From: an uncultured Pseudomonadota bacterium | GTDB taxonomy: Bacteria; Pseudomonadota; Gammaproteobacteria; Burkholderiales; SG8-39 | DNA: 64,000 nt | Assembly (NCBI GenBank): GCA_903921325.1 | Contig: CAIXPL010000038.1 | Location: forward strand, 50,119 to 114,118 | Direction: 5' to 3' | Part shown: one piece after another, positions 1-64,000 of the stretch | How the letters are laid out: every line of letters begins with the position of its first letter | How positions within the stretch are numbered: position 1 is the stretch's first letter | Program-made: the position numbers and the translations under genes | Notes under the pieces: generated by a model | The model's input: the letters and a program-made list of their open reading frames with translations, nothing else | Database searches by the model: none | Told to the model about the DNA's origin: nothing

Positions 1-1
1 G

Positions 2-232
2 CGCTCGGTCACCAAGGTGGAGGGGCGCTACAGCGAGGTGTTCGCGCGCATCGGTGATCTGCCTCCGACCGTGGGCCGGCTCTTCCCCGATCCTTTCAGT
101 TTCATCCTCGCCAATACCGGTGCCGAGATTCACGAAGCGATCCGACGTGGCACGGAACGAGGACTGTCCGTGAAGGAGGCGATCGACGCCTTCATTGCGT
201 CTCGTAGCCAACGGGAGGGCACCACGCAATGA
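2..232 (+). CDS. traC: TraC, C-terminal end only (5' truncated by window edge)
   Basis: An open frame runs in from the left edge and ends with a TGA at 230-232. The visible 76 residues contain 'GRYSEVFARIG', 'VGRLFPDPFSFILANT' and 'GLSVKEAIDAFI'. This matches the end of F-type TraC ATPases, where a YSE motif is followed by an RL..DPF segment and a 'Gls..eAI' helix. TraC is the VirB4-like ATPase that drives pilus assembly at the inner membrane face. The Walker motifs lie upstream of the window. The stop overlaps the next ATG (ATGA), as expected for a translationally coupled tra operon. The assignment rests on this short tail plus position directly before trbI and traW. Confidence 0.7.
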   Translation, partial: RSVTKVEGRYSEVFARIGDLPPTVGRLFPDPFSFILANTGAEIHEAIRRGTERGLSVKEAIDAFIASRSQREGTTQ

Positions 233-780
233 GCGACGAACAGAACACCGACGCGCCCGAGTGGCCGCCGGCATCGAGGCCACCCACGTCCGTGGACTCA
301 GGCACCGAACGACCAACGCCAGGCGGCTGGACGAAGGGAACACTCGGTCTGGCCACCATTGCATTGATGGGTTGGACCGTTGCGTCCATTGCGCTGACCA
401 ATGTGTGGACTCAGGGTGGCCACGGCGAAATCGAACCGCCTCGCGTGGGAATGGTTGATGTGCAGGAAATCATGGAAACCCTTGAGTTGCAGTTCACCTC
501 ACTGGTAACCAAACCCAATGTGTCCGATGCAGACCGCGACGCCGCCTACGAATTGGTGAAACAGTCGGCCCCCCGGATCGAGACGCTGCTCGCGACCATT
601 CAGCGCGACTGTGCGTGCCTGTTGCTCACGCGCGCCTCGGTGGTCGCAGGTTCCGCGGTGACCGATTACACCCCTCAGATCAAGGTCGCCCTCGGCCTCG
701 ATCGCGTCGACATCGCCACACTCAAAACACAGGTGCGCGAATCCATGAGCCTGCACCTGCCCGCGCCGGTGAAGCCGTGA
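229..780 (+). CDS. trbI: TrbI-like F-type conjugation protein
   Basis: 183 aa. After a proline-rich N-terminus there is one membrane segment (about residues 45-65, 'LATIALMGWTVASIALTNVW'), then a soluble periplasmic part. The C-terminal half has 'CACLLLTRASVVAGSAVTDY', resembling the conserved region of F-type TrbI, where a cysteine or other small residue precedes a 'V..A.V.GA..D.TP' pattern. TrbI affects pilus outgrowth and retraction in F; the exact role is unclear. ATGA coupling to traC upstream and a one-base overlap (TGATG) with the peptidase downstream place it within the operon. This is longer than F TrbI (about 128 aa) because of the N-terminal extension. Confidence 0.7.
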   Translation: MSDEQNTDAPEWPPASRPPTSVDSGTERPTPGGWTKGTLGLATIALMGWTVASIALTNVWTQGGHGEIEPPRVGMVDVQEIMETLELQFTSLVTKPNVSDADRDAAYELVKQSAPRIETLLATIQRDCACLLLTRASVVAGSAVTDYTPQIKVALGLDRVDIATLKTQVRESMSLHLPAPVKP

Positions 781-1319
781 TGAGACTGGCGCTCTCCGAA
801 CGCACCCTCAGCGGCTCGATTCACCTCGTTGATTACACCCTGCGCCTGCTGCATGCGCTCTACCGGCACCGGGTGCGGTGGTTTCTCGGCATTGCCAGCC
901 TCCTTGTTACAGCGCACTTCTTTACCCTCGGGCTCAACGTGGGCGAGAGCCTGCCCGGGACCGTCTACCTGATTCATAAGACCGATCGTGATGTCCGGAC
1001 GGGTGATGTTGTGGCGTTTCGCTGGCACGGAGGCGGACCCTACGACGCAGGTCTCACCTTCACAAAGATCGTGGCCGGCGTGGCTGGTGACACCGTGCGC
1101 TTCGTCGGCCGGGACGTCTACATCAACGACGTGTATCTCGCAAGCGCCAAACCGTTCTCGCGCAACGGGACGCCCCTCGTGCTCGGACCCACGGGGGTCA
1201 TTCCACCCAATCGGTTCTATGTCTACGCCCCGCATCCTGACAGCCTGGACTCCCGTTACGCCATCACCGGGTGGATCGACACCGCCGAGGTGATCGGGCG
1301 CGCCCAGCGGCTCTTCTGA
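780..1319 (+). CDS. S26-family signal-peptidase-like conjugation protein (TrhF/TraF-peptidase type)
   Basis: 179 aa from the ATG at 780, chosen because it overlaps the trbI stop by one base and leaves an N-terminal membrane anchor (about residues 33-53, 'WFLGIASLLVTAHFF'). The catalytic Ser is seen in 'GESLPGTVYLI' (S57) and the general-base Lys in 'FTKIVAGVAGD' (K96), followed by the typical 'Y.V...PDSLDSR' box. Family members of this type process pilin or other exported conjugation proteins (TrhF in IncHI, TraF in RP4). In F-like systems with this gene it lies between traC and traW, as here. No frameshift. The substrate is inferred, because the pilin gene is outside the window. Confidence 0.85.
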   Translation: MRLALSERTLSGSIHLVDYTLRLLHALYRHRVRWFLGIASLLVTAHFFTLGLNVGESLPGTVYLIHKTDRDVRTGDVVAFRWHGGGPYDAGLTFTKIVAGVAGDTVRFVGRDVYINDVYLASAKPFSRNGTPLVLGPTGVIPPNRFYVYAPHPDSLDSRYAITGWIDTAEVIGRAQRLF

Positions 1320-1331
1320 TCGGTTTCACCC

Positions 1332-1973
1332 ATGCGCACGCTGCCATTCATCCTTCCCTTGCTGGCCACTACCGGCCTTGCGTGGTTCACTGCCACCGCC
1401 CAGGCCGAGACACTCGGTCCTATCTACGCGATCATCGAAGCCGATATGGTCGTGCAGATCCAGGATGAGCTGCGCGCCAAGGAGCGCACCGGAGAGCTCG
1501 CCAAGCTGGAAGAAGAGGCTATTCGCCGCTCCGAGGGCCACGCTCGACACCCGGTTACCGGCGAGAGCCCCAGTCGCACCGGCATACCACGTACCTTCTG
1601 GTTCGATCCGACCGTTGTGGTCAACCGGGACATTCGCACCCCGGCCGGCGCATTGATCGCCGCAGCAGGTACCCGCTTCAATCCGCTCGATCAGGTCTCG
1701 TTGCCGCAGCCGATGCTGTTCTTTGATGCGAGCGATCCTGCCCAGCGCCGTGCCGCCCGACGCCTCCTGGACGGACGCCTCGCCAACGCCAAACCGATCC
1801 TCACCGGTGGAGATTACGTCGAAGTGCAACGTGACTGGCAACGACAGGTGTTTGTTGATCAGGCGGGTGTCCTCATTCGCCGTTTCGGGATCCGTCAGGT
1901 GCCAGCGTCTATCACCCAGGAGGGCCACCAACTACGCATAGACGAAATTGCCCTGAAGGACATCCCACGATGA
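1332..1973 (+). CDS. traW: TraW, F-type pilus assembly protein
   Basis: 213 aa with a signal peptide ending near 'ATAQAETLG' (cleavage about residue 25). The mature protein begins 'ETLGPIYAIIEADMV', the usual TraW start. It contains the 'PRTFWFDPTVVV..DI..P.G' segment and 'LFFDASDPAQ' typical of the family. Length is close to F TraW (210 aa). It acts in the periplasm with TraU and TrbC in pilus assembly. The ATG lies 13 bases after the peptidase stop, and its own stop overlaps the traU ATG (ATGA), indicating translational coupling. Confidence 0.92.
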   Translation: MRTLPFILPLLATTGLAWFTATAQAETLGPIYAIIEADMVVQIQDELRAKERTGELAKLEEEAIRRSEGHARHPVTGESPSRTGIPRTFWFDPTVVVNRDIRTPAGALIAAAGTRFNPLDQVSLPQPMLFFDASDPAQRRAARRLLDGRLANAKPILTGGDYVEVQRDWQRQVFVDQAGVLIRRFGIRQVPASITQEGHQLRIDEIALKDIPR

Positions 1974-3016
1974 ATCGCGCGCATCGCCTGCTGACTTGGC
2001 TCCTTGTGCTCTTCGGCGCCCTCTGGACCGGCATCGCCAGTAGCCAGGGCGCCCCCAATACGACCAGCGCACCCAATTGCAATGGCCGCTTCATGAATCC
2101 GATCACTGATATCTGCTGGACCTGTGTGTTTCCGATGACCGTGGCTGGCGTCACCATAGCCGGGTCCGATCAGCTGGACAACACAAGCAATGCCAAGACC
2201 ACGGCAATCTGCAACTGTGGTAACGGCGTCAACTCGAGAGTCGGTGTCACGGTCTCGTTCTGGGAGCCCGCACGCCTGGTCGAAGTGGTGCGCAAGCCCT
2301 ATTGCTTTCCCTCACTCGGGGGTGTGGTGATCGACGCGGGCATCGCGGCCCCCGCGCACGGACGCGACAACAAGCAAAGTCACAATGCGACCTCGTTCTA
2401 TCAAGTTCACTGGTACACCAACCCGCTCTTCTTCTGGCTGCAGGTGCTGATTGATGACGACTGTCTGGAACAGGGCACGTTCGACCTGGCGTACATGACC
2501 GAGGTCGACCCACTGTGGGTCGATTCGGTGACCACGTTCATTCTCAACCCGGATGCGGCGCTTTTCGCCAATCCGATTGCGCAGGCCGCATGCGCCGCCG
2601 ATTGCATCGCGGCGACCACGGGGTTTCCGCTGAACTCCCTGTTCTGGTGCGCGGGCTGTCAGGGCTCCATGTACCCGCTCAACGGCTGGGTGGGTGCTCA
2701 CGTGGGTGGCGTTACCTCATCGGTGCTATTGACCGAGCGCATGACCAACAAGATGCATCGCGAAGGACTGGTCTGGGCCGCCAGTGGCGTTGATGGTCTG
2801 TGTAGCTACTACCCGCAGCCGCTGATGGACAAGACCAACTACAAACTCCAGATGGTCTATCCGGTCGCAGCGACCGACAAAATTGCGGGGCAATGCTGCC
2901 AGCCCTACGGCCGCTCCACCGCAATATGGGGATCCGGCAAGTCCTTCCCAGTGAATGGCGAGGACTTCGCCTATGAGATTTTTCGCAAACGCGACTGTTG
3001 CCAGGGGGCGCAATAG
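1970..3016 (+). CDS. traU: TraU, F-type conjugation protein
   Basis: 348 aa with a signal peptide (about residues 1-26, cleaved after 'GIASSQG'). The mature start 'CNGRFMNPITDICWTCVFP' is the family signature. The protein is cysteine-rich throughout, including pairs such as 'CCQPYG' and 'DCCQG' near the C-terminus, which fits a disulfide-stabilised periplasmic protein. F TraU (330 aa) is needed for DNA transfer more than for pilus formation. It overlaps traW by four bases and is followed by trbC after three bases. Complete and intact. Confidence 0.95.
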   Translation: MNRAHRLLTWLLVLFGALWTGIASSQGAPNTTSAPNCNGRFMNPITDICWTCVFPMTVAGVTIAGSDQLDNTSNAKTTAICNCGNGVNSRVGVTVSFWEPARLVEVVRKPYCFPSLGGVVIDAGIAAPAHGRDNKQSHNATSFYQVHWYTNPLFFWLQVLIDDDCLEQGTFDLAYMTEVDPLWVDSVTTFILNPDAALFANPIAQAACAADCIAATTGFPLNSLFWCAGCQGSMYPLNGWVGAHVGGVTSSVLLTERMTNKMHREGLVWAASGVDGLCSYYPQPLMDKTNYKLQMVYPVAATDKIAGQCCQPYGRSTAIWGSGKSFPVNGEDFAYEIFRKRDCCQGAQ

Positions 3017-3019
3017 ACC

Positions 3020-3745
3020 ATGAGCCGATCGCGCTGGACCTTGGTCGTCCTTCCCGTGCTGCTTGGGTACGCCGCCGTACTCGCCGCACAGACATTGCCC
3101 TCTAGCGATGTGCTGAATCAGGCCATGAAGCAAGCACAAACCCGCGCATCGCGCGACATGGATGAGGCCGCTCGTCGTGCTCAAGGGACGGGAACCCCGG
3201 CGGATTTCGCTAAACCCAAGATCCCGGATCTTCGCTCGATCACCCCCCTGGGTTCACGCGGCGTCGATCCAGGTCAAATCGCCAGGCGTTTCGAGTCCGC
3301 GGCGGAAGCCCCTGCGGGCGAGGGGGCACCCGAGTTGCTTGTCTTCGCGTCGCTATCGATGCCTGAGGAGAGTTTGCGTCGCCTTGGGCAACAAGCGCAA
3401 CGCGCTGGAGCGGTCATCGTATTCCGCGGGTTGAAATACGGCATTCAACGCGGCGGCTGGACCGCCTCGATGGCCGCGCTCAAGCCGCTCGTGGAGACCG
3501 GTGCCACGCTGCAGATTCAACCGACCCTGTTCACTCGCTATCACGTGAGCGCCGTCCCGACCTTTCTCATCGACGCCGCGCCCAAGGCCGGCTGCCAGAC
3601 CGACGCCTGCGCCTCGGAAGCGGTCTCTGTGGTGGGCGATGTGAGCCTGGACTATGCGCTTGAACGGCTGGCACAGGCGCATGGTGCCGCGGGCGATCTG
3701 GCCTCTCGTTACCTCGATCGGTATCGCAGTCATGAGTCCCCTTGA
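3020..3745 (+). CDS. trbC: TrbC, F-type conjugation protein
   Basis: 241 aa. N-terminal signal sequence (about residues 1-23) followed by an Ala/Arg-rich helix. A thioredoxin-like C-terminal domain contains 'PELLVFASLSMPEESLRRL', then 'GGWTASMAALKPLVE' and 'AVPTFLID', the hallmarks of TrbC. There is no CxxC at the redox position, consistent with TrbC being a structural rather than redox-active member. It cooperates with TraW in pilus assembly and presumably with the very cysteine-rich TraN-like products next door. The 3' end overlaps the next gene by 14 bases. Confidence 0.9.
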   Translation: MSRSRWTLVVLPVLLGYAAVLAAQTLPSSDVLNQAMKQAQTRASRDMDEAARRAQGTGTPADFAKPKIPDLRSITPLGSRGVDPGQIARRFESAAEAPAGEGAPELLVFASLSMPEESLRRLGQQAQRAGAVIVFRGLKYGIQRGGWTASMAALKPLVETGATLQIQPTLFTRYHVSAVPTFLIDAAPKAGCQTDACASEAVSVVGDVSLDYALERLAQAHGAAGDLASRYLDRYRSHESP

Positions 3746-5801
3746 GATTGCTCACGGCTCGAAGGCCGACCGATGTCGTCGGCTGTGGCCCCTCTACGCG
3801 GCGTTCGCGCTCGTCGTCAGTGGCCTGAGCACTGAAGGGCACGCACAGAGCAGCGCGACCCAGCAGGCGAACGATCTGGGCGCCTCGTTCGTCCAGTCCT
3901 ACCCGCAGGTGCTCTCCAATACACCGGCCAGCTCGGTGCCAGGCTACAGCACGAATTCGCCCCCCCAGACGAGTTTATTTCAGAGCGGGCAGGGTAGCAC
4001 TGTGCCCGCCGGCACCGCCGCAGTGGGCGCGTGCAAGTCGGCGACCGACCCGGGTTGTGCTGCGGTGAACCTCCTCTCGGGCGCGGCGCACAACCAAACT
4101 GCGAGCCAATTCAAGATCACGGCCAAGGATCCCACCGTGAAGGCCGGTGCCGCCGCCGCGGCCAACCCCACCGCCGTGGTCGGCAATATCGCCACCACCT
4201 ACCAGGGTTGCAACACCAGCACGGTGACCACTTCGGCCAGTTACACCACAAAAGTCTGCAATCTGTACTCGACGCCCTCCACAGTCTCTTGCACGGAAAA
4301 CCAGCAAGTCGCCGTTAACGCGGACTACCTGTACTCCTGCCTCAACAGTGTGGCCACGCAGGCGAGCGCCACTTGTGCAATCAGCGATGTGGTGCAAGTC
4401 AATCCTCTCTATGAATACGCCTGCCTGGAGCAGGTCGAGGCGCAGTCGAGCAACACCTGCCCTGTCACAGAAGCGGTCACCGTGGCCGCTGACTATCTCT
4501 ACTCGTGCCCCAACACCGTCGAGACGCAATCGGCCGCCGTGTGCTCGATCGGCCAGGTTGTGCAGGTCAATCCGCTCTACATCTACGCTTGCCTGGAGCA
4601 GATCCAAACGCAACAGACCAACACGTGTGCGGTCACCGAAGCGGTCACAGTGGCGGCGGACTACCTGTATTCGTGCTTGAACAACAGCGTCACTCAAGCG
4701 ACGAACACCTGCTCGGTGAACACCGTCGTGCAAGTGACACCGACCTACGTGTACCAGTGTCTGGAACAACTCGAGGCGCAGACCAACAATACCTGCGCGG
4801 TCAATGAGGTCGTCGTCGTCGCCGCTGACTACACCTACAGCTGCTCCAACACGGTGAAGATCCAGAACACCAGCGTGTGCAACAGCGTCGAGAATGTCCA
4901 GGTTGCCGCGCAATACATCTATCAGTGTCAGCAAAGCGCCAAGAGTTACGACAATCTGTCCTGTGCTCGCACTCTGAACACAACGTGTGCTTTCGGGGCT
5001 GCGGCGGTTCGGGGAATTGCGTGGTCCTTCGGAGGAGGCATGGGCTGGTCCAATGTCTCCATGACTCCGGCGGGCGCGGCCGGGGTCTACAACTACACCA
5101 TGTCCGGTGGGGCCTGCGAGCAAGATGGCTGGGCCGAGATTGACTTTCAACTCGACAGCATCGGCCAGGGCAATTACGTCACGATCAACGTCGCCAATCT
5201 TGACGATGCCGCTGTGGTGGCTGTCAACAACTACACCGTGTTCGCGGGCTACCCCAATAGCGGCCCGGAATACAGTGGTGCCGGATTTTTTTCCCAGGAC
5301 CACCCCGCCTATCAGCTGGGTTACTCCTGGAACGAAACCTACATCTCCGGCTATAACTGCACGGACTCGGACGACTACGGCTGTTATGCCTACGCACCCA
5401 TCTACACCAATGGCACATTCTTCGCCAACAACAAGCTGCTTGACTACTGCCCGCCGGGATACGCACCGTCCACCATGAGCGATCAGGTGCTCTGCGATGA
5501 CTCCGGCAATAATTGCCGTTACCCCACGCCCGACACCACGTACTACATCCCTGGGTTTTTCTGCAATGCCGAGGGCAAGTTTCTGATGAATCGCCACGAA
5601 GGCAAAGGGACATGGGGTGGTGCGGTCAACACGCAGATGCCCCTGCAGTTGGGAGCCAACCAGATCAGAGCCTACTGGGGAACCGGCCACCAAGGCTGTG
5701 GCAATGTCACCGTCACAGGTCAAGTCTACAACGTCGCGCCCCAGTGCGATGGGGTGCAGTGGAACGACGGGTGCGCCGGCCTCGAGGCACGCGCCCAGTG
5801 A
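3732..5801 (+). CDS. TraN-like cysteine-rich exported repeat protein (first copy)
   Basis: About 689 aa from the ATG at 3732, inside the trbC end; upstream in-frame codons only shadow trbC. A hydrophobic signal ('LWPLYAAFALVVSGLS') ends near 'GHAQSS'. Residues about 170-400 form tandem cysteine-containing units ('AADYLYSC', 'VNPLYEYACLEQ'). The C-terminal third is a cysteine/aromatic-rich domain with 'GACEQDGWAEIDFQ' and 'YWGTGHQGCGNVTV'. Position after trbC and the exported, disulfide-rich character suggest a TraN-type outer-membrane mating-pair protein or its partner. It is followed by a second, longer TraN-like gene whose GTG overlaps this stop. It could be an N-terminal TraN half split off as its own gene. 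Function is inferred from context. Confidence 0.65.
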   Translation: MSPLEIAHGSKADRCRRLWPLYAAFALVVSGLSTEGHAQSSATQQANDLGASFVQSYPQVLSNTPASSVPGYSTNSPPQTSLFQSGQGSTVPAGTAAVGACKSATDPGCAAVNLLSGAAHNQTASQFKITAKDPTVKAGAAAAANPTAVVGNIATTYQGCNTSTVTTSASYTTKVCNLYSTPSTVSCTENQQVAVNADYLYSCLNSVATQASATCAISDVVQVNPLYEYACLEQVEAQSSNTCPVTEAVTVAADYLYSCPNTVETQSAAVCSIGQVVQVNPLYIYACLEQIQTQQTNTCAVTEAVTVAADYLYSCLNNSVTQATNTCSVNTVVQVTPTYVYQCLEQLEAQTNNTCAVNEVVVVAADYTYSCSNTVKIQNTSVCNSVENVQVAAQYIYQCQQSAKSYDNLSCARTLNTTCAFGAAAVRGIAWSFGGGMGWSNVSMTPAGAAGVYNYTMSGGACEQDGWAEIDFQLDSIGQGNYVTINVANLDDAAVVAVNNYTVFAGYPNSGPEYSGAGFFSQDHPAYQLGYSWNETYISGYNCTDSDDYGCYAYAPIYTNGTFFANNKLLDYCPPGYAPSTMSDQVLCDDSGNNCRYPTPDTTYYIPGFFCNAEGKFLMNRHEGKGTWGGAVNTQMPLQLGANQIRAYWGTGHQGCGNVTVTGQVYNVAPQCDGVQWNDGCAGLEARAQ
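4254..4930 (+). repeat. 168-bp dimeric tandem repeat inside first TraN-like gene
   Basis: Codons for the Cys in 'YLYSC' recur at 4338, 4506, 4674 and 4842, exactly 168 bases apart. The Cys codons in 'YACLEQ'/'YQCLEQ' recur at 4422, 4590 and 4758, again 168 apart. Each 168-bp unit therefore holds two related 84-bp (28-aa) half-units, A ('ADYLYSC.N.V.TQ') and B ('VNPLY.YACLEQ'). There are about four full dimers with degenerate ends. Phase is preserved in every copy. Confidence 0.9.
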
Positions 5802-8800
5802 GGCTCATCCGACACATGGCGTTGCTAGCGGTCGTTAGCCTATCGCTGATTGTCCATTCGTCATGGGCTCGCGACTGCCAGAAAAGCGGATCGGTGTGCG
5901 CCGATAGTACCCCCTGCAAGAACATCAATGGCGTCATCGCGTGCCTGCAAGGTGCCACGCTTGCTCCTGGCGCGATCACGATATCTGCCACGTGTTGGGA
6001 ATACAAGGATACCTATCAGTGCTTGCAGGACGATCCAATCAACAACTGCGCCACCATCGCGGCGATTCCCGAGTGCGCACAGATTGGGTCCACGTGTTCC
6101 GCGAGCGCGTTCGATGGCTCGTGCATGACCTTCAACAACACTTACCAGTGCAGCGCCGATGAGGGTACGCCGGCGGGTGCCGTGTTTTTGCGTACAGACC
6201 GCACCGTCGCCTCCGACACGGTCGACAACTCGCAATGCCAGGCACTGGCAAGTGATCGCACGTGCTCACTCGCCCAAACCACCTGTACATCGCCCGGTGG
6301 TACGCGCACCATCAACGGACTGGATGTCACTAAATCCTGTTGGGGATGGTCGAACACCTACAATTGCGTCTCCAATGCGGGCCAGGACTCTTGCGCACCG
6401 CTCGAGACGCAAACCGGGTGTAGCCGAACAAGCAGCACCTGCACGGCAACCGCGTGGGATGGGTCGTGTCTGTCCTATGCAGAGACCTTCGACTGCAACG
6501 AACCCACCACCGCACCGCTCACAGCCAATCTCGCCCAGGTTGCGGCCACATTCAAGGTTACCTCTGACACGCTCGATACCTCACAGTGCAGCGCGTATGC
6601 CAATAACGCCGGGTGCACGCTCTCGGGCCAGACGTGCACCCAAGGTGCCGGGACACGGAACATCAACGGCGATCTCATCACGAAGGACTGCTGGGCCTGG
6701 AACTACAGCTACACGTGTGTCGGCGCGTCGGCACAGAACTACTGCTCGCCGCTTGCCGCGGCCCACGGTTGCAGCCAGAGTTCGCGCACCTGCAGTGCCA
6801 CAGCGTGGGATGGGTCGTGCCTGCAATACACCGATGATTATCAATGCTCGTCGCAGCAGCCCACGCCACTGCCTGCCCATGTGGTGCAACTGCCCACCAC
6901 CTACACGTCGGTCGACACCACCGATGCCTCGCAGTGCGTGCCCTACGCCGCCAACCCCGCCTGCACACTCGCCTCGCACACCTGCACCACCCCCGGGGGA
7001 ACGCGCAATATCAACGGCCTCGATGTCACCGAGGCCTGCTGGGGGTGGACCGATACGTACAGTTGCAAAGGCGGCGCGGGGCAGGACTACTGCGCGCCGC
7101 TGGAGCAAACGAGCGGATGCACGGCCGTGCCGTCGGCCACCGTCTGCACAGCCACCGCGTGGGATGGGTCGTGTCTTACCTATCAAGAGCAATTTCACTG
7201 CTCTGTGGCAGAGCCCTCACCGTTACCGCCGAACGTCCAGCAGATCTCCGCCACCTTCACGATCACATCCGACACGCTTAACACCTCCCAGTGCAACACC
7301 TATGCCAACAACCCGGAATGCACGCTTGCTGGCAAGACCTGCACCGACGCCGGCGGCACCCGGGTCATCAACGGCGACGCTATAACCAAGGACTGCTGGG
7401 GTTGGAGCTATAGCTACACCTGCGTGAGCCCAGCCGCTGCGAATTACTGCGCGCCACTCAACCAGGCCGGGTGCACACAAATCTCGCGCACCTGTAGTGC
7501 CAGTGCCTGGGACGGCTCGTGCCTTCGCTACACCGACGATCTTCAGTGCAGCACGCAGCAACCTGCGCCCCTACCGCTGAACGTCACCCAGTTGCCGACG
7601 CAGTACATCATCGCGTCAGATACCGCTGATGCATCCCAGTGCACCGCGCTCAAGAACAACAATGCTTGCACACTCGCCTCGCACACCTGCACCGTACCCG
7701 GCGGTACGCGCAATATCAACGGCCTCGATGTCACCGAGGCCTGCTGGGGGTGGACCGATACCTATACGTGCAAAGGCGGGGCAGGGCAGGACTACTGTAC
7801 CCCCCTGGAGCAGTCCTCGGCCTGCACCGCTGCCGGCAAGACCTGTTCGGCCACCGCGTGGGACGGCTCGTGCCTGACCTATACCGAGCAATTCCATTGC
7901 ACGGTGCCCGAGCCCTCGCCGTTACCGCCAAACATTCAGCAGATCTCGGCTACGTTCACGGTCACCTCCGATACGCTCAACACAGCCCAGTGCAGTGCCT
8001 ATTCGAACAACCCGCAGTGCACGCTCGCCGGCAAGACCTGCTCCGACCCGGGCGGTACACGCACCATCAATGGCGATGCCATCACCAAAGACTGTTGGGC
8101 CTGGAGCTATAACTACACCTGTGTGGGCGCCGCCGCGACGAATTACTGCACGCCGATCGCACAAGCCCCCGGATGCACGCAGAGCTCGCGCACCTGCAGC
8201 GCCAAGGCCTGGGACGGTTCATGCCTCCAGTACACCGATGATTACCAGTGCACGACCCAGCAGCCCACGCCACTACCGGCCAATGTAACCCAATTGCCAA
8301 CCCAGTACGTCATTGCATCCGATACGATTGATGCGTCCCAATGCACGTCCCTCAAAAACAATCAGGCCTGTACGCTCGCCTCCCATGTCTGCACGACCCA
8401 GGGGGGTACGCGCAACATCAACGGGCTCAATGTCACTAAAGACTGTTGGGGCTGGACCGACACCTATACCTGCAAGGGTACAACGGGCCAGGACTCGTGC
8501 ACTCCGCTGGAACAGGCCAAGACCTGCACCCCGGCGGGCAAGACCTGCTCGTCCACGGCCTGGGATGGCACCTGCCTCACCTACACCGAACAGTTCCACT
8601 GTTCGGCCAGCGCGGGCTCGCCACCACCACCGAACGTCACCCTCATCAGCTCGTCATTCACGATAGGGCAGAACCAGCTCGACACCTCACAGTGTGCCCA
8701 ATACGCGTCTAACCCTAATTGCACCCAGCTGTCCGACCCATGTACCCAGGGGGCGGGGACCCGGAACATCAACGGGCTCGATGTCACCGAATCGTGCTGG

Positions 8801-10087
8801 CAATACACCCCGACCTATAGCTGTGCCGGCCCCGCCTCGGGCAACAGCAATTGTCAGGCGCTTGAAAACGATCCCACCTGTACTCAGCAGGGCACCCGGT
8901 GCGTTGACACGCTGCCTGATGGATCGTGCGGACTCCAGGATGTGAGTTACCAATGCATGACCAGTCCAGGTACGAGTAAAGAGGTCACCACCTGCGGCGC
9001 CGGTGTGTGCATGAATGGCGTCTGCTCAGGACCGACGACGCCCCCCAGCACCGACTTCGGTTCGGTCACGGCCGCGATGGAAGCGGGCCGTGAGATGGGC
9101 AATTATCTGGATCCGGCCAACCTGCAATTGTTCAAAGGTCAGAGCAGTTTTTGCGAGGTAAAGCTCGGTGGACTCGGTAACTGTTGCGCCGCGCAAGGCG
9201 ATCCGGGCAAAGCGAGCAACGCTTACCTGATGGCGGGCGTCAAATTGATTGCAAACCAAGCGATCAAGTCCTACGGCTCCCCGTACATGTATGACACGCT
9301 GTACGAAGGCAATCTTGTCTCGGCCGACACCATGGCCTCGATCTCCGGGGGCGCAAGCACTCAATTCGGGTCAAGCGCCAGCCAGATCGCGAACGCGCAG
9401 CAAAGCTACAGTGCCGCTCAGGCCAATTTCTCGGCGGCTGGCCAGGCCTACGACCAAGCGGCTGCTACCTACGGAGCGGAGAGCGCAGAGGCGTCCGCCG
9501 CTCAAGCGAGCATGCAGAGCGCGGGCACCGCGCTGGTGAGCTCTGGCGAGGCACTCGAAACAGCGTCGGCCACCATGGCCAGCGGGAGTTACAGCGCTTT
9601 TGGCATCACGGCCACCATCGGTGCGGACGGTTCCGTCGCACTCGCCGTCTGCGTACCGTGTATTGCAGCGATCGTGGCGATCTATCTGATCGAGCAATGG
9701 TTGCAATGCACGCAGAGCGATCAAATGACCGGAATGCGCAAAAGCGCCCATCTGTGCACCTATGTGGGTTCGTGGTGTTCACAAAAGGTGCTCGGTTCCT
9801 GCGCGGCGGAAACCCAGAGTTATTGCTGTTACAACAGTGTGCTTGCACGTATCGTGGAGGAGCAAGGTCGTGTCCAGCTGGGTAAGGGATACGGAGACCC
9901 TAAAAATCCAGACTGCTCGGGCTTTACCGAGGCGGAATTGGCAAAAGTGAATTTCAGTGCCATGGATTTATCCGAGTTCATAAACACCATCACGCCGAGC
10001 ACGCTCGATACCACGCTCGCCACGCAGCGAGTTCAACAAGGTGTCCAGGCGCGCGCCAACGCCGCCAACCAGACCGCGACTCATTAA
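5798..10087 (+). CDS. traN: TraN, giant mating-pair stabilisation protein with tandem Cys repeats
   Basis: About 1,429 aa from a GTG at 5798 overlapping the previous stop; an ATG at 5816 is the alternative. The signal peptide is 'MALLAVVSLSLIVHSSWA'. Residues about 25-1065 are nine cysteine-rich units of about 117 aa with the pattern 'GGTR.INGLDVT..CWGW..TY.C' and 'WDGSCL.Y...F.C'. The C-terminal 350 aa carry 'GGLGNCCAAQGDPGK', a Q/A/S-rich helical stretch, a hydrophobic segment ('LAVCVPCIAAIVAIYLIEQW') and a cysteine-rich tail, typical of F-type TraN. TraN is an outer-membrane adhesin stabilising contact with the recipient. F TraN is about 600 aa, so this copy is more than twice as long because of repeat expansion. 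Confidence 0.85.
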   Translation: MRLIRHMALLAVVSLSLIVHSSWARDCQKSGSVCADSTPCKNINGVIACLQGATLAPGAITISATCWEYKDTYQCLQDDPINNCATIAAIPECAQIGSTCSASAFDGSCMTFNNTYQCSADEGTPAGAVFLRTDRTVASDTVDNSQCQALASDRTCSLAQTTCTSPGGTRTINGLDVTKSCWGWSNTYNCVSNAGQDSCAPLETQTGCSRTSSTCTATAWDGSCLSYAETFDCNEPTTAPLTANLAQVAATFKVTSDTLDTSQCSAYANNAGCTLSGQTCTQGAGTRNINGDLITKDCWAWNYSYTCVGASAQNYCSPLAAAHGCSQSSRTCSATAWDGSCLQYTDDYQCSSQQPTPLPAHVVQLPTTYTSVDTTDASQCVPYAANPACTLASHTCTTPGGTRNINGLDVTEACWGWTDTYSCKGGAGQDYCAPLEQTSGCTAVPSATVCTATAWDGSCLTYQEQFHCSVAEPSPLPPNVQQISATFTITSDTLNTSQCNTYANNPECTLAGKTCTDAGGTRVINGDAITKDCWGWSYSYTCVSPAAANYCAPLNQAGCTQISRTCSASAWDGSCLRYTDDLQCSTQQPAPLPLNVTQLPTQYIIASDTADASQCTALKNNNACTLASHTCTVPGGTRNINGLDVTEACWGWTDTYTCKGGAGQDYCTPLEQSSACTAAGKTCSATAWDGSCLTYTEQFHCTVPEPSPLPPNIQQISATFTVTSDTLNTAQCSAYSNNPQCTLAGKTCSDPGGTRTINGDAITKDCWAWSYNYTCVGAAATNYCTPIAQAPGCTQSSRTCSAKAWDGSCLQYTDDYQCTTQQPTPLPANVTQLPTQYVIASDTIDASQCTSLKNNQACTLASHVCTTQGGTRNINGLNVTKDCWGWTDTYTCKGTTGQDSCTPLEQAKTCTPAGKTCSSTAWDGTCLTYTEQFHCSASAGSPPPPNVTLISSSFTIGQNQLDTSQCAQYASNPNCTQLSDPCTQGAGTRNINGLDVTESCWQYTPTYSCAGPASGNSNCQALENDPTCTQQGTRCVDTLPDGSCGLQDVSYQCMTSPGTSKEVTTCGAGVCMNGVCSGPTTPPSTDFGSVTAAMEAGREMGNYLDPANLQLFKGQSSFCEVKLGGLGNCCAAQGDPGKASNAYLMAGVKLIANQAIKSYGSPYMYDTLYEGNLVSADTMASISGGASTQFGSSASQIANAQQSYSAAQANFSAAGQAYDQAAATYGAESAEASAAQASMQSAGTALVSSGEALETASATMASGSYSAFGITATIGADGSVALAVCVPCIAAIVAIYLIEQWLQCTQSDQMTGMRKSAHLCTYVGSWCSQKVLGSCAAETQSYCCYNSVLARIVEEQGRVQLGKGYGDPKNPDCSGFTEAELAKVNFSAMDLSEFINTITPSTLDTTLATQRVQQGVQARANAANQTATH
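6215..8995 (+). repeat. About 702-bp dimeric higher-order repeat in traN
   Basis: Eight units begin at 6215, 6566, 6914, 7271, 7619, 7970, 8321 and 8672, each with a 'DT.D.SQC'-like start and 345-360 bases long. Odd units share 'LASHTC...INGLDVTEACWGW'. Even units share 'LAGKTC...INGDAITKDCW'. Odd-to-odd and even-to-even distances are 699-705 bases, so the true repeat is an A-B dimer in about 3.5-4 copies. A degenerate unit precedes it at about 5900-6210. Confidence 0.92.
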
Positions 10088-10131
10088 CTGATGACCATCG
10101 CCTCTATCTCAATCAACAAACGAGGTTCCCC

Positions 10132-11022
10132 ATGACCCACCGCATGTGCAGCGCGTTCTTCGCATTTGTCGCACTGATCAGTCCGGTTGCGGGAGTGTTC
10201 GGCAACGAGTCCCCACCCGCGCAGGAGCCCTCACCACGGGTGGACGCCGCGCCCCCCAAAAAGCTCGAAATCACTCAGACCGGACTCTTCGATCTTGCCC
10301 CTTTGCGCGACCAGAAAACTCTATCAATCCAGATGGTTCACAGCCCCACCCTGAGCGCCGATCTGGAGTCCACCTTGCGTGCGCTCGGCTTTCAGATCGT
10401 TCCCTACCCGAGGGGCGACGTTGTGCTGACCCTCTTTACTACCTTCGGGGCGCAAAAAATGCAGTTGAAACCCCTGCGGGTGGACTACGCCCAGGCCTAC
10501 GAGGCCGGCGTCCAGTCTGTCCTGGCGAACCAGACCTCGCACGCCACTCAATCATTGGACTTGGGTGCTGACATTCTCGCGCTGCAGGGCAATATCACGC
10601 CCCACCTGCTTGTGGGCTTTGACATCTTCGACATGATTGCGACCGTCACTGGTGTCAAGTCCTGGGCGAACAAACTGGTGAGCGGCGATGAGCGTGGGCT
10701 GTGCATCTTCAATTGCGAGCGGTTCAACAGCTTCGCGCAGCAAATGCTCATCGCCACGCGGGTTGGGATTAAAGGCCAGCTCACCGATCCGCACGCACCA
10801 CCCTTCGCGACCACCACGAAAGCGAGCGCGCTCGATGAGCGCCTGCTGCCCAATGAGCTCTTCCAGATCGCCATGAAAACCCTCACCGCCCAGCTGCTGC
10901 CGCACGGCGTGGGACCGATCGAGACCGGCGCCGGCCCTCAAGGTGCGCCCGCGACATCCTTGGATGCTGGGCCAAGCGAGCCAGCAACCGTGAACCCGCC
11001 AGCGCCGGAAGCGCGGCCATGA
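10132..11022 (+). CDS. Exported protein, possibly TraT-like (surface-exclusion type)
   Basis: 296 aa with a signal sequence ('SAFFAFVALISPVAGVFG'). After a proline-rich linker, residues about 65-125 ('KTLSIQMVHSPTLSADLEST' and 'LRALGFQIVPYPRGDVVLTL') follow the same order as the segment of TraT where a 'Q.....T' strand is followed by 'Gyqvv..P..A.y'. The C-terminus again has a long helix and a proline/alanine tail. No lipobox is evident, unlike TraT, so the match is weak. Position among tra genes between traN and traF fits either a surface-exclusion protein or an unknown assembly factor. It overlaps the next ATG by four bases. Confidence 0.4.
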   Translation: MTHRMCSAFFAFVALISPVAGVFGNESPPAQEPSPRVDAAPPKKLEITQTGLFDLAPLRDQKTLSIQMVHSPTLSADLESTLRALGFQIVPYPRGDVVLTLFTTFGAQKMQLKPLRVDYAQAYEAGVQSVLANQTSHATQSLDLGADILALQGNITPHLLVGFDIFDMIATVTGVKSWANKLVSGDERGLCIFNCERFNSFAQQMLIATRVGIKGQLTDPHAPPFATTTKASALDERLLPNELFQIAMKTLTAQLLPHGVGPIETGAGPQGAPATSLDAGPSEPATVNPPAPEARP

Positions 11023-11450
11023 TCCGTACGATTGGGATCTATGGGGTTCTACTGCTCAGCGCTGGTCTTGCACACGCTCAGGCCCCGCTTGATCTGTTCG
11101 ATGCGCTCATGGGGGCCATGAACGCCCCTACAGGCTCCTACCAGACGCAGATTCAAGGGAAGATGGCTGACTACTTGCGCGGCGCTCTGCACGCGAACTC
11201 GGCGCTCTTCGTAGATGTTTCGACCGTGAGCGCGTTACCGCAGGAAGGTTGTAAGCGGCTGCGCGCGAAAGTCACTGGCCCCGGCCTGCAAGCGCCCAAC
11301 ACACAGACCGGCGTGCTGACACCGGTGACCTTCACCATGGAGATCAATTTGTGCGCCGACGGTCGCGCACCCGTCATCCCGGCCATGACAGCGGCTACGC
11401 CGGCGAACTTCGGAACCACCGCTACTCCAACCCGCGCACCGTCGCCATGA
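11019..11450 (+). CDS. Small exported protein of unknown function in tra operon
   Basis: 143 aa. A signal peptide of about 20 residues ends 'GLAHAQA'. The mature part has two cysteines ('EGCKRLRAK' and 'INLCADGRAP') and a low-complexity Ala/Thr/Pro tail. I do not recognise the family. It is coupled at both ends by ATGA overlaps, so it is almost certainly translated with its neighbours. A single disulfide in the periplasm would fit the TraF/TrbC-rich context, but this is inference. Confidence 0.6.
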   Translation: MIRTIGIYGVLLLSAGLAHAQAPLDLFDALMGAMNAPTGSYQTQIQGKMADYLRGALHANSALFVDVSTVSALPQEGCKRLRAKVTGPGLQAPNTQTGVLTPVTFTMEINLCADGRAPVIPAMTAATPANFGTTATPTRAPSP

Positions 11451-11755
11451 AACGACACGACCGCCCGAGTGCACTTCAAGCCATCGTGCAGGCTATCCGC
11501 ATGGTAATCCCCTGGTGGCTGTTCGCGCTGGTCACCACGACACTCGATGCGATGCTCGGGTCAGCGGAGGTTGCGGTCGTGCTGAAGGTATTCGCCTGGG
11601 ATCTCGCCTTCGGTGCTTACCTGGTGTTTATCGTTTTCCGGACACCCTCGTCGCAGTCCTACGATCGCCTGGATTTCCGCGGCGCGGCCCAGAACGCCTA
11701 CCGGGCACTGTGGTGGCCCTGGTATGTCATCCAATGGGTCAAGCGACGCCGCTAA
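11447..11755 (+). CDS. Small inner-membrane protein in tra operon (two TM segments)
   Basis: 102 aa from the ATG at 11447, which overlaps the preceding stop. Two hydrophobic segments are visible ('VIPWWLFALVTTTLDAML' and 'VFAWDLAFGAYLVFIVF'), followed by a basic C-terminus ending 'WVKRRR', suggesting a cytoplasmic tail. In F the equivalent place before traF holds the small membrane protein TrbE, but similarity beyond topology cannot be seen. Upstream in-frame codons overlap the previous gene and are not used. Confidence 0.6.
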   Translation: MKRHDRPSALQAIVQAIRMVIPWWLFALVTTTLDAMLGSAEVAVVLKVFAWDLAFGAYLVFIVFRTPSSQSYDRLDFRGAAQNAYRALWWPWYVIQWVKRRR

Positions 11756-11787
11756 GGCACCGACCCGACTCAATAAGGACAGCTCCC

Positions 11788-12597
11788 ATGATCCGCATCC
11801 TTCGCCTCTTTCTTTTTGCCAGCACCTTGGCGCTCCTGAGCCCGGCGGCCCGCGCTCAGGACGATCCCGCGGCCGGCAACTGGTGGCATCAGAGTCCGTG
11901 GACCGATCCAGATCGCGGCTTCAACTGGTATCCCCCCGACGCACCGCCCCCGGTCGACACGCGACCCACCAAACCGCGCGATCTGCGCTCGATCACGGCG
12001 CTGCCCGAGCTGCGCGCGGAGGTCGATCGGCGCCGTGATCTGGCGATCATGAACCCGACCAACGAGAACATGGTCTCGTACCTGGAGGCAAACAAATACG
12101 TGATGGACAAATCAAGCGTCTTCACCGATGTGTGGCGACGTGTGGTGTGGGGCCATTCCGAGCTCGATTACAACGCGCGCTCGCCTCAGGCCAATTTTGC
12201 CCAAATCGCGATGAAGGAATCGCGGACAGCGACTGAGACAGCTCTCATGAGTCGCCTGGCACGTACGCATGGAATTCTGTTCTTCTACCGCGGGGACTGC
12301 GAGTATTGCCACATTCAAGCGCCGGTCCTCAAGATGCTGACCGATCGCTACAAGATCGAGGTGCTCGCGGTGTCGATCGACAACACGCCGATCGCCGAAT
12401 TTCCCAATGCACGGCCGGACAACGGCATCAGTCTGACGGTAAGCAACGGCCGAGGCATCGAGATCGTTCCCTCGCTCTACCTGGTGAGCCGAGACAAGTC
12501 AGAGGTCGTTCCACTCGGGGCGGGTGTCCTCGCGATGGACGAGATTGTCGATCGCGTTCGAATCCTCACCACCACCCAGCCCGGCGACAACTTCTAG
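11788..12597 (+). CDS. traF: TraF, F-type thioredoxin-like conjugation protein
   Basis: 269 aa from the ATG at 11788. Signal peptide of about 23 residues ('LLSPAARAQ'). The N-terminal part has the family motif 'GWWWY'-like segment here read as 'GFNWYPPD', and 'MNPTNENMVSYLEANKYVMD'. The C-terminal thioredoxin fold has 'ILFFYRGDCEYCHIQAP' with an intact CxxC (C171, C174). F TraF lacks the CxxC while many relatives keep it; here redox activity is plausible. Its likely job is disulfide formation or isomerisation in the cysteine-rich TraN, TraU and TraN-like proteins encoded upstream. Thirty-two bases separate it from the small membrane gene. Confidence 0.93.
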   Translation: MIRILRLFLFASTLALLSPAARAQDDPAAGNWWHQSPWTDPDRGFNWYPPDAPPPVDTRPTKPRDLRSITALPELRAEVDRRRDLAIMNPTNENMVSYLEANKYVMDKSSVFTDVWRRVVWGHSELDYNARSPQANFAQIAMKESRTATETALMSRLARTHGILFFYRGDCEYCHIQAPVLKMLTDRYKIEVLAVSIDNTPIAEFPNARPDNGISLTVSNGRGIEIVPSLYLVSRDKSEVVPLGAGVLAMDEIVDRVRILTTTQPGDNF

Positions 12598-12606
12598 GAG
12601 AGCGCC

Positions 12607-14067
12607 ATGCCCAATCGAACCCAGCGTCCTGTCCTTTGCGGTCGTTCTTTCAAAACGACCGTCATTGCGCTCGCGGTGAGCGCGGCGCTTGTCGCCCCCA
12701 CGCACGCAGGGTTCCTGGAGGATTTTTATTCAAAATCGGGGGCTGGTGCCAACTCGACGCCGCCCAGTATCATGAAAACGCAGACACTCAACGTGATCAG
12801 TGGCGGCGGCTTCATGCTGCGCGCCCCCCAAAAGAATTTCATCCCCTATCACATCACGCCGCCCAGCATTAAAGCCGGATGCGGCGGCATCGACATGTTC
12901 ATGGGATCGTTTTCCATGGCCAACAAGGATCAGTTCATCGCATTTCTGCGCAACATTGGGCAGAACGCAGCGGGACTTGCCTTCAAAGTCGCGTTGAACG
13001 CAATCTCGCCTGACCTCAACGCCCAGATGCAGTCAATCGCGGACGACTTGAATCACTGGACGCGACAATTCCAGAACTCTTGCGCTTTGGCGAACCAGGC
13101 ACTCAACAGCTCCGGGGCGAGCGCATTCATCACCGATGCAATCACCGAAGCCAAGGGTAATCTCCTCGCCACTGGCCAGGCCTCGGACGCCGGGGACGCG
13201 AATAGCAAAGTCGCCACCGATGGCGCAACGGCACTCCAAAACACAAGGCCTGCGACCACCGAAAACGGGGTTACAGTGGAAACTAACGAATCGAACATAT
13301 TGTGGGATGCCTTCAAAAGCTCCCGACAAACCGATGTAAATGGCACAGACCTTACGGCGGACGAAAAGGGCATGATCATGGCCTTGCTCGGCACCGTGAT
13401 CATTCAGAAGGATCCGACGACGACCGGAACCGAGACCAACTTTATAGCAATAACAAAGGCCTCCATCATTACGCTGGCCGACCTCGTGAGCACGGTCGAT
13501 GACACCAATGGGGTAAAAATCTACACCTGCTCCGACGACCCCTGCTTGAATCCCACCGAGGGAGTCAGCCAGTCAGCGCCGCTTGCGGTCCAGGTCTACG
13601 CAGCCGCCACGAATCTCTCTACCGCGATTCAATCGCGCCAAATGCCCGATCTCGCAGACATGGCGCTTGTCTCCAAAACGAGCATTCCGATCTACAAGAT
13701 CATCTCTACTCTGGCGCAACCCGGCAACGCGTTTTCAGACATTGCCGGCGACCTCATACCTCAATACTCGCAAGCAGTCGCCATCGAATTGGCCTCGGAA
13801 TACGTGCGCCATGCCATGACCGCGGCGCTCCGGGCTATCGATTTAGCCGACAAGACCAGCCGTAAACACGCATTTCAAGATGCGCGTCGCACACTGCGCG
13901 ACCGTGCTCAGAAGGTGTACGAGAACGCCAATGCAGAGAGCATGACCATTTACGCGAAGATCCGCGCGCAAGCAGCAATGCTCGAAAAGATCGAACAATT
14001 GCAGAAGGGCCTGTACGGCAATATGAGCGCACAGTTAGCTGCCAACATGCGCTCGCCGCACCATTGA
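12607..14067 (+). CDS. traH: TraH, F-type pilus assembly protein
   Basis: 486 aa (F TraH 458). Signal peptide 'VIALAVSAALVAPTHAGF'. Family features: 'GGGFMLRAPQKNFIPYHITP', 'KAGCGGIDMFMGSFS' with the conserved cysteine, and a long helical C-terminus with coiled-coil character ('AQAAMLEKIEQLQKGLYG'). TraH is a periplasmic/outer-membrane-associated protein needed for pilus assembly. A good Shine-Dalgarno (AGGAG, 12595-12601) precedes the ATG. It is followed by traG after 13 bases. Confidence 0.95.
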   Translation: MPNRTQRPVLCGRSFKTTVIALAVSAALVAPTHAGFLEDFYSKSGAGANSTPPSIMKTQTLNVISGGGFMLRAPQKNFIPYHITPPSIKAGCGGIDMFMGSFSMANKDQFIAFLRNIGQNAAGLAFKVALNAISPDLNAQMQSIADDLNHWTRQFQNSCALANQALNSSGASAFITDAITEAKGNLLATGQASDAGDANSKVATDGATALQNTRPATTENGVTVETNESNILWDAFKSSRQTDVNGTDLTADEKGMIMALLGTVIIQKDPTTTGTETNFIAITKASIITLADLVSTVDDTNGVKIYTCSDDPCLNPTEGVSQSAPLAVQVYAAATNLSTAIQSRQMPDLADMALVSKTSIPIYKIISTLAQPGNAFSDIAGDLIPQYSQAVAIELASEYVRHAMTAALRAIDLADKTSRKHAFQDARRTLRDRAQKVYENANAESMTIYAKIRAQAAMLEKIEQLQKGLYGNMSAQLAANMRSPHH

Positions 14068-14080
14068 GCGAGCCGACTTC

Positions 14081-17000
14081 ATGACCTACACGATCTACGC
14101 CTATTGGAACGGGGATCAACTCCTCGCCGTACTCAATGCGATCGCCGCCATCATGAACGGGAGCGATTACACCGGGTTGCTCAAAGCCTTGGGGATCGCC
14201 GGCCTGCTCGCGGCCGCGACCGCAGCCCTGGTGAAGTCTCGTGGCGAGGAGGCTTGGTCGTACTTCCTGATGGTCGCGCTCTTCTATGGAGTACTGTTTG
14301 TCCCCCGAAGCAGCGTCGTCATTCAAGACGTCCGCAGCGGAAACGTCTATACCGTCGCCAACGTCCCTCTTGGTGTTGCGTTCTTCGCCTCAGAAACCAG
14401 TCATATCGGGTATTGGCTCACCACACAATTTGAGACGTTTTTTACACCGGTCGACTCGGTGAGTTTTTCCAACACCGGCATGGTCTTTGGCGCTCGAATG
14501 ATCGCCGAGATGCAGAAACTCCAAATTACGAATCCAGCATTGAACGAGGATCTCACGACCTTCGTCGCGGACTGTGTGCAGCCCGAATTGGCTGGCAACA
14601 GCGCCGCCTTGCAGGAAATGGCGTCCACCACCGACCTGTGGGGATGGCTTGGCGGCGCAGGCGCGTTCTCCCTGAATCCGGGTCGCATGACCTACGTCAT
14701 GGAGAACAAAGGAACGGCGGCCGCCGTGACGCTCCCGTGCGATTTAGCCTACTTCAACTTGAACGCGTATTTATCACTCGAAGTAGAGAAACAACAAAAC
14801 CGGCTCGGCACAACGATGAATCCCGGCAATGCGCAGGCCGCTGCGATCATCGCTAATCAAGTCGGTGCTGTTCAGAGCCTGATGCTCAACAACTCGCAGA
14901 GCGCCCTCCAAAACATCCAGCAGGGCATGATGCTGAATTTCATGCAGAACGCGAATGTGACGATTGCGCAGATGCAGAACAACCCCGCGGCGGTCCAGGT
15001 CGCGCTCGCCAGTTCGATGGCGGAGGCCTCATCGGGGACGAGCTATTTCGCGATGTCCAATGTTGCCGAGAAGACGTTGCCGCTCATTCGCAACGCGATT
15101 GAGGCGGTCATCCTTGGTGTGTTTCCGATTGTGTTCGTGCTCATCATCGTCGCCGGCGTCTACGCCGGCTCTGTCCTACGCAGCTACGTTTTTGCGCTGT
15201 TCTGGTTGCAACTGTGGGCGCCCCTATACGCAATCATTAACTATCTGGCCACAGCCAGTGACACGCTGGCCTTCGCGGCGATAGGGGACGGCATGGGTGG
15301 CGCGGGGACGGGCGCGAACATAATTAACTCTGCTCACCTTTACTCGGCATCCCTCGGTAGCCAGTCGATCGCCGCCATGCTCACGTTGTCGGTACCTGCC
15401 ATCGCCTATGCGTTGGTGAAGGGCGGTGAGGTCGCCATGAGCAGCGTGGCGAGCGGACTCATGTCACCTTCGCAGGGTGCTGCGCAAAAAGCGGGCGATG
15501 CAATCGGCGAGGGCAACATCCGCATGGGCGACGTCGGCTGGGGCAACGTCAACACGTTTAACGATTCCCGAAACAATTTCAGTCAGAACGGGTTTTCAGA
15601 CAAAGTTACGAATTTCGACAGCAGCACCGGTAACAAAAACAACATATCGCAGGAGTGGACAGACCCCAATATGAGGACTAATAAGTCTGCTGAGGGAACC
15701 TCCATTAACGGACCCGGAGGCGTTAGTATTCTTCATGCAAACCAAAGTGATCTCGGCTTACAACTGCGGACCACCTTCTCAAGCGGATTGGCCAACACGG
15801 TCGAGTCAGGCGTCCAAACCCAGCTTGGCGAAAGGGCATCTGCCGCTCGCTCCAAAGTGTTGGAAACCACAGAGGGATTAACCAACAGCGCGGAGTGGAA
15901 AGCAGCCTGGACAGCTGCCACCCAGAGAGGCCTCAGTGTTGGAAGCGACGCTTCACATATCAAAGGTAGCTCCCGCGGTGGTGATGCAAGCTCCGGAGAA
16001 GGCCTTAACGACCAAAACACGACGAAACGAGACGCAGGGTGGGATGCGAAGGTCCAAGGAACCGTCTACACAGAAGGAAGCGCAAAGATTGGCCTCAACC
16101 TCTTTGGAACCGGGGGCGAGACCAAGACCGGCTTCAACGCGCAGATGAACGTGAGTGCTCATGGCGGCCAGGCCGTCTCCCAAACAAGGGGGGTTCACAC
16201 AGATGCTGGTTTGAAGAACATCCTTTCGAACAAAGAGGCGTTCGATGAAAATGACAAAATTCTCAATGACATTCGATTGAACGGTTCTAGCGAGGAAGTG
16301 CGCGGAAAGGCGGAGCAATTGCAAACCCAGCTGCGTCAAGCAGAGTCCGCCACTCAAGCGAGCGAGACATTTCTCGCGAAAACCAAATCGGCTAGCTCGG
16401 GTGAACGGCGCAGCGACGATGCTTCTACTTCGTTTAGCGTGAACGAGACGAACGAAGTGATCAAAAAATTGCACGGGCAAGGAATGAGCGACGCCCAGAT
16501 TCTCCAGGCGGCACAAGGACGAGGCCGACCCGGGTTCGATAACCTCTTGGACGCCGCCATTCAAGTGAAGAGGGAGGCTGCCGAACAGGCGATGACGGGA
16601 ATGCGAAGACCTGACTCAGCAAGTAGCCTGTTGGACGAAGGCAAACAGGCCGTGGACAATCAAGCGAACCAGGATCGCGGTGCCGTCATCATAAAAAACG
16701 CCGAATTTGCAGCGAAAATCGCACACCGCCAGCAACAAATGGAACGCGAAGGAACAGTGCGAGCGAATGCTCCTTCCGCACAGACAGTGCAAGCTGCCGC
16801 AGAGAGTACGCGAGCAATGATTAACAGTGGCTCAAATGACCAGCTGTTGGAACAGACCATGGTAGCCGGCACCGTTGTCGCCGCCAAAGCGCTGATGGAT
16901 AAGGATGTGGCCGACAAGTTTTTTGTCGGCGCCGCATTCTTACGCCCTGGCAGTCCGACTGAAATGCAGAGAGAACTCGTTTCAGCCATGCGGGACGACC

Positions 17001-17188
17001 CCAACCTCAGACAGAACATTGCCAAGGTCGGTGTACTAAATACGCAAGGGCACACCCCTGATGATCAAACCCTCAGAGACATAGCGGGCGCACTACAAAA
17101 GCGCCAATCGTCGACAGCTGCTTCGGATCCCACACCAAAGGCGACACTCAACAAACTGCCACGCGGGGAAATAAACAATCTTCGTTGA
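14081..17188 (+). CDS. traG: TraG, F-type mating-pair stabilisation and assembly protein
   Basis: 1,035 aa (F TraG 938). The N-terminus 'TIYAYWNGDQLLAVLNAIAA' is the family signature. Membrane segments lie at about residues 45-60, 70-85, 340-365, 370-395 and 430-450, followed by a long hydrophilic region (about 460-1035) with no cysteines apparent and many Q/S/N residues. The N-terminal domain takes part in pilus assembly; the C-terminal domain is linked to mating-pair stabilisation and entry exclusion in F. The last gene of the T4SS block; a GC palindrome follows 17 bases after the stop. Confidence 0.93.
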   Translation: MTYTIYAYWNGDQLLAVLNAIAAIMNGSDYTGLLKALGIAGLLAAATAALVKSRGEEAWSYFLMVALFYGVLFVPRSSVVIQDVRSGNVYTVANVPLGVAFFASETSHIGYWLTTQFETFFTPVDSVSFSNTGMVFGARMIAEMQKLQITNPALNEDLTTFVADCVQPELAGNSAALQEMASTTDLWGWLGGAGAFSLNPGRMTYVMENKGTAAAVTLPCDLAYFNLNAYLSLEVEKQQNRLGTTMNPGNAQAAAIIANQVGAVQSLMLNNSQSALQNIQQGMMLNFMQNANVTIAQMQNNPAAVQVALASSMAEASSGTSYFAMSNVAEKTLPLIRNAIEAVILGVFPIVFVLIIVAGVYAGSVLRSYVFALFWLQLWAPLYAIINYLATASDTLAFAAIGDGMGGAGTGANIINSAHLYSASLGSQSIAAMLTLSVPAIAYALVKGGEVAMSSVASGLMSPSQGAAQKAGDAIGEGNIRMGDVGWGNVNTFNDSRNNFSQNGFSDKVTNFDSSTGNKNNISQEWTDPNMRTNKSAEGTSINGPGGVSILHANQSDLGLQLRTTFSSGLANTVESGVQTQLGERASAARSKVLETTEGLTNSAEWKAAWTAATQRGLSVGSDASHIKGSSRGGDASSGEGLNDQNTTKRDAGWDAKVQGTVYTEGSAKIGLNLFGTGGETKTGFNAQMNVSAHGGQAVSQTRGVHTDAGLKNILSNKEAFDENDKILNDIRLNGSSEEVRGKAEQLQTQLRQAESATQASETFLAKTKSASSGERRSDDASTSFSVNETNEVIKKLHGQGMSDAQILQAAQGRGRPGFDNLLDAAIQVKREAAEQAMTGMRRPDSASSLLDEGKQAVDNQANQDRGAVIIKNAEFAAKIAHRQQQMEREGTVRANAPSAQTVQAAAESTRAMINSGSNDQLLEQTMVAGTVVAAKALMDKDVADKFFVGAAFLRPGSPTEMQRELVSAMRDDPNLRQNIAKVGVLNTQGHTPDDQTLRDIAGALQKRQSSTAASDPTPKATLNKLPRGEINNLR

Positions 17189-17205
17189 GATCGACGCGCA
17201 ACAGA

Positions 17206-17221
17206 ACGGTCGCGCGACCGT
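17206..17221. other. Perfect 16-bp palindrome after traG
   Basis: ACGGTCGCGCGACCGT reads identically on both strands and lies between the traG stop and the end of a convergent small gene. It has no loop or following T run, so it is a poor intrinsic terminator; a dimeric protein binding site is possible. Confidence 0.45.
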
Positions 17222-17239
17222 ACCGATACAGACTGATAA

Positions 17240-17527
17240 CTACACATAGCGCCACGGGCGACAGTGAATGTGCGACACGTCCATGTAAGGTCCCACATCC
17301 GAATCATCAGAATTACAGGTGGTCTCAAACTGGACAGGTTTCAGGCCAAGTAATCGGCGGAAGCTCTGAACAATGAGCACCATCAACGTACAGGCCGCAA
17401 TAGGGAAAAGCAGAATTGCAAGCGGTCCCAATATGATCAACAGGATTGGGGGCATCGTGTCACACACGATCAACGGCACGATCAGAAACGGGTACAAAAG
17501 CACCACAGGCAACATTATAGGGTGCAT
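17240..17527 (-). CDS. Small two-TM membrane protein, convergent to traG
   Basis: 95 aa from the ATG at 17527, preferred over upstream in-frame codons because a GAAGGA motif sits 8-10 bases before it and the protein begins with hydrophobic segments ('IMLPVVLLYPFLIVPLIV' and 'ILLIILGPLAILLFPIAACT'). The hydrophilic C-terminus contains several Asp and Cys residues. Not recognised. Orientation opposite to tra and location just beyond traG would suit an entry-exclusion or immunity-type protein, as F traS lies after traG. That is positional speculation only. Confidence 0.55.
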   Translation of the reverse strand: MHPIMLPVVLLYPFLIVPLIVCDTMPPILLIILGPLAILLFPIAACTLMVLIVQSFRRLLGLKPVQFETTCNSDDSDVGPYMDVSHIHCRPWRYV

Positions 17528-17916
17528 GCTTATAAATTCCTTCTTCAGATCCAGCCAGGCCGCGGCCGATCCCAATGATCGTCCTGCTCCCGTTGCGTGG
17601 TGACGGTAGGCCTTGCTCCGCCTCCAAATAACACCACGCACGCCTGCCGTATACCACAAAACCGAGATCCTCGCACCTCCCAGGCGCCACCTAGCGACTG
17701 AGCTGTGACTTTTTGGTCCGCCGGACGCTACCTGACCAGCCCGCAACAGGCTTGGCAACCCTTTCAGCGAAGTGCTATCGTCACCCTCACACCCCGGGCA
17801 CGTCGGCGTCACAACGGCACGAATGGCCATCAATCCAAGAAAGCGGTGCTAACCGACTGACCTGTGATCGACGAACCTTTTGGTCAATCACCGTTGAAAC
17901 CAACCTGGAGCTCAGC
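17528..17916. other. Non-coding region between tra block and accessory region
   Basis: About 390 bases with only weak, composition-driven open frames. It must contain the minus-strand promoter for the small membrane gene and a + strand promoter for the next small gene. The phrases 'tgtgactttttggtc' (about 17705) and 'tgtgatcgacgaaccttttggtc' (about 17861) are similar, hinting at a short imperfect duplication. No palindrome or clear promoter was identified. Confidence 0.4.
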
Positions 17917-18129
17917 ATGAACCAACAACTCAATGTGAAGTTACTTTCGATCGTCCACAGGGTTGCTACTACGCTTGCCTTGGTCTTTGCACTTGCAGGG
18001 GTCGCCGCCTATGCTGCCATCGCTATTCCAGAGATTGCTGCGGCCGGCTTCGCCTCGAGTGCGGTCAGCGATTCCTGCCCGCCCGTTCTGCCGCATACCC
18101 AGCCTGACCGCTCACCTCTGCCCAGATGA
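17917..18129 (+). CDS. Small single-TM protein of unknown function
   Basis: 70 aa starting at the ATG at 17917 with a GGAG six bases upstream. One hydrophobic helix ('ATTLALVFALAGVAAYAAIA') is followed by a short polar tail with one cysteine and several prolines ('CPPVLPHTQP'). No family recognised. The upstream extension of the frame (17713-17916) has no ribosome site and is not used. It could be a membrane-anchored or exported peptide. Confidence 0.45.
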   Translation: MNQQLNVKLLSIVHRVATTLALVFALAGVAAYAAIAIPEIAAAGFASSAVSDSCPPVLPHTQPDRSPLPR

Positions 18130-18202
18130 GTGGCTCCTGCGATTACCGGACACCACCTGGTGTATTTTGTAGCTGGCAACTCGCGCTCTATCTAACCTGC
18201 CA

Positions 18203-21028
18203 ATGACCCCTGAGGCCTTCATCGCGAAGTGGCAGGACAACCCGCTCTCAGAGCAATCAGGTGCGCAGACGTACTTCATTGACCTCTGCGAAATGCTGGG
18301 GGTCGATAAACCCGGAGATCCGGAGAATTACTGTTTCGAGCGCGGCGCCACCCGCACCGGCGCCGGACGTGGCTGGGCCGATGTGTGGAAGCGCAATTGT
18401 TTCGCGTGGGAAAACAAAGGGCCGGAGGGCAATCTGTCCCTAGCGCTGAAGCAGCTCATGACTTATGCACTGAACCTGGACAACCCGCCCTTACTCGTTG
18501 TCTGCAATCGTGCACTAATCGAGATTCACACCCACTTTACTGGCACCGCATCCGAAGTGCACCTGATTCCGCTCAACGAGATCGGGCGTCAGGAGAATCT
18601 ACAGAAGTTGCGCTGGGTCTTTAATTCACCAGACAAGTTCAAGCCTAGTCGCACGGTATTTGATGTCACCAACGAAGCGGCCGGCCGCTTCGCTGACATT
18701 GCGCAATCCATGCAGGCGCGCGGGCATGCGCCTGAGAAAATTGCTCACTTCCTAATCCAGTGTCTGTTCTCGATGTTCGCCGAGGATGCCGGTCTGCTGC
18801 CGGCCAAGCTCTTTCAGCGCATTGTCGACAGAAGCACAGGTAACCAGGAGAAGCTCACCCAAAGACTGAGCGATCTTTTCACATCGATGCAGGAGGGTGG
18901 CGATTTCCTGCTTGAAGAAATTGCTTGGTTTAACGGCGGACTGTTTCGAGTAATTGACCCGATCCCGCTTGAGGCGAACGAAGTTAAGGCCCTTCTTGCC
19001 GCATCGAACATGGACTGGAGCCACATCGAGCCGGCCATCTTTGGGACGTTGTTCGAGCGCGGATTGGACCCCGCGATGCGCTCGCAGTTAGGCGCCAATT
19101 ACACGGACCCTGGCACTATTGGCAAACTCATAGAGCCGGTGATCGTGCACCCGCTGGCGGCCGAATGGGAGTCCGCCAAGGCAATCATCACCAAAGCCAT
19201 GCTCACCTACCACGGGCGCGGCAAAGGCTCGAAAACGGCCTTCCGAACGGCGCAGCAGACGTTTCTAGGATTCATTGGTCGATTGAAGAACTTTCGAGTG
19301 CTCGACCCCGCTTGCGGCTCAGGCAACTTCCTGTACCTCGGCCTGCGCGCATTGAAGGACCTAGAACATCGCGCCAACCTTGATGCCGAGGCGTTGGGTC
19401 TGCACCGTCAGATCACCATTGAAACCAGCCCGGCCAACATGCTTGGCATCGAAATCAATGCCTATGCCGCCGAGCTGGCGCGGGTCACCGTTTGGATCGG
19501 AGAAATCCAGTGGATGCTGATGAACGGGTACGAGATCCAGCGCCGGCCCATCCTCGCACCCCTGGACCACATTCAGTGTCGGGATGCCCTGTTGAATCCA
19601 GACGGATCAGAGTCCGCCTGGCCGGCCGCCGATGCCATCGTAGGAAACCCGCCGTTTCTGGGTGATAGAAAAATGCGCGGCAGCTTGGGTGACGATTACG
19701 TCGACCGTCTGCGGTCTCGATATTTGGGTCGGATTCCTCCAGGCGCAGACCTAGTGTGCTATTGGTTTGAGAAAGCGCGCGCCGCCGTTCAGAGCAACCA
19801 TACAGTGCGGGTTGGCCTCGTGGCTACCAACTCCATTCGCGGCGGCAAGAATCGCGTCGTTCTGGACAAGATCGTCAACGAAAGCGTTATTACTGATGCG
19901 TGGCCCGACCAACCGTGGGTTCTCGATGGGGCTGCCGTGCGAGTATCGATTGTGGCTTTCGCCGCGAACGTAACTCATGAACTAGCGCGCCAAGACGGAG
20001 TCGTTGTTGCTCGAATAAACAGCGATCTCACTGCCAGCGCATCGGATCTAACCCGGGCCGTGAAGTTACGCGAAAACGCCGACAAAATGGTGCACGGGTC
20101 AAAGAAAATTGGCTCTTTCGAGATTACTGGCGATGAAGCTCGCGAGCTGATTAAGGCCGGTGGCAACCCGAACGGCCGATCGAATGCAGACGTAGTGACT
20201 CGATCATGGAATGGCTTAGATGTCACCGGACGGGATCGAGACTGCTGGATTGTCGATTTTGGCATGACAATGACAGTAGATGAGGCGGCCCTCTACGAGC
20301 GGCCTTTCTCTTTGGTTGTGAATCGCGTCAAACCAGAGCGAATGACCAACCGCAATCCCAACCTAGTCAAATTTTGGTGGCGGCATGGCGGGCCAAGACC
20401 GGCCCTCCGCAACGCATTGCCGAACTTGTCGCGCGTGGTGGCCACCTCTGCGATCAGCAAGCATCGCATCTGGGTGTGGATCCCCAAGGGCGTGTTGCCA
20501 GACGCAGCGCTTATGGTCGCGCTGCGCGACGACGACGTTACATTCGGCGTTTTGCACTCACGCTTTCATGAGCTCTGGTCGTTGCGCCTCGGCACGAGTC
20601 TTGAAGATCGCCCTCGCTACACACCCACCAGCACGTTCGAAACCTATCCGTTTCCAGACGGCCTCACCCCCAACCTCAAGCCGGCCAGTTACCATAATCC
20701 AAATGCAGGTGCGGTTGCCTCGGCGGCACAGGCGCTCAACTGCCTGCGCGAAGCGTGGCTCAACCCACCAGATTGGGTTGATCGTATTCCTGAGGTTGTT
20801 CCAGGGTACACGCATCGAATCATTGCAAAGCCCGGCCACGCGGCCGAGCTCAGGGAGCGCACGCTAACAAAACTGTATAACGCCATGCCACCTTGGCTGG
20901 CCAGTGCGCACGGTAACCTTGATGAGGCAGTCGCGAAGGCCTACGGATGGCTGGACTACACCTGCGACATGCCTGACGAAGTCATTCTTCAGCGCTTGCT
21001 GGCACTCAATCTCGCGCGTGCCAGTTAG
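18203..21028 (+). CDS. MmeI-like (Type IIL) fused restriction endonuclease-methyltransferase
   Basis: 941 aa, close to MmeI (919 aa). The N-terminus shows D60 in 'GRGWADVW' and E70-N-K72 in 'CFAWENKG'. This is D-x9-E-x-K, the spacing of the MmeI nuclease site. The middle is helical, with 'LFSMFAEDAGLLP' and 'GTLFERGLDPAMRSQLGANY', both typical of this family. The N6-adenine methylase core has motif I 'LDPACGSGNFL' (368-377) and motif IV 'VGNPPFLG' (NPPF at 482-485). The C-terminal 350 aa would be the target-recognition domain. One polypeptide could therefore both cut and methylate, protecting the element and acting on rivals. If the nuclease site is inactive it would be an orphan methylase. 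No partner gene is adjacent. Confidence 0.8.
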   Translation: MTPEAFIAKWQDNPLSEQSGAQTYFIDLCEMLGVDKPGDPENYCFERGATRTGAGRGWADVWKRNCFAWENKGPEGNLSLALKQLMTYALNLDNPPLLVVCNRALIEIHTHFTGTASEVHLIPLNEIGRQENLQKLRWVFNSPDKFKPSRTVFDVTNEAAGRFADIAQSMQARGHAPEKIAHFLIQCLFSMFAEDAGLLPAKLFQRIVDRSTGNQEKLTQRLSDLFTSMQEGGDFLLEEIAWFNGGLFRVIDPIPLEANEVKALLAASNMDWSHIEPAIFGTLFERGLDPAMRSQLGANYTDPGTIGKLIEPVIVHPLAAEWESAKAIITKAMLTYHGRGKGSKTAFRTAQQTFLGFIGRLKNFRVLDPACGSGNFLYLGLRALKDLEHRANLDAEALGLHRQITIETSPANMLGIEINAYAAELARVTVWIGEIQWMLMNGYEIQRRPILAPLDHIQCRDALLNPDGSESAWPAADAIVGNPPFLGDRKMRGSLGDDYVDRLRSRYLGRIPPGADLVCYWFEKARAAVQSNHTVRVGLVATNSIRGGKNRVVLDKIVNESVITDAWPDQPWVLDGAAVRVSIVAFAANVTHELARQDGVVVARINSDLTASASDLTRAVKLRENADKMVHGSKKIGSFEITGDEARELIKAGGNPNGRSNADVVTRSWNGLDVTGRDRDCWIVDFGMTMTVDEAALYERPFSLVVNRVKPERMTNRNPNLVKFWWRHGGPRPALRNALPNLSRVVATSAISKHRIWVWIPKGVLPDAALMVALRDDDVTFGVLHSRFHELWSLRLGTSLEDRPRYTPTSTFETYPFPDGLTPNLKPASYHNPNAGAVASAAQALNCLREAWLNPPDWVDRIPEVVPGYTHRIIAKPGHAAELRERTLTKLYNAMPPWLASAHGNLDEAVAKAYGWLDYTCDMPDEVILQRLLALNLARAS

Positions 21029-21070
21029 TCTTATCTCACATCATTGCCGTGGCCGCGACGTGATCGTGCC

Positions 21071-22066
21071 TCACGGCCAAATGGCCTTCAATACGTACGC
21101 CAGTCTCGCCCCCGCCTTGGTGAGTTGATCAGCTGCGGTGGCAGCACCTTGCGCGGCGTAGTTTGGCGGTAATTGCACGTCCCAGACCTCTGTCTTGGCA
21201 TTGGCTGCGCTCGGCTGGCACGGCGAGCGATCGGGGCCAGAGGGGCGCTTGGCCGTCACAACAAGGGGCGCGATCTCGGCTGAGGCCAGATGCAGCGACT
21301 CGGTCGCCCAAGCAGTCGGCCAGGCGTCGACGGGCCCAGCATCGGCTTTTAGCTTTTGTGCTTGCGGCACGAGAGCCTGCGAAAAATCCGCACTGGTCTT
21401 CACTTTGGCGGCACGCATGGCCTGTGCGACCAGGTCATCATCCCAATAGCTGTGCACGTTCTTTGAACCATGACACAGCAGGTTGCCGCCCTGAGTGAAT
21501 TCCGCCTTCGCTTCTTTGTCATTGGCCGGGACCACGAACCTGTCCGAACCAGATACATAGGGGGCACCCACGTGCAGCGGCTGGTGGATGTCACCGGTCA
21601 TGTGGGCGATCACAAACAGCGCTTCTCGCTTCGTGAGTTTGTGCGACGGGTCCACGGCGGGCTTACCCTGTAGCGTGAGAACTGCATCTCCAAGGATGCT
21701 CACCACATCGTCCGACGAGGCGCCAATCGAGGCCCTTTGATAAGCGGATAGTTGAAACGGCAGATCGGCGTAGTGGTAGGCATGGTGGTGCGGATTATTG
21801 GTGGCGAATTCTTTCATTTCTTCCGTTGGCTCCCTTTGGCAGTACATGAAGCCTTTGGCACAGTCTGGCCACTCGGCCGCCGTCGCGAGCGTTTCATCGG
21901 CCTTGAGCAGGTTCTGGACCTGCTTTTCCGCGTTGGTGCCTTGAATCAACGCGGCAGCGATGTTGCCAATGGTTTCATGGCCCTGGCGTCCCCAGGCGAG
22001 GGCGGCAACCGGTAGCGCGAGGCCCAGCGCCAGGTGACCGGCTATTGCGAGAGTGAAGGGTTTCAT
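21071..22066 (-). CDS. Secreted S1/P1-type nuclease
   Basis: 331 aa. The ATG at 22066 gives a signal peptide ending at 'AALA', so the mature protein starts with Trp (W25, 'WGRQGHETIG'). In S1/P1 nucleases the N-terminal Trp itself binds zinc. Further zinc ligands are visible in 'PHHHAYHYADLP', 'FVIAHMTGDIHQPLHVG' and 'HSYWDDDLV'. These enzymes cut single-stranded nucleic acid and release 5' or 3' phosphates in the periplasm or outside. An S1/P1 nuclease on a conjugative element is uncommon. It may be carried cargo from a Xanthomonadales-type chromosome. No good ribosome site is seen. It is convergent with the MmeI-like gene 42 bases away. Confidence 0.9.
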   Translation of the reverse strand: MKPFTLAIAGHLALGLALPVAALAWGRQGHETIGNIAAALIQGTNAEKQVQNLLKADETLATAAEWPDCAKGFMYCQREPTEEMKEFATNNPHHHAYHYADLPFQLSAYQRASIGASSDDVVSILGDAVLTLQGKPAVDPSHKLTKREALFVIAHMTGDIHQPLHVGAPYVSGSDRFVVPANDKEAKAEFTQGGNLLCHGSKNVHSYWDDDLVAQAMRAAKVKTSADFSQALVPQAQKLKADAGPVDAWPTAWATESLHLASAEIAPLVVTAKRPSGPDRSPCQPSAANAKTEVWDVQLPPNYAAQGAATAADQLTKAGARLAYVLKAIWP

Positions 22067-22229
22067 CGGATATCCGGCGATGAGAGGTTGGGTGGGTCCG
22101 TCGCGATCGGGTGTCGAGGCCGGCCTGGTTCGCACCGGGGCAGGGTAGGCCGTCATCGTTATGCTAGAACGATGATAGCAATGGTTTAGCTGCATCGCGA
22201 TGCACGTCCCCTGATAAATGATCGTCAGA

Positions 22230-22266
22230 CGAAAAAAAACCCTGCGCCTCGAAAAAGGGCAGGGTT
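22230..22266 (-). terminator. Intrinsic terminator after the DUF2591-like gene
   Basis: On the minus strand an AACCCTGC arm (22266-22259) pairs with GCAGGGTT (22245-22238), followed at once by a run of eight T. It lies 25 bases downstream of the DUF2591-like stop. Confidence 0.85.
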
Positions 22267-22290
22267 ATGCGTGCAATGTACCTACGACAA

Positions 22291-22917
22291 TCAGGCCGCC
22301 AACTGGTGCCGCGGCCTGTCGGATGCCACGTCAAACCGACGCAACCGAAGCACCAACGCGGGCTGACTAAACGGCGTCCATATCGCCTCCCCGGTGCGAT
22401 AAAGCGAGGCCTCCAACTCCAGTCGCCGCTCGATCGAGGGCTCCAGTGCGTGCAGCCACACGGCGCCGTCGTCCGAGCACAGCGAGTACGCCGAGGCCAG
22501 ATCCTTGCCACCATCGACGACCACCCGGACATCGACTGCAAGCAGTTCGGCCGGGACCTCAACCCGCTCACCGAGTTCGTGCAGCAAATAGCAGCGCAGT
22601 CCAGCCACCAGGCGTGTAGGCCCGGAGGCCACTAACGGGCTACCCAATTTCGAGGCGGTGTACTGTGCCGCACCTTGCGTCCGCGCCTCTTTGACGATGT
22701 CAATGTCTGCCATCTGGAGGATCCAGCCGCCTTGGCGCCAGTCCTCGTCAAAGTGATACGGCGTGCCCGCTTCTTCGACGCGCAAGAGTGCGGATTGCGG
22801 CGTCCGGGCAATGTCGAGCACTCCGCCTTCGCACCAGCACTGCGCCACCGCCCAGTTAAGCGGCGCCCGGATGAGGCTCTTCGTTCTCGCTTGCACGAGA
22901 GGTTTTGTAAGATTCAT
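22291..22917 (-). CDS. DUF2591 (phage NinX-like) protein
   Basis: 208 aa. It shows the order of the DUF2591 family: an 'LNWAVAQCWCEGG' start, 'HFDEDWRQGGWIL' in the middle and 'GPTRLVAGLRCYLLHELGE' followed by 'VEVPAELL'. Family members are mostly phage genes of unknown role, the best-known name being NinX of lambdoid phages. A longer C-terminal extension (about residues 125-208) is not part of the family core. The ATG overlaps the upstream gene's stop (ATGA), so the two are coupled. A strong terminator follows. Confidence 0.7.
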   Translation of the reverse strand: MNLTKPLVQARTKSLIRAPLNWAVAQCWCEGGVLDIARTPQSALLRVEEAGTPYHFDEDWRQGGWILQMADIDIVKEARTQGAAQYTASKLGSPLVASGPTRLVAGLRCYLLHELGERVEVPAELLAVDVRVVVDGGKDLASAYSLCSDDGAVWLHALEPSIERRLELEASLYRTGEAIWTPFSQPALVLRLRRFDVASDRPRHQLAA

Positions 22918-23435
22918 CGTTCTGCTCCTTTTGAATTGCGTTCGACGTACGCCCGGAACAGCACGAGGGCATCTTCGAAGTTCATTTCATTGAGAATGCG
23001 TTCGCTGAACGCGCGGTGCCGATCCGCCCTGGCCAACTGCGCCTGAAGCGCAGCCGGGGTGAGCGTGCGGGTCTCCCTTACCGAGCCGTCCCCGGTCACA
23101 AAAACAACACGCTTTGCCAATGCGCGTTTCAGATCCCGCCGAACAAGCCACTGCTGCAGTAAGTCGGCGAGAAGCATGTCTGCGTCGCGCGGCATGTCCC
23201 ATGGCATGCCGGGTTTGTCAGGATGGTCATGCGGCATTCGGAACGGCGGAAGCGTGGCCGCATAGGCGTTCAACCTGGCCCCGAGCGAGGGCGGCCATAT
23301 CATCGTCGCGCCGCCGCGACCGTCATTACTGGCCGTGCCTTCGCGGTGCCCGTCAATGCATACGGACGCCTCGAAACACAGGGTTTCCTCTGAGGCGAAC
23401 TCCGCGTACTTCACATTTCGCAATTGAACTTCCAT
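22914..23435 (-). CDS. Hypothetical protein coupled to DUF2591-like gene
   Basis: 173 aa from the ATG at 23435, preceded by AGGAGG. A GTG one codon upstream is possible. No domain recognised. The sequence has an N-terminal strand-rich part ('VQLRNVKYAEFASEETLCFE') and a helical C-terminus ('DADMLLADLLQQWLVRRDLK'). Phage-like company suggests a phage-derived accessory protein. Confidence 0.6.
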   Translation of the reverse strand: MEVQLRNVKYAEFASEETLCFEASVCIDGHREGTASNDGRGGATMIWPPSLGARLNAYAATLPPFRMPHDHPDKPGMPWDMPRDADMLLADLLQQWLVRRDLKRALAKRVVFVTGDGSVRETRTLTPAALQAQLARADRHRAFSERILNEMNFEDALVLFRAYVERNSKGAER

Positions 23436-23540
23436 CACTCCTCCTGTTTATCAATCCGACACCCCGGCCGGGGGTCGTTCCGTTGCACAGGGGGCATCCA
23501 TTGCGCGCGCACCGAGTCAGTCGTAACGCTGGGGCGAGGC

Positions 23541-23588
23541 ACCAAAGAAAAGCGCCTGGCGCCCCAGCAAAAGGGGGCGCCAGGCGTT
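23541..23588 (-). terminator. Strong intrinsic terminator downstream of the zinc-ribbon gene
   Basis: A 13-14 bp GC stem (GCGCCTGGCGCCCC at 23552-23565 against its near-complement at 23574-23587) is followed on the minus strand by TTTTCTTT. It sits in the 319-base gap after the 23755-24261 gene; nothing else is seen in that gap. Its sequence resembles the terminator at 24304-24350. Confidence 0.85.
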
Positions 23589-23754
23589 ATGTGTGTAAGA
23601 AAGGCCGCCCAACAGAGTCCTTACCAAACTGTCAACAGATTGAAGTCTGCGTTTCGCCTGCGTCGGCGCGGATTGACGCGTACCGATTCGCTTCATCTCG
23701 TGGCCACAGAACGACCTGCCAACGAGAGCCAGGCACCCTGCTCGGTTGGCCGCA

Positions 23755-24261
23755 TCAATGCGCGTCAAAGCACGATCGGCACACCTCCGCCCCGTCCGGG
23801 CAACCCACGATACCCTCGACTTGTTGGCCACAATCGCTGCAGACGCTCAGATTCCCCGATGTGTTCTCCATGTTATGACGGACCCAGTTCCAGTAGCCGA
23901 GCTTGGTATCACCGCAGGCAACATCGATCCGCCATTCGGCTTTGGGCCACGACGGATCCTCTTGACCAAACTTGGCTTGGTACCACTCCGGCGTACCTTC
24001 CTGCGGGTCGTCGGTCCGCCAGATGCCCGCATCGGGATCGGGCAACCTGTCATTGCCTCCAATGTCGACACACCAGATGTCTTCCGGAGGGCGCGCCGAA
24101 TTACGCACTTCTCCACCGCAGTGGTTGCAGACCACTTGCGCAATGTCAGTCATGAATCGCTTAAAAGATCCAACGCTTTTAAGCTCTCCAGTGTTCTGGG
24201 TATTGGTCAGCAGCTTCGTTACGATTTCTGCCAATTCCTTGGCGGTCACTTGCTTGCTCAT
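23755..24261 (-). CDS. Hypothetical protein with two Cys4 zinc-binding motifs
   Basis: 168 aa from the ATG at 24261, preceded by GAGAGGTG on the minus strand; upstream codons run through the terminator and are excluded. It has one CxxC in 'VVCNHCGGE' and two more at the C-terminus ('CSDCGQQVEGIVG', 'CRSCFDAH'), forming a likely zinc ribbon. Between them is 'GTPEWYQAKFGQEDPSWPKA', with many Trp. The family is not recognised. It is transcribed alone: a terminator lies on each side. Confidence 0.65.
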   Translation of the reverse strand: MSKQVTAKELAEIVTKLLTNTQNTGELKSVGSFKRFMTDIAQVVCNHCGGEVRNSARPPEDIWCVDIGGNDRLPDPDAGIWRTDDPQEGTPEWYQAKFGQEDPSWPKAEWRIDVACGDTKLGYWNWVRHNMENTSGNLSVCSDCGQQVEGIVGCPDGAEVCRSCFDAH

Positions 24262-24303
24262 ATTCACCTCTCGACAATGACGTACGTCGCCAGAAAACGA
24301 CGC

Positions 24304-24350
24304 ACCAAAGAAAAACGCCTGACGTCCCTTGAAAGGGAGCGCCAGGCGTA
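24304..24350 (-). terminator. Intrinsic terminator after the 24396-24980 gene
   Basis: On the minus strand ACGCCTGGCGCTCCCTT pairs with AAGGGACGTCAGGCGT apart from one bulge, followed by TTTTTCTTT. The stem shares the CGCCTGRCG core and the 'CACCAAAGAAAA' flank with the terminator at 23541-23588. Confidence 0.85.
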
Positions 24351-24395
24351 TTGTGTGCAAGGCTAACCCTTAATCCGTAGGGTGGCCCTGCTTTA

Positions 24396-24980
24396 TCAAG
24401 CAACCATCAGCAGTTCTGGAGCGAGACGCCTCAGAACGTCGCGTCCCGCCGCCACTTCCGCGACGGACTTCGTGGTGCGACCTGTGTCTCGATACCGTAC
24501 GGCATCGATGAAGCCGGCCTTGAAAATGGCGCCGAGAATCTTCTTCTCGACTTTATCCATTTCCCCTAGTAGGCCGCCTCGATCAATCGCTCGTTTGAGC
24601 GTCTTGACGAACGGCGTTTCGGCCATCGGCTCCCAGTAGCGATTCTCAAGCGCCCAGACCCACCCCTGCACTTCCTTAGCCGGGGTGATAATTAAGGACA
24701 TGCGAGAATCTCCTTCGCAGTACATCCGGCAGATCGCCATTCGGCCAATTTGGCCTATGACCGTGGCACCAGCGATTTCCTCCGAACGGTCGGACGGCCG
24801 TTCAATCGGGCACACCCGCAGTAGAGCTACGTAAACCTTCTCAAAGTAGTAGTCTTGCACCTGCGGGCCTTCCGGCCAGTCCACCACTCCCTTAAGGCTG
24901 ATGTACAGCTGCCGTTTCCAGCCGTAACCGGCTGGAGGCTCGTACTCGTGGTTCCACTGCGACGCTTGCGGCATTTTCAT
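24396..24980 (-). CDS. Hypothetical protein, paralogue of the 25309-26343 product
   Basis: 194 aa from the ATG at 24980, or 192 aa from 24974, which has better spacing from an AGGGAG. The segment 'GQIGRMAICRMYCEGDSRMS' followed by 'LIITPAKEV', and 'TLKRAIDRGGLLGEMDKVEK', parallels 'AEHGRFIIGKAYTYYGGDMA' plus 'IVVTPQPSL' and 'NLKRSMDRGTLMAELQSIFR' in the next gene upstream. No known domain is recognised. It is flanked by its own terminator and an inverted repeat, so it is probably monocistronic. Confidence 0.65.
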   Translation of the reverse strand: MKMPQASQWNHEYEPPAGYGWKRQLYISLKGVVDWPEGPQVQDYYFEKVYVALLRVCPIERPSDRSEEIAGATVIGQIGRMAICRMYCEGDSRMSLIITPAKEVQGWVWALENRYWEPMAETPFVKTLKRAIDRGGLLGEMDKVEKKILGAIFKAGFIDAVRYRDTGRTTKSVAEVAAGRDVLRRLAPELLMVA

Positions 24981-25035
24981 TCTCCCTTGGTAAGGTCCCG
25001 GCCGGGACGGTCTACTTGCGGGGAGAACATCCGTT

Positions 25036-25061
25036 GCGCGATCACCCAAGGACGATCGCGC
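25036..25061. promoter_or_regulatory. Inverted repeat upstream of the 24396-24980 gene
   Basis: GCGCGATC (25036-25043) and GATCGCGC (25054-25061) form perfect 8-bp arms with a 10-base spacer. It lies about 55 bases before the minus-strand start and has no T run, so an operator is more likely than a terminator. The rest of the 328-base gap (24981-25308) shows nothing else I can support. Confidence 0.45.
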
Positions 25062-25308
25062 CGCCCGGGTTGCTTGTCTCGTCCAGACTCAAATAAGGCC
25101 GCAATCCGCCATTGATGCCATCGCGTGATCTGTGATTGAATGCGGAATGTTTCGATCCGCCTGCGGCGCTACTCCCATGCAGCGGCGACGCGCGAGTCGA
25201 TGACATGACCGGATTTCTGATCAACGATTTGCTAGGATCTTGAAGCCGATCGAGTCTGGGTATCCCAAGCGGGATGTGCCTCGGCAATCAACATGATCCG
25301 CTGCCGGT

Positions 25309-26343
25309 TCACCAGGAGACTGAGCATGCCGCACCTTCTGCATTCACCTGGTCGAGATGCTTCTGCACAGCCTTTACCTGACGGTCCCACGCACGCTTCT
25401 GTCGTTGCTCGCGTTCGATTTTCTGTTCGCTACGACGTCTGGCCAGTGCAACCCGCTTGGCGCGATCCGCGGCAAGGGCTTGCTGGATAGAGGAACCGAC
25501 ATACTCTTGTCCTGTCTGTCCCCCTGTGCGAAACCACATATCTTCCGCCAGGCCCTCCTCATCCAGGCAAGACAACACGCGCCGAAAGATTGATTGCAAC
25601 TCAGCCATGAGCGTTCCACGGTCCATCGATCGCTTCAGATTCGCAAGAGCCAGATGCTCAGCACGACTCTGACCCCCTCGCATCCGGAACACCCCGCGAC
25701 CGTAGCGCTCGATTTCCAAGATATCGTCCTGCAGCGACGGTTGGGGCGTGACCACAATCGCCATATCTCCCCCATAGTAGGTGTAGGCCTTTCCTATGAT
25801 GAAGCGACCATGTTCGGCCAGGATCGTCAAATCCTCACAGTCCTTGCGGGCCCCGTCCGCGTAGCCGCAAAACGAACCACCGAAACCGTCACTCAGCGCG
25901 TTGTAGATGCGATTCTCCTGGTCCTCCCGCTGGCGACTAACGTGTTCCTCCATGCTTTGGGGCCACCCCGCCTCACCACGCCAAACCTCTCTGAGAAGGC
26001 CCTGGTCTTTTTCTGACAACTCTGTGTCCGGGTGGGCATGCTTGAGCCAAGAGTTGAACTCCTCCTCCTGCATTACCTCCATCTCGTTCCAAGTCACCGG
26101 ATCAAGTTCAACGTAGACCGTCTCAACCCAGTCGTCGCCTGCCGGCGCGTCAAAATAATAGATTCCTGCCCCCATGTCTGATCTCCCAGTAGTGCCGCCA
26201 TCGACAACGACGCGGCATCGAAATGCATGGGGTAGTCCATTGCGCCGCCGGTGAATATCCACCGCGTGCAGCCAGGAGCCCTCGTTCTTGCGAAACGATG
26301 GCGAGAGAGGGGGGTATCCAGAGTGTTCAGCGGCATCTTGCAT
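25309..26343 (-). CDS. Hypothetical protein with charged coiled-coil tail, paralogue of 24396-24980 product
   Basis: 344 aa. The N-terminal part includes 'VDIHRRRNGLPHAFRCRVVV' and an acidic 'YVELDPVTWNEMEVMQEEEF'. Residues about 170-265 contain the segment shared with the shorter neighbour ('GRFIIGKAYTYYGGDM', 'LKRSMDRGTLMAELQ'). The C-terminal 70 aa are rich in R, E, Q and K and probably form a helix or coiled coil. The start follows an AAGGCGG. A strong minus-strand terminator lies 40 bases upstream of the start, which is an odd position. Function unknown. Confidence 0.65.
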   Translation of the reverse strand: MQDAAEHSGYPPLSPSFRKNEGSWLHAVDIHRRRNGLPHAFRCRVVVDGGTTGRSDMGAGIYYFDAPAGDDWVETVYVELDPVTWNEMEVMQEEEFNSWLKHAHPDTELSEKDQGLLREVWRGEAGWPQSMEEHVSRQREDQENRIYNALSDGFGGSFCGYADGARKDCEDLTILAEHGRFIIGKAYTYYGGDMAIVVTPQPSLQDDILEIERYGRGVFRMRGGQSRAEHLALANLKRSMDRGTLMAELQSIFRRVLSCLDEEGLAEDMWFRTGGQTGQEYVGSSIQQALAADRAKRVALARRRSEQKIEREQRQKRAWDRQVKAVQKHLDQVNAEGAACSVSW

Positions 26344-26382
26344 TGCGTACCGCCTTAATGCTAAAGTGGCTTCGGAAAAACA

Positions 26383-26416
26383 AAACCCCCTAACGGGAGA
26401 CCCCGTTAGGGGGTTT
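26383..26416 (-). terminator. Strong minus-strand terminator in front of the 25309-26343 gene
   Basis: AACCCCCTAACGGG arms (26384-26397 and 26402-26415) form a 14-bp perfect stem with a tiny loop. On the minus strand it is followed by TTTTGTTTTT. It lies between two divergent gene starts, so it would stop minus-strand transcripts entering the gene from further right, or act as a leader attenuator. Confidence 0.8.
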
Positions 26417-26484
26417 GGTAAAACATGTGGTCCGGTATCTACTTGGCGGTGGCTCCCGGACGGTGCGTCGGCTTTGGGGGCAAC

Positions 26485-26500
26485 ACACTGTCAACAGTGT
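26485..26500. promoter_or_regulatory. Operator-like palindrome upstream of the prim-pol gene
   Basis: ACACTGT (26485-26491) and ACAGTGT (26494-26500) are perfect 7-bp arms with a 2-base centre, the geometry of a dimeric repressor site. It sits about 65 bases before the start at 26566, between the divergent transcription units. Confidence 0.55.
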
Positions 26501-26565
26501 AGCCCCACGGAACAAGGAATGCAAGATGGCCATGCCATCACAGCACTATCCTACTCGGGGGCTAT

Positions 26566-28443
26566 ATGGCAGCTGCTGCCAGATCACGCGCCCCTGAACG
26601 CCCGCAGCGTGCGGAGCAGCCCCTGGTGCTTGCATCGGGCAACGCTGCGGTCACGCCGTCATTGAGCAACGGCGGCAAGGCGACAAATATCTCGCCCTGG
26701 CCAGGTGTCAACCGCGATCCCACGCTATCCCGGCAACTCGCGACCCCGGCCGATCACTTTCGGCTCCTCGCACCGTCGCAAAACTATGAGCACCTGCTCT
26801 GGCTGCGTGGCCGCAAGGCCACCGAGGGTCGCGAGTGGTACCGGCTCAATCGTGAGACCGCGCTGCAGACACTGTCGAAATACACCGATGAACCTGAGGT
26901 TTTTGTCACACCGAACGAGTTCTATGGCTGGCGACTCATCCGGCTGCTGACCGGTCTCAACGCCTTCTACGTCGACATCGATGTGCACAACGGTGAGGCC
27001 TGCCCCGTGCGTACGGCGTGGAACGCGATAGGGCGCATCGAAACGGCGCGCATTCCCATCCCCAATATGATCGTGTACACGGGCCGTGGTGCCCACCTGT
27101 ACTGGCTCTTTGAGCGCACGCCAAAGCAAGCACTGCCGCGCTGGCAGGCCGTTCAGCGCACGCTGGTAACGCTCACCCGCGGTGACTCGGCCGTTGTCGA
27201 CGCCACGCGAGTGCTCCGCGTGGTCGGCAGCCGCAATACAGCAGCCGAGGATTCGGTGAAGCGCGCAGTCACCGCAGAGGTTCTCAATGACCAGAGATAT
27301 CAATTCGACTGGCTATGCGACCAGATCATTATCCCTCGCGCAGAAATCCGCGATCTGCGCGCAGCACGCGCCTGCAAGGATGCGAAAGAGGGTAGGGCCT
27401 CAGGGGCGCCCCGCAATCTTGGGTCCATCTACAAGGTGTGGTACCTGCGATACCAGGACCTCATAAAAATCAGCGACGCACATTGGTTCGGTGGCGTGCC
27501 CCAGGGTCATCGCAATCAGATGCTTATGCACATGGCGGTGAGCTTGAGCTGGTTCACACGCTCCGAGGCGCTGGTCAACGAAATCGAGCACGTGGCCGCG
27601 CATCACATGCCCAGCCTCACCGAATCCGAGATTCGCACATGCGTCTCATCGGTCGTCAAGCGCGCCACCGATGCGGCTGACGGTAAGCACTACGACTGGG
27701 GCGGACGCCAGGTCGATCCGCGTTACAAATTCAAGACAAGCACACTGTGGGAGACCTTCGGGGCACTGGTGACACCGGATCTGATGCCCCAGTTGCGCGC
27801 GATTTTGCCCGAAGAGGAACGCGCCAGACGGACGGAAGCCCGCCAGAAGGCCCGTAATCGGGCCGTGGAGGGCCGTTACACCACAAGTCGAATCTCGATG
27901 CGCGAAGCGCGCGACAAGCGCCGGGAAGAGGCCTTGCAGCTGCGCCAGCGCGGCTGGGGCACAGCGGCCATCGCGAAGCATCTGCAGGTGGACGAGTCTA
28001 CCGTACGACGCGATTGCAGGGCAGTGGTTCAAGCGGGCACGAGCGCCCCTCTTGTATACGACACATACGGGCTACGGCAGACCCAAATGAGTGAGGAAGC
28101 GCTCGTCTCCACGGTTTGGGCGATGCACGCAGAACGCTTAAGCGAGCGTGCAATTGCCACTAAAACAAAGACTTACAGAAAGCGCGTGCATCAGATACTC
28201 GAGACCCCGAGGTTGCCGTCCCAGTGTGGTACCTCGGCGGCAAACGCGCCCCTCTTGTATGTGGAGGGCTTTAGACCTCCCGAGCGAAGCGACCCGCCAG
28301 GCAGGGGGGTTGAAAGTGTTGTCTCCAACACGAGTAGCCGGAAGGGGGTGGTGGGGGAAGGTGTCCTTCCCCCGCCCTCTTCACCGGAGTCCAGTGCCGG
28401 CCAAGGCGGCGGCAGTGACCCGGCGACCGAACAGGAGCGGTGA
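26566..28443 (+). CDS. Archaeo-eukaryotic primase-like (prim-pol) protein with C-terminal HTH
   Basis: 625 aa. Three catalytic motifs of AEP primases are seen in order: 'LNAFYVDIDVHNG' (D137, D139), 'YTGRGAHLYWLFE' (H177), and 'AVVDATRVLRVVGSRN' (D212). A helical region follows, then a helix-turn-helix around residues 460-490 ('RQRGWGTAAIAKHLQVDEST'), and a second HTH-like stretch near 515-545. The C-terminal 80 aa are low-complexity Pro/Ser. It probably primes or initiates replication of the element or of transferred single strands. The ribosome site is weak (GGGGG four bases away), so the start could be slightly downstream. It heads a long + strand gene run. Confidence 0.7.
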   Translation: MAAAARSRAPERPQRAEQPLVLASGNAAVTPSLSNGGKATNISPWPGVNRDPTLSRQLATPADHFRLLAPSQNYEHLLWLRGRKATEGREWYRLNRETALQTLSKYTDEPEVFVTPNEFYGWRLIRLLTGLNAFYVDIDVHNGEACPVRTAWNAIGRIETARIPIPNMIVYTGRGAHLYWLFERTPKQALPRWQAVQRTLVTLTRGDSAVVDATRVLRVVGSRNTAAEDSVKRAVTAEVLNDQRYQFDWLCDQIIIPRAEIRDLRAARACKDAKEGRASGAPRNLGSIYKVWYLRYQDLIKISDAHWFGGVPQGHRNQMLMHMAVSLSWFTRSEALVNEIEHVAAHHMPSLTESEIRTCVSSVVKRATDAADGKHYDWGGRQVDPRYKFKTSTLWETFGALVTPDLMPQLRAILPEEERARRTEARQKARNRAVEGRYTTSRISMREARDKRREEALQLRQRGWGTAAIAKHLQVDESTVRRDCRAVVQAGTSAPLVYDTYGLRQTQMSEEALVSTVWAMHAERLSERAIATKTKTYRKRVHQILETPRLPSQCGTSAANAPLLYVEGFRPPERSDPPGRGVESVVSNTSSRKGVVGEGVLPPPSSPESSAGQGGGSDPATEQER

Positions 28444-28444
28444 C

Positions 28445-28813
28445 ATGGCAGCGCATTCATACGACGAGGTGCAGCTTGAGCGGTTTCGACAGATGGCCCC
28501 GGAGCTGGTCATGGCTCGTCTGGGGATTGCCTTCAAGCGTGACCCGACGTTTCGACCCGCAAAGGCGAGCCAGACCGTTCGGTTGCTCGTTGTCGACGGG
28601 AATAACGCGTTCGAGCTGCTGTCCACCGGCCACAAATGGTTTGACGCACGCACATCGCGCGGTGGGGCCGGCGCGATTGATCTCCTGATGCATCTCCGGC
28701 GAGTTCCATTTCGCGCCGCCGTTGCGACGCTGGTTGCTGCGACCCGTCGTGAGGATGTGCTCAGGCCGCACGGATGGTCGCCTAAGGACGACCAAACGTC
28801 TATTCAACAGTAG
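28445..28813 (+). CDS. Small primase-associated protein (CHC2/DUF3991-like core without cysteines)
   Basis: 122 aa from the ATG at 28445, one base after the prim-pol stop. The segment 'HKWFDARTSRGGAGAIDLLM' followed by 'HLRRVPFRAAVATLVAA' mirrors the N-terminal zinc-finger-like fold of many plasmid primase/Toprim proteins, where 'W.d..tg.GGgaidL..hl....f.eAv..L' is conserved. The zinc-binding cysteines are absent. Close linkage to the prim-pol gene suggests a partner or DNA-template recognition subunit. This is inference. Confidence 0.55.
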   Translation: MAAHSYDEVQLERFRQMAPELVMARLGIAFKRDPTFRPAKASQTVRLLVVDGNNAFELLSTGHKWFDARTSRGGAGAIDLLMHLRRVPFRAAVATLVAATRREDVLRPHGWSPKDDQTSIQQ

Positions 28814-28822
28814 GAAAATGCG

Positions 28823-29842
28823 ATGTCAGTTGAACTGATTTCTCAGCAGTGTTCAGCCACCGGGTTCAATCGCCGCTTGCTCGGCGATTGCCGCGATGGA
28901 ATGCGCCAATTGATTGCCGAGGGCGTGCGCGTGCAGATGTGCGTGACCAGTCCGCCCTATTGGCAACTGCGGGACTACGGAATCGACGGCCAATTCGGCT
29001 TAGAGCCGACGCTGACAGATTGGCTTGAAACAATGGTCGACGTGTTTTCGCTGGTGCGCGATCTCCTGGCCGACGATGGAACGCTGTGGCTGCAAATGGG
29101 AGACCGCTACAGGGAAAAGCAACTCGTCGGTCAATCGTGGAAATTGGCATTTGCCCTCCAGGACGATGGCTGGTATCTGCGCCAGGACATCATCTGGCAC
29201 AAGCCGAACCCGATGCCCGAGAGCGTTACGGATCGGTTTACAAAGGCGAACGAGTACCTGTTCTTGCTAAGCAAGAAACCGAGTTACTTTTTCGACCAGG
29301 ACTCAATTAGAGAACCAGTCAACGGTGGCGCTCACGCACGACGCTCGATATATAAAACGCCCGACGGGTGGGACCCTCGAATGGGTGCCGGAGGGCACGG
29401 CAACTACCACGCTGAAGGGCGCGAGAAAGGACGGCCGCTACCCCCGAAATCTGCGCTTGCCGGAGACGCAGACAGTGGCGCGTACTCTGACGGCAAATCG
29501 ACGCGGATGGGGCGCGGCGCGGGGTGGAGGGTTAAAAACAACCCGAGCACGTCCGAGGCGTTTTGCGACGTTCTCGACAGCCGAAATCGGCGCAACGTCT
29601 GGACGATACCCAGTGAGCCGTTTTCTGGCGCTCATTTCGCAACATTCCCCAAGGCGCTCATCGAGCCTTGCATCCTTGCAGGATCGCAGCCCGGTGACAT
29701 CGTGCTCGACCCGTTTATGGGCAGCGGCACCACCGCACAGGTCGCGCAGGCCCTCGGCCGGCGCTGGCTTGGCTGCGAGATCAACCCCGATTACCTGCAA
29801 TTACAGCACCAGCGCACCGCGCAGTCTGCCCTTCAACTGTAG
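28823..29842 (+). CDS. Beta-class site-specific DNA methyltransferase (N4-cytosine or N6-adenine)
   Basis: 339 aa. Motif IV 'VTSPPYWQLRDYG' (SPPY at 43-46) precedes motif I 'VLDPFMGSGTTAQ' (296-308), the beta-class order. SPPY is more common in N4-cytosine enzymes but also occurs in N6-adenine ones. The central region (about 165-260) is the likely target-recognition domain. TAGGA lies about eight bases before the ATG. No cognate endonuclease is adjacent, so it looks like an orphan, as often carried by plasmids and phages to evade host restriction. Confidence 0.88.
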   Translation: MSVELISQQCSATGFNRRLLGDCRDGMRQLIAEGVRVQMCVTSPPYWQLRDYGIDGQFGLEPTLTDWLETMVDVFSLVRDLLADDGTLWLQMGDRYREKQLVGQSWKLAFALQDDGWYLRQDIIWHKPNPMPESVTDRFTKANEYLFLLSKKPSYFFDQDSIREPVNGGAHARRSIYKTPDGWDPRMGAGGHGNYHAEGREKGRPLPPKSALAGDADSGAYSDGKSTRMGRGAGWRVKNNPSTSEAFCDVLDSRNRRNVWTIPSEPFSGAHFATFPKALIEPCILAGSQPGDIVLDPFMGSGTTAQVAQALGRRWLGCEINPDYLQLQHQRTAQSALQL

Positions 29843-29939
29843 GTGGCCTGAGTGTTGTCCGACACGCAACAGATCACCAGATGCGATCGACGCCCTCCCA
29901 TGTCGCGGAGCCGGTCGATTCCAAAACGGAGTAATCATC

Positions 29940-31097
29940 ATGAAGCATTCGAACATTGAATGGACGCACCACACCTTTAACCCGTGGGTCGGTTGCACCA
30001 AAGTGTCGCCCGGTTGCGACCACTGCTACGCCGAAGCATGGGATCGCCGCTTCGCAGTCAGTGGCCACGCGATGCGTTGGGGCCAAGGGAAGAAACGCCA
30101 ACGTACCAGCAGCACGAACTGGAAGCAGCCGTTACGCTGGAACCGCGAAGCGGAGGCATTGGGCATTCGCTACCGTGTCTTCTGTGCCTCGCTAGCGGAC
30201 GTCTTCGACAACCAAGTACCAACGACGTGGCGGCAGGACTTGTTTGCCCTTATCGAAAGGACACCCCAACTCGACTGGCTGTTGCTTACCAAGCGAGTTG
30301 GCAATGTGCGCAGCATGGTCCCGGCGCACTGGATCTCGACATCCTTTCAACACGGCCCCGATCCCAGCAACATCGACGCTGCGGGGTGGCCTCCCAACGT
30401 CTGGTTAGGTGCGTCGATTTGTAATCAGGAAGAGGCTGACAGGGAAATTCCAAAGCTGATCGATGTGCCCGCATCCGTTCGATTTCTCAGCATGGAGCCT
30501 CTGCTTGGTCCCGTTGATCTCACCCACCTGAACTCGGGACGCGAAGTGAACGAGATCGACAGCCTCACTCCCTATACCTGGGAGGAGGAAATCGACCTGT
30601 GGCGCGATTCGGAGGAAGACTGGCGGCTGTCTTTTGAAGATCACTACGGCCGCGCGCTTGGCGCACAACTTACCAGGCCGATGCACAACACTCTTGACTG
30701 GATCATTGTCGGTGGCGAGAGCGGACCCGATGCGAGGCCGATGCATCCCGACTGGGTCAGGAGCCTGCGCGATCAGTGTGAAACGGCTGGTGTTCCGTTC
30801 CACTTCAAGCAATGGGGGGAATGGAGGGAACCGCGCACCGGCGAGCGCTTCGATACGTCCATGGGGCGGGCTCAGCAAAAGCCCGCCTTCATTGTGACGC
30901 TCGATGGGATGGTGCACTGCTTCGAGACCGAAAAGACGCGCGTCAACGGGAAAGTAATGCTGTGGGTGGGCAAGAAGGCCGCCCGCCGCCTGCTCGACGG
31001 ACGCACCTGGGACAAGGTGCCCAGACCAATACGTCACACGATGGACCGCTACGCAACGGATGGCCTTGTGCAACCGATTCCAGTCAATCCGGACTAG
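29940..31097 (+). CDS. DUF5131 (phage Gp37/Gp68) three-cysteine protein
   Basis: 385 aa from the ATG at 29940. The frame extends further upstream only as an overlap with the methylase and is excluded. The N-terminus has the family signature 'WTHHTFNPWVGCTKVSPG' followed by 'CDHCYAE', with C19, C26 and C29. 'WLLLTKR' and 'IIVGGESG..ARPMHPDWV' further along are also characteristic. The cysteine set and fold suggest a radical-SAM-like or metal-binding enzyme; the activity is not established. The usual three-Cys partner gene (tcmP) is not seen next to it. An insertion at about residues 190-240 is rich in acidic residues. Confidence 0.85.
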   Translation: MKHSNIEWTHHTFNPWVGCTKVSPGCDHCYAEAWDRRFAVSGHAMRWGQGKKRQRTSSTNWKQPLRWNREAEALGIRYRVFCASLADVFDNQVPTTWRQDLFALIERTPQLDWLLLTKRVGNVRSMVPAHWISTSFQHGPDPSNIDAAGWPPNVWLGASICNQEEADREIPKLIDVPASVRFLSMEPLLGPVDLTHLNSGREVNEIDSLTPYTWEEEIDLWRDSEEDWRLSFEDHYGRALGAQLTRPMHNTLDWIIVGGESGPDARPMHPDWVRSLRDQCETAGVPFHFKQWGEWREPRTGERFDTSMGRAQQKPAFIVTLDGMVHCFETEKTRVNGKVMLWVGKKAARRLLDGRTWDKVPRPIRHTMDRYATDGLVQPIPVNPD

Positions 31098-31117
31098 AAA
31101 AAAACAAGGACATCATC

Positions 31118-31162
31118 ATGAAAACTGCACGTTTCACGAATACGACGGCGGTGACGGTATGA
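31118..31162 (+). CDS. 14-aa leader peptide coupled to the C5 methylase
   Basis: The reading frame 'MKTARFTNTTAVTV' has an AAGGA about eight bases before its ATG. Its TGA overlaps the ATG of the methylase (ATGA at 31159-31162). The methylase ATG has no good ribosome site of its own. The most likely role is delivering ribosomes to the methylase start. No attenuation hairpin was found. Confidence 0.5.
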   Translation: MKTARFTNTTAVTV

Positions 31163-33108
31163 GCCGCCACCAATCCACCACAGCGCCCGACGATGTGCGC
31201 GAGATTCGCCATTTCCATCTGTTCTGCGGGGTCGGCGGCGGGGCTAAAGGTTTTAACAAGGCGTCGCCGCGGGTTGGCAACCTGGTCGGCGCATTTCGAT
31301 GTCTTGGAGGCATAGACGTTGACGCGGCAGCAATTCGAGATTTCGAGCGATTGAGCGGATCTCGCGGGACTGTGCTCGATCTGTTCGATCGCAGCCAGTT
31401 CATCGACTTCCACGGCGTCGAGCCGCCGGCGGGCTGGCGTGAGGCGACTGCCGCCGACATTCGCGCGGCGGCAGGTTGGGAATACCCGCAGATAGTGTTT
31501 CTGTCGGCCCCTTGTAAGGGCTTCTCTGGTCTCCTGAGTGAGTCCAGAAGCAAAACACGGAAGTACCAGGCGCTCAATCGGCTCACGCTTCGGGGCGTGT
31601 GGCTCATGCTTGAAGCGTTCTCAGACGAGCCGCCCGATTTGATCGTATTCGAGAATGTGCCTCGCATCGCTAATCGCGGGCGCCCCCTTCTGGACCAAAT
31701 AGGCGAACTGCTGCGCCACTACGGGTACGCGGTCGCGGAAACGACGCATGACTGCGGCGAACTCGGGGCCTTGGCGCAGAGCCGCAAGCGCTTCCTGTTG
31801 GTCGCCCGTCACATTGAGAAGGTGCCCCCGTTCCTGTATGAGCCGGAGAAGAAGAGCCTGCAGTCGGTCGGTTCCGTCCTCGATCGGATGCCGCTCCCGG
31901 GCGACCCGACCGGCGGCCCCATGCATCGCGTTCCGCAGCTTCAGTGGAAGACGTGGGTGCGCCTGGCGTTCGTTGAAGCCGGTAGCGACTGGCGCAGCCT
32001 GAACAAGCTGGCGGTCGAAGACGGCATGCTGCGCGATTTCCTGGTCGTCCCTGAATACCGCTCCGGATATCTGGGCGTGAATCGCTGGGACGAGCCGAAC
32101 GGGACCGTTGCCGGACGCTCGGCTCCGAGCAACGGTTCATTCTCTGTCTCGGATCCGCGTTTCGGCCAGTCTGCCAAGTGGAATGACGGCCAGGCCTACG
32201 GCGTGCGCCGCTGGGGCGAGGCGAGTGGCACGATCGCCGGCCAAACCAACCCGGGGCAAGGCATCTACTCGGTGGCCGATCCTCGCCACTATAGCCCGGC
32301 CAAGCACTCCAACGAGTTTCGCATCATTCCCTGGAACCGGGCAGCTCAGTCGGTCACCAGTGCGCACGGAACCGGACAGGCGTTAGCTGATCCACGCATG
32401 AACTGGGGCGCGGGTGCGCATCAAGCGAAGCTGCACCTGACTGAATGGAGCAAGCCACACCCCGCTGTGACCGGTGCTCGGGGGCCATATAGCGGCGCAA
32501 CTGCAGTCGCAGACCCACGAGGTGGCGTGGATGCCAGTCGGCTGCACAGCAAGCGCTTTGTGACCCAATGGGACAAGCCGGCTCGCACTGTGATCTCTGG
32601 GAGCACGACCGGCGAGGGAGCCTATGCCGTCGCGGATCCCCGGCTGAGCATGGAGCGAGGCAAAGGCGACCCCTACTTGTCAGGCGGCCACTATGGCGTT
32701 GCAAAGTGGGGGCAACCCAGCGGGGCGGTGTCAGCTGCGGCCTGTCACGACAATAGCCGCTGGTCTGTTGCTGACCCGAGAATGCCTGTGGCTGCCGACA
32801 AACTGGTGGCGGTGATACGTGCGACCGACAACACCTGGCACCGCCCATTCACCACATTGGAGTTGGCGGCCTTGCAGTCGCTCGTCGATCCAGAAGAGGC
32901 ACTTGAATTGGACGGGCTGAGCGACAGCGACTGGCGCGAGCGCATCGGGAATGCGGTGCCTCCGGATGCAGCTCAAGCCATTGCAGAGGTCATGGGCACG
33001 ACCCTATTGCTGGCATGGTCCGGCGAAACCTTTCGGCTGTCCGCAACGCCCATTTGGGTACGGCCTGTTGCAATCGCATTGGCGGTCGTAAATGGGGGTG
33101 ACGCATGA
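31159..33108 (+). CDS. DNA cytosine-5 methyltransferase with tandem repeats between motifs VIII and IX
   Basis: 649 aa. Motif I 'LFCGVGGGAKGF' (22-32); motif IV 'SAPCKGFSG' with the catalytic C119 (PCK rather than the common PCQ); motif VI 'FENVP' (164-168); motif VIII 'QSRKRF' (207-212). Motif IX is 'RPFTTLELAALQSL' (562-575) and motif X 'RIGNAVPP' (595-602). The variable region is replaced or extended by six units of about 40 aa, each with a 'Y.V..W..P..TV.G' core and ending in 'VADPR' or similar. Ordinary enzymes have about one such pre-motif-IX element. The ATG at 31159 overlaps a 14-aa leader. Probably an orphan protective methylase; target unknown. Confidence 0.85.
   Translation: MSRHQSTTAPDDVREIRHFHLFCGVGGGAKGFNKASPRVGNLVGAFRCLGGIDVDAAAIRDFERLSGSRGTVLDLFDRSQFIDFHGVEPPAGWREATAADIRAAAGWEYPQIVFLSAPCKGFSGLLSESRSKTRKYQALNRLTLRGVWLMLEAFSDEPPDLIVFENVPRIANRGRPLLDQIGELLRHYGYAVAETTHDCGELGALAQSRKRFLLVARHIEKVPPFLYEPEKKSLQSVGSVLDRMPLPGDPTGGPMHRVPQLQWKTWVRLAFVEAGSDWRSLNKLAVEDGMLRDFLVVPEYRSGYLGVNRWDEPNGTVAGRSAPSNGSFSVSDPRFGQSAKWNDGQAYGVRRWGEASGTIAGQTNPGQGIYSVADPRHYSPAKHSNEFRIIPWNRAAQSVTSAHGTGQALADPRMNWGAGAHQAKLHLTEWSKPHPAVTGARGPYSGATAVADPRGGVDASRLHSKRFVTQWDKPARTVISGSTTGEGAYAVADPRLSMERGKGDPYLSGGHYGVAKWGQPSGAVSAAACHDNSRWSVADPRMPVAADKLVAVIRATDNTWHRPFTTLELAALQSLVDPEEALELDGLSDSDWRERIGNAVPPDAAQAIAEVMGTTLLLAWSGETFRLSATPIWVRPVAIALAVVNGGDA
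32068..32781 (+). repeat. Six divergent 40-aa repeats in the C5 methylase
   Basis: Units start near residues 304, 346, 387, 425, 466 and 511 (for example 'YLGVNRWDEPNGTVAG', 'AYGVRRWGEASGTIAG', 'RFVTQWDKPARTVISG'), and each ends in (S/A)DPR. They are too diverged at the DNA level to be recent, unlike the pentapeptide array nearby. Confidence 0.85.
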
Positions 33109-33192
33109 ATGTTTCGACGACAGGAGAGATTGAACAGCTCGTCCACTAACCCCACCTGCTCGTTGAGCGGGTGATACCTCAAGGATAGAACG

Positions 33193-33396
33193 ATGGAAAA
33201 GAAAAGCATTGAAGTGATGCTGGCCAAAGCGGTCGCAGCTGAACGGGAGGCCTGTGCCGCCATTGCATGGATTCACTTCATGGATACAGCGAAATTGAAG
33301 CGAGTGGATCCGGGCGATTCTGAGTTTTTCCAATGGTGTGGCGCAGACGCGATTCGGACGAGAGGAGAGGCGCATCTTAGGAGTCATGACTCATGA
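33193..33396 (+). CDS. Small hypothetical protein
   Basis: 67 aa with AAGGA eight bases before the ATG. It begins with a helix ('IEVMLAKAVAAEREACAAIA'), a pattern common in small phage proteins where a run of Ala/Glu precedes 'CAAIA'. The stop overlaps the next ATG (ATGA). A 14-codon frame at 33105-33149 lies between it and the methylase. Function unknown. Confidence 0.6.
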   Translation: MEKKSIEVMLAKAVAAEREACAAIAWIHFMDTAKLKRVDPGDSEFFQWCGADAIRTRGEAHLRSHDS

Positions 33397-33749
33397 GCGA
33401 CTGCGTCTGCGACTTCGACGAACCAGCGCAGATCTATTCGCAGACGGTTCGCAGCGCGAAAGCGGCGCATCGATGTCACGAGTGTTTTACCTGTATTTCG
33501 GTGGGCGCGCGGTACGAAGACGTCGCCATGCTGTTCGAGGGCAAGTGGTCGCATCGCAAAACCTGCCATCGATGCCTCGACCTGCGCGAGTGGGTACAGG
33601 CACACATACCGTGTTTCTGCTGGACGCACGGTAGCGTGCTTCACGACGCGAAGGAGACAGTGCAGCAATACGCGCACGCAGCCCCTGGCCTTTTCATGGG
33701 ATGGGCACGACGGCAAATCGCAATCGACCGCGCCATGAAGCTCGGATGA
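33393..33749 (+). CDS. Cysteine-rich hypothetical protein, likely zinc-binding
   Basis: 118 aa containing about nine cysteines, several paired: 'DCVCDF', 'RCHECFTC', 'TCHRCLDL' and 'PCFCW'. The arrangement 'A.HRCHECFTCISVGARYED' then 'SHRKTCHRCLDL' is like small phage proteins that fold around zinc. ATGA overlaps connect it to both neighbours. No enzymatic role assigned. Confidence 0.65.
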   Translation: MSDCVCDFDEPAQIYSQTVRSAKAAHRCHECFTCISVGARYEDVAMLFEGKWSHRKTCHRCLDLREWVQAHIPCFCWTHGSVLHDAKETVQQYAHAAPGLFMGWARRQIAIDRAMKLG

Positions 33750-33922
33750 ACACGAGCAGTACACAAGCACAACCCGTCCACAAAATCCCTTCCCTCGGAA
33801 AGCATGCCCCCAAGGACACCCCGCAAGCCATGATTTTTACGGTCTTTGACTTCTATCGCGACGAACAAGGCGCACGCTTCGCGCAGGCTCCTTGCAATCC
33901 AACGCCCGGAGGCAACACATGA
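33746..33922 (+). CDS. Small hypothetical protein
   Basis: 58 aa, starting at an ATG that overlaps the previous stop and ending in an overlap with the pentapeptide-repeat gene. The middle 'AMIFTVFDFYRDEQGARFAQ' looks structured, while the ends are polar. Not recognised. The coupling on both sides is the main evidence that it is translated. Confidence 0.5.
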   Translation: MNTSSTQAQPVHKIPSLGKHAPKDTPQAMIFTVFDFYRDEQGARFAQAPCNPTPGGNT

Positions 33923-34413
33923 GCACACAAGCAAAACCCTCGGACACTATCGAAATTCATCACCGAGTTAATCACGGCGTCCTGTTCGAGCACACCTGCG
34001 CGCACAACACATTAAAAACCACCCTGCAGGCCGCAGTAGGCGCTGGGGTGAGCTTGCTGCTCGCGGACTTGAACGGCGCGGACTTGAGCGGCGCGGACTT
34101 GTTCGGCGCGGACTTGACCGGCGCGGATTTGATCGGCGCGGACTTGAACGGCGCGGACTTGTTCGGCGCGGACTTGTTCGGCGCGAACTTGACCGGCGCG
34201 AACTTGACCGGCGCGTACCTAAGCGGCGCGAACTTGACCGGCGCGAACTTGACCGGCGCCGTCTTGATCGGCGCGAACTTGACCGGCGCGGATTTGATCG
34301 GCGCGGACTTGACCGGCGCCGTCTTGATCGGCGCGTACCTAAGCGGCGCGAATCTGGAAGGTGCGTACCTAAGCGGCGCGAATCTGGAAGGTGCGTACCG
34401 GCCCGGCCCGTAG
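33919..34413 (+). CDS. Pentapeptide-repeat protein
   Basis: 164 aa from the ATG at 33919. The first 48 residues are a non-repeat cap ('IHHRVNHGVLFEHTCAHNT'). The rest is about 23 A(D/N)LxG pentapeptides ending abruptly in 'GAYRPGP'. Such proteins form a right-handed quadrilateral beta helix. Some (Qnr, MfpA) mimic DNA and protect gyrase, but many have no known role, and nothing here singles out gyrase. It is the last gene in a chain of ATGA-coupled genes. The array is unusually regular, with few Y, F or R residues at the variable positions. Confidence 0.9.
   Translation: MSTQAKPSDTIEIHHRVNHGVLFEHTCAHNTLKTTLQAAVGAGVSLLLADLNGADLSGADLFGADLTGADLIGADLNGADLFGADLFGANLTGANLTGAYLSGANLTGANLTGAVLIGANLTGADLIGADLTGAVLIGAYLSGANLEGAYLSGANLEGAYRPGP
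34063..34407 (+). repeat. 15-bp tandem DNA repeat (23 copies) coding for pentapeptides
   Basis: The unit is GCGGACTTGANCGGC or close variants, in perfect 15-base register across 345 bases. Near-identity at the nucleotide level points to recent slippage expansion. It also keeps the opposite strand open, producing a spurious antisense frame. Confidence 0.95.
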
Positions 34414-34867
34414 TTGGGTCGGCGCTTCACGCGCGCCTGGCGATGTCCTGCGACATCGTCCCGGCCCGCACTCGCTTCACAGCCGCGCAATGGATCGGCG
34501 CTTCGCACCTCACTCTGGGCGATGTCCACTCGCGAATCGCTCGGGCATCGTCTGAACCCACGCGCCCCCCAGCTTTCCTTGCTCGGGCCTTTGAGGCGCG
34601 CCGCTCTCGCGTGCGCCCTCTGAGGCACGGGGTGCGCCTGGCTTGTCGGCATTCAGCTACGTCGTACATCGTAGGTCGGTTCAGTTACATGGCAGAGCCT
34701 GGCACGCCTCGCTCGATGACACAAGGCACCGCTTCGCTCTCGCTATCGCCCGGTCTTGTGTCCGCCGGCGTTCGCGCTAACCCCCGCGCTCTCGTCCTCT
34801 GGCACAAGCATGCGGCCTCAGTCTCGTCCTTGTGTCACTCGCCATCCCGGCGTGCCTGTGCGTTGCC
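34414..34867. other. Gene-poor GC-rich stretch after the pentapeptide gene
   Basis: About 450 bases. The open frames here are Arg/Ser/Pro-rich and have no ribosome sites, so I do not call a gene. A short hairpin (CGATGTC/GACATCG, 34440-34457) is present. It may be decayed coding DNA. Confidence 0.4.
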
Positions 34868-35011
34868 ATGAACCAACCCACGATTGCGCGAAGCCTCATG
34901 TCCACAACCCAGGCGCACCCCATGTCCACAGACACCGCACAAGAGCAACCCTCAGCCTTCGGGCTGAGGGCTTACCAGAAACGCCTGCTGGAAGGAGAAG
35001 GGCATGTTTGA
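34868..35011 (+). CDS. Possible 47-aa small protein upstream of the methylase
   Basis: The frame from the ATG at 34868 ends at a TGA (35009-35011) overlapping the start of the methylase gene. Internal ATGs at 34898 and 34922 are alternatives. The last part, 'AFGLRAYQKRLLEGEGHV', looks protein-like. No ribosome site is clear. It contains the hairpin at 34949-34970, and the methylase Shine-Dalgarno lies within it. Tentative. Confidence 0.35.
   Translation: MNQPTIARSLMSTTQAHPMSTDTAQEQPSAFGLRAYQKRLLEGEGHV
34949..34970 (+). other. Perfect hairpin with UUCG tetraloop
   Basis: CCCTCAGCC and GGCTGAGGG form a 9-bp stem closed by TTCG, an exceptionally stable RNA loop. It lies 34 bases before the methylase ATG. 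There is no T run after it, so it may protect or regulate the mRNA rather than end transcription. Confidence 0.6.
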
Positions 35012-35525
35012 AATGGACGACAAGCGAGTGTTGGACCCGTGCTGCGGTAGCCGGATGATGTGGTTCGATCGAACCCATGAGGACGTTGTCTTCGGCGATT
35101 GTCGCAACGAGGAAACCTTCGTCACTGACCGCTCACACGGACACGCGGACGGGACGCGCAAACTCATCATTGCACCCGATGTCAGACTTGATTTTCGCGC
35201 CTTACCGTACCCAGATGGCAGCTTCCGACTTGTCGCCTTCGACCCTCCCCATCTTGTTCGAGCCGGGCCGAGGTCCTGGCTGGCTGCCAAGTACGGGAAG
35301 CTGGGCAAAGACTGGCGAGATGACCTTCGCACCGGATTCTCCGAGTGCTTTCGTGTCCTCGACGCACACGGCGTTCTCGTTTTCAAGTGGAGCGAAACCC
35401 AGATAAAGCTGCGAGAAGTCCTAGCCCTGACTCCTCACAAACCTCTCTTCGGCAATGCGTCGGGTAAAAAAGCTGGCACGCATTGGATGGTGTTCATGAA
35501 AGAACGAGTTCGCGATCACGATTGA
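35004..35525 (+). CDS. Phage-type SAM-dependent methyltransferase
   Basis: 173 aa with GGAAGGAGAAG directly upstream. 'RVLDPCCGSRMMWFD' is a motif I variant found in small phage methylases, and 'LVAFDPPHLV' supplies the DPP(H) catalytic motif. Order I then IV fits a gamma/alpha-like small enzyme. 'FKWSETQIKLREVLAL' near the C-terminus is also typical. The substrate may be DNA adenine, but this is not certain. It is followed by a convergent minus-strand run after 77 bases. Confidence 0.8.
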   Translation: MFEMDDKRVLDPCCGSRMMWFDRTHEDVVFGDCRNEETFVTDRSHGHADGTRKLIIAPDVRLDFRALPYPDGSFRLVAFDPPHLVRAGPRSWLAAKYGKLGKDWRDDLRTGFSECFRVLDAHGVLVFKWSETQIKLREVLALTPHKPLFGNASGKKAGTHWMVFMKERVRDHD

Positions 35526-35602
35526 CTGGGCGCTACAAGGCGCCGGACCACCACCACAAAAAGGTGATCGCTATAGTCCAACACAACTGTTAGCCCAACT
35601 TT

Positions 35603-36187
35603 CTACCATACTCGCCGCGCCCCAATCGCCCGCACCAGGTGGTGCGCACCACCCTGAACGACGATGACGCCCGATCGCATTCGGGTCGTACTCGCGCAAC
35701 GGGCGGCTGGAAACCAGATCACCGGCGTTGCCCTCAATTCGGCGGCCGCTCGTTCAACCTGCGCCACCGGGTCTTGTGCGAAGGGCTTCCCGTTCAATCG
35801 CACCAGCTGCGCACTGGATCTCCAGGTCGAGCGACGCACGATCGCACCGGAGTAAGATTTGATCTCAATGGCGAACCGTTCCTGATTGGGAGATGTGACG
35901 AAAATGTCAATGTCTCCGCCCCCCGCGAGCAAACGATTGTTCACGATGGCCCAACTCTCTGGCCACCTCACGCTCGATCGCGCTCGTCGCTCAACAGAGA
36001 CGCCCCGTACGCGCACCAAACTCCGCCGCAAGACGGCGAGCCCCAGCGCCCCGAGCACCAATCCCGTCGTGACAGGGAAGACTGCTTGCTGCGCCTCGAT
36101 CGTGACACAAATGATCGCGGCCCCAAAGAGAAGGATCGCGGCAGCAAGGAGTAGGAGCCCCCCATAGGCGCCTGGTGCCCATCGCAC
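35603..36187 (-). CDS. NERD-domain membrane protein
   Basis: 194 aa from a GTG at 36187. Two hydrophobic segments ('GLLLLAAAILLFGAAIIC' and 'AVFPVTTGLVLGALGLAVL') precede a soluble domain with 'NNRLLAGGGDIDIFVTSPN' and 'FAIEIKSYSGAI', the D..(I/V)..E.K signature of NERD nuclease-related domains. NERD proteins are often on plasmids, with roles inferred in DNA processing. No ribosome site is obvious at the GTG. Cotranscription with the membrane gene 45 bases upstream is likely. Confidence 0.8.
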   Translation of the reverse strand: MRWAPGAYGGLLLLAAAILLFGAAIICVTIEAQQAVFPVTTGLVLGALGLAVLRRSLVRVRGVSVERRARSSVRWPESWAIVNNRLLAGGGDIDIFVTSPNQERFAIEIKSYSGAIVRRSTWRSSAQLVRLNGKPFAQDPVAQVERAAAELRATPVIWFPAARCASTTRMRSGVIVVQGGAHHLVRAIGARRVW

Positions 36188-36231
36188 GCCAAGGGTGCGG
36201 CGCGCAATCAGTGCGACGGGCGACGATGAGA

Positions 36232-36924
36232 TCAGCTCTGACTCCGGTAGCTATCAACGCCGGCGGGACGCACCGAGCTGTTCCTAACCACAGCCTGGCT
36301 GTTCGCCGCGCCGCTTGGTCCGGCCTTCGCGTCTCGCACGATGCGGCGGTGGACACTATCCCAGGACGCAGCGCGGGTGAGACCATGGTCAATTCCGCGC
36401 ACAACGCTGATCAGTGCAATCCCGACGAGACACAGCAGGAGTGCCGTATGCCCGCCCTCTAAAGCCAGAAACACTGGGACGAAGCAAATGAGGACAAGCA
36501 AGGCCACGACCGGCGCGTGCTCGGATGTGTTGCTCTTGAGCAACCCCTCCGGGTCAACGACTTCCCATGCCAACGCTCGCAAATTCTGCCACTGGGCTGT
36601 CTGCCTGACATCAAAGGCGATCGCTGCCATGCAGGTGAACACCAGCCAGGCTTCCGCCCAACTCATCCACAGATCCATAGCGAGCACAAACGGCAAGACC
36701 AGCGCCAGAACGAGCGCACAGACGGTCAGCGGGTGTTCAACGCTGTGCGCCGTTTCCTCAAGAAGAGCGCTCTCTAACGCAGAGGCGAGAACGACGTCCT
36801 TCTTGGCTACGCTTCGTTGAGTCGCGGGGGCTTCCTGCCCCACTACACTCCGCAGCGCATTGCTGGGGGCCACTGCCAGAGCCTTTCGCAAGGCCACTGC
36901 CTCCGACATGACGATCGAATTCAT
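36232..36924 (-). CDS. Multi-TM membrane protein of unknown function
   Basis: 230 aa from the ATG at 36924, preceded by AAGGAG seven bases away; the longer frame invades ssb. Four hydrophobic stretches are visible at about residues 75-95, 98-115, 155-172 and 178-195. The N-terminus and C-terminus are polar. Not recognised. It lies 34 bases downstream of ssb and upstream of the NERD gene, so ssb, this gene and NERD are probably one transcript. Confidence 0.65.
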   Translation of the reverse strand: MNSIVMSEAVALRKALAVAPSNALRSVVGQEAPATQRSVAKKDVVLASALESALLEETAHSVEHPLTVCALVLALVLPFVLAMDLWMSWAEAWLVFTCMAAIAFDVRQTAQWQNLRALAWEVVDPEGLLKSNTSEHAPVVALLVLICFVPVFLALEGGHTALLLCLVGIALISVVRGIDHGLTRAASWDSVHRRIVRDAKAGPSGAANSQAVVRNSSVRPAGVDSYRSQS

Positions 36925-36958
36925 TCCATCACTCCTTATTGTGGATGACTGGGTCGGC

Positions 36959-37381
36959 TCAGAACGGGATGTCTTCGTCAAGTGCTTCAGCGGCGCTCTG
37001 ATCCGTAGACGCCTTCCCGGTGACTTCTTCGGCAGGCTTTTTGTCCCCGGAGGCGAGGGGACCAAACTTGAATTCTTCAACCACCACGTTGGTCGGGTAG
37101 TGCTTCACGCCCGCTTTATCCGTGTACTCGCGCGTGCGGAGTCGACCCTCAATGCGCAGGTGCTTGCCTTTCGTACCGTACTCACCAAGTGTCTTCGCAA
37201 GAGAGCCAAACGCCTGGCACCAATGCCACTCAGTGGAAGTCTTCCTTTCCCCCGCCTTGTCGATGTAGGTCTCGTTTGTGGCCAATCGAAAGCTCACCAC
37301 CGGCGTGCCATCGGGTATATAGCGCAGCTCCGCATCTGCCCCCACGTGACCATCCAGCAACACCTTGTTATTCATCGTCAT
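36959..37381 (-). CDS. ssb: Single-stranded DNA-binding protein
   Basis: 140 aa. Typical SSB order: 'NKVLLDGHVGADAELRYIPD' then 'GTPVVSFRLATNE', 'TEWHWCQAFGSLAKTLGEY' and 'GKHLRIEGRLRTREY'. The acidic C-terminal tip 'DEDIPF' binds replication and repair partners. GGGAG stands nine bases before the ATG. Plasmid SSBs protect transferred single strands and may dampen the SOS response. The linker is short (about 25 aa). Confidence 0.97.
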   Translation of the reverse strand: MTMNNKVLLDGHVGADAELRYIPDGTPVVSFRLATNETYIDKAGERKTSTEWHWCQAFGSLAKTLGEYGTKGKHLRIEGRLRTREYTDKAGVKHYPTNVVVEEFKFGPLASGDKKPAEEVTGKASTDQSAAEALDEDIPF

Positions 37382-37425
37382 AGCAACCCACTCCCTTAAA
37401 AGATTACCGATGAAAGACGCACCGA

Positions 37426-37656
37426 CTATCGGGGCGTGTTACGACAACGACAGCGCCCCGTAATGCACGAGACGGCATACAGAACGGCCTCCTCGGGTAA
37501 TGCACCCAGCAAGGACGCTTCAGCCTGTGCATCGGCGAACCCGCAAGTGCACGACGCTTCGGGCGCGGCGGCCTCTTGCGCCGAGGGGTTGTTTGCCACC
37601 ACACGCAGCGGAAATGCTGTGGCCTCTGGGACGTAGGACGTAACGGCGAGTTGCAT
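37426..37656 (-). CDS. Small hypothetical protein with C-terminal cysteines
   Basis: 76 aa from the ATG at 37656, preceded by AGGAGA. Cysteines occur as 'SCTCGFADA' and 'VSCITGRCRCRNTPR'. No family recognised. It lies 44 bases upstream of ssb on the same strand. The longer frame to 37917 overlaps the next gene and is not used. Confidence 0.5.
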   Translation of the reverse strand: MQLAVTSYVPEATAFPLRVVANNPSAQEAAAPEASCTCGFADAQAEASLLGALPEEAVLYAVSCITGRCRCRNTPR

Positions 37657-37781
37657 CGAATCTCTCCTGAGAACGATCACAAGAAGTACGAAAGAAATTG
37701 CCTTCACACGGTGCGCCGGGAGGCGTAGAACGAGAAGCGCCTTGAATGACGCTTGGACAAGCGGATCGCACGCCGTGCGTC

Positions 37782-38273
37782 CTACGTTGACGACGCATCG
37801 GTCGCCTCCAGAGCCGCTCCGATGGAGGACACCTCGCTCAGAGGATTGAGATGTCGCTCGGGACGGGGCTCGACCAGCAGGGAGACATAGGTCTGTCGTC
37901 GCCCTACAACGGTCCACCCCACGATTCGCAGCTGATGGCCACGATCATCGCCAACGAGGTTCACAAATCCTGTGTAATCGGGACTTTCCTTCCCGGCTTG
38001 CGTCTGGGCAGGCGCCTGCGCTTGCGAGAACAATCTTCCGTAGAGATACGATGAATGGGGGTCGCCGATTTTGAGGCTCAGGTAAATTCGACGGGTGTTG
38101 AGCGACGTCTTCCGGAATGCCGCCACCTGAATCCGTCCAGCAGGACCGTCGAGGAACCCCGTCATGACTGGCGCGTTGGTCACTTCGGGTTCTTCGGACG
38201 CGGGCCTGACGAACAGCGCGCCCTTGAGGCGCGATTCGCGGGCCAGCACCGGCACCTCCATCGAGTCAGCCAT
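37782..38273 (-). CDS. Hypothetical protein, possibly OB-fold/DUF736-like
   Basis: 163 aa with AAGGAC upstream of the ATG. The central segment 'GRIQVAAFRKTSLNTRRIYL' followed by 'SLKIGDP' and 'YLYGRLF' looks like the strand pattern in DUF736-type plasmid proteins, where 'aw.k.s..g..YlsvkldDp..p....l' is conserved. The similarity is weak. First gene of the minus-strand run leading to ssb; divergent from the Sel1 lipoprotein. Confidence 0.45.
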   Translation of the reverse strand: MADSMEVPVLARESRLKGALFVRPASEEPEVTNAPVMTGFLDGPAGRIQVAAFRKTSLNTRRIYLSLKIGDPHSSYLYGRLFSQAQAPAQTQAGKESPDYTGFVNLVGDDRGHQLRIVGWTVVGRRQTYVSLLVEPRPERHLNPLSEVSSIGAALEATDASST

Positions 38274-38382
38274 CCATTGTCCTTGCTTGGAATGACATCG
38301 TTGCGTGATCGTCGAATTGTGTAAGATTGTTGCGCTTGTAAGGCAGTGAAGATTCTACACAGCGGATAGCCGTATAAATTGA

Positions 38383-39237
38383 ATGGTTGCGATCCGATTT
38401 CTGCTCCTTTCATTCGCGTTCGCCACGCTCGCGTTCTGCACCGCCTTGGGTGGCTGTGATCTCGCCGGCCAGGCAGATGCCAAGGCACGCGAACTCTATG
38501 ACGCGCTCGCTGCCAACCACGGAACGGCGCTCCGGGAGATCGAGGACCTCGCGCGACGCGGGAGCGCCCAGGCGGCATTTTTTTCTGGGCTAAGCTATGA
38601 CCCGGAGGCCTCCAACGCACCAGACATCGCGAAGGCAGCGGCGTATTACGCCCTGGCGGCGCCATACCTGGCGAGCGCGAAATTCAACCTCGCGCTCCTC
38701 GTGCTCAAAGGCGCAACAGTCGATGATCTTGATGAGGAGAAGGCGGTCGAGCTCCTCGCCGACGCGGCACGCAGCGGGCGCGCCGAGGCGCTGATGATCC
38801 TCGCAACGATTTATTCACAAGGGCTTGGCGCCGTGGCGCCGGATGGGGCGAGGGCTGCCGAGTTCTACGCCAAGGCGCTCGCTGCCACTGGTGACCCGAG
38901 GGCAGCACTGGGTCTGGGTATTTGCTTTCAGGATGGTCGGGGATGCCCCGTTGATCTGGGTCGGGCGCAGGAGTTCTTGCTGCGCGCGGCCGAGGCCGGT
39001 TGGCCTGAAGCGCAAGCGCGACTCGCTGCTCTAGCCCCCAGCGCTCTGCAGGCCGCCCAATGGCACCTGGTCGCCGCGCTCAACGATGCAAGTCACGAGC
39101 AGGCGGCCCTGGCCGCACTGGCACAATTGAGTGAACACGATCGCGTCGCGGCGACGAGGGCGGCCAAGCTATGGGAACATGTACACCCTCGTCTGGTCAC
39201 GCTTCGCAAGCTGAGCGCGCCAATGACAGATCCGTGA
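38383..39237 (+). CDS. Sel1-repeat lipoprotein
   Basis: 284 aa. The N-terminal signal ends in the lipobox 'ALGGCDLAG', with the lipidated Cys at residue 25. Residues about 55-215 contain at least four Sel1-like units, for example 'AKAAAYYALAAPYLASAKFN', 'SGRAEALMILATIYSQGLG' and 'PRAALGLGICFQDGRGCPVD'. Sel1 proteins are protein-protein scaffolds. On conjugative elements they may be recognition or exclusion factors, but this is not established. A TATAAATT lies about 15 bases before the ATG and may be a -10 element. Confidence 0.8.
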   Translation: MVAIRFLLLSFAFATLAFCTALGGCDLAGQADAKARELYDALAANHGTALREIEDLARRGSAQAAFFSGLSYDPEASNAPDIAKAAAYYALAAPYLASAKFNLALLVLKGATVDDLDEEKAVELLADAARSGRAEALMILATIYSQGLGAVAPDGARAAEFYAKALAATGDPRAALGLGICFQDGRGCPVDLGRAQEFLLRAAEAGWPEAQARLAALAPSALQAAQWHLVAALNDASHEQAALAALAQLSEHDRVAATRAAKLWEHVHPRLVTLRKLSAPMTDP

Positions 39238-39241
39238 CCGC

Positions 39242-40243
39242 TTAATCGTGCTCTGGGTTGCCGATCAACGTACGGATGCGTGCCCGGTGGTAGAGGATGG
39301 CGCTCAGTCGCCTGGCCGGCGCAGACGTATGTGCCCATACGTCCGGTTGCGGCAGGTGATGAGCGAAAGTCACATCCAGCGATATCAGGTCAAGAGCGTG
39401 CTTGAGCGGATCGAGTGCGTCACCAGTAGGGAATAGGTCGGCCTCGGTGAAGACCTCGGCGAGTTGGAACACGGTGAGCGTCGACACATCCAGAAATAAC
39501 CCAATCAAGCGCAGCTTATCGGCGGGCAACAGACCGATGGGGCGCGCGCCCCGCATCATCACCGAACAGTAGGATGGTGACAGATCGACGTATTCGGCGA
39601 AATACGTCAGCGTAGTTTCGGTCTGCTTTATGCGCTTGAGAATCGCGTCAACCAAGGCGCTGCCCGCCAGACGCTTCCTTATTACGGGCGTAGCGTTCCG
39701 CGTCACCCCGATGGGTGTAGTCACCTCGAAGCGCGGAAACGGTTCGAGGATCATCCGCCCAATACTGCGCTGGTACGTGAGCGCGCACCAGACTCTTGCC
39801 TCGATCGGCATGCGCTCCCACGCGTCGTCGCTTAACGCATAAAGCCTGGCTTCTCGATCGCGCACCAGGTGGCGTTGCACATTACGCAGTTGCTCATCAA
39901 GCGTACTCGCGCGAAAAAGATCGGTTACTTTCAGGGCGTTCGCCAGCAAATACGCCCCAAGCGTGGAGATATTCAGCAAGCCCGCCAGTCCGCGCAGCTG
40001 CTCCGGCCCCAATCCACCGATCCATCGTTCCCCAAGAAAAACGAGATTGACATAGGTCTTTGAGAGCTTCATGGCCGCAGCAATGTCGTCCCTGTCGATG
40101 CCGCGCTCGAGCATTTGACTCCTGATGAGACGCAGCAACGGCGCGCCCCGGGCCAGGTTCCGTGTCAGCACCTCACGACGGGCCTTGTCGCTTTTACCGC
40201 CGCGAGCCCGCGGTTTGCTATTGGATGGCGACTTCGAAGCCAT
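39242..40243 (-). CDS. Regulator with two XRE-like helix-turn-helix domains
   Basis: 333 aa. An N-terminal basic region ('SKPRARGGKSDKARREV' type) is followed by a first HTH ('DIAAAMKLSKTYVNLVFLGE', about 53-72). A second occurs later ('TYFAEYVDLSPSYCSVMMRG', about 213-232), each followed by a similar 'G..P...L.G L.....LT.F.LA' segment. The duplication suggests an internal repeat that may bind two half-sites. It is divergent from the OB-like gene, with a palindrome between them. The convergent Sel1 gene ends 4 bases away. Confidence 0.7.
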   Translation of the reverse strand: MASKSPSNSKPRARGGKSDKARREVLTRNLARGAPLLRLIRSQMLERGIDRDDIAAAMKLSKTYVNLVFLGERWIGGLGPEQLRGLAGLLNISTLGAYLLANALKVTDLFRASTLDEQLRNVQRHLVRDREARLYALSDDAWERMPIEARVWCALTYQRSIGRMILEPFPRFEVTTPIGVTRNATPVIRKRLAGSALVDAILKRIKQTETTLTYFAEYVDLSPSYCSVMMRGARPIGLLPADKLRLIGLFLDVSTLTVFQLAEVFTEADLFPTGDALDPLKHALDLISLDVTFAHHLPQPDVWAHTSAPARRLSAILYHRARIRTLIGNPEHD

Positions 40244-40336
40244 GTTCGTCTCTGCTCATGAGTCATCGCCAGTGTAGTTCTTATGCTGACGCATTGTTGT
40301 GGGGTTCTGAAAAATGATAACCCATCGGGCGGATTT

Positions 40337-40357
40337 ATACGCAGTTCCGTTGCGTAT
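40337..40357. promoter_or_regulatory. Operator-like inverted repeat between divergent genes
   Basis: ATACGCA (40337-40343) and TGCGTAT (40351-40357), perfect 7-bp arms with a 7-base spacer. It is 94 bases from the regulator start and 55 bases from the OB-like gene, so it is well placed for autoregulation and control of both. Confidence 0.6.
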
Positions 40358-40411
40358 CATTGCCTGGTACCTTGAAATGTATCGACCCACTTATCGCGTC
40401 CGGGAGCCTAC

Positions 40412-41371
40412 ATGCTGTCATTCAAACAAACCGAACAAGAGTATCGCTACCGTTACCGGTCAGGGATGCTCAATGTGGCCTGGATCGCAGGTGTGGCACG
40501 CAATCTGACTGCGCGTGGTGGTTTCATACAGCGCTCAAACAACTTGAATCAGATGATTCCCTTCGAGCTGGACGAAGGGAATACGATGCGCCCGTGGATT
40601 AAAGAGGGCTGCAATCTGAAAGTCCTGGCACGGTTGCACGGTGGCCGGGACGACGGTGAACCGATTGTCGTGTTGCGCGCTTTGGATTTGAGCGCACCAG
40701 ACATCCTCGACATGCCGCCGCGGGAGGCCTACGAGCGCGTCGTACGCCCAGGCATCCCAACAGACGCGGTGCGCCCCACCGAATACGGTCCCGCGCCCAC
40801 ATCGACGGGGGGCCTCGTGGTCACTGACAAAGGCAATATGGCCTGGGTGGCCGGATACGTCGCCAACTTCTTTGTCGAACGCGTTACTCAAGAAGACGGG
40901 GGCCCCGGTCGAGGGTGCCTGGTGGTCGGGATGCGCCAGACCGCCGATCCGGATGACATCCTGCCGGTGCGCTGCTACAACGCGCGCCCCGAGGAGCTCG
41001 CGAACCATCTTAACGTGCGCGATCCGGTTAAGATGATTGGGCGCATGGAGGTGCGACTCAAGAATACCGGACAGACCGATGAGAGCGGGAACCTGGTCAC
41101 GCGCAAGCGGTTATATATGCGGGTGTCGATGATCAAAGTGGTCAACGCCGATGACATTCGAGATCGCCCGACCTGGGTCGACGAGATTCCCCTCCCGACG
41201 AGTAGTCGTCGACGGGGAGCGTCGCGGGCAATCGGGATAGTGACAGCCCCAGCGCCGATGGCTCCTGCGACGGCTCCTGTGATCATTAGGGACGATTCGT
41301 CTGAACCCCGGTTTCACGATGTGGACCTGGGCGTAGACGACGAAACGAAAAGGATGCTTGCCGCGCAATGA
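40412..41371 (+). CDS. Hypothetical protein, possibly OB-fold ssDNA-binding-like
   Basis: 319 aa. 'LNVAWIAGVARNLTARG' near the N-terminus and 'PVKMIGRMEVRLKNTGQTDE' with 'RLYMRVSMIKVVNADDI' have the strand-and-turn look of OB folds. The C-terminus (about 260-319) is a flexible Pro/Ala linker and an acidic end ('DVDLGVDDETKRML') reminiscent of SSB tips. I cannot assign a family. The stop overlaps the next ATG (ATGA), so it is coupled to the HD-domain protein and may handle DNA with it. Confidence 0.45.
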   Translation: MLSFKQTEQEYRYRYRSGMLNVAWIAGVARNLTARGGFIQRSNNLNQMIPFELDEGNTMRPWIKEGCNLKVLARLHGGRDDGEPIVVLRALDLSAPDILDMPPREAYERVVRPGIPTDAVRPTEYGPAPTSTGGLVVTDKGNMAWVAGYVANFFVERVTQEDGGPGRGCLVVGMRQTADPDDILPVRCYNARPEELANHLNVRDPVKMIGRMEVRLKNTGQTDESGNLVTRKRLYMRVSMIKVVNADDIRDRPTWVDEIPLPTSSRRRGASRAIGIVTAPAPMAPATAPVIIRDDSSEPRFHDVDLGVDDETKRMLAAQ

Positions 41372-43602
41372 ATCGGCATGTCTTCGGGAGCACGCTCACC
41401 GTTGTAGCGTTTTGGTGGATCGTGCTTTCGGTGACTGCAGGATGGATCTGGCCGTCGCAGATCAGCGGCACTTTGGGCGAGATCCTGGAGCCCAGCGTCC
41501 GCCTCCTGATTGGGCTCGGTTTGGGCGTATTTGTGGGCACTATCGTCACCCTCGCGTGGGTCTGGTGCGACAAACGCGCCCAGCGCGAGATGTTGCGGGG
41601 AGAGGCTGTGCGCGGCCTGTCATGCACGCTCGGTGAGTTGCCCATCCTTGCTAAAGCGCCCGCTCGAGACGAGCACCTGCCGAGCTTCGCGTCCGTGCCC
41701 GATGTCCCCGCGAACTTCTACCCCGAGTGGATGTCGCGTTGGGAGGTCAGTCATCCAACGCACGTAGCCTTGTTGGCCGCAATCCTCAAAATTCTGCATG
41801 CCCACGCTCATCTGCCGGCGACCGATATTCCCGGTGGCCATGGCGGACGCACACTCCTGCAGCACAGTCTGCTCACCGGCTATGTCATCGATCGTCTCAG
41901 CCAGGCCTGGGAATATGCCGGGGTGCGAACCAAGAAAAAGCGCCTCGTCCTCGCGCTACGAGATCCGACCTACAAGTTTCAGAGAGACGATCCGCTCATC
42001 GTCATTTTGGGTCTCGCGCACGACATCGGCAAGATCGAGACTTTTGTTTTCAACGACGAAGGTCGGGTCATCGGGATCGGCCCGGAACACGATCTGACGG
42101 GAGCGCGCATCATCGCGCGTTTGTCCGAGTCATGGGCGCTTCCTGATAGTGACCGCCGGGCCATGTTGCTTGCGCTCGCCCACTACCATCATCCCATGGC
42201 GCTGCCGCTATCGCCCGATCGCCGGGCGCTTGATGACCGCACGATTGCTTTGATGGAGCTTCTGATTCGAGCGGATTTCGCAACGGGAAGTCAGGAAGCG
42301 CGTGGGGTGCCTCCCACGGAAGAGGAGTTGGAGCGCTCGCGCAATGGCGAGGCAGATCTTCCTGAGCTCGCCGCAGCTGAGCGCCTGTGGCTCGCGTTCA
42401 GCGAGGTATTGGGTGAACACGGGCGTATCAACTCCAAAGACAAGCGCTTTAATCTGGGTACCTTGTGCCACGGTGACGGCTTTAATCGCCCGATGCTCCT
42501 GCTCAAGGAAGATGCGGTGCGCGCGGCGCTCATCCAGCGACTGCAATTACCGGCGCGAGGACCGCTGGGGGACGGTCGTTATCAGATTACGATCGACCTG
42601 CTGCAGATGCTCGACACAAAGGGCATTTTGCATCGTACGCAAGGCGACATTGTGGTGAGCGCCGAGAACGCGCTTTGGAACGTGGACTTCCTGGCGCGGG
42701 AAAAGAGCAATGCCGAGCCGAAGAAAAGCGCCGGTTGGAGCGCCGTCATCGTCGTCGATCCCCGATTGATTCCACAGGTCGCGAACGCGGAACCGTATTG
42801 GTGGTGGGCTTCGCTGCAGCGTCCGACGATGGGCAGCGGGCGAGCACTTCAAAAGAAGTCATCGCGACTCCGCTCAAGTCGAGACGCTGCCTTATGGACT
42901 GAAGATCCGATGGACGAGCCAACTCCATCCGCCTCATCACAGGCGGATGACTTCGATGCACCCGCAGTGTCCCTGGCGGGTGCCATTCAGCCTCTCGCTG
43001 CACAGGCCCTGCCCACGAGTCCAGAGAATGCACCGATGGGTGTTGTCGTTCCCTTTCTCAGACAGCCCGTGATCGGAACGCCGTCTCCGGTAGTGGACAC
43101 CGACGCCCCCACCCCAGCGCCGGTTGAGGTTCCCGTATGGGAAACTTTCGCGCCAGCGGGAGCACAGGTACAACAGGTCGATGAGGCCGCCCATCGTCCG
43201 ATCGCCGAGGCTGCCACTGAGTTGAAGGTTTCCGCCGAGGTGCGTGCGCCGATCCACCAGACAGTAGCAGCGCGCGCTGACCCGACACCCCCGCCAATGG
43301 TGATCAAGAAGCGTCACGACGTGGCCCCGATTGACGTAATGCGAGCGCTGGCGAGCGCAGTGGCGGCGGCGCGGCGTTGGAACTTGTCGCTCGATGTGCT
43401 CGATGAGGCTCACTACCTGGTCAAAGCGAGCGCCCTCATGCGCTTGGCCCCACAACTGGACTGGCCCGGGATTGCATTCAAGGTAGAGCAGCTGTGTCGA
43501 GCAAAACGACTGGACGCGCGTTTCGCGGCGTTGCGCGAGGACGACTACGCAATCGCGTTCCCGAAAGATATCGAGTCTCGCTTCGCCCCGGGGTCTGATT
43601 AG
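41368..43602 (+). CDS. HD-domain membrane protein, MobH/TraI_2 relaxase-like
   Basis: 744 aa. Two N-terminal membrane segments (about 8-28 and 46-66) precede a soluble domain. HD-type metal residues are seen in order: H166 in 'GGRTLLQHSLLTG', H218-D219 in 'LGLAHDIGKIE', H241, H275-H276 in 'LAHYHHPM', and D303. 'GG..LL.HSL' plus 'HDIGK' is the pattern of TraI_2/MobH relaxases. A proline-rich linker (about 520-660) is followed by a winged-helix-like end ('VLDEAHYLVKASALMRLAPQ') comparable to TraI_2_C. It could be the element's relaxase or a related HD hydrolase. The membrane anchor is unusual for a relaxase. Confidence 0.6.
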   Translation: MNRHVFGSTLTVVAFWWIVLSVTAGWIWPSQISGTLGEILEPSVRLLIGLGLGVFVGTIVTLAWVWCDKRAQREMLRGEAVRGLSCTLGELPILAKAPARDEHLPSFASVPDVPANFYPEWMSRWEVSHPTHVALLAAILKILHAHAHLPATDIPGGHGGRTLLQHSLLTGYVIDRLSQAWEYAGVRTKKKRLVLALRDPTYKFQRDDPLIVILGLAHDIGKIETFVFNDEGRVIGIGPEHDLTGARIIARLSESWALPDSDRRAMLLALAHYHHPMALPLSPDRRALDDRTIALMELLIRADFATGSQEARGVPPTEEELERSRNGEADLPELAAAERLWLAFSEVLGEHGRINSKDKRFNLGTLCHGDGFNRPMLLLKEDAVRAALIQRLQLPARGPLGDGRYQITIDLLQMLDTKGILHRTQGDIVVSAENALWNVDFLAREKSNAEPKKSAGWSAVIVVDPRLIPQVANAEPYWWWASLQRPTMGSGRALQKKSSRLRSSRDAALWTEDPMDEPTPSASSQADDFDAPAVSLAGAIQPLAAQALPTSPENAPMGVVVPFLRQPVIGTPSPVVDTDAPTPAPVEVPVWETFAPAGAQVQQVDEAAHRPIAEAATELKVSAEVRAPIHQTVAARADPTPPPMVIKKRHDVAPIDVMRALASAVAAARRWNLSLDVLDEAHYLVKASALMRLAPQLDWPGIAFKVEQLCRAKRLDARFAALREDDYAIAFPKDIESRFAPGSD

Positions 43603-43639
43603 CCGGCTGTGACTCCTGCCGGGACGCGCTCTACGACAA

Positions 43640-44680
43640 CTAAGAGGCCTCCGGTTTTTCCTGCTCGGATGCGCTCGCCTTAACCTTCGCGGCTTTCGCG
43701 GTCGCTGTCACCAAGCGATCGAGCTCGTCGATACGCTCTGGGGACGGTCGCATCTCGCGCGATCGCCACCGCCAGACCGTTGCACGATCCACTTGCAGAA
43801 CGGTCGCCAGCTCGGTGTCGGCCGTGGCGCTCTCCGAGTCAATCCCCAGCCGCTTTCCCCAGAGTGCCACTTGACTTTCCATCGACACACCGCCCCATCG
43901 CACGGCCAACCGATGCCGCACACCTGAAGATTGCCTGCGTAGTGCGCGCGCCTCTGCCATCACCTGCGGTGGAACGTCCTGCACGACTCCGTACAGATAG
44001 GAGCCTAGTGCGCCCTTGCTCACGCCCAACACTTCGGCAAACTTCGGGACCGTGTAGCCCAAAAATGTGCGAATCTCGGTCAACTCGAGGCCGTCGGGCC
44101 CGGGCTTATACTTGTTCGGAATTTTGACGATGGCCAGATCTTTGGCTCGAGTCAGTGGACGGTGTCGCGCGATCTTCCGAGGGCCATAAAAAAGGCTGTC
44201 ATCCTCTCGGTTTTGTTTTGACATTGCTGCTCCTTCTTGGGCTTGTGCGCGGCGCGAAAACTCACGCATTGCACTATCCCGATCCAACCGTGCGGCCAAC
44301 ACATCGACAAGCGTATCCGACGGGTCTCTCATCATGGGAGCCGTGGAGGGCTCCAACTCATCGGATCGCTCCATCATGGCCTCAAGGGAAGACTCGGATG
44401 AATGCGCCACTTTGCGACGTGCAATGTTCACCGCCGTGCGATGCAGCACATTGTAGGTCTTTTCAGGATCTTCGATGACGTGCACGAAGCGCTCGGTCAG
44501 CAGGAGCCCGAGCTCCTGACGAAGATCCTCCCGAAAATCGCTAGGGGCACCGAAGCTGAAGCAGGCATGCGCAATCACGCGACGTACTCGGGGCGACGCG
44601 TAATAGCACGCCGCCACCTCGTCCAGGCTGCCCTTTGACTGCCGAAACGCGGCTACCGCGCGCTCAAGAGGGTCGAGCAT
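43640..44680 (-). CDS. Sigma-like/HTH regulatory protein
   Basis: 346 aa. Residues about 30-95 ('DFREDLRQELGLLLTERFVH' then 'TYNVLHRTAVNIARRKV') resemble sigma-70 region 2 helices. After a linker, 'LGYTVPKFAEVLGVSKGALG' (about 208-227) is an XRE-type HTH. 'ATVLQVDRATVWRWRSREMR' (about 293-312) is a second HTH. This combination looks like a transcription or replication regulator. No sigma region 4 is evident. Convergent with the HD gene, with a small GC hairpin between. Confidence 0.55.
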   Translation of the reverse strand: MLDPLERAVAAFRQSKGSLDEVAACYYASPRVRRVIAHACFSFGAPSDFREDLRQELGLLLTERFVHVIEDPEKTYNVLHRTAVNIARRKVAHSSESSLEAMMERSDELEPSTAPMMRDPSDTLVDVLAARLDRDSAMREFSRRAQAQEGAAMSKQNREDDSLFYGPRKIARHRPLTRAKDLAIVKIPNKYKPGPDGLELTEIRTFLGYTVPKFAEVLGVSKGALGSYLYGVVQDVPPQVMAEARALRRQSSGVRHRLAVRWGGVSMESQVALWGKRLGIDSESATADTELATVLQVDRATVWRWRSREMRPSPERIDELDRLVTATAKAAKVKASASEQEKPEAS

Positions 44681-44748
44681 GGCAGAAGCCCTAGCTTATG
44701 AAGGTCCTTTTGACCGATCATCGTATTCTCGGGTGCCGTGATGCCTCG

Positions 44749-44994
44749 CTATGGACGCATGGACCGATCACGCGCCGCGCAGGCGCCACGAACAAATTCG
44801 GAGAACACGCTTTGCAATTCCGACGCCGGGACCTGCTCAATGATTCGCAGGGAGGCTACCATGACGATTTCCGCGGCGACTTCGGGGTGTCGGACAATCC
44901 GACGCCTCGCGATACGCAGGAACGCCTTCACATCCCTGATGCGACTTGTATTAGGCAGGTAGCTCTGTCCAACCAGGAGGCTCGGGCTTGACAT
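44749..44994 (-). CDS. Small hypothetical protein, paralogue A
   Basis: 81 aa. 'GQSYLPNTSRIRDVKAFLR', 'HPEVAAEIVMVASLRIIEQV' and 'PASELQSVFSEFVRGACAAR' align along the full length with the 81-aa product at 45841-46086. No ribosome site is clear here. Not a known family. Helical composition suggests a small regulatory or adaptor protein. The 195 bases after it up to 45190 hold nothing I can support. Confidence 0.6.
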   Translation of the reverse strand: MSSPSLLVGQSYLPNTSRIRDVKAFLRIARRRIVRHPEVAAEIVMVASLRIIEQVPASELQSVFSEFVRGACAARDRSMRP

Positions 44995-45189
44995 GATCGC
45001 AATGTCGCTCGGTTGCGTGGCATCGTCGTGCGCAAATTCATCGCGCCAGGCTTTGCAGCCACACGATCGTGTGTGGCTTCAAAGCGCGATGGTATGGAAT
45101 CTTCGGTGACCGCGCAACGAGTGTTATACGGCGCACAATCGAGTGCCCGTGCGGCCCAGCGCCGAGCTAGACTGCGATTGGCAGATTGC

Positions 45190-45402
45190 CTAAAGGGACG
45201 CACCTCCGTCGCTCCAGCGTGCAAGGTCTTGCAGCGCTTCCGGATCGACCCTCTGCTCATCGATTTCTTCGAGGCCAAGAAAATCCATCTTCCCGAGGAG
45301 CTCAGCGAGACGCTCGACCTCGTGGGGCAATTGGTCGTCAATCGCCGGATAGTGTTGGAGACAACGCAGGGCCGCCCCCTCGACTGCGGTAACGCTAATC
45401 AT
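45190..45402 (-). CDS. Small acidic hypothetical protein
   Basis: 70 aa with AAGGAG nine bases before the ATG at 45402. Mostly helical and acidic ('DDQLPHEVERLAELLGKMDF', 'IDEQRVDPEALQDLARW'). It lies between the receiver protein and paralogue A on the same strand, 37 bases after the receiver stop. Unknown function. Confidence 0.55.
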   Translation of the reverse strand: MISVTAVEGAALRCLQHYPAIDDQLPHEVERLAELLGKMDFLGLEEIDEQRVDPEALQDLARWSDGGASL

Positions 45403-45439
45403 TGAATGGTTCTCCTTACGTTTTTGGACGCCGCGTAGC

Positions 45440-45844
45440 TTAGGTTATTTCGGGGCGATCGACGTCACCTTCACGCAGCGCACTGAGCAACGTGATTTGC
45501 TCAAATGGCTTGCAAAGGTAGACGTCCGCACCAGACGCGAGTGCCGCATCGCGGGACGCGGGCGTGCTGTCCGCGCTGATGATGATGATACGTGGCCACG
45601 CGTCGCGAGGAACTGTTAGGTGGAGCTGTGCAATCACGTCCGGGCCTTTCATGCGCGGCATATTGACATCCAGAATCGCGACCTGAAATTGCGCGCCGAG
45701 GAGGATCTCAAGTGCGTCCGCGCCGTCGGCCACAGCCGCGACCTGGTGGCCCGCCTCCACAAGGAATCGACGGAACAATTCACGCATTGCCGGCTCATCT
45801 TCCGCAAGGAGAATGTTGAGCGGCGGGCCGGCGTGTTCCCTCAC
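45440..45844 (-). CDS. Stand-alone response-regulator receiver protein
   Basis: 134 aa from a GTG overlapping the stop of paralogue B (GTGA). Complete CheY-like fold: acidic pair in 'ILLAEDEPAMRELF', phosphoacceptor D59 in 'AILDVNMPRMKGPDV', 'IIIISAD' with Ser, and 'VYLCKPFEQ' with the conserved Lys. No output domain is attached, so it must act by protein interaction or in a phosphorelay. The 81-aa protein encoded just upstream is a possible partner. Confidence 0.9.
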   Translation of the reverse strand: MREHAGPPLNILLAEDEPAMRELFRRFLVEAGHQVAAVADGADALEILLGAQFQVAILDVNMPRMKGPDVIAQLHLTVPRDAWPRIIIISADSTPASRDAALASGADVYLCKPFEQITLLSALREGDVDRPEIT

Positions 45845-46086
45845 AAGCTCGCATCCCGTGCTCGCGAAGCGGAGCGAACGAGGTTGGTCATTGTTTTGGC
45901 AAGCTCAGAGGCGGGCACGTGGGTGATCAGTTCGCTAGTGGCAGCGAAGGTTATCTCTGCCGCGATTTGCGGGTTGTTCTGGATCGCGCGGGCCGACCCT
46001 GCGATAAACGCGCTCGTTGTCTTGAATTCCGGCAGATAGCTACGGCCGATCTCCATTGAAACGGATTCCTGCTTTGTCGGTGCCAT
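45841..46086 (-). CDS. Small hypothetical protein, paralogue B
   Basis: 81 aa from the ATG at 46086, which has GGAG eight bases upstream; a GTG three codons earlier is the alternative. 'GRSYLPEFKTTSAFIAGSAR', 'NPQIAAEITFAATSELITHV' and 'PASELAKTMTNLVRSASRAR' match paralogue A. Coupled to the receiver gene. Divergent from the XRE gene across a palindrome-rich region. Confidence 0.65.
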   Translation of the reverse strand: MAPTKQESVSMEIGRSYLPEFKTTSAFIAGSARAIQNNPQIAAEITFAATSELITHVPASELAKTMTNLVRSASRARDASL

Positions 46087-46115
46087 GACTCTCACTCCAA
46101 GTAGATGTTTCCCAT

Positions 46116-46170
46116 GGCACGAATGGCTGGCAGCGTGTTGCCCCCAAGGCCGGCGCCGGCCATTCGTGCC
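46116..46170. promoter_or_regulatory. 12-bp inverted repeat enclosing a 14-bp palindrome
   Basis: GGCACGAATGGC (46116-46127) and GCCATTCGTGCC (46159-46170) are perfect arms 31 bases apart. A separate perfect palindrome GGCCGGCGCCGGCC lies at 46148-46161. The arrangement suggests looping or two repressor sites in the promoter of the paralogue B-receiver operon. Confidence 0.6.
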
Positions 46171-46204
46171 CCAACAACGTGAGGCGCGTTAAATATATCA
46201 CCGA

Positions 46205-46236
46205 AATTGCAAAACTCGAAAAAAAGTTTTGCAATT
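46205..46236. promoter_or_regulatory. AT-rich 11-bp inverted repeat
   Basis: AATTGCAAAAC (46205-46215) and GTTTTGCAATT (46226-46236) with a 10-base A-rich spacer. It is midway between divergent starts, likely an operator for the XRE regulator. It could also end a transcript, but the T run is lacking. Confidence 0.65.
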
Positions 46237-46274
46237 ATTGTGATGGAGTAGAAAAAGCTATATCATCGAGTGCC

Positions 46275-46295
46275 CATCCATGCTTCGCATGGATG
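46275..46295 (+). promoter_or_regulatory. Hairpin just upstream of the XRE gene ribosome site
   Basis: CATCCATGC (46275-46283) and GCATGGATG (46287-46295), 9-bp arms with a 3-base loop, ending 5 bases before the AAGGAG of the XRE gene. It may be an operator half or an mRNA hairpin affecting translation. Confidence 0.5.
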
Positions 46296-46315
46296 CCTGT
46301 AAGGAGCATAACGCT

Positions 46316-46855
46316 ATGGCTCGAACAACCATTCGCCCCGTCACGCTGCTATGTCAGTTTTTGGAACGCCAGGGTAAGGCCGATGGCCTGACGCATGGTG
46401 AGCTCGCTCGCCGGATCGGCCTATCTCCCTCGTATTACGGACAGATTCGCACCGACCCCGACGCGCTACCGAGCCTGTCACGTTCTGTCATTGAGCAGAT
46501 CGCACGGTTTCTGAATCAACCTGTGTCGCAGGTGATGCTATGGGCAGGCCAACTCCGGTGGGAGGATTTTGGGTTACCCGATAACCCGTCGGCGACGGTT
46601 GATCAGTATCTCGATTTTATTGCCTTGCACATTGAAGACGACCCACTAATGCGTCAGTTTGCAGTCGACATCAATGACTGGTCGGCAACGCCCGCGAGCG
46701 TCAAGGCGACCTTCGTCAGCCTGTATGAGCTGGCCCGAGAGCAAACGGTCACTGCCCGGGTGAGCGTCGGCGCGCCGGCGGTGACTTATGCGCGAGCGGG
46801 CAAATTGGAGCCAACCAGAACACCGAAAATGCGCGAGCGTACGCGCGCTGCATGA
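46316..46855 (+). CDS. XRE-family regulator
   Basis: 179 aa from the ATG at 46316, chosen for its AAGGAG; an in-frame ATG at 46280 lies inside the hairpin. N-terminal HTH: 'GELARRIGLSPSYYGQIRTD' (about residues 28-47). A helical middle and a basic C-terminus ('RTPKMRERTRAA') follow. Four nested palindromes upstream fit autoregulation. The stop overlaps the ATG of the next gene. Confidence 0.75.
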   Translation: MARTTIRPVTLLCQFLERQGKADGLTHGELARRIGLSPSYYGQIRTDPDALPSLSRSVIEQIARFLNQPVSQVMLWAGQLRWEDFGLPDNPSATVDQYLDFIALHIEDDPLMRQFAVDINDWSATPASVKATFVSLYELAREQTVTARVSVGAPAVTYARAGKLEPTRTPKMRERTRAA

Positions 46856-47574
46856 GTACGTCAGTGCGAACGGTCGAGAGCGAAGAAGTTCTCGCCGACA
46901 CCGGCGAACACCACGCCGCGTCGATTGCGGCCGACCTCTGGGACGTCGCGCCGTGGTATTCCGTTTCACGGGAGCGGATGACAGCGATGAGGACGGTCGG
47001 GGGGTTCCTCGAGTCGATCGAGATCCCTTTTCACTACCGCGGACGTCAATTCACCGCGGTTGTCCACCCGGCCCGGGTCAAGGTCAAAGACGGTAACCGC
47101 CAGAGCTTCTATCCGAGCGCCCGGGAGGAGCTTATTGAGCATGCACTGAGAAAACTGGCAGTCGAGCAACAGGCCGGGTTCTACGACCAGCCGGGGTACC
47201 GTTCGGGGGTGGTGTTCTCTATCACCATGCTGCGCAACGAACTTGAGCAGCAGGGCCATACGCTGGGCTACGATGAGATCGTCGAAGCGCTCGACATCCT
47301 GTCCCTGAGTCAAATCGCGATCTACACGGAGCATGGAAGCGGAGGAAACGGTTATATTTGTTCAGCCTGCCTTCCCTCGTTCGCCCAGATCAAGACGACC
47401 GACCATGATGGAAACCCAATTACCCGGTGGATCGCACAGTTTCACCCTCTCATGACGAGAAGTATGAATCGACTGACTTCTGACTTGTCGGCGGGTGAAC
47501 TTTGGCCGACGCCGGCAGAGCCAGCGCTCCCGCAGGCCGGTTCACTGACACACGAACATGTGCGCGCAACATAA
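46852..47574 (+). CDS. Hypothetical plasmid protein, winged-helix-like
   Basis: 240 aa, ATGA-coupled to the XRE gene. 'QSFYPSAREELIEHALRKLA' followed by 'SGVVFSITMLRNELEQQGHT' and 'YDEIVEALDILSLSQIAIYT' has the helix pattern of a winged helix. The ending 'ARWI..FHPLMTRSMNRLT' type segment ('WIAQFHPLMTRSMNRL') resembles those in replication-region proteins. I cannot name the family. A role in replication or copy control is a guess from this pattern and the KfrA-like neighbour. Confidence 0.5.
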   Translation: MSTSVRTVESEEVLADTGEHHAASIAADLWDVAPWYSVSRERMTAMRTVGGFLESIEIPFHYRGRQFTAVVHPARVKVKDGNRQSFYPSAREELIEHALRKLAVEQQAGFYDQPGYRSGVVFSITMLRNELEQQGHTLGYDEIVEALDILSLSQIAIYTEHGSGGNGYICSACLPSFAQIKTTDHDGNPITRWIAQFHPLMTRSMNRLTSDLSAGELWPTPAEPALPQAGSLTHEHVRAT

Positions 47575-47632
47575 GTACGCCGCTGCGCATGGTCGATAAC
47601 GCGATCGAGACAGGTGACACCACTCTTGTGGA

Positions 47633-48682
47633 TTAGGGCCTCGGTCGTCGCCTGGGCACTTGCTGCGCTCGCGCCGCGGCGCGCTCTCGCTCTGCTCGAA
47701 GGTCTGCATTCGCTCGATCTCGCTCGTCGCTGAGTGACGACACACGGCCGCGCAATTCCCCGATTTCGAGCGCTTGCTTGTTCAATCGCTCCTGCAGTTG
47801 CTGGATTTGAATGCCATGTTGCTCGCGCAATGCCGCTGCGGTCGCAAGGGCCTCTTGAGTGCGCGCGTTGAGTAGGCTTTGAAGGTCATTGACGGCTTTG
47901 TTGTGAGCGAGCTCATTCGCTCGTTTGTTGGACTCCAGCTCCTTGACTCTGGCCTGGCTCTGTCGCGTGAGTGCACGAGCCTCTTCGATCTGGCCCTTGG
48001 CCCAGGCGATCTCTTTTTCTCGCCCTTCACGCTCTGAAGCCAGATCGCGAGAGAACTGCGCTTGGGCGCGCTCGCGTTCCAGCTTTTCATTGTCTGCGGC
48101 TTTATGCCAACGATCGGCGGACTCGAGGGCTGCGGCTTTCTGGCTGCGTTCCACCGCAACCGTGCGCTCGGTCGCCTCGAGGGCGGCACGTGCAGAGTCG
48201 GCGTCTTGCTTTGCCTGCACTGCATCCTGTTCAGCGCGCACACGGCCCTCATCGGCGAGCAATCGCGCGGCTCTCGCAGCCTCTGTTTCTTTACTGGCCT
48301 CCACCAACTTGGCGTCAATCGCTTGGCGTTGCTCTGCAAGGGCTTCCAACGCCTTCTCATGCGCGAGGCGCCAAATCTCACTCAGGAGTTCGCCTTGCCG
48401 TCCCACCAGCGTTGCCGGCATGCCGGGCACCGACAGGCGCTCCTGTGTTGATGTGCGCAACCAGGCCCAGAAGGCGCGCATATCGGTGCTGAGATCTCCC
48501 ATCGAACCGCGCTGAGTGAACTCGTAGACCAGCTGCACTGAAGGATGCAACCCGTATTGGAAGAAGAGCAGTTTGGCAGTCTCGAACGAGAGCTCCTGGC
48601 GCGATTGCACCCGCGCGCTAATTGACTCGACATCGGCACGAATCCGCGACTTGGTGTCGGGGGGGAGGTGGTCACGCGCCAT
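47633..48682 (-). CDS. KfrA-like DNA-binding coiled-coil protein
   Basis: 349 aa from the ATG at 48682 (a TTG one codon upstream overlaps the previous gene). The N-terminus, about residues 10-85 ('FETAKLLFFQYGLHPSVQLV', then 'GSMGDLSTDMRAFWAWL'), matches the KfrA_N domain pattern. Residues about 95-335 are an almost unbroken A/E/Q/R/K-rich coiled coil. KfrA proteins of plasmids form filaments near the partition complex, aid stability and repress their own promoter. Overlap with the upstream gene (TGATG) indicates an operon. Confidence 0.8.
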   Translation of the reverse strand: MARDHLPPDTKSRIRADVESISARVQSRQELSFETAKLLFFQYGLHPSVQLVYEFTQRGSMGDLSTDMRAFWAWLRTSTQERLSVPGMPATLVGRQGELLSEIWRLAHEKALEALAEQRQAIDAKLVEASKETEAARAARLLADEGRVRAEQDAVQAKQDADSARAALEATERTVAVERSQKAAALESADRWHKAADNEKLERERAQAQFSRDLASEREGREKEIAWAKGQIEEARALTRQSQARVKELESNKRANELAHNKAVNDLQSLLNARTQEALATAAALREQHGIQIQQLQERLNKQALEIGELRGRVSSLSDERDRANADLRAERERAAARAQQVPRRRPRP

Positions 48683-49017
48683 CAATCGTGCTCGGGGGAC
48701 GGCTGCCAGCGGCTGATGAGCGTCGCCTGAGCACGATGGGCGACCTGGCCAAGAACGCAGAGATCTTGATACCCGTCACAGATCTTCAGGCCGACTTCCC
48801 GCAGCTCCTCGTCCTCACCGTACTGCGCGAATCGCGCGATGACTCGTAGCGCGAGCACAGAGGGCGCGGTTTCCATGCCGTCAAACATGTCGCGGAGGGA
48901 GAACGCACACTCGCCGCTGGCCAGGGAGAGCACAAGTTTGGCGAGCTGACTCGCCGCAGGGGACTCGGGATGATCTTCGATCCAGTCGACGGTCTCCTGG
49001 TACGGGGTCGGTCGCAT
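48682..49017 (-). CDS. Hypothetical protein upstream of kfrA-like gene
   Basis: 111 aa, helical, with 'DEELREVGLKICDGYQDLCV' and 'PESPAASQLAKLVLSLASGE'. Unknown family. Coupled to the KfrA-like gene, so a partner or regulator role is possible. The 160-base gap to the next + strand gene is AT-richer and probably holds the divergent promoters. Confidence 0.55.
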   Translation of the reverse strand: MRPTPYQETVDWIEDHPESPAASQLAKLVLSLASGECAFSLRDMFDGMETAPSVLALRVIARFAQYGEDEELREVGLKICDGYQDLCVLGQVAHRAQATLISRWQPSPEHD

Positions 49018-49178
49018 GTGATTCTCTCAGGGATGCAAACAATAGGGAGAGCATAGCGCTTTTTGACCTAAAAGCATAGGTTTTCTACGTATTACGTTAT
49101 AAGTGCTACGCCCTATGAATGATTTGTGCCATAATCGTTCATTGTTTTACCGGGCTTTAGAAAAGGGGGGTTACGAAA

Positions 49179-49265
49179 ATGAGCAAGCGAGCCTCTGGGG
49201 AAATTACAGGTCGCGGGCACAAGTACGATGCGGCGGCGACGAACTTGTCCGTGGGAGGCTGTTAG
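49179..49265 (+). CDS. 28-aa micro-protein directly before HNH gene
   Basis: 'MSKRASGEITGRGHKYDAA' begins the frame, which has an AAGGGGGG about ten bases before the ATG. Its TAG is immediately followed by the ATG of the HNH gene. The HNH ribosome site (GGGAGG) lies inside this frame. It could be a coupling leader or a small functional partner. Confidence 0.55.
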   Translation: MSKRASGEITGRGHKYDAAATNLSVGGC

Positions 49266-50075
49266 ATGGGCAATGCGAAGCGCCGCTCAATGGCCTTTTT
49301 GAGGATGCACCCCTATTGCTGCTTCTGTGGCGGACAAACGCTCGCAACCACCCGGGATCATTGGCCGAGCCGCGCGCTGTTCGATAGTCGACAGTCGCCG
49401 GAAGGATACGAATTCCCGGCTTGCGAAGCCTGCAATCGACTCAGCTCACAGTCTGAAGCAATTTTCGTCATGTTCTGTCGTTTGGTTCGCCCTATGGTGA
49501 ACGGGCAATTTGACTCTCAAACTGACCGACTCATCCGAGCACTCGCCGAACAGCACCCTGAGTTGAGTCAATCGCTGATATCACGCCCAATTGAAGTTCG
49601 CCGCTACCTTCGCGAAAAGGGGCTGACACTAAATGCCGGCACCACCACGCATGGTCTGGGTCTCGTCAACCTAGAGCACCCGGACATTGGAAAAGCGTTC
49701 GAGACCTACTTCCTAAAGCTCGCACTTGCCTTGCATTACAAACACACTGCGAGCATTCTCTCCCAAGGCGGCGGGGTTTCACTAAATGTATGGAGTAATG
49801 CCGATTCTGCGAAGGAGGTGCCGACCGAAGCATTTGGCCCTTATTTGAAGGCCCGAGCTAGTCTTACCAGGCAAAAGGTGGATTTATCCGGGCAGTTTGT
49901 ATACGAATGGAATGCGGACACCACCACAGGAACCGTTTCACTCTTTTGGATTATCTTCCCTGGCGCGTTTGCCGCCCTCGCCTCGGTGGCCGCAGATCGT
50001 CAGACGTTGGTGAAACATTTGCCTGCAAACAGTGTCTTCCCACCGTTCTCGCCTCACCCACAAGTGCCAAGGTAG
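49266..50075 (+). CDS. HNH endonuclease-like protein
   Basis: 269 aa. Zinc-binding cysteines 'CCFCGG' (C18, C21) and 'CEACNRLSS' (C53, C56) flank 'TTRDHWPSRALF' with D31-H32, and N57 completes an H-N-H type site. The remaining 200 residues are of unknown type. They may bind DNA or a partner, since defence-linked HNH proteins often look like this. The start is set by GGGAGG seven bases upstream and by direct contact with the micro-ORF stop. Confidence 0.75.
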   Translation: MGNAKRRSMAFLRMHPYCCFCGGQTLATTRDHWPSRALFDSRQSPEGYEFPACEACNRLSSQSEAIFVMFCRLVRPMVNGQFDSQTDRLIRALAEQHPELSQSLISRPIEVRRYLREKGLTLNAGTTTHGLGLVNLEHPDIGKAFETYFLKLALALHYKHTASILSQGGGVSLNVWSNADSAKEVPTEAFGPYLKARASLTRQKVDLSGQFVYEWNADTTTGTVSLFWIIFPGAFAALASVAADRQTLVKHLPANSVFPPFSPHPQVPR

Positions 50076-50096
50076 TGGTCCGCGCCGATCGCCCAC

Positions 50097-50615
50097 ATGG
50101 TGCAACTTCTAGAAGCGCTAATCGCCCTACCCAGGCCTAACCTGGTTCTCATCGTCGGCATGGGCGCCCTTCTGCTCAGCAGCCGGTCTTGGCTAATGAT
50201 TCACGCCTGGTTGCGACTTCCTGGTACCTTGGCCCACGAACTGCTTCATTTAGCGGCTGGCTTAATCTGTGGCGCCAGACCCGTGAGTCTGTCCGTTTTC
50301 CCGCGACGCTCGCCGCAGGGCGTCGTCTGTGGCGAAGTGCTCTTCGCACGTCTACGATGGTGGAACGCGATTCCGGTTGCGATGGCCCCCCTGCTCCTTC
50401 TCCCTGCAGCTCTCGTGCTGTTCGTGCGATCAACGCAGCTCCCTGTGGGGAGCGAATCTGCGCTTTGGGTCTTCTTTGGATGGCAAGCGCTCCTCGCCGG
50501 ATGGCCTAGCCGACGCGACCTGTCGCACGCCCTTGTTGCCACCGTCGTCATCGTCGTGCTTATCGGCATTGTTGCGCTGCTGTGGCATCATCAGCCGTTG
50601 TCCTGGCGCCCCTGA
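50097..50615 (+). CDS. Membrane-embedded HELLH zinc metalloprotease-like protein
   Basis: 172 aa with four to five hydrophobic segments. 'GTLAHELLHLAAGLICGARP' has HExxH (H47, E48, H51) at the start of a membrane-associated region, as in M50-type and related intramembrane proteases. A third ligand is not obvious. It lies 21 bases after the HNH gene and 23 bases before the recombinase, so it is within one + strand run. The substrate might be a membrane-anchored regulator; this is speculation. Confidence 0.55.
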   Translation: MVQLLEALIALPRPNLVLIVGMGALLLSSRSWLMIHAWLRLPGTLAHELLHLAAGLICGARPVSLSVFPRRSPQGVVCGEVLFARLRWWNAIPVAMAPLLLLPAALVLFVRSTQLPVGSESALWVFFGWQALLAGWPSRRDLSHALVATVVIVVLIGIVALLWHHQPLSWRP

Positions 50616-50638
50616 TACGGAATTCCCGCTATTCCCAC

Positions 50639-51919
50639 ATGGCTGACCTGCCCTCCCCTCGCTATCCTCTGCTTCGGCCTGTTCGGCCGGGCGGCGAAAT
50701 CGTCGGCACTGGAGTGGCAGGGACGGTGGAGCCAGAGTGTGGTGACCGACGCGCGATCGAAGAATGGCTTCGTTCCTACGCGACGAGATCCGCACACACG
50801 GAGCGATCGGCGCGTAGAGAGATCGAGCGCTTCCTGATGTTTCTCGATGTCGTCAAGGGACCAAACAATAGGCACCTGCCGTCGGTGACAACCACCGACG
50901 CTCTCAACTACCAGGTCTTCCTAACCCGCCCCCACGATTTTCCAGAGATCATTGCCGCGCTGGGTGACGGAGACGTGCTCGCGCGTTTTGGCCGAACGAC
51001 ACCACCCTTCAACTTTTGGTCCGGCAAGCCCGGCGAACGCAAGCCGAGCCGACTCACTGCGACCAGCCGCAAAATCGCTATCACGTACCTGGCGCGAATG
51101 TATCGAAAGCTAAGCCACGTCCGTGATGCGGATGGTGCTCCTTACGTCACCATCAATCCATGGGAGATCGTGTCGGAAGGAAAGACGTTCCGTCCGATCA
51201 GCATCACGCAGGCGCTGACGAAGGACGAATGGTCCGCCGTCAAACAAGCGATCGAAGCGATGCCCCGGGACACTGATGATCGCATCGCGGCCTATCACCG
51301 CACGCGCTGGACGATTCAGCTGCTCTATCGGCTCTGGCTTCGCCGCGAAGAAGCAGCGAGCCTGCGCATGGCCAGCTTCGTGCAAACTCCTGACGGATGG
51401 GAAGTCCGGTTCATCGGCAAGGGCCGCAAAGAGGCGGCGATCAGTGCGAGCGATGCCTTGATGGACGAGCTGCGAGTCTACCGGGCGAGTCTGGGCCTTG
51501 GTCCCCACCCTGAGTTCGGCGAGGATCGCCCAGCGATTGGAGCGCTGCGAACTTCGCACGATGCGCCTGGCACGGCCCTGCGTACCGGCGGGACGACGCA
51601 AGACGAACGGGCACACTCAATTTCGTCACTTAGGGACGGTGTCAAGCCGCTGACGATTTACCGCATCTGCAAGCATATCTTCGAACGAGCAGCGTCGATC
51701 TTAGACCCCGTCGATCCCGCGGCGGCCAAGCGACTGCGCCATGCCTCCCCGCATTGGATGCGCCACAGCGGCGTAACCCATGCGCTCGAAGGTGGTGTTC
51801 CGGATCGATACGTGCAGGCCCACGCCCGTCATGCGAATCGATCAATGCTTGATCGCTATGATCACAAGGACCGGCGCGTTGGCCGCAACCACATCAATGC
51901 GCTCAAGGATCGCGAATGA
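50639..51919 (+). CDS. Tyrosine recombinase/integrase
   Basis: 426 aa from the ATG at 50639 (an upstream in-frame start at 50582 would overlap the protease gene). N-terminal SAM-like core-binding domain ('SYATRSAHTERSARREIERF'). Catalytic region: Arg in 'LYRLWLRREEAASLRM', Lys in 'FIGKGRKE', 'HWMRHSGVTH' (H-x-x-R), 'ARHANRSML' and the nucleophile Tyr in 'LDRYDHK'. All residues are present, so it is probably active. It may resolve multimers, integrate, or drive cassette exchange. An insertion at about 310-350 is low-complexity. The stop overlaps the receiver gene ATG. Confidence 0.92.
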   Translation: MADLPSPRYPLLRPVRPGGEIVGTGVAGTVEPECGDRRAIEEWLRSYATRSAHTERSARREIERFLMFLDVVKGPNNRHLPSVTTTDALNYQVFLTRPHDFPEIIAALGDGDVLARFGRTTPPFNFWSGKPGERKPSRLTATSRKIAITYLARMYRKLSHVRDADGAPYVTINPWEIVSEGKTFRPISITQALTKDEWSAVKQAIEAMPRDTDDRIAAYHRTRWTIQLLYRLWLRREEAASLRMASFVQTPDGWEVRFIGKGRKEAAISASDALMDELRVYRASLGLGPHPEFGEDRPAIGALRTSHDAPGTALRTGGTTQDERAHSISSLRDGVKPLTIYRICKHIFERAASILDPVDPAAAKRLRHASPHWMRHSGVTHALEGGVPDRYVQAHARHANRSMLDRYDHKDRRVGRNHINALKDRE

Positions 51920-52395
51920 CGGGCCGAGCGTTTTTGCGGGTGATTACTGGTGGGCTGATGGGTACGTCGCCCAAGCACGATCGGGGCGCTCCGCAAAATC
52001 GAACGCATTGCGTGATCATCGTCGACGACGATCCGGTGAGCGTCGCGCTGTTCACCAAAGCGGTAAACAAAGTTGGCGTGGACGTCTCCGTTCACGGTTT
52101 CTCTAACCCAGCCGAAGCGCTGGCTTTTACGCGACGTGAGCGCCCTGCCCTGGCGATCGTCGACGTGCACTTCGACCGCGGCGAGATCAACGGGCTCGAG
52201 TTGATCCAGCACATTCGTGCGCAAGCGCCTGACGCGCCGCCGTTTCAGACCATTCTGATTTCAGCCGACAAGGACCCCGAAATCGGCCGCCAGGCGGCGG
52301 CCCTTGATGTTCAGGTCGTCATTCACAAAGCGATCAACGCAGCCGCCATGATGGAGCTTGCTCGCGCGCTGCTCGAACTGCCACCGCGGAAATGA
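51916..52395 (+). CDS. Stand-alone receiver protein coupled to the recombinase
   Basis: 159 aa. 'VIIVDDDPVSVALF' (acidic triad), phosphoacceptor D83 in 'LAIVDVHFDRGEINGLEL', 'ILISADKD' and 'VVIHKAINA' with the conserved Lys. No output domain. ATGA overlaps join it to the recombinase upstream and to the AcrVA2-like gene downstream. It is the nearest receiver to the RpfF/RpfC pair (about 1.2 kb from rpfF), so it is a candidate output for that phosphorelay. Confidence 0.88.
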   Translation: MTGRAFLRVITGGLMGTSPKHDRGAPQNRTHCVIIVDDDPVSVALFTKAVNKVGVDVSVHGFSNPAEALAFTRRERPALAIVDVHFDRGEINGLELIQHIRAQAPDAPPFQTILISADKDPEIGRQAAALDVQVVIHKAINAAAMMELARALLELPPRK

Positions 52396-53393
52396 TCGCG
52401 CGCCCCCTGGCTCACCTGGCAGCTATCGCCAAGCGCTACCCGATGGCTTGGCGTGAAATGGACGAATTCCGCGCTGCTCGCGGTCGCGAGGGCTTTCGGG
52501 ATTGGCCGGATTGGTGTTGGCTTCCAATTGCGGGATCCGTCGCGATTGCGACGCGGGGCAGGAGCGCACTGCCGACGGGCAACGACGTGCAGGTACTGGC
52601 GGCGCTAGGCGCCTGGAGAGCCACGAAGGGAATTTATCGCTTTGACCCCGCGCTCTACGAGCCATTGCGCAACACTGACCTGTCGAGCGAAATCCCGGTT
52701 GAGCTGCTCTTTCAGATGCCCGAGTGGGGTCTCTACATGGAGACGCCCCACGTGCATTTCGGGGACCACGCCGTCCATGGCGCGTTCGCGCACCTTGAGC
52801 ATGACCTCAACACGGGCAAGGCAGAGCTGCGCTTGTTGCTCGATACGCCCGATCACCTTGTGCCACTGATCTTGCACCTGGATCAAAAGACCATCGGTGG
52901 CGCCCTCGAAGCCGCCCTCCGTGAGGCGGAATGGCAAGCGAAAAAGCGCGGCATGGCGCGGCCCTTCTTGGGTGAGATGCCCAGCGATTGGTTAGTGGAA
53001 ACCCAACGAGGTGTGGCCACACAACTTACCGCTTTGCTTCTCTTTATTTGCACCCAGGCAGGCGACATCGGCGATGGCCACCGCCCTTCCCGCCCGGTGC
53101 CCACAAAAACAAAGAGCGGGCCAAGAATCTTTCCGCCGGATGAACCGCGCAAATGGGACGTCGGCGTTCGACTGGGCGCCGCGCTGCGGCGCGCTTATCA
53201 AGCCCTCGAGGTCGACGGCCGCGGTGTCGCCGGAGAACGGAGCGCGCCTCGAGCACACATCCGGCGCGCGCACTATCACACGTACTGGCTGGGGCCGCGT
53301 GATCGGCCACAAGCCTCCCTGCGCTGGCTACCGCCGATCGCGGTGAATGTCGAAGACATCGACGCCCTTCCCGCCACCGTTCGTCCCGTTTAG
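52392..53393 (+). CDS. AcrVA2-like protein
   Basis: 333 aa. The segment 'LGAWRATKGIYRFDPALYE' followed by 'LLFQMPEWGLYMETP', and the C-terminal 'APRAHIRRAHYHTYWLG' with 'LRWLPPIAVNVEDI', follow the order and spacing of the anti-CRISPR AcrVA2 ('GAWR.T.GIY..D', 'LPDW.VYV', 'RPHIRR.HWH.YW.G', 'RW.P...VN'). AcrVA2 of Moraxella lowers Cas12a synthesis. Relatives are widespread on mobile elements, many in hosts without Cas12a, so the target here is open. Translationally coupled to the receiver gene. The alignment was made from memory, not by search. Confidence 0.75.
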   Translation: MIARPLAHLAAIAKRYPMAWREMDEFRAARGREGFRDWPDWCWLPIAGSVAIATRGRSALPTGNDVQVLAALGAWRATKGIYRFDPALYEPLRNTDLSSEIPVELLFQMPEWGLYMETPHVHFGDHAVHGAFAHLEHDLNTGKAELRLLLDTPDHLVPLILHLDQKTIGGALEAALREAEWQAKKRGMARPFLGEMPSDWLVETQRGVATQLTALLLFICTQAGDIGDGHRPSRPVPTKTKSGPRIFPPDEPRKWDVGVRLGAALRRAYQALEVDGRGVAGERSAPRAHIRRAHYHTYWLGPRDRPQASLRWLPPIAVNVEDIDALPATVRPV

Positions 53394-53430
53394 CGATCCG
53401 GCGTGGACGGTGAGCCCGTGGGTTGGTTGC

Positions 53431-53455
53431 CGGGTTCGTTAACGGAATTAACCCG
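53431..53455 (+). other. Hairpin after the AcrVA2-like gene
   Basis: CGGGTT and AACCCG arms enclose an inner GTTAA/TTAAC inverted repeat. It is 38 bases past the stop and is followed by AAAATG rather than T, so it is either a weak terminator or an operator. The remaining gap to 53643 contains a TTGACA (53558-53563) that could be the rpfF -35 box, but no good -10 follows. Confidence 0.45.
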
Positions 53456-53643
53456 AAAATGTGCATTTATTCACAGAATAGCGCATCTCTGGTCCGACCC
53501 AGGGGCCATCATTCGCGCTGTGGTGAGACGTTTTCGCCCCGTTTCGCGTTTTAACACTTGACAGTGCATTGGTTTTGTGCGGTTGCGACACTTCGCTAGC
53601 GCTGCGGTTCCCCAGAACAGTTCGACGCCAAAAGGACAACATC

Positions 53644-54588
53644 ATGATGCCCCAGCAAGCTCAATCGACCTCGCAGTATCACCTGATCGATGTGGCCACC
53701 GACCCGGCAACCGGGGTAGTCTGGCAGCGTATGAACCCGCGGGAGCGTCCCTGCTACTCAATGGAACTGCTGCGCGAGATGCGTCATCACGACGCGTCTC
53801 TGCAGGCCTCGGGGGGCAAAGTTCGCGCTGCCGAAAAGACCTTCGATGTCAAGTACGTGGTCTACGGCTCCACCGTGCCAGGCGTATTTAATCTGGGGGG
53901 CGATCTCTCGGCGTTTGTCGAATTGCACCAACGCGGGGACCGGGTGGGCCTCAAGGCTTACGCCACCGCGTGCATCGACGTGCAATGGAATCGTTTGCAA
54001 AATCTCGCTCTGCCTCTCACAACCATTGCTCTGGTGGAAGGACGCGCATTCGGCGGCGGGTTCGAAAACGCCCTCGCCTCCTCGGTCATCATCGCTGAGC
54101 GCGAGGCCCAGTTTTGCTTCCCGGAAGTCACCTTCAGCCTGTTTCCGGGGATGGGCGCGTACTCGATTCTCAAACGTCGGATCGGACATGCGCCGGCGAT
54201 GAAAATGATTCTCTCAGGGGATCGCTACTCAGCGGCTGAGTTGCACGAGATGGGCGTGGTGGACGCCGTGTTCGATCGCGGTGATGGTGAGAAAGCGGTG
54301 TTTCAGTTCATCCGTAGCCACCGCCGGCATCACCAGTCGGTCATTGCCATGCAGCGTGTGCAGCGTATTGCGGAGCCGATCTCGCGCGCTGAGCTTGATG
54401 ACGTGGTCGATGTCTGGTGCGAGTCGGTGTTCAACATCGGTGAGCGTGATCTGAAAGTCATGCGCAGCTACGCTGCAATGCAGACTAAGATGTGGGCGGG
54501 CTCAGGATCGCGGAGCACCGACGATGCGCGACCCGCCCTACAGGCCGCGAACGTGTGTCACGAGCAGGGAGAACGCGCCACGGCGTAA
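53644..54588 (+). CDS. rpfF: RpfF-like DSF synthase (crotonase family)
   Basis: 314 aa from the ATG at 53644 (AAGGAC eight bases upstream; the frame further upstream has no start signal). 'GVFNLGGDLSAF' and 'ALVEGRAFGGGFENALASS' form the oxyanion-hole loops. 'FCFPEVTFSLFPGMGAYSIL' is nearly diagnostic for RpfF. The two catalytic glutamates fall at E141 and E161, the same numbers as in Xanthomonas campestris RpfF. The enzyme makes the diffusible signal factor, a cis-2-unsaturated fatty acid, from acyl-ACP. It is convergent with the RpfC-like gene, 95 bases apart, as a mobile quorum-sensing pair. Confidence 0.93.
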   Translation: MMPQQAQSTSQYHLIDVATDPATGVVWQRMNPRERPCYSMELLREMRHHDASLQASGGKVRAAEKTFDVKYVVYGSTVPGVFNLGGDLSAFVELHQRGDRVGLKAYATACIDVQWNRLQNLALPLTTIALVEGRAFGGGFENALASSVIIAEREAQFCFPEVTFSLFPGMGAYSILKRRIGHAPAMKMILSGDRYSAAELHEMGVVDAVFDRGDGEKAVFQFIRSHRRHHQSVIAMQRVQRIAEPISRAELDDVVDVWCESVFNIGERDLKVMRSYAAMQTKMWAGSGSRSTDDARPALQAANVCHEQGERATA

Positions 54589-54622
54589 TCGTGGCGGGAA
54601 GCTCATTCGCATAGACTGGCTT

Positions 54623-54648
54623 GGCCACAAGGCTTCACGTAGGTGGCC
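54623..54648. terminator. Weak hairpin between rpfF and rpfC
   Basis: GGCCAC (54623-54628) and GTGGCC (54643-54648) form 6-bp arms between the two convergent stops. No T run is present on either strand, so termination is only suggested by position. Confidence 0.35.
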
Positions 54649-54683
54649 GAATCCGGCTCTGCGATCAGCGTGTAGGTGCGCAA

Positions 54684-57293
54684 TCAGTTCCGCTTGCTTG
54701 TCGCCGCCTCGAAGGCCGCCACTGAGCGCCTGACGGTGTCCTCGATCGTCGCGATCATCTGCGCGCCTTGGGATCTCAGGGTGTCCGTTGGCGTGCTCGC
54801 CATGTCTGCGCACAGGCGCGCGACAGCGGTCGCCCCAACGCTTCGGCTACTGCCTTTCAGTGTCTCTGCGTGATCTCGAAGAGCGGTAAAGTCGCTGCGG
54901 CTGAGCGCGTCGGTCATCCCTGCAAACATGATCCACGCGTCCTGAGCATAGCCGTGAATCAAGTTCCGGGCGAATTCGGTGACGTCGCCGCTGGGGATCG
55001 ATGTCGCGTTCATGATCTGGCGTGCGTCGATGAGATCCTCGGCCTCACCACCTCTCGGCGCGTTCAGACTCCACGCGCGCGCCTGCACAGCAGCTTGCAG
55101 CTGCTCGGGCTGTGGTCGTTCCGACGGTGGCGCGAACGCCTGCACCATTGCGTGGACAAGGACTTCAATGTCCATGGGTTTGGGAACGACGCACGCAAAT
55201 CCGGCGCGCAAGGCGTGCTGTACAGTTTCTTCTTTGACGTCGGCCGTTACGAGCAAGGCCGGCACCACGGGGTCTGCAGCGGCCGTGCGATACAGATTGA
55301 GGGCCTCAATGCCGTCCAGGTCGGGCATGTGCTGGTCAATCAGGAAAAGATCAAAACTCACGTCGGCTGCCATTTCCAGGAATTCGTAGGCGTACTTGGC
55401 CACCGAATGTTCGATCCCGAGCTTCTCAAGCCAGGTCGAGATCATGAGGCGCGATACCGAATTGTCGTCAACCAGAAGGACCTTGACATATTGGATCGGC
55501 TTGAGCTCGGCAACCAGACGTGCGAGCAGATCATCGCCATCGGGCGCCTCCGGAGGCGCCGGCGTTTGCACCGGCACACGAACAGTTGTGGGCGTCGGCC
55601 CTTCGGGGGCGAGCCTTCCCATAAGGGTGGCTGCCACTTCGGACTGAGATGCGCCACGGCGCATGGAACCGGAGAATCCCGCATGAGCAAACTCCGCGCT
55701 CATTGCTGACGCGCGTGTCAGCACAATCAGCCTGCATAGGTCTGCCCTGTCGCCCGCGCGAGCCTGGGCCGCCTGGGCAATTCGTTGCGCGGCCGCGATC
55801 CCCAACGATTCGGGCACAAACACCCACTCGGGTGGGCTTGCCGTCGCGTTGATGATACCGATCGCCACCGTGACCTCCGTGGCTACGGTCGTTTCGCAAC
55901 CCAATGCGCGCAGGGATGCGATCAGGGGGTCGAGGGCTGCGTCAACCGCCCCGGCCAACATCACCGTACCAAGGCGTCCGGCGCGCGGCGGTATCACCAG
56001 AGAACCCTCTACCGGGATATCGAAGGCCAGCGTGCTGCCCCGGCCCAGGTCGCTGTCTAGGGTGATATCCCCGCCCATTCGCCGGGCAAGATCGCGTGCA
56101 ATCGTGGTTCCGAGCCCTGCGCCCGTTGCGGGCCGGGTCGATCCTTCATGGACCTGGCTGAATTTTGCGAAGACGCGATCGAAGTTTTCTTTAGCAATTC
56201 CGATGCCGGAGTCGCTGATGCTGAACACTAGGCGAAATCCCACCGGCCCAGGATCGCGGTAACTGACGGTCACCTCCACGCTGCCGGAGTCAGTAAATTT
56301 GACTGCGTTGCCAGTGAGATTCAGGAGAACTTCGCGAACAGATTTACGGTCCATGGACACCGACGCGGGTAAAGCCGGGTCAACATGCGCTAGGAGTCTG
56401 ATGCCTCGCGCTCGCACCTGCACCTCGATCATGGTCAAACATTCGAGGACGCACTCGCGCAAGTTGGTCGGGCTTCTCTGAACCGGTGAGTCACCCGCTT
56501 CTATGCGGGAGACATCCAACGTACTCTCCACCAGGTCCAGGAGCCCCGCTGTGGAGGCGCGAAGGTGCCGCAAATACGTCGCTTGCTCGTTGCTCAGGGA
56601 CGTCAGTTCGAGGAGTTGGGCGTGACCAATGATGCCGTGGAGTGGTGTGCGAAATTCGTGCGACACCATCGCAATGAAGTCACTCTTCGCGCTGCTGTGT
56701 GCCTCGGCACGAGCCTTGGCCTCGTGAATCGTCCGGATGAGACGAGAGGCGTAGGAAGGAATCGCGATAAGGGTAAGCACCATGGCCCCGGAGAGGAATA
56801 AATGATCGTGCCAAAACGGTGTAGTCATCATGACCACGGCGAACCCGGTCAGGTTGAAGATCTGCGATAGCCGAAGATAGGGAACGCCGTAGCGAAACCC
56901 ATAGCCCAGTGTGATCCAGAAATACAGGCCGAGGCATGGCGTGCCGATCTCGCCGGTCAGCAACAGGCATGCAGTGAGCACCACGCTGTCATGGATTGCT
57001 GCGCAGACCCGTCGTGAGGTAGACACCCCGGGTGAGGCGAGCAACCAGGCGAGCAGGGACAGGGAGACGGCCATTGACGCGGCAAGTGTGGTCATGGTCG
57101 AGGTGATGAGAGCCGGCGATTCCGGCAGGAACCAGCCCACCGACCCGAAGTACACAGCCAGTAGGGCCACGATGCAGATGCGGATGAGGATCTGTTCGTG
57201 TTCCGAGTCCTCACGCCGCGTCAGTCGTAATTTGAGGTTCGAGAGCAAACCATCACCCCGCTCGGGCCAGGAGCCAGTAATTCCATGTGCCAT
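54684..57293 (-). CDS. rpfC: RpfC-like hybrid sensor histidine kinase
   Basis: 869 aa from the ATG at 57293, nine bases after AGGAG; 57299 is an alternative. About five membrane segments (35-185) resemble the DSF sensor input of RpfC. Then come HisKA ('VSHEFRTPLHGI', H212), HATPase ('LNLTGNAVKFTDSG' and 'DSGIGIAKENFDRVF'), a degenerate receiver-like part (about 440-560), a true receiver ('LLVDDNSVSRLM', D653 in 'LFLIDQHMPDLDG') and an HPt domain with H808 in 'LRDHAETLKGSSRSVGA'. The order TM-HK-REC-HPt is that of RpfC. No RpfG is present in the window. It lies 116 bases downstream of rep on the same strand, so some read-through is likely. Confidence 0.9.
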   Translation of the reverse strand: MAHGITGSWPERGDGLLSNLKLRLTRREDSEHEQILIRICIVALLAVYFGSVGWFLPESPALITSTMTTLAASMAVSLSLLAWLLASPGVSTSRRVCAAIHDSVVLTACLLLTGEIGTPCLGLYFWITLGYGFRYGVPYLRLSQIFNLTGFAVVMMTTPFWHDHLFLSGAMVLTLIAIPSYASRLIRTIHEAKARAEAHSSAKSDFIAMVSHEFRTPLHGIIGHAQLLELTSLSNEQATYLRHLRASTAGLLDLVESTLDVSRIEAGDSPVQRSPTNLRECVLECLTMIEVQVRARGIRLLAHVDPALPASVSMDRKSVREVLLNLTGNAVKFTDSGSVEVTVSYRDPGPVGFRLVFSISDSGIGIAKENFDRVFAKFSQVHEGSTRPATGAGLGTTIARDLARRMGGDITLDSDLGRGSTLAFDIPVEGSLVIPPRAGRLGTVMLAGAVDAALDPLIASLRALGCETTVATEVTVAIGIINATASPPEWVFVPESLGIAAAQRIAQAAQARAGDRADLCRLIVLTRASAMSAEFAHAGFSGSMRRGASQSEVAATLMGRLAPEGPTPTTVRVPVQTPAPPEAPDGDDLLARLVAELKPIQYVKVLLVDDNSVSRLMISTWLEKLGIEHSVAKYAYEFLEMAADVSFDLFLIDQHMPDLDGIEALNLYRTAAADPVVPALLVTADVKEETVQHALRAGFACVVPKPMDIEVLVHAMVQAFAPPSERPQPEQLQAAVQARAWSLNAPRGGEAEDLIDARQIMNATSIPSGDVTEFARNLIHGYAQDAWIMFAGMTDALSRSDFTALRDHAETLKGSSRSVGATAVARLCADMASTPTDTLRSQGAQMIATIEDTVRRSVAAFEAATSKRN

Positions 57294-57409
57294 GATCATT
57301 AGCTCCTGTGTTGTGGCGCCTTCGATAGCGACGCCAGAGTGTGTGCCTATTCGTCGCGGTTGCGTTCACGCGCAACCGCATTCAGGTGATGGATCGCTTA
57401 TGACAATGC

Positions 57410-58756
57410 TCAAGTGCTCGCTACCTGGGCCGATTGTGAGAGCCGCTGCGCCGCGTATTGCCAAAGATCGGTGTCGGTCACTGGGCCCCAGGTGTGCTCG
57501 ACGAACCATTGCACAAACGGAGTGGCCATTGGTGAGAATGGTCCGGCTTTGCGTATGACCCCGCGCATAGCGCTTGGTGCTTGCTCCAAGTAACGCTCGA
57601 ACGCCGCGGTGACGTCGCCCTCAGTCATCTCATTCAGCAGTGCCCTCCCCTCTTGCATTCGCTGGGCGTCGTAATCAGCGCGCAGTTGAGCGGTCGGATC
57701 CTTCTGCAGCTCCTTCGATTTCGGCTTCGAGGGTGTTTGTGGAGCGGAAATCGGTTCAGGCACGCCGCTCTTCAAGATCGATTTCAGGTACGCACGCCTT
57801 GAGGTGATTTGCGGAAGTTTCGCGTTTTTTACCCTCTCCCTCATTGCATCGATTGCCGCACGCAGCTGCACCGCATCGTATTCTGCCAGCAGCTCGTCGG
57901 CATCCTTCTGACTCAATCCCATCGCCATGATCGGCTCCCTTAGCGACGAATCCACCAGAGGCGGCGGAGGGAACTCTAAGCTGACTTGCGGTCGCATTCG
58001 AGTCGTAAAATGCAAGCTCACAACTCGGCGTCCGACGCGCTTTTCGACCAAGGTGATCTCGATATCTGACACAGCGTTCACCTCAGCGATTGCCGGCTTC
58101 AGATCATCTCGCTTCCAATACTTGTACTCTGGCGGATCCGCAGACACGGGTTTTCCACTGAGTTGATGGAACCAGAGTTTCGTTTCTCGCTCTGGCGTCC
58201 GGTGACCGGGCGACGTCGCGTATTGCCGGCATACTTCCCATAGCGCAAGCGCAGGTCCGCTCTTGAACATCCGCTGGTAGTAGAGCGAGAGGTGCGTGTA
58301 GGCAGAGGGGCGCACCACCAGTTCGTGCACGCCAGGTGGGAAAGCCCAACCAAACCACACCGGTTTTCCGGGGCCCTTCCCGAGTGGATAGGCAAGCAGG
58401 ATACTCGCCACCAGTGCCTCGGAGCGCCATTGCTTAGCGTCCTCCATGACGACCTGAATACTCTGAATGGACTGGGCTGACTCTTGTAGCGTTTTCGTGT
58501 CGTTCGAGTTGAAATCGGCGTCCGCGATGATCGTAGATAGCGGTAGCCAGAAATACTGCTCGGCACCTGGCACATCGGGTGGTGCATTCTTACCAGGGAC
58601 TTTCAAGAGCTGTGAGTGACCAAGCATCACATTGAAAACTTTGCGGCTTAGTAGGGTCAGCCGGCCCTGCCGGATCCGCACCCCGACAACGTCATTGGCT
58701 TTGCGGACTGCCAACGCGTTCGCCGAGTCGTCCCTTTGATCATTGTGATTCAGCAT
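57410..58756 (-). CDS. rep: Plasmid replication initiator (Rep_3-like)
   Basis: 448 aa. The N-terminal region 'LTLLSRKVFNVMLGHSQLL' and 'STIIADADFNSNDTKTLQES' then 'IQSIQVVMED' is the first winged helix of iteron-binding initiators. 'ALALWEVCRQYATSPG' and 'RETKLWFHQLSGKP' with 'KRDDLKPAIAEVNAVSDIEI' form the second. The C-terminal 160 aa are an extra charged region. The adjacent iterons on the far side of the start support the call. It presumably binds them to open the origin and represses itself; a half-iteron (CTCACC) abuts the ATG. Confidence 0.85.
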   Translation of the reverse strand: MLNHNDQRDDSANALAVRKANDVVGVRIRQGRLTLLSRKVFNVMLGHSQLLKVPGKNAPPDVPGAEQYFWLPLSTIIADADFNSNDTKTLQESAQSIQSIQVVMEDAKQWRSEALVASILLAYPLGKGPGKPVWFGWAFPPGVHELVVRPSAYTHLSLYYQRMFKSGPALALWEVCRQYATSPGHRTPERETKLWFHQLSGKPVSADPPEYKYWKRDDLKPAIAEVNAVSDIEITLVEKRVGRRVVSLHFTTRMRPQVSLEFPPPPLVDSSLREPIMAMGLSQKDADELLAEYDAVQLRAAIDAMRERVKNAKLPQITSRRAYLKSILKSGVPEPISAPQTPSKPKSKELQKDPTAQLRADYDAQRMQEGRALLNEMTEGDVTAAFERYLEQAPSAMRGVIRKAGPFSPMATPFVQWFVEHTWGPVTDTDLWQYAAQRLSQSAQVAST

Positions 58757-58773
58757 GGTGAGTAGATTATGCC

Positions 58774-59150
58774 CCTGTCATTTCACCATAACAACTGTCC
58801 TGCAAAAGCTCACCTTGCAACCCGTATCCACTCACCCCAGCTCCCGCAAAAGCTCACCTATGGGGGGCATGATCGGGATAGTGCTCACCGACATACCTGT
58901 AACAACTCACTCACTCCCCTGTAGAAGCTCCCCATTCATTCAATAACCATTTGAAAATAAAAGACTTTATGAGAAGCATAATCATCCAAAGTTTCAATGA
59001 ATAAGAACTTCAATCTCTCAATGTAGACCGGGCGAAGCTCCCGTAAAAGCTCACTTCTCCATTCCTACATGTCAGCATCACTTGATTCGCCAGATCAGAG
59101 AACTCGCGAGAGCTCGGCTTGAAAGAGTTACCTCCCGTCATAGCTCACCT
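58774..59150. other. Iteron-containing replication origin (oriV)
   Basis: Direct repeats with consensus CYCNTGCAAAAGCTCACCT. Best copies are at 58801-58815, 58846-58859, 59041-59055 (GTAAAAGCTCACT) and 59134-59150. Weaker ones lie at 58774-58790, 58876-58890, 58896-58912, 58918-58932 and 59103-59118. Between them, 58932-59025 is strongly AT-rich and a likely melting region. No clear DnaA box was found inside. The position between rep and parA is typical for iteron plasmids. Confidence 0.85.
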
Positions 59151-59250
59151 AAACAGTACCTTTTGAAGGCATCTTAGCTAATGCAGTGCATACAGGCAAA
59201 ATCAGTGCGAGTATACTATTACGATGTTAGTTTCATAAAAGGTTATTCGC

Positions 59251-60450
59251 ATGCTATTAGGAACATTTGAATCCCAGATAACTAAAACTCCTTTGCTCAC
59301 GCTCGATAATGTTGCCGAGCAGGCCCAAACGGCATCGGCAATGCTCGCGCGTATTCGGGGGGATTTATACAACCCGTCCATGGTAAAGCAACCACCGGTC
59401 TTCAGTGGCGCAAAGGTTGCAGAGCTGTGTGGGATCGACAAGCCCGCATTTCACCGGAGGCTTGCTCGCAAGGACCTGCCAGAGGGTCGGGCTATTAACG
59501 CCGCACGTCGAGAATTTACGCTGATCGAGGCGCGACAATGGGTGGCGGCTCACAGCGTGGGTCATGTTCGCGTCCCTGGCGAAAAGGCAGTTACGATCGC
59601 TGTAGGTCTTTTCAAAGGTGGTGTTGGAAAGACCACGACTGCAATGTCGCTTGGACAAGGACTCTCGCTCAAGTTCGGCTATAAGGTTCTGCTTGTTGAT
59701 TTGGATCCACAAGGCTCGCTCAGTTCGCTCTGCGGTTTTCAGCCCGATGCTGATATCAGCGAGGACCAAACTGCGTATGCCCTCTTCGAGGGGTCGCAAC
59801 AATCCCTGCGCTACGCGGTAACGCCGACCTATTGGGATGGGATTGACTGTGTGCCTGCCTCACCCTCCCTTTTTGCCGCCGAATTCCACCTACCAGCTCG
59901 ACAGTCCAAATCCCGGGGAGACGGTTTCCGATTTTGGGAAGTGCTCGACCGCGGTCTTGAAGAATTGCGGCCTGAGTACGACGTCATCATCATAGACACG
60001 CCCCCTGCCCTGTCTTATGTGACGCTGAATGCGTTCCTTGCTGCGGATGGCCTGATTTTACCGATTCCTCCTAAGGGCCTGGATTTCGCTTCTGCGGCGC
60101 AGTTCTGGACGCTTTTTTCGGACATTGCAGGGGAGCTTTCGTCGCAGTCACTGGCACCGAAGACGTACCGGTTCATTAACGTACTGCTCTCAATGGTCGA
60201 CCTGACTGACCCAGTCGCCCCGACGGTGACTAAGTGGATTGGTGCCACCTATCGCGATAAAGTGTTGCCGGTTGAGATTCCAAAGACAAACGTGGCCAAC
60301 GTCGCAGGAGTTCAATTCGGGACTGTGTACGACGTGTCCCGATACGCCGGTAAGGTCGCAACATACGCTCGTGCACGTACAGCGTATGACCGAGTTGTAG
60401 ATCTCGTCGAGAAGCAAATTCGAGCTTGTTGGCTGAGTGCGAATAGTTAG
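59251..60450 (+). CDS. parA: ParA partition ATPase (type Ia)
   Basis: 399 aa. The N-terminal HTH ('AKVAELCGIDKPAFHRRLAR', about 54-73) marks the long ParA type that represses its own promoter. The deviant Walker A is 'FKGGVGKTTTAMS' (121-133), followed by 'VLLVDLDPQGSL' and 'DVIIIDTPPALS'. It positions plasmid copies by ATP-driven DNA binding. AAAGG lies about nine bases before the ATG, and a possible -10 (TATACTAT) about 38 bases upstream. Eleven bases separate it from parB. Confidence 0.95.
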   Translation: MLLGTFESQITKTPLLTLDNVAEQAQTASAMLARIRGDLYNPSMVKQPPVFSGAKVAELCGIDKPAFHRRLARKDLPEGRAINAARREFTLIEARQWVAAHSVGHVRVPGEKAVTIAVGLFKGGVGKTTTAMSLGQGLSLKFGYKVLLVDLDPQGSLSSLCGFQPDADISEDQTAYALFEGSQQSLRYAVTPTYWDGIDCVPASPSLFAAEFHLPARQSKSRGDGFRFWEVLDRGLEELRPEYDVIIIDTPPALSYVTLNAFLAADGLILPIPPKGLDFASAAQFWTLFSDIAGELSSQSLAPKTYRFINVLLSMVDLTDPVAPTVTKWIGATYRDKVLPVEIPKTNVANVAGVQFGTVYDVSRYAGKVATYARARTAYDRVVDLVEKQIRACWLSANS

Positions 60451-60461
60451 GGAGCGTAGCC

Positions 60462-61430
60462 ATGGGAATTAGTAAGATGTTCGATAAGGTCAACTTGGAC
60501 GAAGTGCGTCCCACGGAGACTGTTCCGCGATCTCCGGCGAAAACTGCTCCAGGCCGGCTAATTCAGTTTGGAAATGAACTCGAAGAGGCGCAGAAGCAGC
60601 TCGACGCCTATCAGGGGTCGCTGCCAACCAAACGTCTGGATCCCAAAATCATACGAACCTCAAGTCTTAGAAATCGGCATGAGGACGCGTTTAAGGGTTC
60701 GAATTGGGAGCAGTTCAAGCAGGACATCGCACTTGCCGGTGGGAACACCCAGCCGATCAAGGTGCGACCGATCGACGGCCCGGAAGCACAGTACGAGATC
60801 GTGTTCGGTCATCGGCGCCACCGGGCGTGCCTCGAGACCGAGATTCCAGTGCTGGCTATGATCGAGCAGATCAGCGACAAGGACCTGTTTGAGTCGATGA
60901 CTCGGGAGAATCTCGGTCGCAATGATCTGAGCGTTTGGGAGTGGGGCCAGCATTACAGGCGCGGTTTAGAGCATGGATTCTATGCTACGCAAGCTCAGCT
61001 CGCTGCGGCCAATCAAATGTCCGAGGGACACGTCGCGGTGTGCTTGCAGGTTGCTGCGCTGCCATTCGAGGTAGTGTGCCTATTCTCGTCACCTTTGGAC
61101 ATTCAATGGAGATGGGGAACGAAGCTGGCAGAGTTGCACAAACACGACGCTAAAAGCCTGAGAGCCCGCGCGATTGCGCTCGCCTCAGTCGAGCCTCGAC
61201 CCGCCGCCGCCAAAGTGTTCGCGGCCCTCGCGGGGGCCGCCAGTGGGGGCTTGGGCGTTAAGTCATTTGAAATTCAGCGCGCTGGTAAGAGGGCGGCGTT
61301 GATTGAGTCGAAGGGGAAAGTCGTTTCTGTCAAGTTTGCACAGGGAGTTATTCCGGCTAGGCGACTCAGCGAACTACGGTCTTTGGTCGAAGGGTTTTTG
61401 GCTCAAAATTCTAGCGATGCTAGTCTTTAG
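60462..61430 (+). CDS. parB: ParB centromere-binding CTPase
   Basis: 322 aa. The N-terminal 'LDPKIIRTSSLRNRHEDAF' gives the ParB start. CTP-binding boxes are 'YEIVFGHRRHRACLE' and 'SMTRENLGRNDLSVWEWGQH'. The HTH is around 'TQAQLAAANQMSEGHVAVCL' (about 176-195). GGGAG is eight bases before the ATG. It binds parS and stimulates ParA. No parS could be recognised. Confidence 0.93.
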   Translation: MGISKMFDKVNLDEVRPTETVPRSPAKTAPGRLIQFGNELEEAQKQLDAYQGSLPTKRLDPKIIRTSSLRNRHEDAFKGSNWEQFKQDIALAGGNTQPIKVRPIDGPEAQYEIVFGHRRHRACLETEIPVLAMIEQISDKDLFESMTRENLGRNDLSVWEWGQHYRRGLEHGFYATQAQLAAANQMSEGHVAVCLQVAALPFEVVCLFSSPLDIQWRWGTKLAELHKHDAKSLRARAIALASVEPRPAAAKVFAALAGAASGGLGVKSFEIQRAGKRAALIESKGKVVSVKFAQGVIPARRLSELRSLVEGFLAQNSSDASL

Positions 61431-61520
61431 CGGCTAAAGATGGACTGAATTATTAGAACAATCAAAGAGTTATTAAAAAGAGCGGCGGTTCTCACGCACA
61501 ACTGGAAGGAGATCGCCATT

Positions 61521-61537
61521 TCCTGCAAAAGCTCACC
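61521..61537. repeat. Extra iteron copy downstream of parB
   Basis: TCCTGCAAAAGCTCACC at 61521-61537 matches the best iterons of oriV over 16-17 bases but lies 2.4 kb away on the other side of parAB. It could help handcuffing or titrate Rep. Confidence 0.8.
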
Positions 61538-61615
61538 ATGGAGAGGGTCGATGCAGGGCTTCCATCGATCACAAGTAGGAATCGAACCACCGATCAGTGC
61601 CTGAAGAAGAGAGAA

Positions 61616-61655
61616 ATGCCCATCACTTGCACGAAGTGATGGGCATTTCTTTTGT
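61616..61655 (+). terminator. Intrinsic terminator after parAB
   Basis: ATGCCCATCACTT (61616-61628) and AAGTGATGGGCAT (61634-61646) are perfect 13-bp arms, followed by TTTCTTTTG. The reverse strand also has A/T flanks, so it may serve both converging units. Confidence 0.92.
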
Positions 61656-61663
61656 TGGTGATC

Positions 61664-62200
61664 TTATGGTTTGATCCAGAAAACCCCGGGGATCGCCGTG
61701 GGAACCAGGCTCACGTCTAGTTCCAGTCTGAGCATCAGCTGAGGTCCAATCTGATACACCGAAGCGATTAGGTCGTCGGTCGCTGTCAGGTGGATGCACG
61801 GCGCATGCAGCAAGCCATCAACTGGCGATGTATTGATTTCCGCGAGGACATCGAACGCATTCGTCTCGTCGTCACGGGAGGCCAAGACGACCCGGCATTG
61901 ACCACTTTCTGCGCGGCTATCCGTTACTGTGGCACGATGAGTGAGCTCGGTGGGGTAGGGTGCTCCGTAGCAATTCCAATGCTTGATTGAGACGGTCGAT
62001 GTCGAGTGGTCGACTACTTGGTTAATCGAGGGCCGGGACTGTGAGATGGGGGGCATGGATGTGCGTGCGAGCAGTCCAGCCCAGCGGACTTCGTCCGATT
62101 CTGAGACGTCGTAAGGACCCGCGTTGTCCATGTGATCGAGAAACGCATAGTCATCCGGGGTCAGTTCGGCAGGGTCAATTGGGAGGGTTGGTTCGGGCAT
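61664..62200 (-). CDS. Hypothetical protein
   Basis: 178 aa from the ATG at 62200 with GGAG six bases upstream; the longer frame has no start signal. 'ELTPDDYAFLDHMDNAGPYD' at the N-terminus and 'IHLTATDDLIASVYQIGPQL' followed by 'MLRLELDVSLVP' near the end. It looks like a soluble beta-rich protein. No family recognised. It ends at the parAB terminator. The 198-base gap to the next gene has no feature I can support. Confidence 0.55.
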   Translation of the reverse strand: MPEPTLPIDPAELTPDDYAFLDHMDNAGPYDVSESDEVRWAGLLARTSMPPISQSRPSINQVVDHSTSTVSIKHWNCYGAPYPTELTHRATVTDSRAESGQCRVVLASRDDETNAFDVLAEINTSPVDGLLHAPCIHLTATDDLIASVYQIGPQLMLRLELDVSLVPTAIPGVFWIKP

Positions 62201-62398
62201 AGAGATCTCCAAATAGCTTATCGAGGGCGCCAGTGAGGTTGGCATCGTCTTGCTGTGGGTGCATCCGTTGCGCCTGCGGTGGGCAGTTCGCGACTCTGTG
62301 ATCAAAAATAATCAAGCCCCCAGTAAAACGCTACAATAAGTCATCTGAGTAGTCTGTGCGGACCTGGAGGGGCTCAGCGCAACCGTGGTTCGTCTGCA

Positions 62399-63685
62399 GT
62401 GCGCCAACACGGAAGCCCTTGCGGACGGGATGGATGTCTACTCCGAGATGCCGACGATGGCAGGCAGTTCACAATTATTGAAGGTCCCAACTGTGTGACT
62501 GAGACTCTAAAATCCCTGCCAATTCGAGTGTCCAGTTCGCAAGTTGGTTGTGCAATTGCGGCGGACTCGCGACGCTATGCCCCGAGTGTGCCGAGGCGGC
62601 CGAGTCTGGTGCGGAGGATACCGCGCCATCATTTTGCGTTGTTGCGCGGGCACTTGGACGGGATAGCGTTATCTGTTCTGGCGGAGCGCTACCTGGATGC
62701 CGGTGAGAGAAGCCAAGTGCAACGGATACTCGCCGAGGTGCGCCGTAATCTCCGAGGCATTCTGGACGTCGACGGGGTGGGTCGGAAGGCACGCGGACTA
62801 GTGCCGCGTGTCTCTCGCGTCACCCCGAAACGGCAGGACGTACGGCCGTCATTGAAAGACTTCGCGGCCGCGTACGACCCGGATTGTGCGCTCGGAGAGC
62901 GTGAACTGGTGTGGGCCTACCAGGATGCATACCCACCTGCAGCCGCCGACGCGCGCCCTACGCCAAAGCGAGACGGGCCGCGGGAGGTACTCTATTGGCT
63001 TGAGCGGCGCGCGGCGAGAGAACCGAAACCAGCGGATCGGCTGCGAGAATGGGTTGTCCGACCAGTCGCCGAGCGCTTGGAAGCGGCCGGCATGATCACG
63101 GTCGAGGATTTGCGCGAGCGCATGGCGCGGGCTCGTCCTGGCTGTCGTTGGTGGTTGTCCGTGCCCGGGGTTGGGGACGCGACGGGGCGGCGCCTGGAGG
63201 CGTGGGTGTTGAGGCAGGCCTGGTCAACGCAAAACCCGCGGCTGTCGGCTGCCGCTGTCGTGCCGTTGGAACGAGCGGCGCCCCCGAATCTGTCCTGGCA
63301 CGCCGACTGCGAGTTGCTCAACGACTGGATTCACAGCTGTGGAGTGGAACGGCGGGGAGGGCGCCTTAGCGCGCATACGCGACGCGCGTATCTCAGGCAG
63401 GCAGAGCGATTGATTCTTTGGGCGTGGTTTGAGCGCAAGATGAGTCTGTCGTCCCTGCGACATGACGACTGCCGAGCATTCGACGAGTTCCTCGCCTCAC
63501 CGCCGGCGAGCTGGTGCGCGTCGCGCGGCGAGGCCCGGTCATCACTTCGGTGGCGTCCGCTTGAAGGGCCCTTGTCCGCGACGAGTCGTCGTCAGGCAAG
63601 AACGATCCTGTCGGCCTGGTTCGACTGGGGTGTCGCTCGCGAGCGATTGCAGGTCAATCCGTGGCAACCGCATACCAGATTGTAA
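62399..63685 (+). pseudogene. DUF3701-type tyrosine integrase lacking its catalytic domain
   Basis: 428 aa from a GTG at 62399 (true start uncertain; family similarity begins at about residue 70). 'RIPRHHFALLRGHLDGIALS', 'GERELVWAYQDAYPP' and 'GCRWWLSVPGVGDATGRRLE' match the DUF3701 N-terminal domain of large phage-type integrases. Residues about 305-420 are the SAM-like core-binding domain ('LSAHTRRAYLRQAERLILWA'). The frame stops right after 'NPWQPHTRL', where the catalytic R...H-x-x-R...Y domain should begin, and the next gene is on the other strand. The 3' part seems to have been lost by deletion or insertion, so the product cannot recombine DNA. Confidence 0.75.
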
Positions 63686-63703
63686 ACGCGCGGCCGTCGT
63701 GCT

Positions 63704-63922
63704 TTATGGCGCGCCGATTTTGGCACGCAGCGCCTCGAACTCGGAGACCTTTGTGTCCTTCTGAGCTTCGAGGCGCGTCAGGATAACACGCTGCTCTTCG
63801 TCGAGCTTGGCCTGCGCATCTGCCTGATGAATCGCGAGCTTTACATCAGCATCGCGCCCGAGGCCATTGGCAATGATTGACGCGACGAACACGGCAACAA
63901 GACCAAAAAATAGAAAGCGCAT
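63704..63922 (-). CDS. Small membrane-anchored coiled-coil protein
   Basis: 72 aa. One N-terminal helix ('FLFFGLVAVFVASIIANGL') followed by a charged helix ('ADAQAKLDEEQRVILTRLEA'). TAGGGAACGACA precedes the ATG. Unknown function. Its end lies 18 bases from the broken integrase, at the likely breakpoint. Confidence 0.55.
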   Translation of the reverse strand: MRFLFFGLVAVFVASIIANGLGRDADVKLAIHQADAQAKLDEEQRVILTRLEAQKDTKVSEFEALRAKIGAP

Positions 63923-63931
63923 TGTCGTTCC

Positions 63932-64000
63932 CTAGAAAGAGGTTAAGAGATAAGCCAGGAACAAGAAGCAATCGGCAATGGTGAACGCGACGAACGGGGC
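63932..64000 (-). CDS. C-terminus of a membrane protein (truncated by window edge)
   Basis: The minus-strand frame entering from the right edge reads 'APFVAFTIADCFLFLAYLLT' and ends at a TAG (63934-63932), nine bases before the next gene's ATG. Only the hydrophobic tail is visible. Confidence 0.4.
   Translation of the reverse strand, partial: APFVAFTIADCFLFLAYLLTSF

What the first reader, a model, noticed from the sequence alone, without database searches (positions are those of the whole stretch)
53644..57293. Complete DSF quorum-sensing pair (RpfF plus RpfC) in a plasmid maintenance core
RpfF keeps both catalytic glutamates (E141, E161) and RpfC keeps the five-TM sensor, HK, REC and HPt. 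They are convergent and sit directly beside rep, iterons and parAB, opposite the tra genes. RpfF/RpfC are usually chromosomal. A mobile copy would let the element make and sense a fatty-acid signal itself. No RpfG is in the window, so the output must be elsewhere or different.
Basis: partly seen in the sequence, partly recalled or inferred. Interest (0 to 1): 0.9.

Follow-up and report, generated by a model that had tools for sequence, protein, structure and literature searches.

The report
Plasmid DSF signal maker, relay lost
A likely circular 114-kb bacterial plasmid with conjugation genes carries, right beside its replication gene, its own gene pair of the kind that makes and senses a fatty-acid quorum signal, but the sensor lacks the histidine used to pass the message on, so the plasmid would probably emit the signal under its own control and leave the response to its host's own copy of the system.

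Summary
The rpfF/rpfC pair is real and lies on a plasmid: the window is the end of a 114,118-base contig whose two ends repeat exactly over 141 bases, as in a closed circle, with rep, iterons, parAB and F-type tra genes. RpfF keeps Glu141 and Glu161; RpfC keeps the DSF-sensing residues, kinase and receiver. Two things change the picture. First, the same genome has a second convergent rpfF/rpfC pair on another contig, taken as chromosomal (about 71% and 51% identical), and one RpfG elsewhere. Second, the plasmid RpfC is not complete: its HPt phospho-histidine is a glutamate (E812). Of the 120 best homologues 119 have His; the other is a fragment of this same protein. The HPt domain has also drifted. 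In Xanthomonas the RpfC receiver controls RpfF without phosphorelay, while output needs it. I therefore read the plasmid pair as a signal-making module that likely feeds the host's own DSF circuit. In the plasmid collection the 18 records with an RpfC-like sensor and the 60 RpfF-type records listed do not overlap; 22 relatives' loci and the host's other locus show no homologue of this Rep, ParA or ParB. No function was tested; DSF production, effects on transfer and host assignment remain open.

The parts
53644..54588 (+). rpfF, DSF-synthase-type crotonase, 314 aa
   Evidence: ECH_1 and NF006452 above cut-off; Glu141/Glu161; the four best PDB hits are two chains named RpfF (6dgn, 3m6m) and two named only as enoyl-CoA hydratase type (5fus, 7zq7); 71% to the copy on C28. 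Below NCBI's RpfF equivalog cut-off (186 of 550 bits)
54684..57299 (-). rpfC, DSF-sensor-type hybrid histidine kinase, 871 aa
   Evidence: HisKA 204-269, HATPase_c 317-431, REC 607-717, Hpt 794-835; R29, D31, S32, E33, Q36 equal five Xcc DSF-sensing residues; 51-52% to the RpfC on C28
54864..54866 (-). codon 812 of rpfC (GAG, Glu) where the HPt phospho-His stands in homologues
   Evidence: His in 119 of 120 homologues; the remaining one, P0121, matches this protein at 100% over residues 199-871 on another contig
53460..53475 (+). CRP/Clp-like box TGTG-N8-CACA, 184 bases before rpfF
   Evidence: only exact match in the 114-kb contig; box with at most one mismatch at -183 to -195 in 6 of 22 other rpfF loci scanned, all 3 of the genus among them
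57355..57380 (-). inverted repeat (9-bp arms, 6-bp gap) between rep and rpfC
   Evidence: 8 of 2000 shuffles of this 110-base stretch have one as good; seen by eye first
53578..53603 (+). partial copy of that repeat before rpfF (TGCGGTTGCG shared)
   Evidence: the 9-mer GCGGTTGCG occurs three times in the contig, all before rpfF or rpfC; the number of copies is not above chance (26 of 100 shuffles of the window have 3 or more) and sharing of a 10-mer is weak (104 of 2000 shuffles)
57410..58756 (-). rep, Rep3-type replication initiator, 110 bases upstream of rpfC on the same strand
   Evidence: Rep3_C above cut-off; at best about 40% to annotated plasmid replication initiation proteins
58797..59151 (+). 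iteron-like 20-nt repeats, four copies; a fifth at 61520-61539
   Evidence: family D1
59251..60450 (+). parA-type partition ATPase
   Evidence: AAA_31 above cut-off; TIGR03453 below its cut-off
60462..61430 (+). parB-type partition protein
   Evidence: ParB_N and SoPB_HTH above cut-off; TIGR00180 above cut-off
51916..52395 (+). stand-alone receiver domain, upstream of rpfF
   Evidence: Response_reg
45440..45844 (-). stand-alone receiver domain, about 46% to the REC of the C28 kinase next to rpfF
50837..51919 (+). tyrosine recombinase
   Evidence: Phage_integrase on the longer frame 50582-51916
1970..17188 (+). F-type conjugation genes (TraU, TraN, TraF, TraH, TraG_N); TraK, TrbI/TraB, TraC and a coupling protein lie on the contig before the window, TraC running into it

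Best explanation
A likely circular plasmid bearing conjugation genes carries a convergent rpfF-rpfC pair beside rep and parAB whose RpfC has lost the HPt histidine used for phosphorelay, so it likely works as a signal-making module that times its own DSF synthesis and would be read out by the host's other RpfC and its RpfG. Shown by sequence: the catalytic glutamates, the DSF-sensing residues, the kinase and receiver residues, the missing HPt histidine, and the second pair plus one RpfG-type gene in the same genome. Inferred: at low DSF the plasmid RpfC receiver holds plasmid RpfF inactive; DSF binding releases it; the extra DSF diffuses out and is sensed by the C28 RpfC (intact HPt motif) in the same cell and in neighbours, which changes c-di-GMP through RpfG. 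Also inferred: the CRP-like box ties rpfF to the host's Crp/Clp-type control, and rpfC may be read from the rep side. The gain for the plasmid would be to raise or advance its hosts' density response (crowding and biofilm favour transfer). That last step is speculation.
For: Contig of 114,118 bases with 141-base identical ends. Catalytic residues and pocket residues G85, G137, G138, G169, M170, W258 kept. The DSF-sensing motif R-x-D-S-E-x-x-Q is kept whole. HPt His is Glu; His in 119 of 120 homologues and the H-x-x-K/R-G motif in 23 of the 24 RpfC-type rows aligned, the plasmid RpfC being the one without. Of sites identical in six RpfC rows of this group (two of them the same protein; three from database contigs of unknown replicon), 15 of 34 in HPt are changed on the plasmid against 32 of 250 in sensor, kinase and REC (Fisher 4e-5); the C28 RpfC in the mirror test shows 0 of 19 against 13 of 231. 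RpfC repression of RpfF runs through REC without phosphorelay while output needs phosphorelay (PMC4504480, passages). The only HD_5 match of the genome lies on C35, in a protein 59-67% identical to the rpfG beside rpfC in 19 family loci.
Against: No function was measured. The host has two HPt matches in frames of only 123 and 116 aa (C12, C37) that could take the relay from the plasmid REC, as described for PA1396 in PMC4504480. The plasmid also carries a second RpfC-like kinase with an intact HPt motif (C38:34650-36650) and two lone receivers, so phosphorelay on the plasmid is not excluded. RpfF misses NCBI's RpfF equivalog cut-off. The RpfF-REC contact surface was not tested. An HPt in decay could also mean that the whole pair is on its way out; third-codon changes dominate, but dS is saturated. 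The place of the plasmid rpfF next to the genus' copies has weak support (80/76). Whether C38 lives in this host rests on binning; tetranucleotide make-up is not decisive. That C28 is chromosomal is inferred from gene order shared with two same-genus genomes.
Confidence: 0.45

Rival explanations
1. A passenger copy: the pair was captured from a chromosome of this genus and is carried as neutral or mildly useful cargo, drifting, with no role for the plasmid.
For: Same convergent order as in the 22 of 23 other loci where rpfC was found; plasmid genes are about as far from the genus' copies as the C28 copy is from those of G001 and G002; the HPt domain is drifting.
Against: Catalytic and sensing residues are whole; the divergence is large yet both frames are open and third-codon changes dominate (saturated); the CRP-like box is kept.
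Confidence: 0.25
2. A rewired full circuit: the plasmid RpfC receiver passes phosphate to an orphan HPt or works with the plasmid's second RpfC-like kinase and lone receivers, giving the plasmid its own DSF-controlled output, for instance on rep or tra.
For: Second RpfC-like kinase with HPt motif downstream of the coupling-protein gene, same strand; two lone receivers on the plasmid; two short HPt frames in the host; repeat motif before rpfF and rpfC.
Against: No DNA-binding output domain was found on the lone receivers; the second kinase lacks the D17/S18 sensing residues; nothing links them to rpfC.
Confidence: 0.17
3. A decoy or dominant-negative sensor: the HPt-dead RpfC competes for DSF, pairs with the host's other RpfC or holds its other RpfF, and so damps the host's quorum response.
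For: Sensor and REC are kept while the relay residue is lost.
Against: Would not explain keeping an rpfF with intact catalytic residues beside it.
Confidence: 0.08
4. Wrong host or assembly: the circular contig belongs to another organism in the sample and was binned with this genome.
For: The closed contig is tied to the other 37 contigs by binning only; Rep found in no other same-family genome of the 149 searched; tetranucleotide match to C28 only third of 24 loci.
Against: Its rpfF and rpfC group with this genus' copies, the best other family member being at 49%. This affects the host, not the plasmid finding.
Confidence: 0.05

Closest known systems
RpfF/RpfC/RpfG DSF system of Xanthomonas campestris
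   Same: Synthase with the two glutamates, hybrid sensor with the same sensing residues, convergent gene order (order per PMC4517397 section 18)
   Different: On a plasmid beside rep and parAB; HPt histidine missing; no rpfG beside it; second copy in a genome that has its own
Stenotrophomonas maltophilia rpf-1 / rpf-2 variants (PMC4517397)
   Same: Variant RpfF/RpfC pairs, likely moved between strains, with different control of DSF synthesis and cross-talk
   Different: Two variants that mark two groups of strains; no plasmid and no HPt loss in what I read (abstract and section 18)
PA1396-type DSF sensors of Pseudomonas aeruginosa
   Same: RpfC-like sensor without a working HPt of its own
   Different: PA1396 has no HPt domain; it relays through an orphan HPt to a DNA-binding regulator (PMC4504480, passages)
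AHL quorum systems on conjugative plasmids (TraI/TraR of Ti plasmids; recalled, no call)
   Same: A plasmid that carries its own signal synthase and receptor
   Different: Different signal class and receptor; direct control of tra genes is known there and untested here
RpfF-like genes with an EAL-domain (RpfR-type) neighbour on plasmid records (PLSDB hits H1, H6, H11)
   Same: RpfF-type synthase on a record filed as plasmid
   Different: Paired with an EAL-domain gene, no RpfC, no rep or par genes annotated in the stretches shown

Membership tests
RpfF (DSF synthase) | Crotonase family with catalytic Glu141 and Glu161 | tested here: met
RpfF (DSF synthase) | Passes NCBI equivalog model NF053515 (cut-off 550 bits) | tested here: not met
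   186 bits; NF006452, the broader family, is met with 322.7 of 177. That the model is tuned to xanthomonads is my inference
RpfF (DSF synthase) | Closest solved structures are RpfF proteins | tested here: met
   of 155 matches the first four are well ahead of the rest; two are named RpfF (6dgn, 3m6m), the other two (5fus, 7zq7) only enoyl-CoA hydratase type
RpfF (DSF synthase) | Makes cis-2 unsaturated fatty acids | not testable with these tools
   needs an assay
RpfC (DSF sensor) | HisKA-HATPase-REC-HPt order behind a membrane sensor | tested here: met
   (four membrane segments called by a simple scan)
RpfC (DSF sensor) | DSF-sensing residues R15, D17, S18, E19, Q22 (Xcc) | tested here: met
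RpfC (DSF sensor) | Phospho-accepting histidine in HPt | tested here: not met
   Glu812; His in 119 of 120 homologues
RpfC (DSF sensor) | REC holds RpfF inactive | not testable with these tools
   REC residues D611, D612, D655, T and K kept; contact surface not tested
RpfF/RpfC/RpfG cluster | rpfG beside rpfC | tested here: not met
   No HD_5 match on the plasmid; the only one in the genome is on C35
Circular plasmid with conjugation genes | Closed contig with Rep, iterons, partition and T4SS genes | tested here: met
Circular plasmid with conjugation genes | Relaxase and oriT | tested here: inconclusive
   No relaxase family among the proteins scanned; not every gene was scanned and oriT was not sought

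The most novel reading that the evidence does not exclude
A plasmid that steers its host's quorum sensing: it carries a signal-only DSF module, a synthase with a relay-dead sensor that serves as a private on/off clamp for it, so plasmid-bearing cells dose themselves and their neighbours with the host's own signal while the host's own circuit does the responding.
Probability: 0.35. Interest if true: 0.82.

Novelty: new variant of a known kind. Interest (0 to 1): 0.62.

Why it matters
Plasmid quorum sensing is known for AHL and peptide signals (recalled). A DSF synthase-sensor pair built into a plasmid's maintenance region would extend this to fatty-acid signals. The lost HPt histidine separates RpfC's two roles, control of synthesis and relay of the message, in a natural protein, and makes a clear prediction: this RpfC regulates RpfF but sends nothing on. 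It would let one ask directly whether mobile elements manipulate host density sensing rather than just use it.

Tried and rejected
Chromosomal locus: rejected, the contig closes on itself by 141 identical bases. Inactive RpfF: no sign of it, catalytic and most pocket residues are kept. Complete sensing circuit on the plasmid: rejected for RpfC itself because of Glu812. A sequencing error at Glu812 is unlikely: P0121, on a separate 2,759-base ENA contig, matches residues 199-871 at 100% and has the same residue; its first 34 residues lie outside the match, and whether it comes from the same sample I cannot tell.

Shared operator before rpfF and rpfC: kept only as a hint. Three copies of the 9-mer are not more than chance for the window (mean 1.95; 26 of 100 shuffles have 3 or more); only their places are notable. 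The shared 10-mer is met by 104 of 2000 shuffled pairs and by 124 of 2000 random draws from the contig (draws under 400 bases apart were skipped); the inverted repeat by 8 of 2000. I noticed the motif by eye before testing it.

Near-identical plasmids: none in the plasmid collection at megablast sensitivity for 45000-64000. A genome-contig scan returned one locus, on a contig of the same length (89,111) as the same-genus contig G001:C27. A second rpfF in genome G152 turned out to lie beside rpfC- and rpfG-like genes on a 7-kb contig, with no match to this Rep, ParA or ParB. Tetranucleotide make-up did not settle the host, and dS is saturated, so dN/dS says little. In one count I first took the wrong column for residue R15 and repeated it.

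Literature: searches gave no title or abstract start that names a natural plasmid-borne rpfF/rpfC pair. I read passages of PMC5391125, PMC8895600, PMC7074816, PMC4504480, PMC9864630 and PMC9513982, and the abstract and section 18 of PMC4517397; of all others I saw the listing only, among them PMC11925244, which holds both 'rpfF' and 'megaplasmid'. Subscription papers and preprints are not held.
Full report
What is there. The window is bases 50119-114118 of contig C38 (114,118 bases) in a 4.5-Mb, 38-contig genome. The two ends of C38 repeat exactly over 141 bases, the mark of a closed circle of 113,977 bases. It carries a Rep3-type initiator, ParA and ParB, five iteron-like repeats, and F-type transfer genes: TraK, TrbI/TraB, TraC, TraU, TraN, TraF, TraH, TraG_N and a coupling protein. 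No relaxase was identified among the proteins scanned. RpfC lies 110 bases downstream of rep on the same strand; rpfF converges on it.

RpfF. The 314-aa protein keeps Glu141 and Glu161 in the Xcc numbering and G85, G137, G138, G169, M170 and W258; position 136 is Phe and 276 is Tyr, where a review (PMC9864630, passages) names Leu. It scores 322.7 bits against NF006452 (cut-off 177) but only 186 against NCBI's RpfF equivalog (cut-off 550), which it therefore fails. The four best PDB matches of 155 are two chains named RpfF and two named only enoyl-CoA hydratase type.

RpfC. Pfam finds HisKA, HATPase_c, REC and Hpt. Five residues that PMC5391125 (passages) reports as needed for DSF sensing (R15, D17, S18, E19, Q22) are all present, as R29, D31, S32, E33 and Q36. 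The kinase His (H214) and the REC aspartates and lysine are present. The HPt phospho-acceptor is not: the motif H-x-x-K-G reads E-T-L-K-G, with Glu812 coded by GAG. In an alignment of the 120 listed homologues of 662, 119 have His there; the other, P0121, matches this same protein at 100% over residues 199-871 and comes from a separate ENA contig. Six RpfC rows of this group served as reference (C28, G001, G002 and three database proteins; the G001 row and P0126 are identical, and the replicons of the database rows are unknown). Among sites identical in all six, the plasmid differs at 15 of 34 in HPt against 32 of 250 in sensor, kinase and REC (Fisher 4e-5). The mirror test for the C28 RpfC gives 0 of 19 against 13 of 231.

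The rest of the circuit. The same genome holds a second convergent rpfF/rpfC pair on C28, a 278-kb contig (71% and 52%), preceded by an RpfC-like hybrid kinase; its neighbouring genes are shared with G001 and G002, so I take it as chromosomal. The only HD_5 match in the genome is on C35, behind a receiver; that protein is 59-67% identical to the rpfG found beside rpfC in 19 family loci. The plasmid also has a relative of the C28 kinase (C38:34650-36650, outside the window, 37-40%), downstream of the coupling-protein gene and on the same strand, with an intact HPt motif but without the D17/S18 residues, and two lone receivers. Eleven HPt places were found in the genome, nine over the cut-off, the plasmid RpfC among them; two are in frames of only 123 and 116 aa.

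Comparison with relatives. Of 149 genomes searched, 61 (this one included) have an RpfF at E 1e-40 and only this one has two (at most 15 candidates per genome were scored). Of 399 genomes of the order, 72 (this one included) have one, and only this genome and G152 have two (at most five candidates scored). I examined 23 loci: C28, the two of the other genus members, and the 20 best-scoring of 44 same-family hits, on contigs of 9.7 kb to 2.7 Mb. RpfC is found, convergent, in 22 of 23 (the miss, L057, is cut by a contig end); rpfG beside it in 19 of 20 outside the genus and 0 of 3 within it; a relative of the plasmid's Rep, ParA or ParB in 0 of 23 (stretches of 9.7-20 kb, so less than 10 kb on one side in some). 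Rep itself matched 6 of 149 genomes, this one included, and no other of the same family. In trees the plasmid rpfF falls in one clade with the genus' copies (95/98), beside the other seven rows with weak support (80/76); the plasmid rpfC is in a 100/100 clade with the three genus rows, which stand together at 91/88. Both genes thus likely moved together.

Plasmid collection. Of 72,556 records, 908 have some crotonase match and 18 cover at least 80% of RpfF. The RpfC sensor domain matches 18 records at E 0.01, all under 60% identity, and no record covers 80% of whole RpfC within the 5000-record limit. None of the 18 sensor accessions is among the 60 RpfF records listed; the other 848 were not listed. 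I looked at six RpfF records: three have an EAL-domain neighbour, and none shows annotated rep or par genes in the stretch; that gene table is incomplete. Four of the 18 sensor records were also looked at and show no annotated rpfF-like neighbour. Records near the window's own genome may be left out of that collection.

Regulation. A TGTG-N8-CACA box occurs once in the contig, 184 bases before rpfF. With at most one mismatch the same box stands at -183 to -195 in 6 of 22 other loci scanned, including all 3 of the genus, and at -173 in one more; 15 have none. The chance rate on this contig is about 0.09 per 300 bases. The genome has four Crp-type HTH matches over the cut-off. The repeat shared by the rpfF and rpfC upstream regions is a hint only.

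How it most likely works. PMC4504480 (passages) states that RpfC's relay residues are needed for output, while its repression of DSF synthesis works through REC binding to RpfF without relay. The plasmid RpfC keeps what the second role needs and has lost a residue that the first needs. The likeliest reading is a signal-making module with its own clamp, whose product is read by the host's other RpfC and its RpfG. The benefit to the plasmid, and any effect on rep or tra, is inference.

Standing. This works like an RpfF/RpfC pair for signal synthesis. As a member of the RpfC family it fails one defining feature, the HPt histidine; RpfF fails NCBI's equivalog cut-off while keeping the catalytic residues; and as a cluster it lacks rpfG. 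I call it a new variant of a known kind.

Noticed in passing
C38:34650-36650 (-), outside the window (L044:14650-16650): Second RpfC-like hybrid kinase on the plasmid with an HPt motif, downstream of the coupling-protein gene and upstream of a pentapeptide-repeat gene on the same strand.
   Followed up: partly
C38:12513-14770 (-), outside the window (L043): Acetate-kinase-type and phosphotransacylase-type genes side by side on the plasmid; acyl phosphates can feed receiver domains (recalled).
   Followed up: no
18203-21028: Type IIG restriction-modification enzyme of MmeI type.
   Followed up: no
28823-33108: Run of a CcrM/type II adenine methylase-like gene, a DUF5131 gene and a cytosine-5 methylase-like gene.
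   Followed up: no
L051 (E. coli plasmid NZ_CP060058.1, 10352-35068): RpfF-like crotonase on an IncK2/Z plasmid inside a cluster with ACP, ketosynthase, SDR, ABC transporter and lipoprotein-sorting genes; a possible fatty-acid product cluster.
   Followed up: no
L077 and L078 (Lelliottia and Enterobacter sp. 638 plasmids): RpfC-type sensor kinase plus response regulator between two large autotransporter genes on two different plasmids, with no rpfF-like gene annotated in the stretch.
   Followed up: no
G000, G001, G002 rpf loci (L047-L049): In this genus no rpfG stands in the rpf cluster, unlike in 19 of 20 family loci examined; in two of the three an RpfC-like kinase stands upstream of rpfF.
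   Followed up: partly
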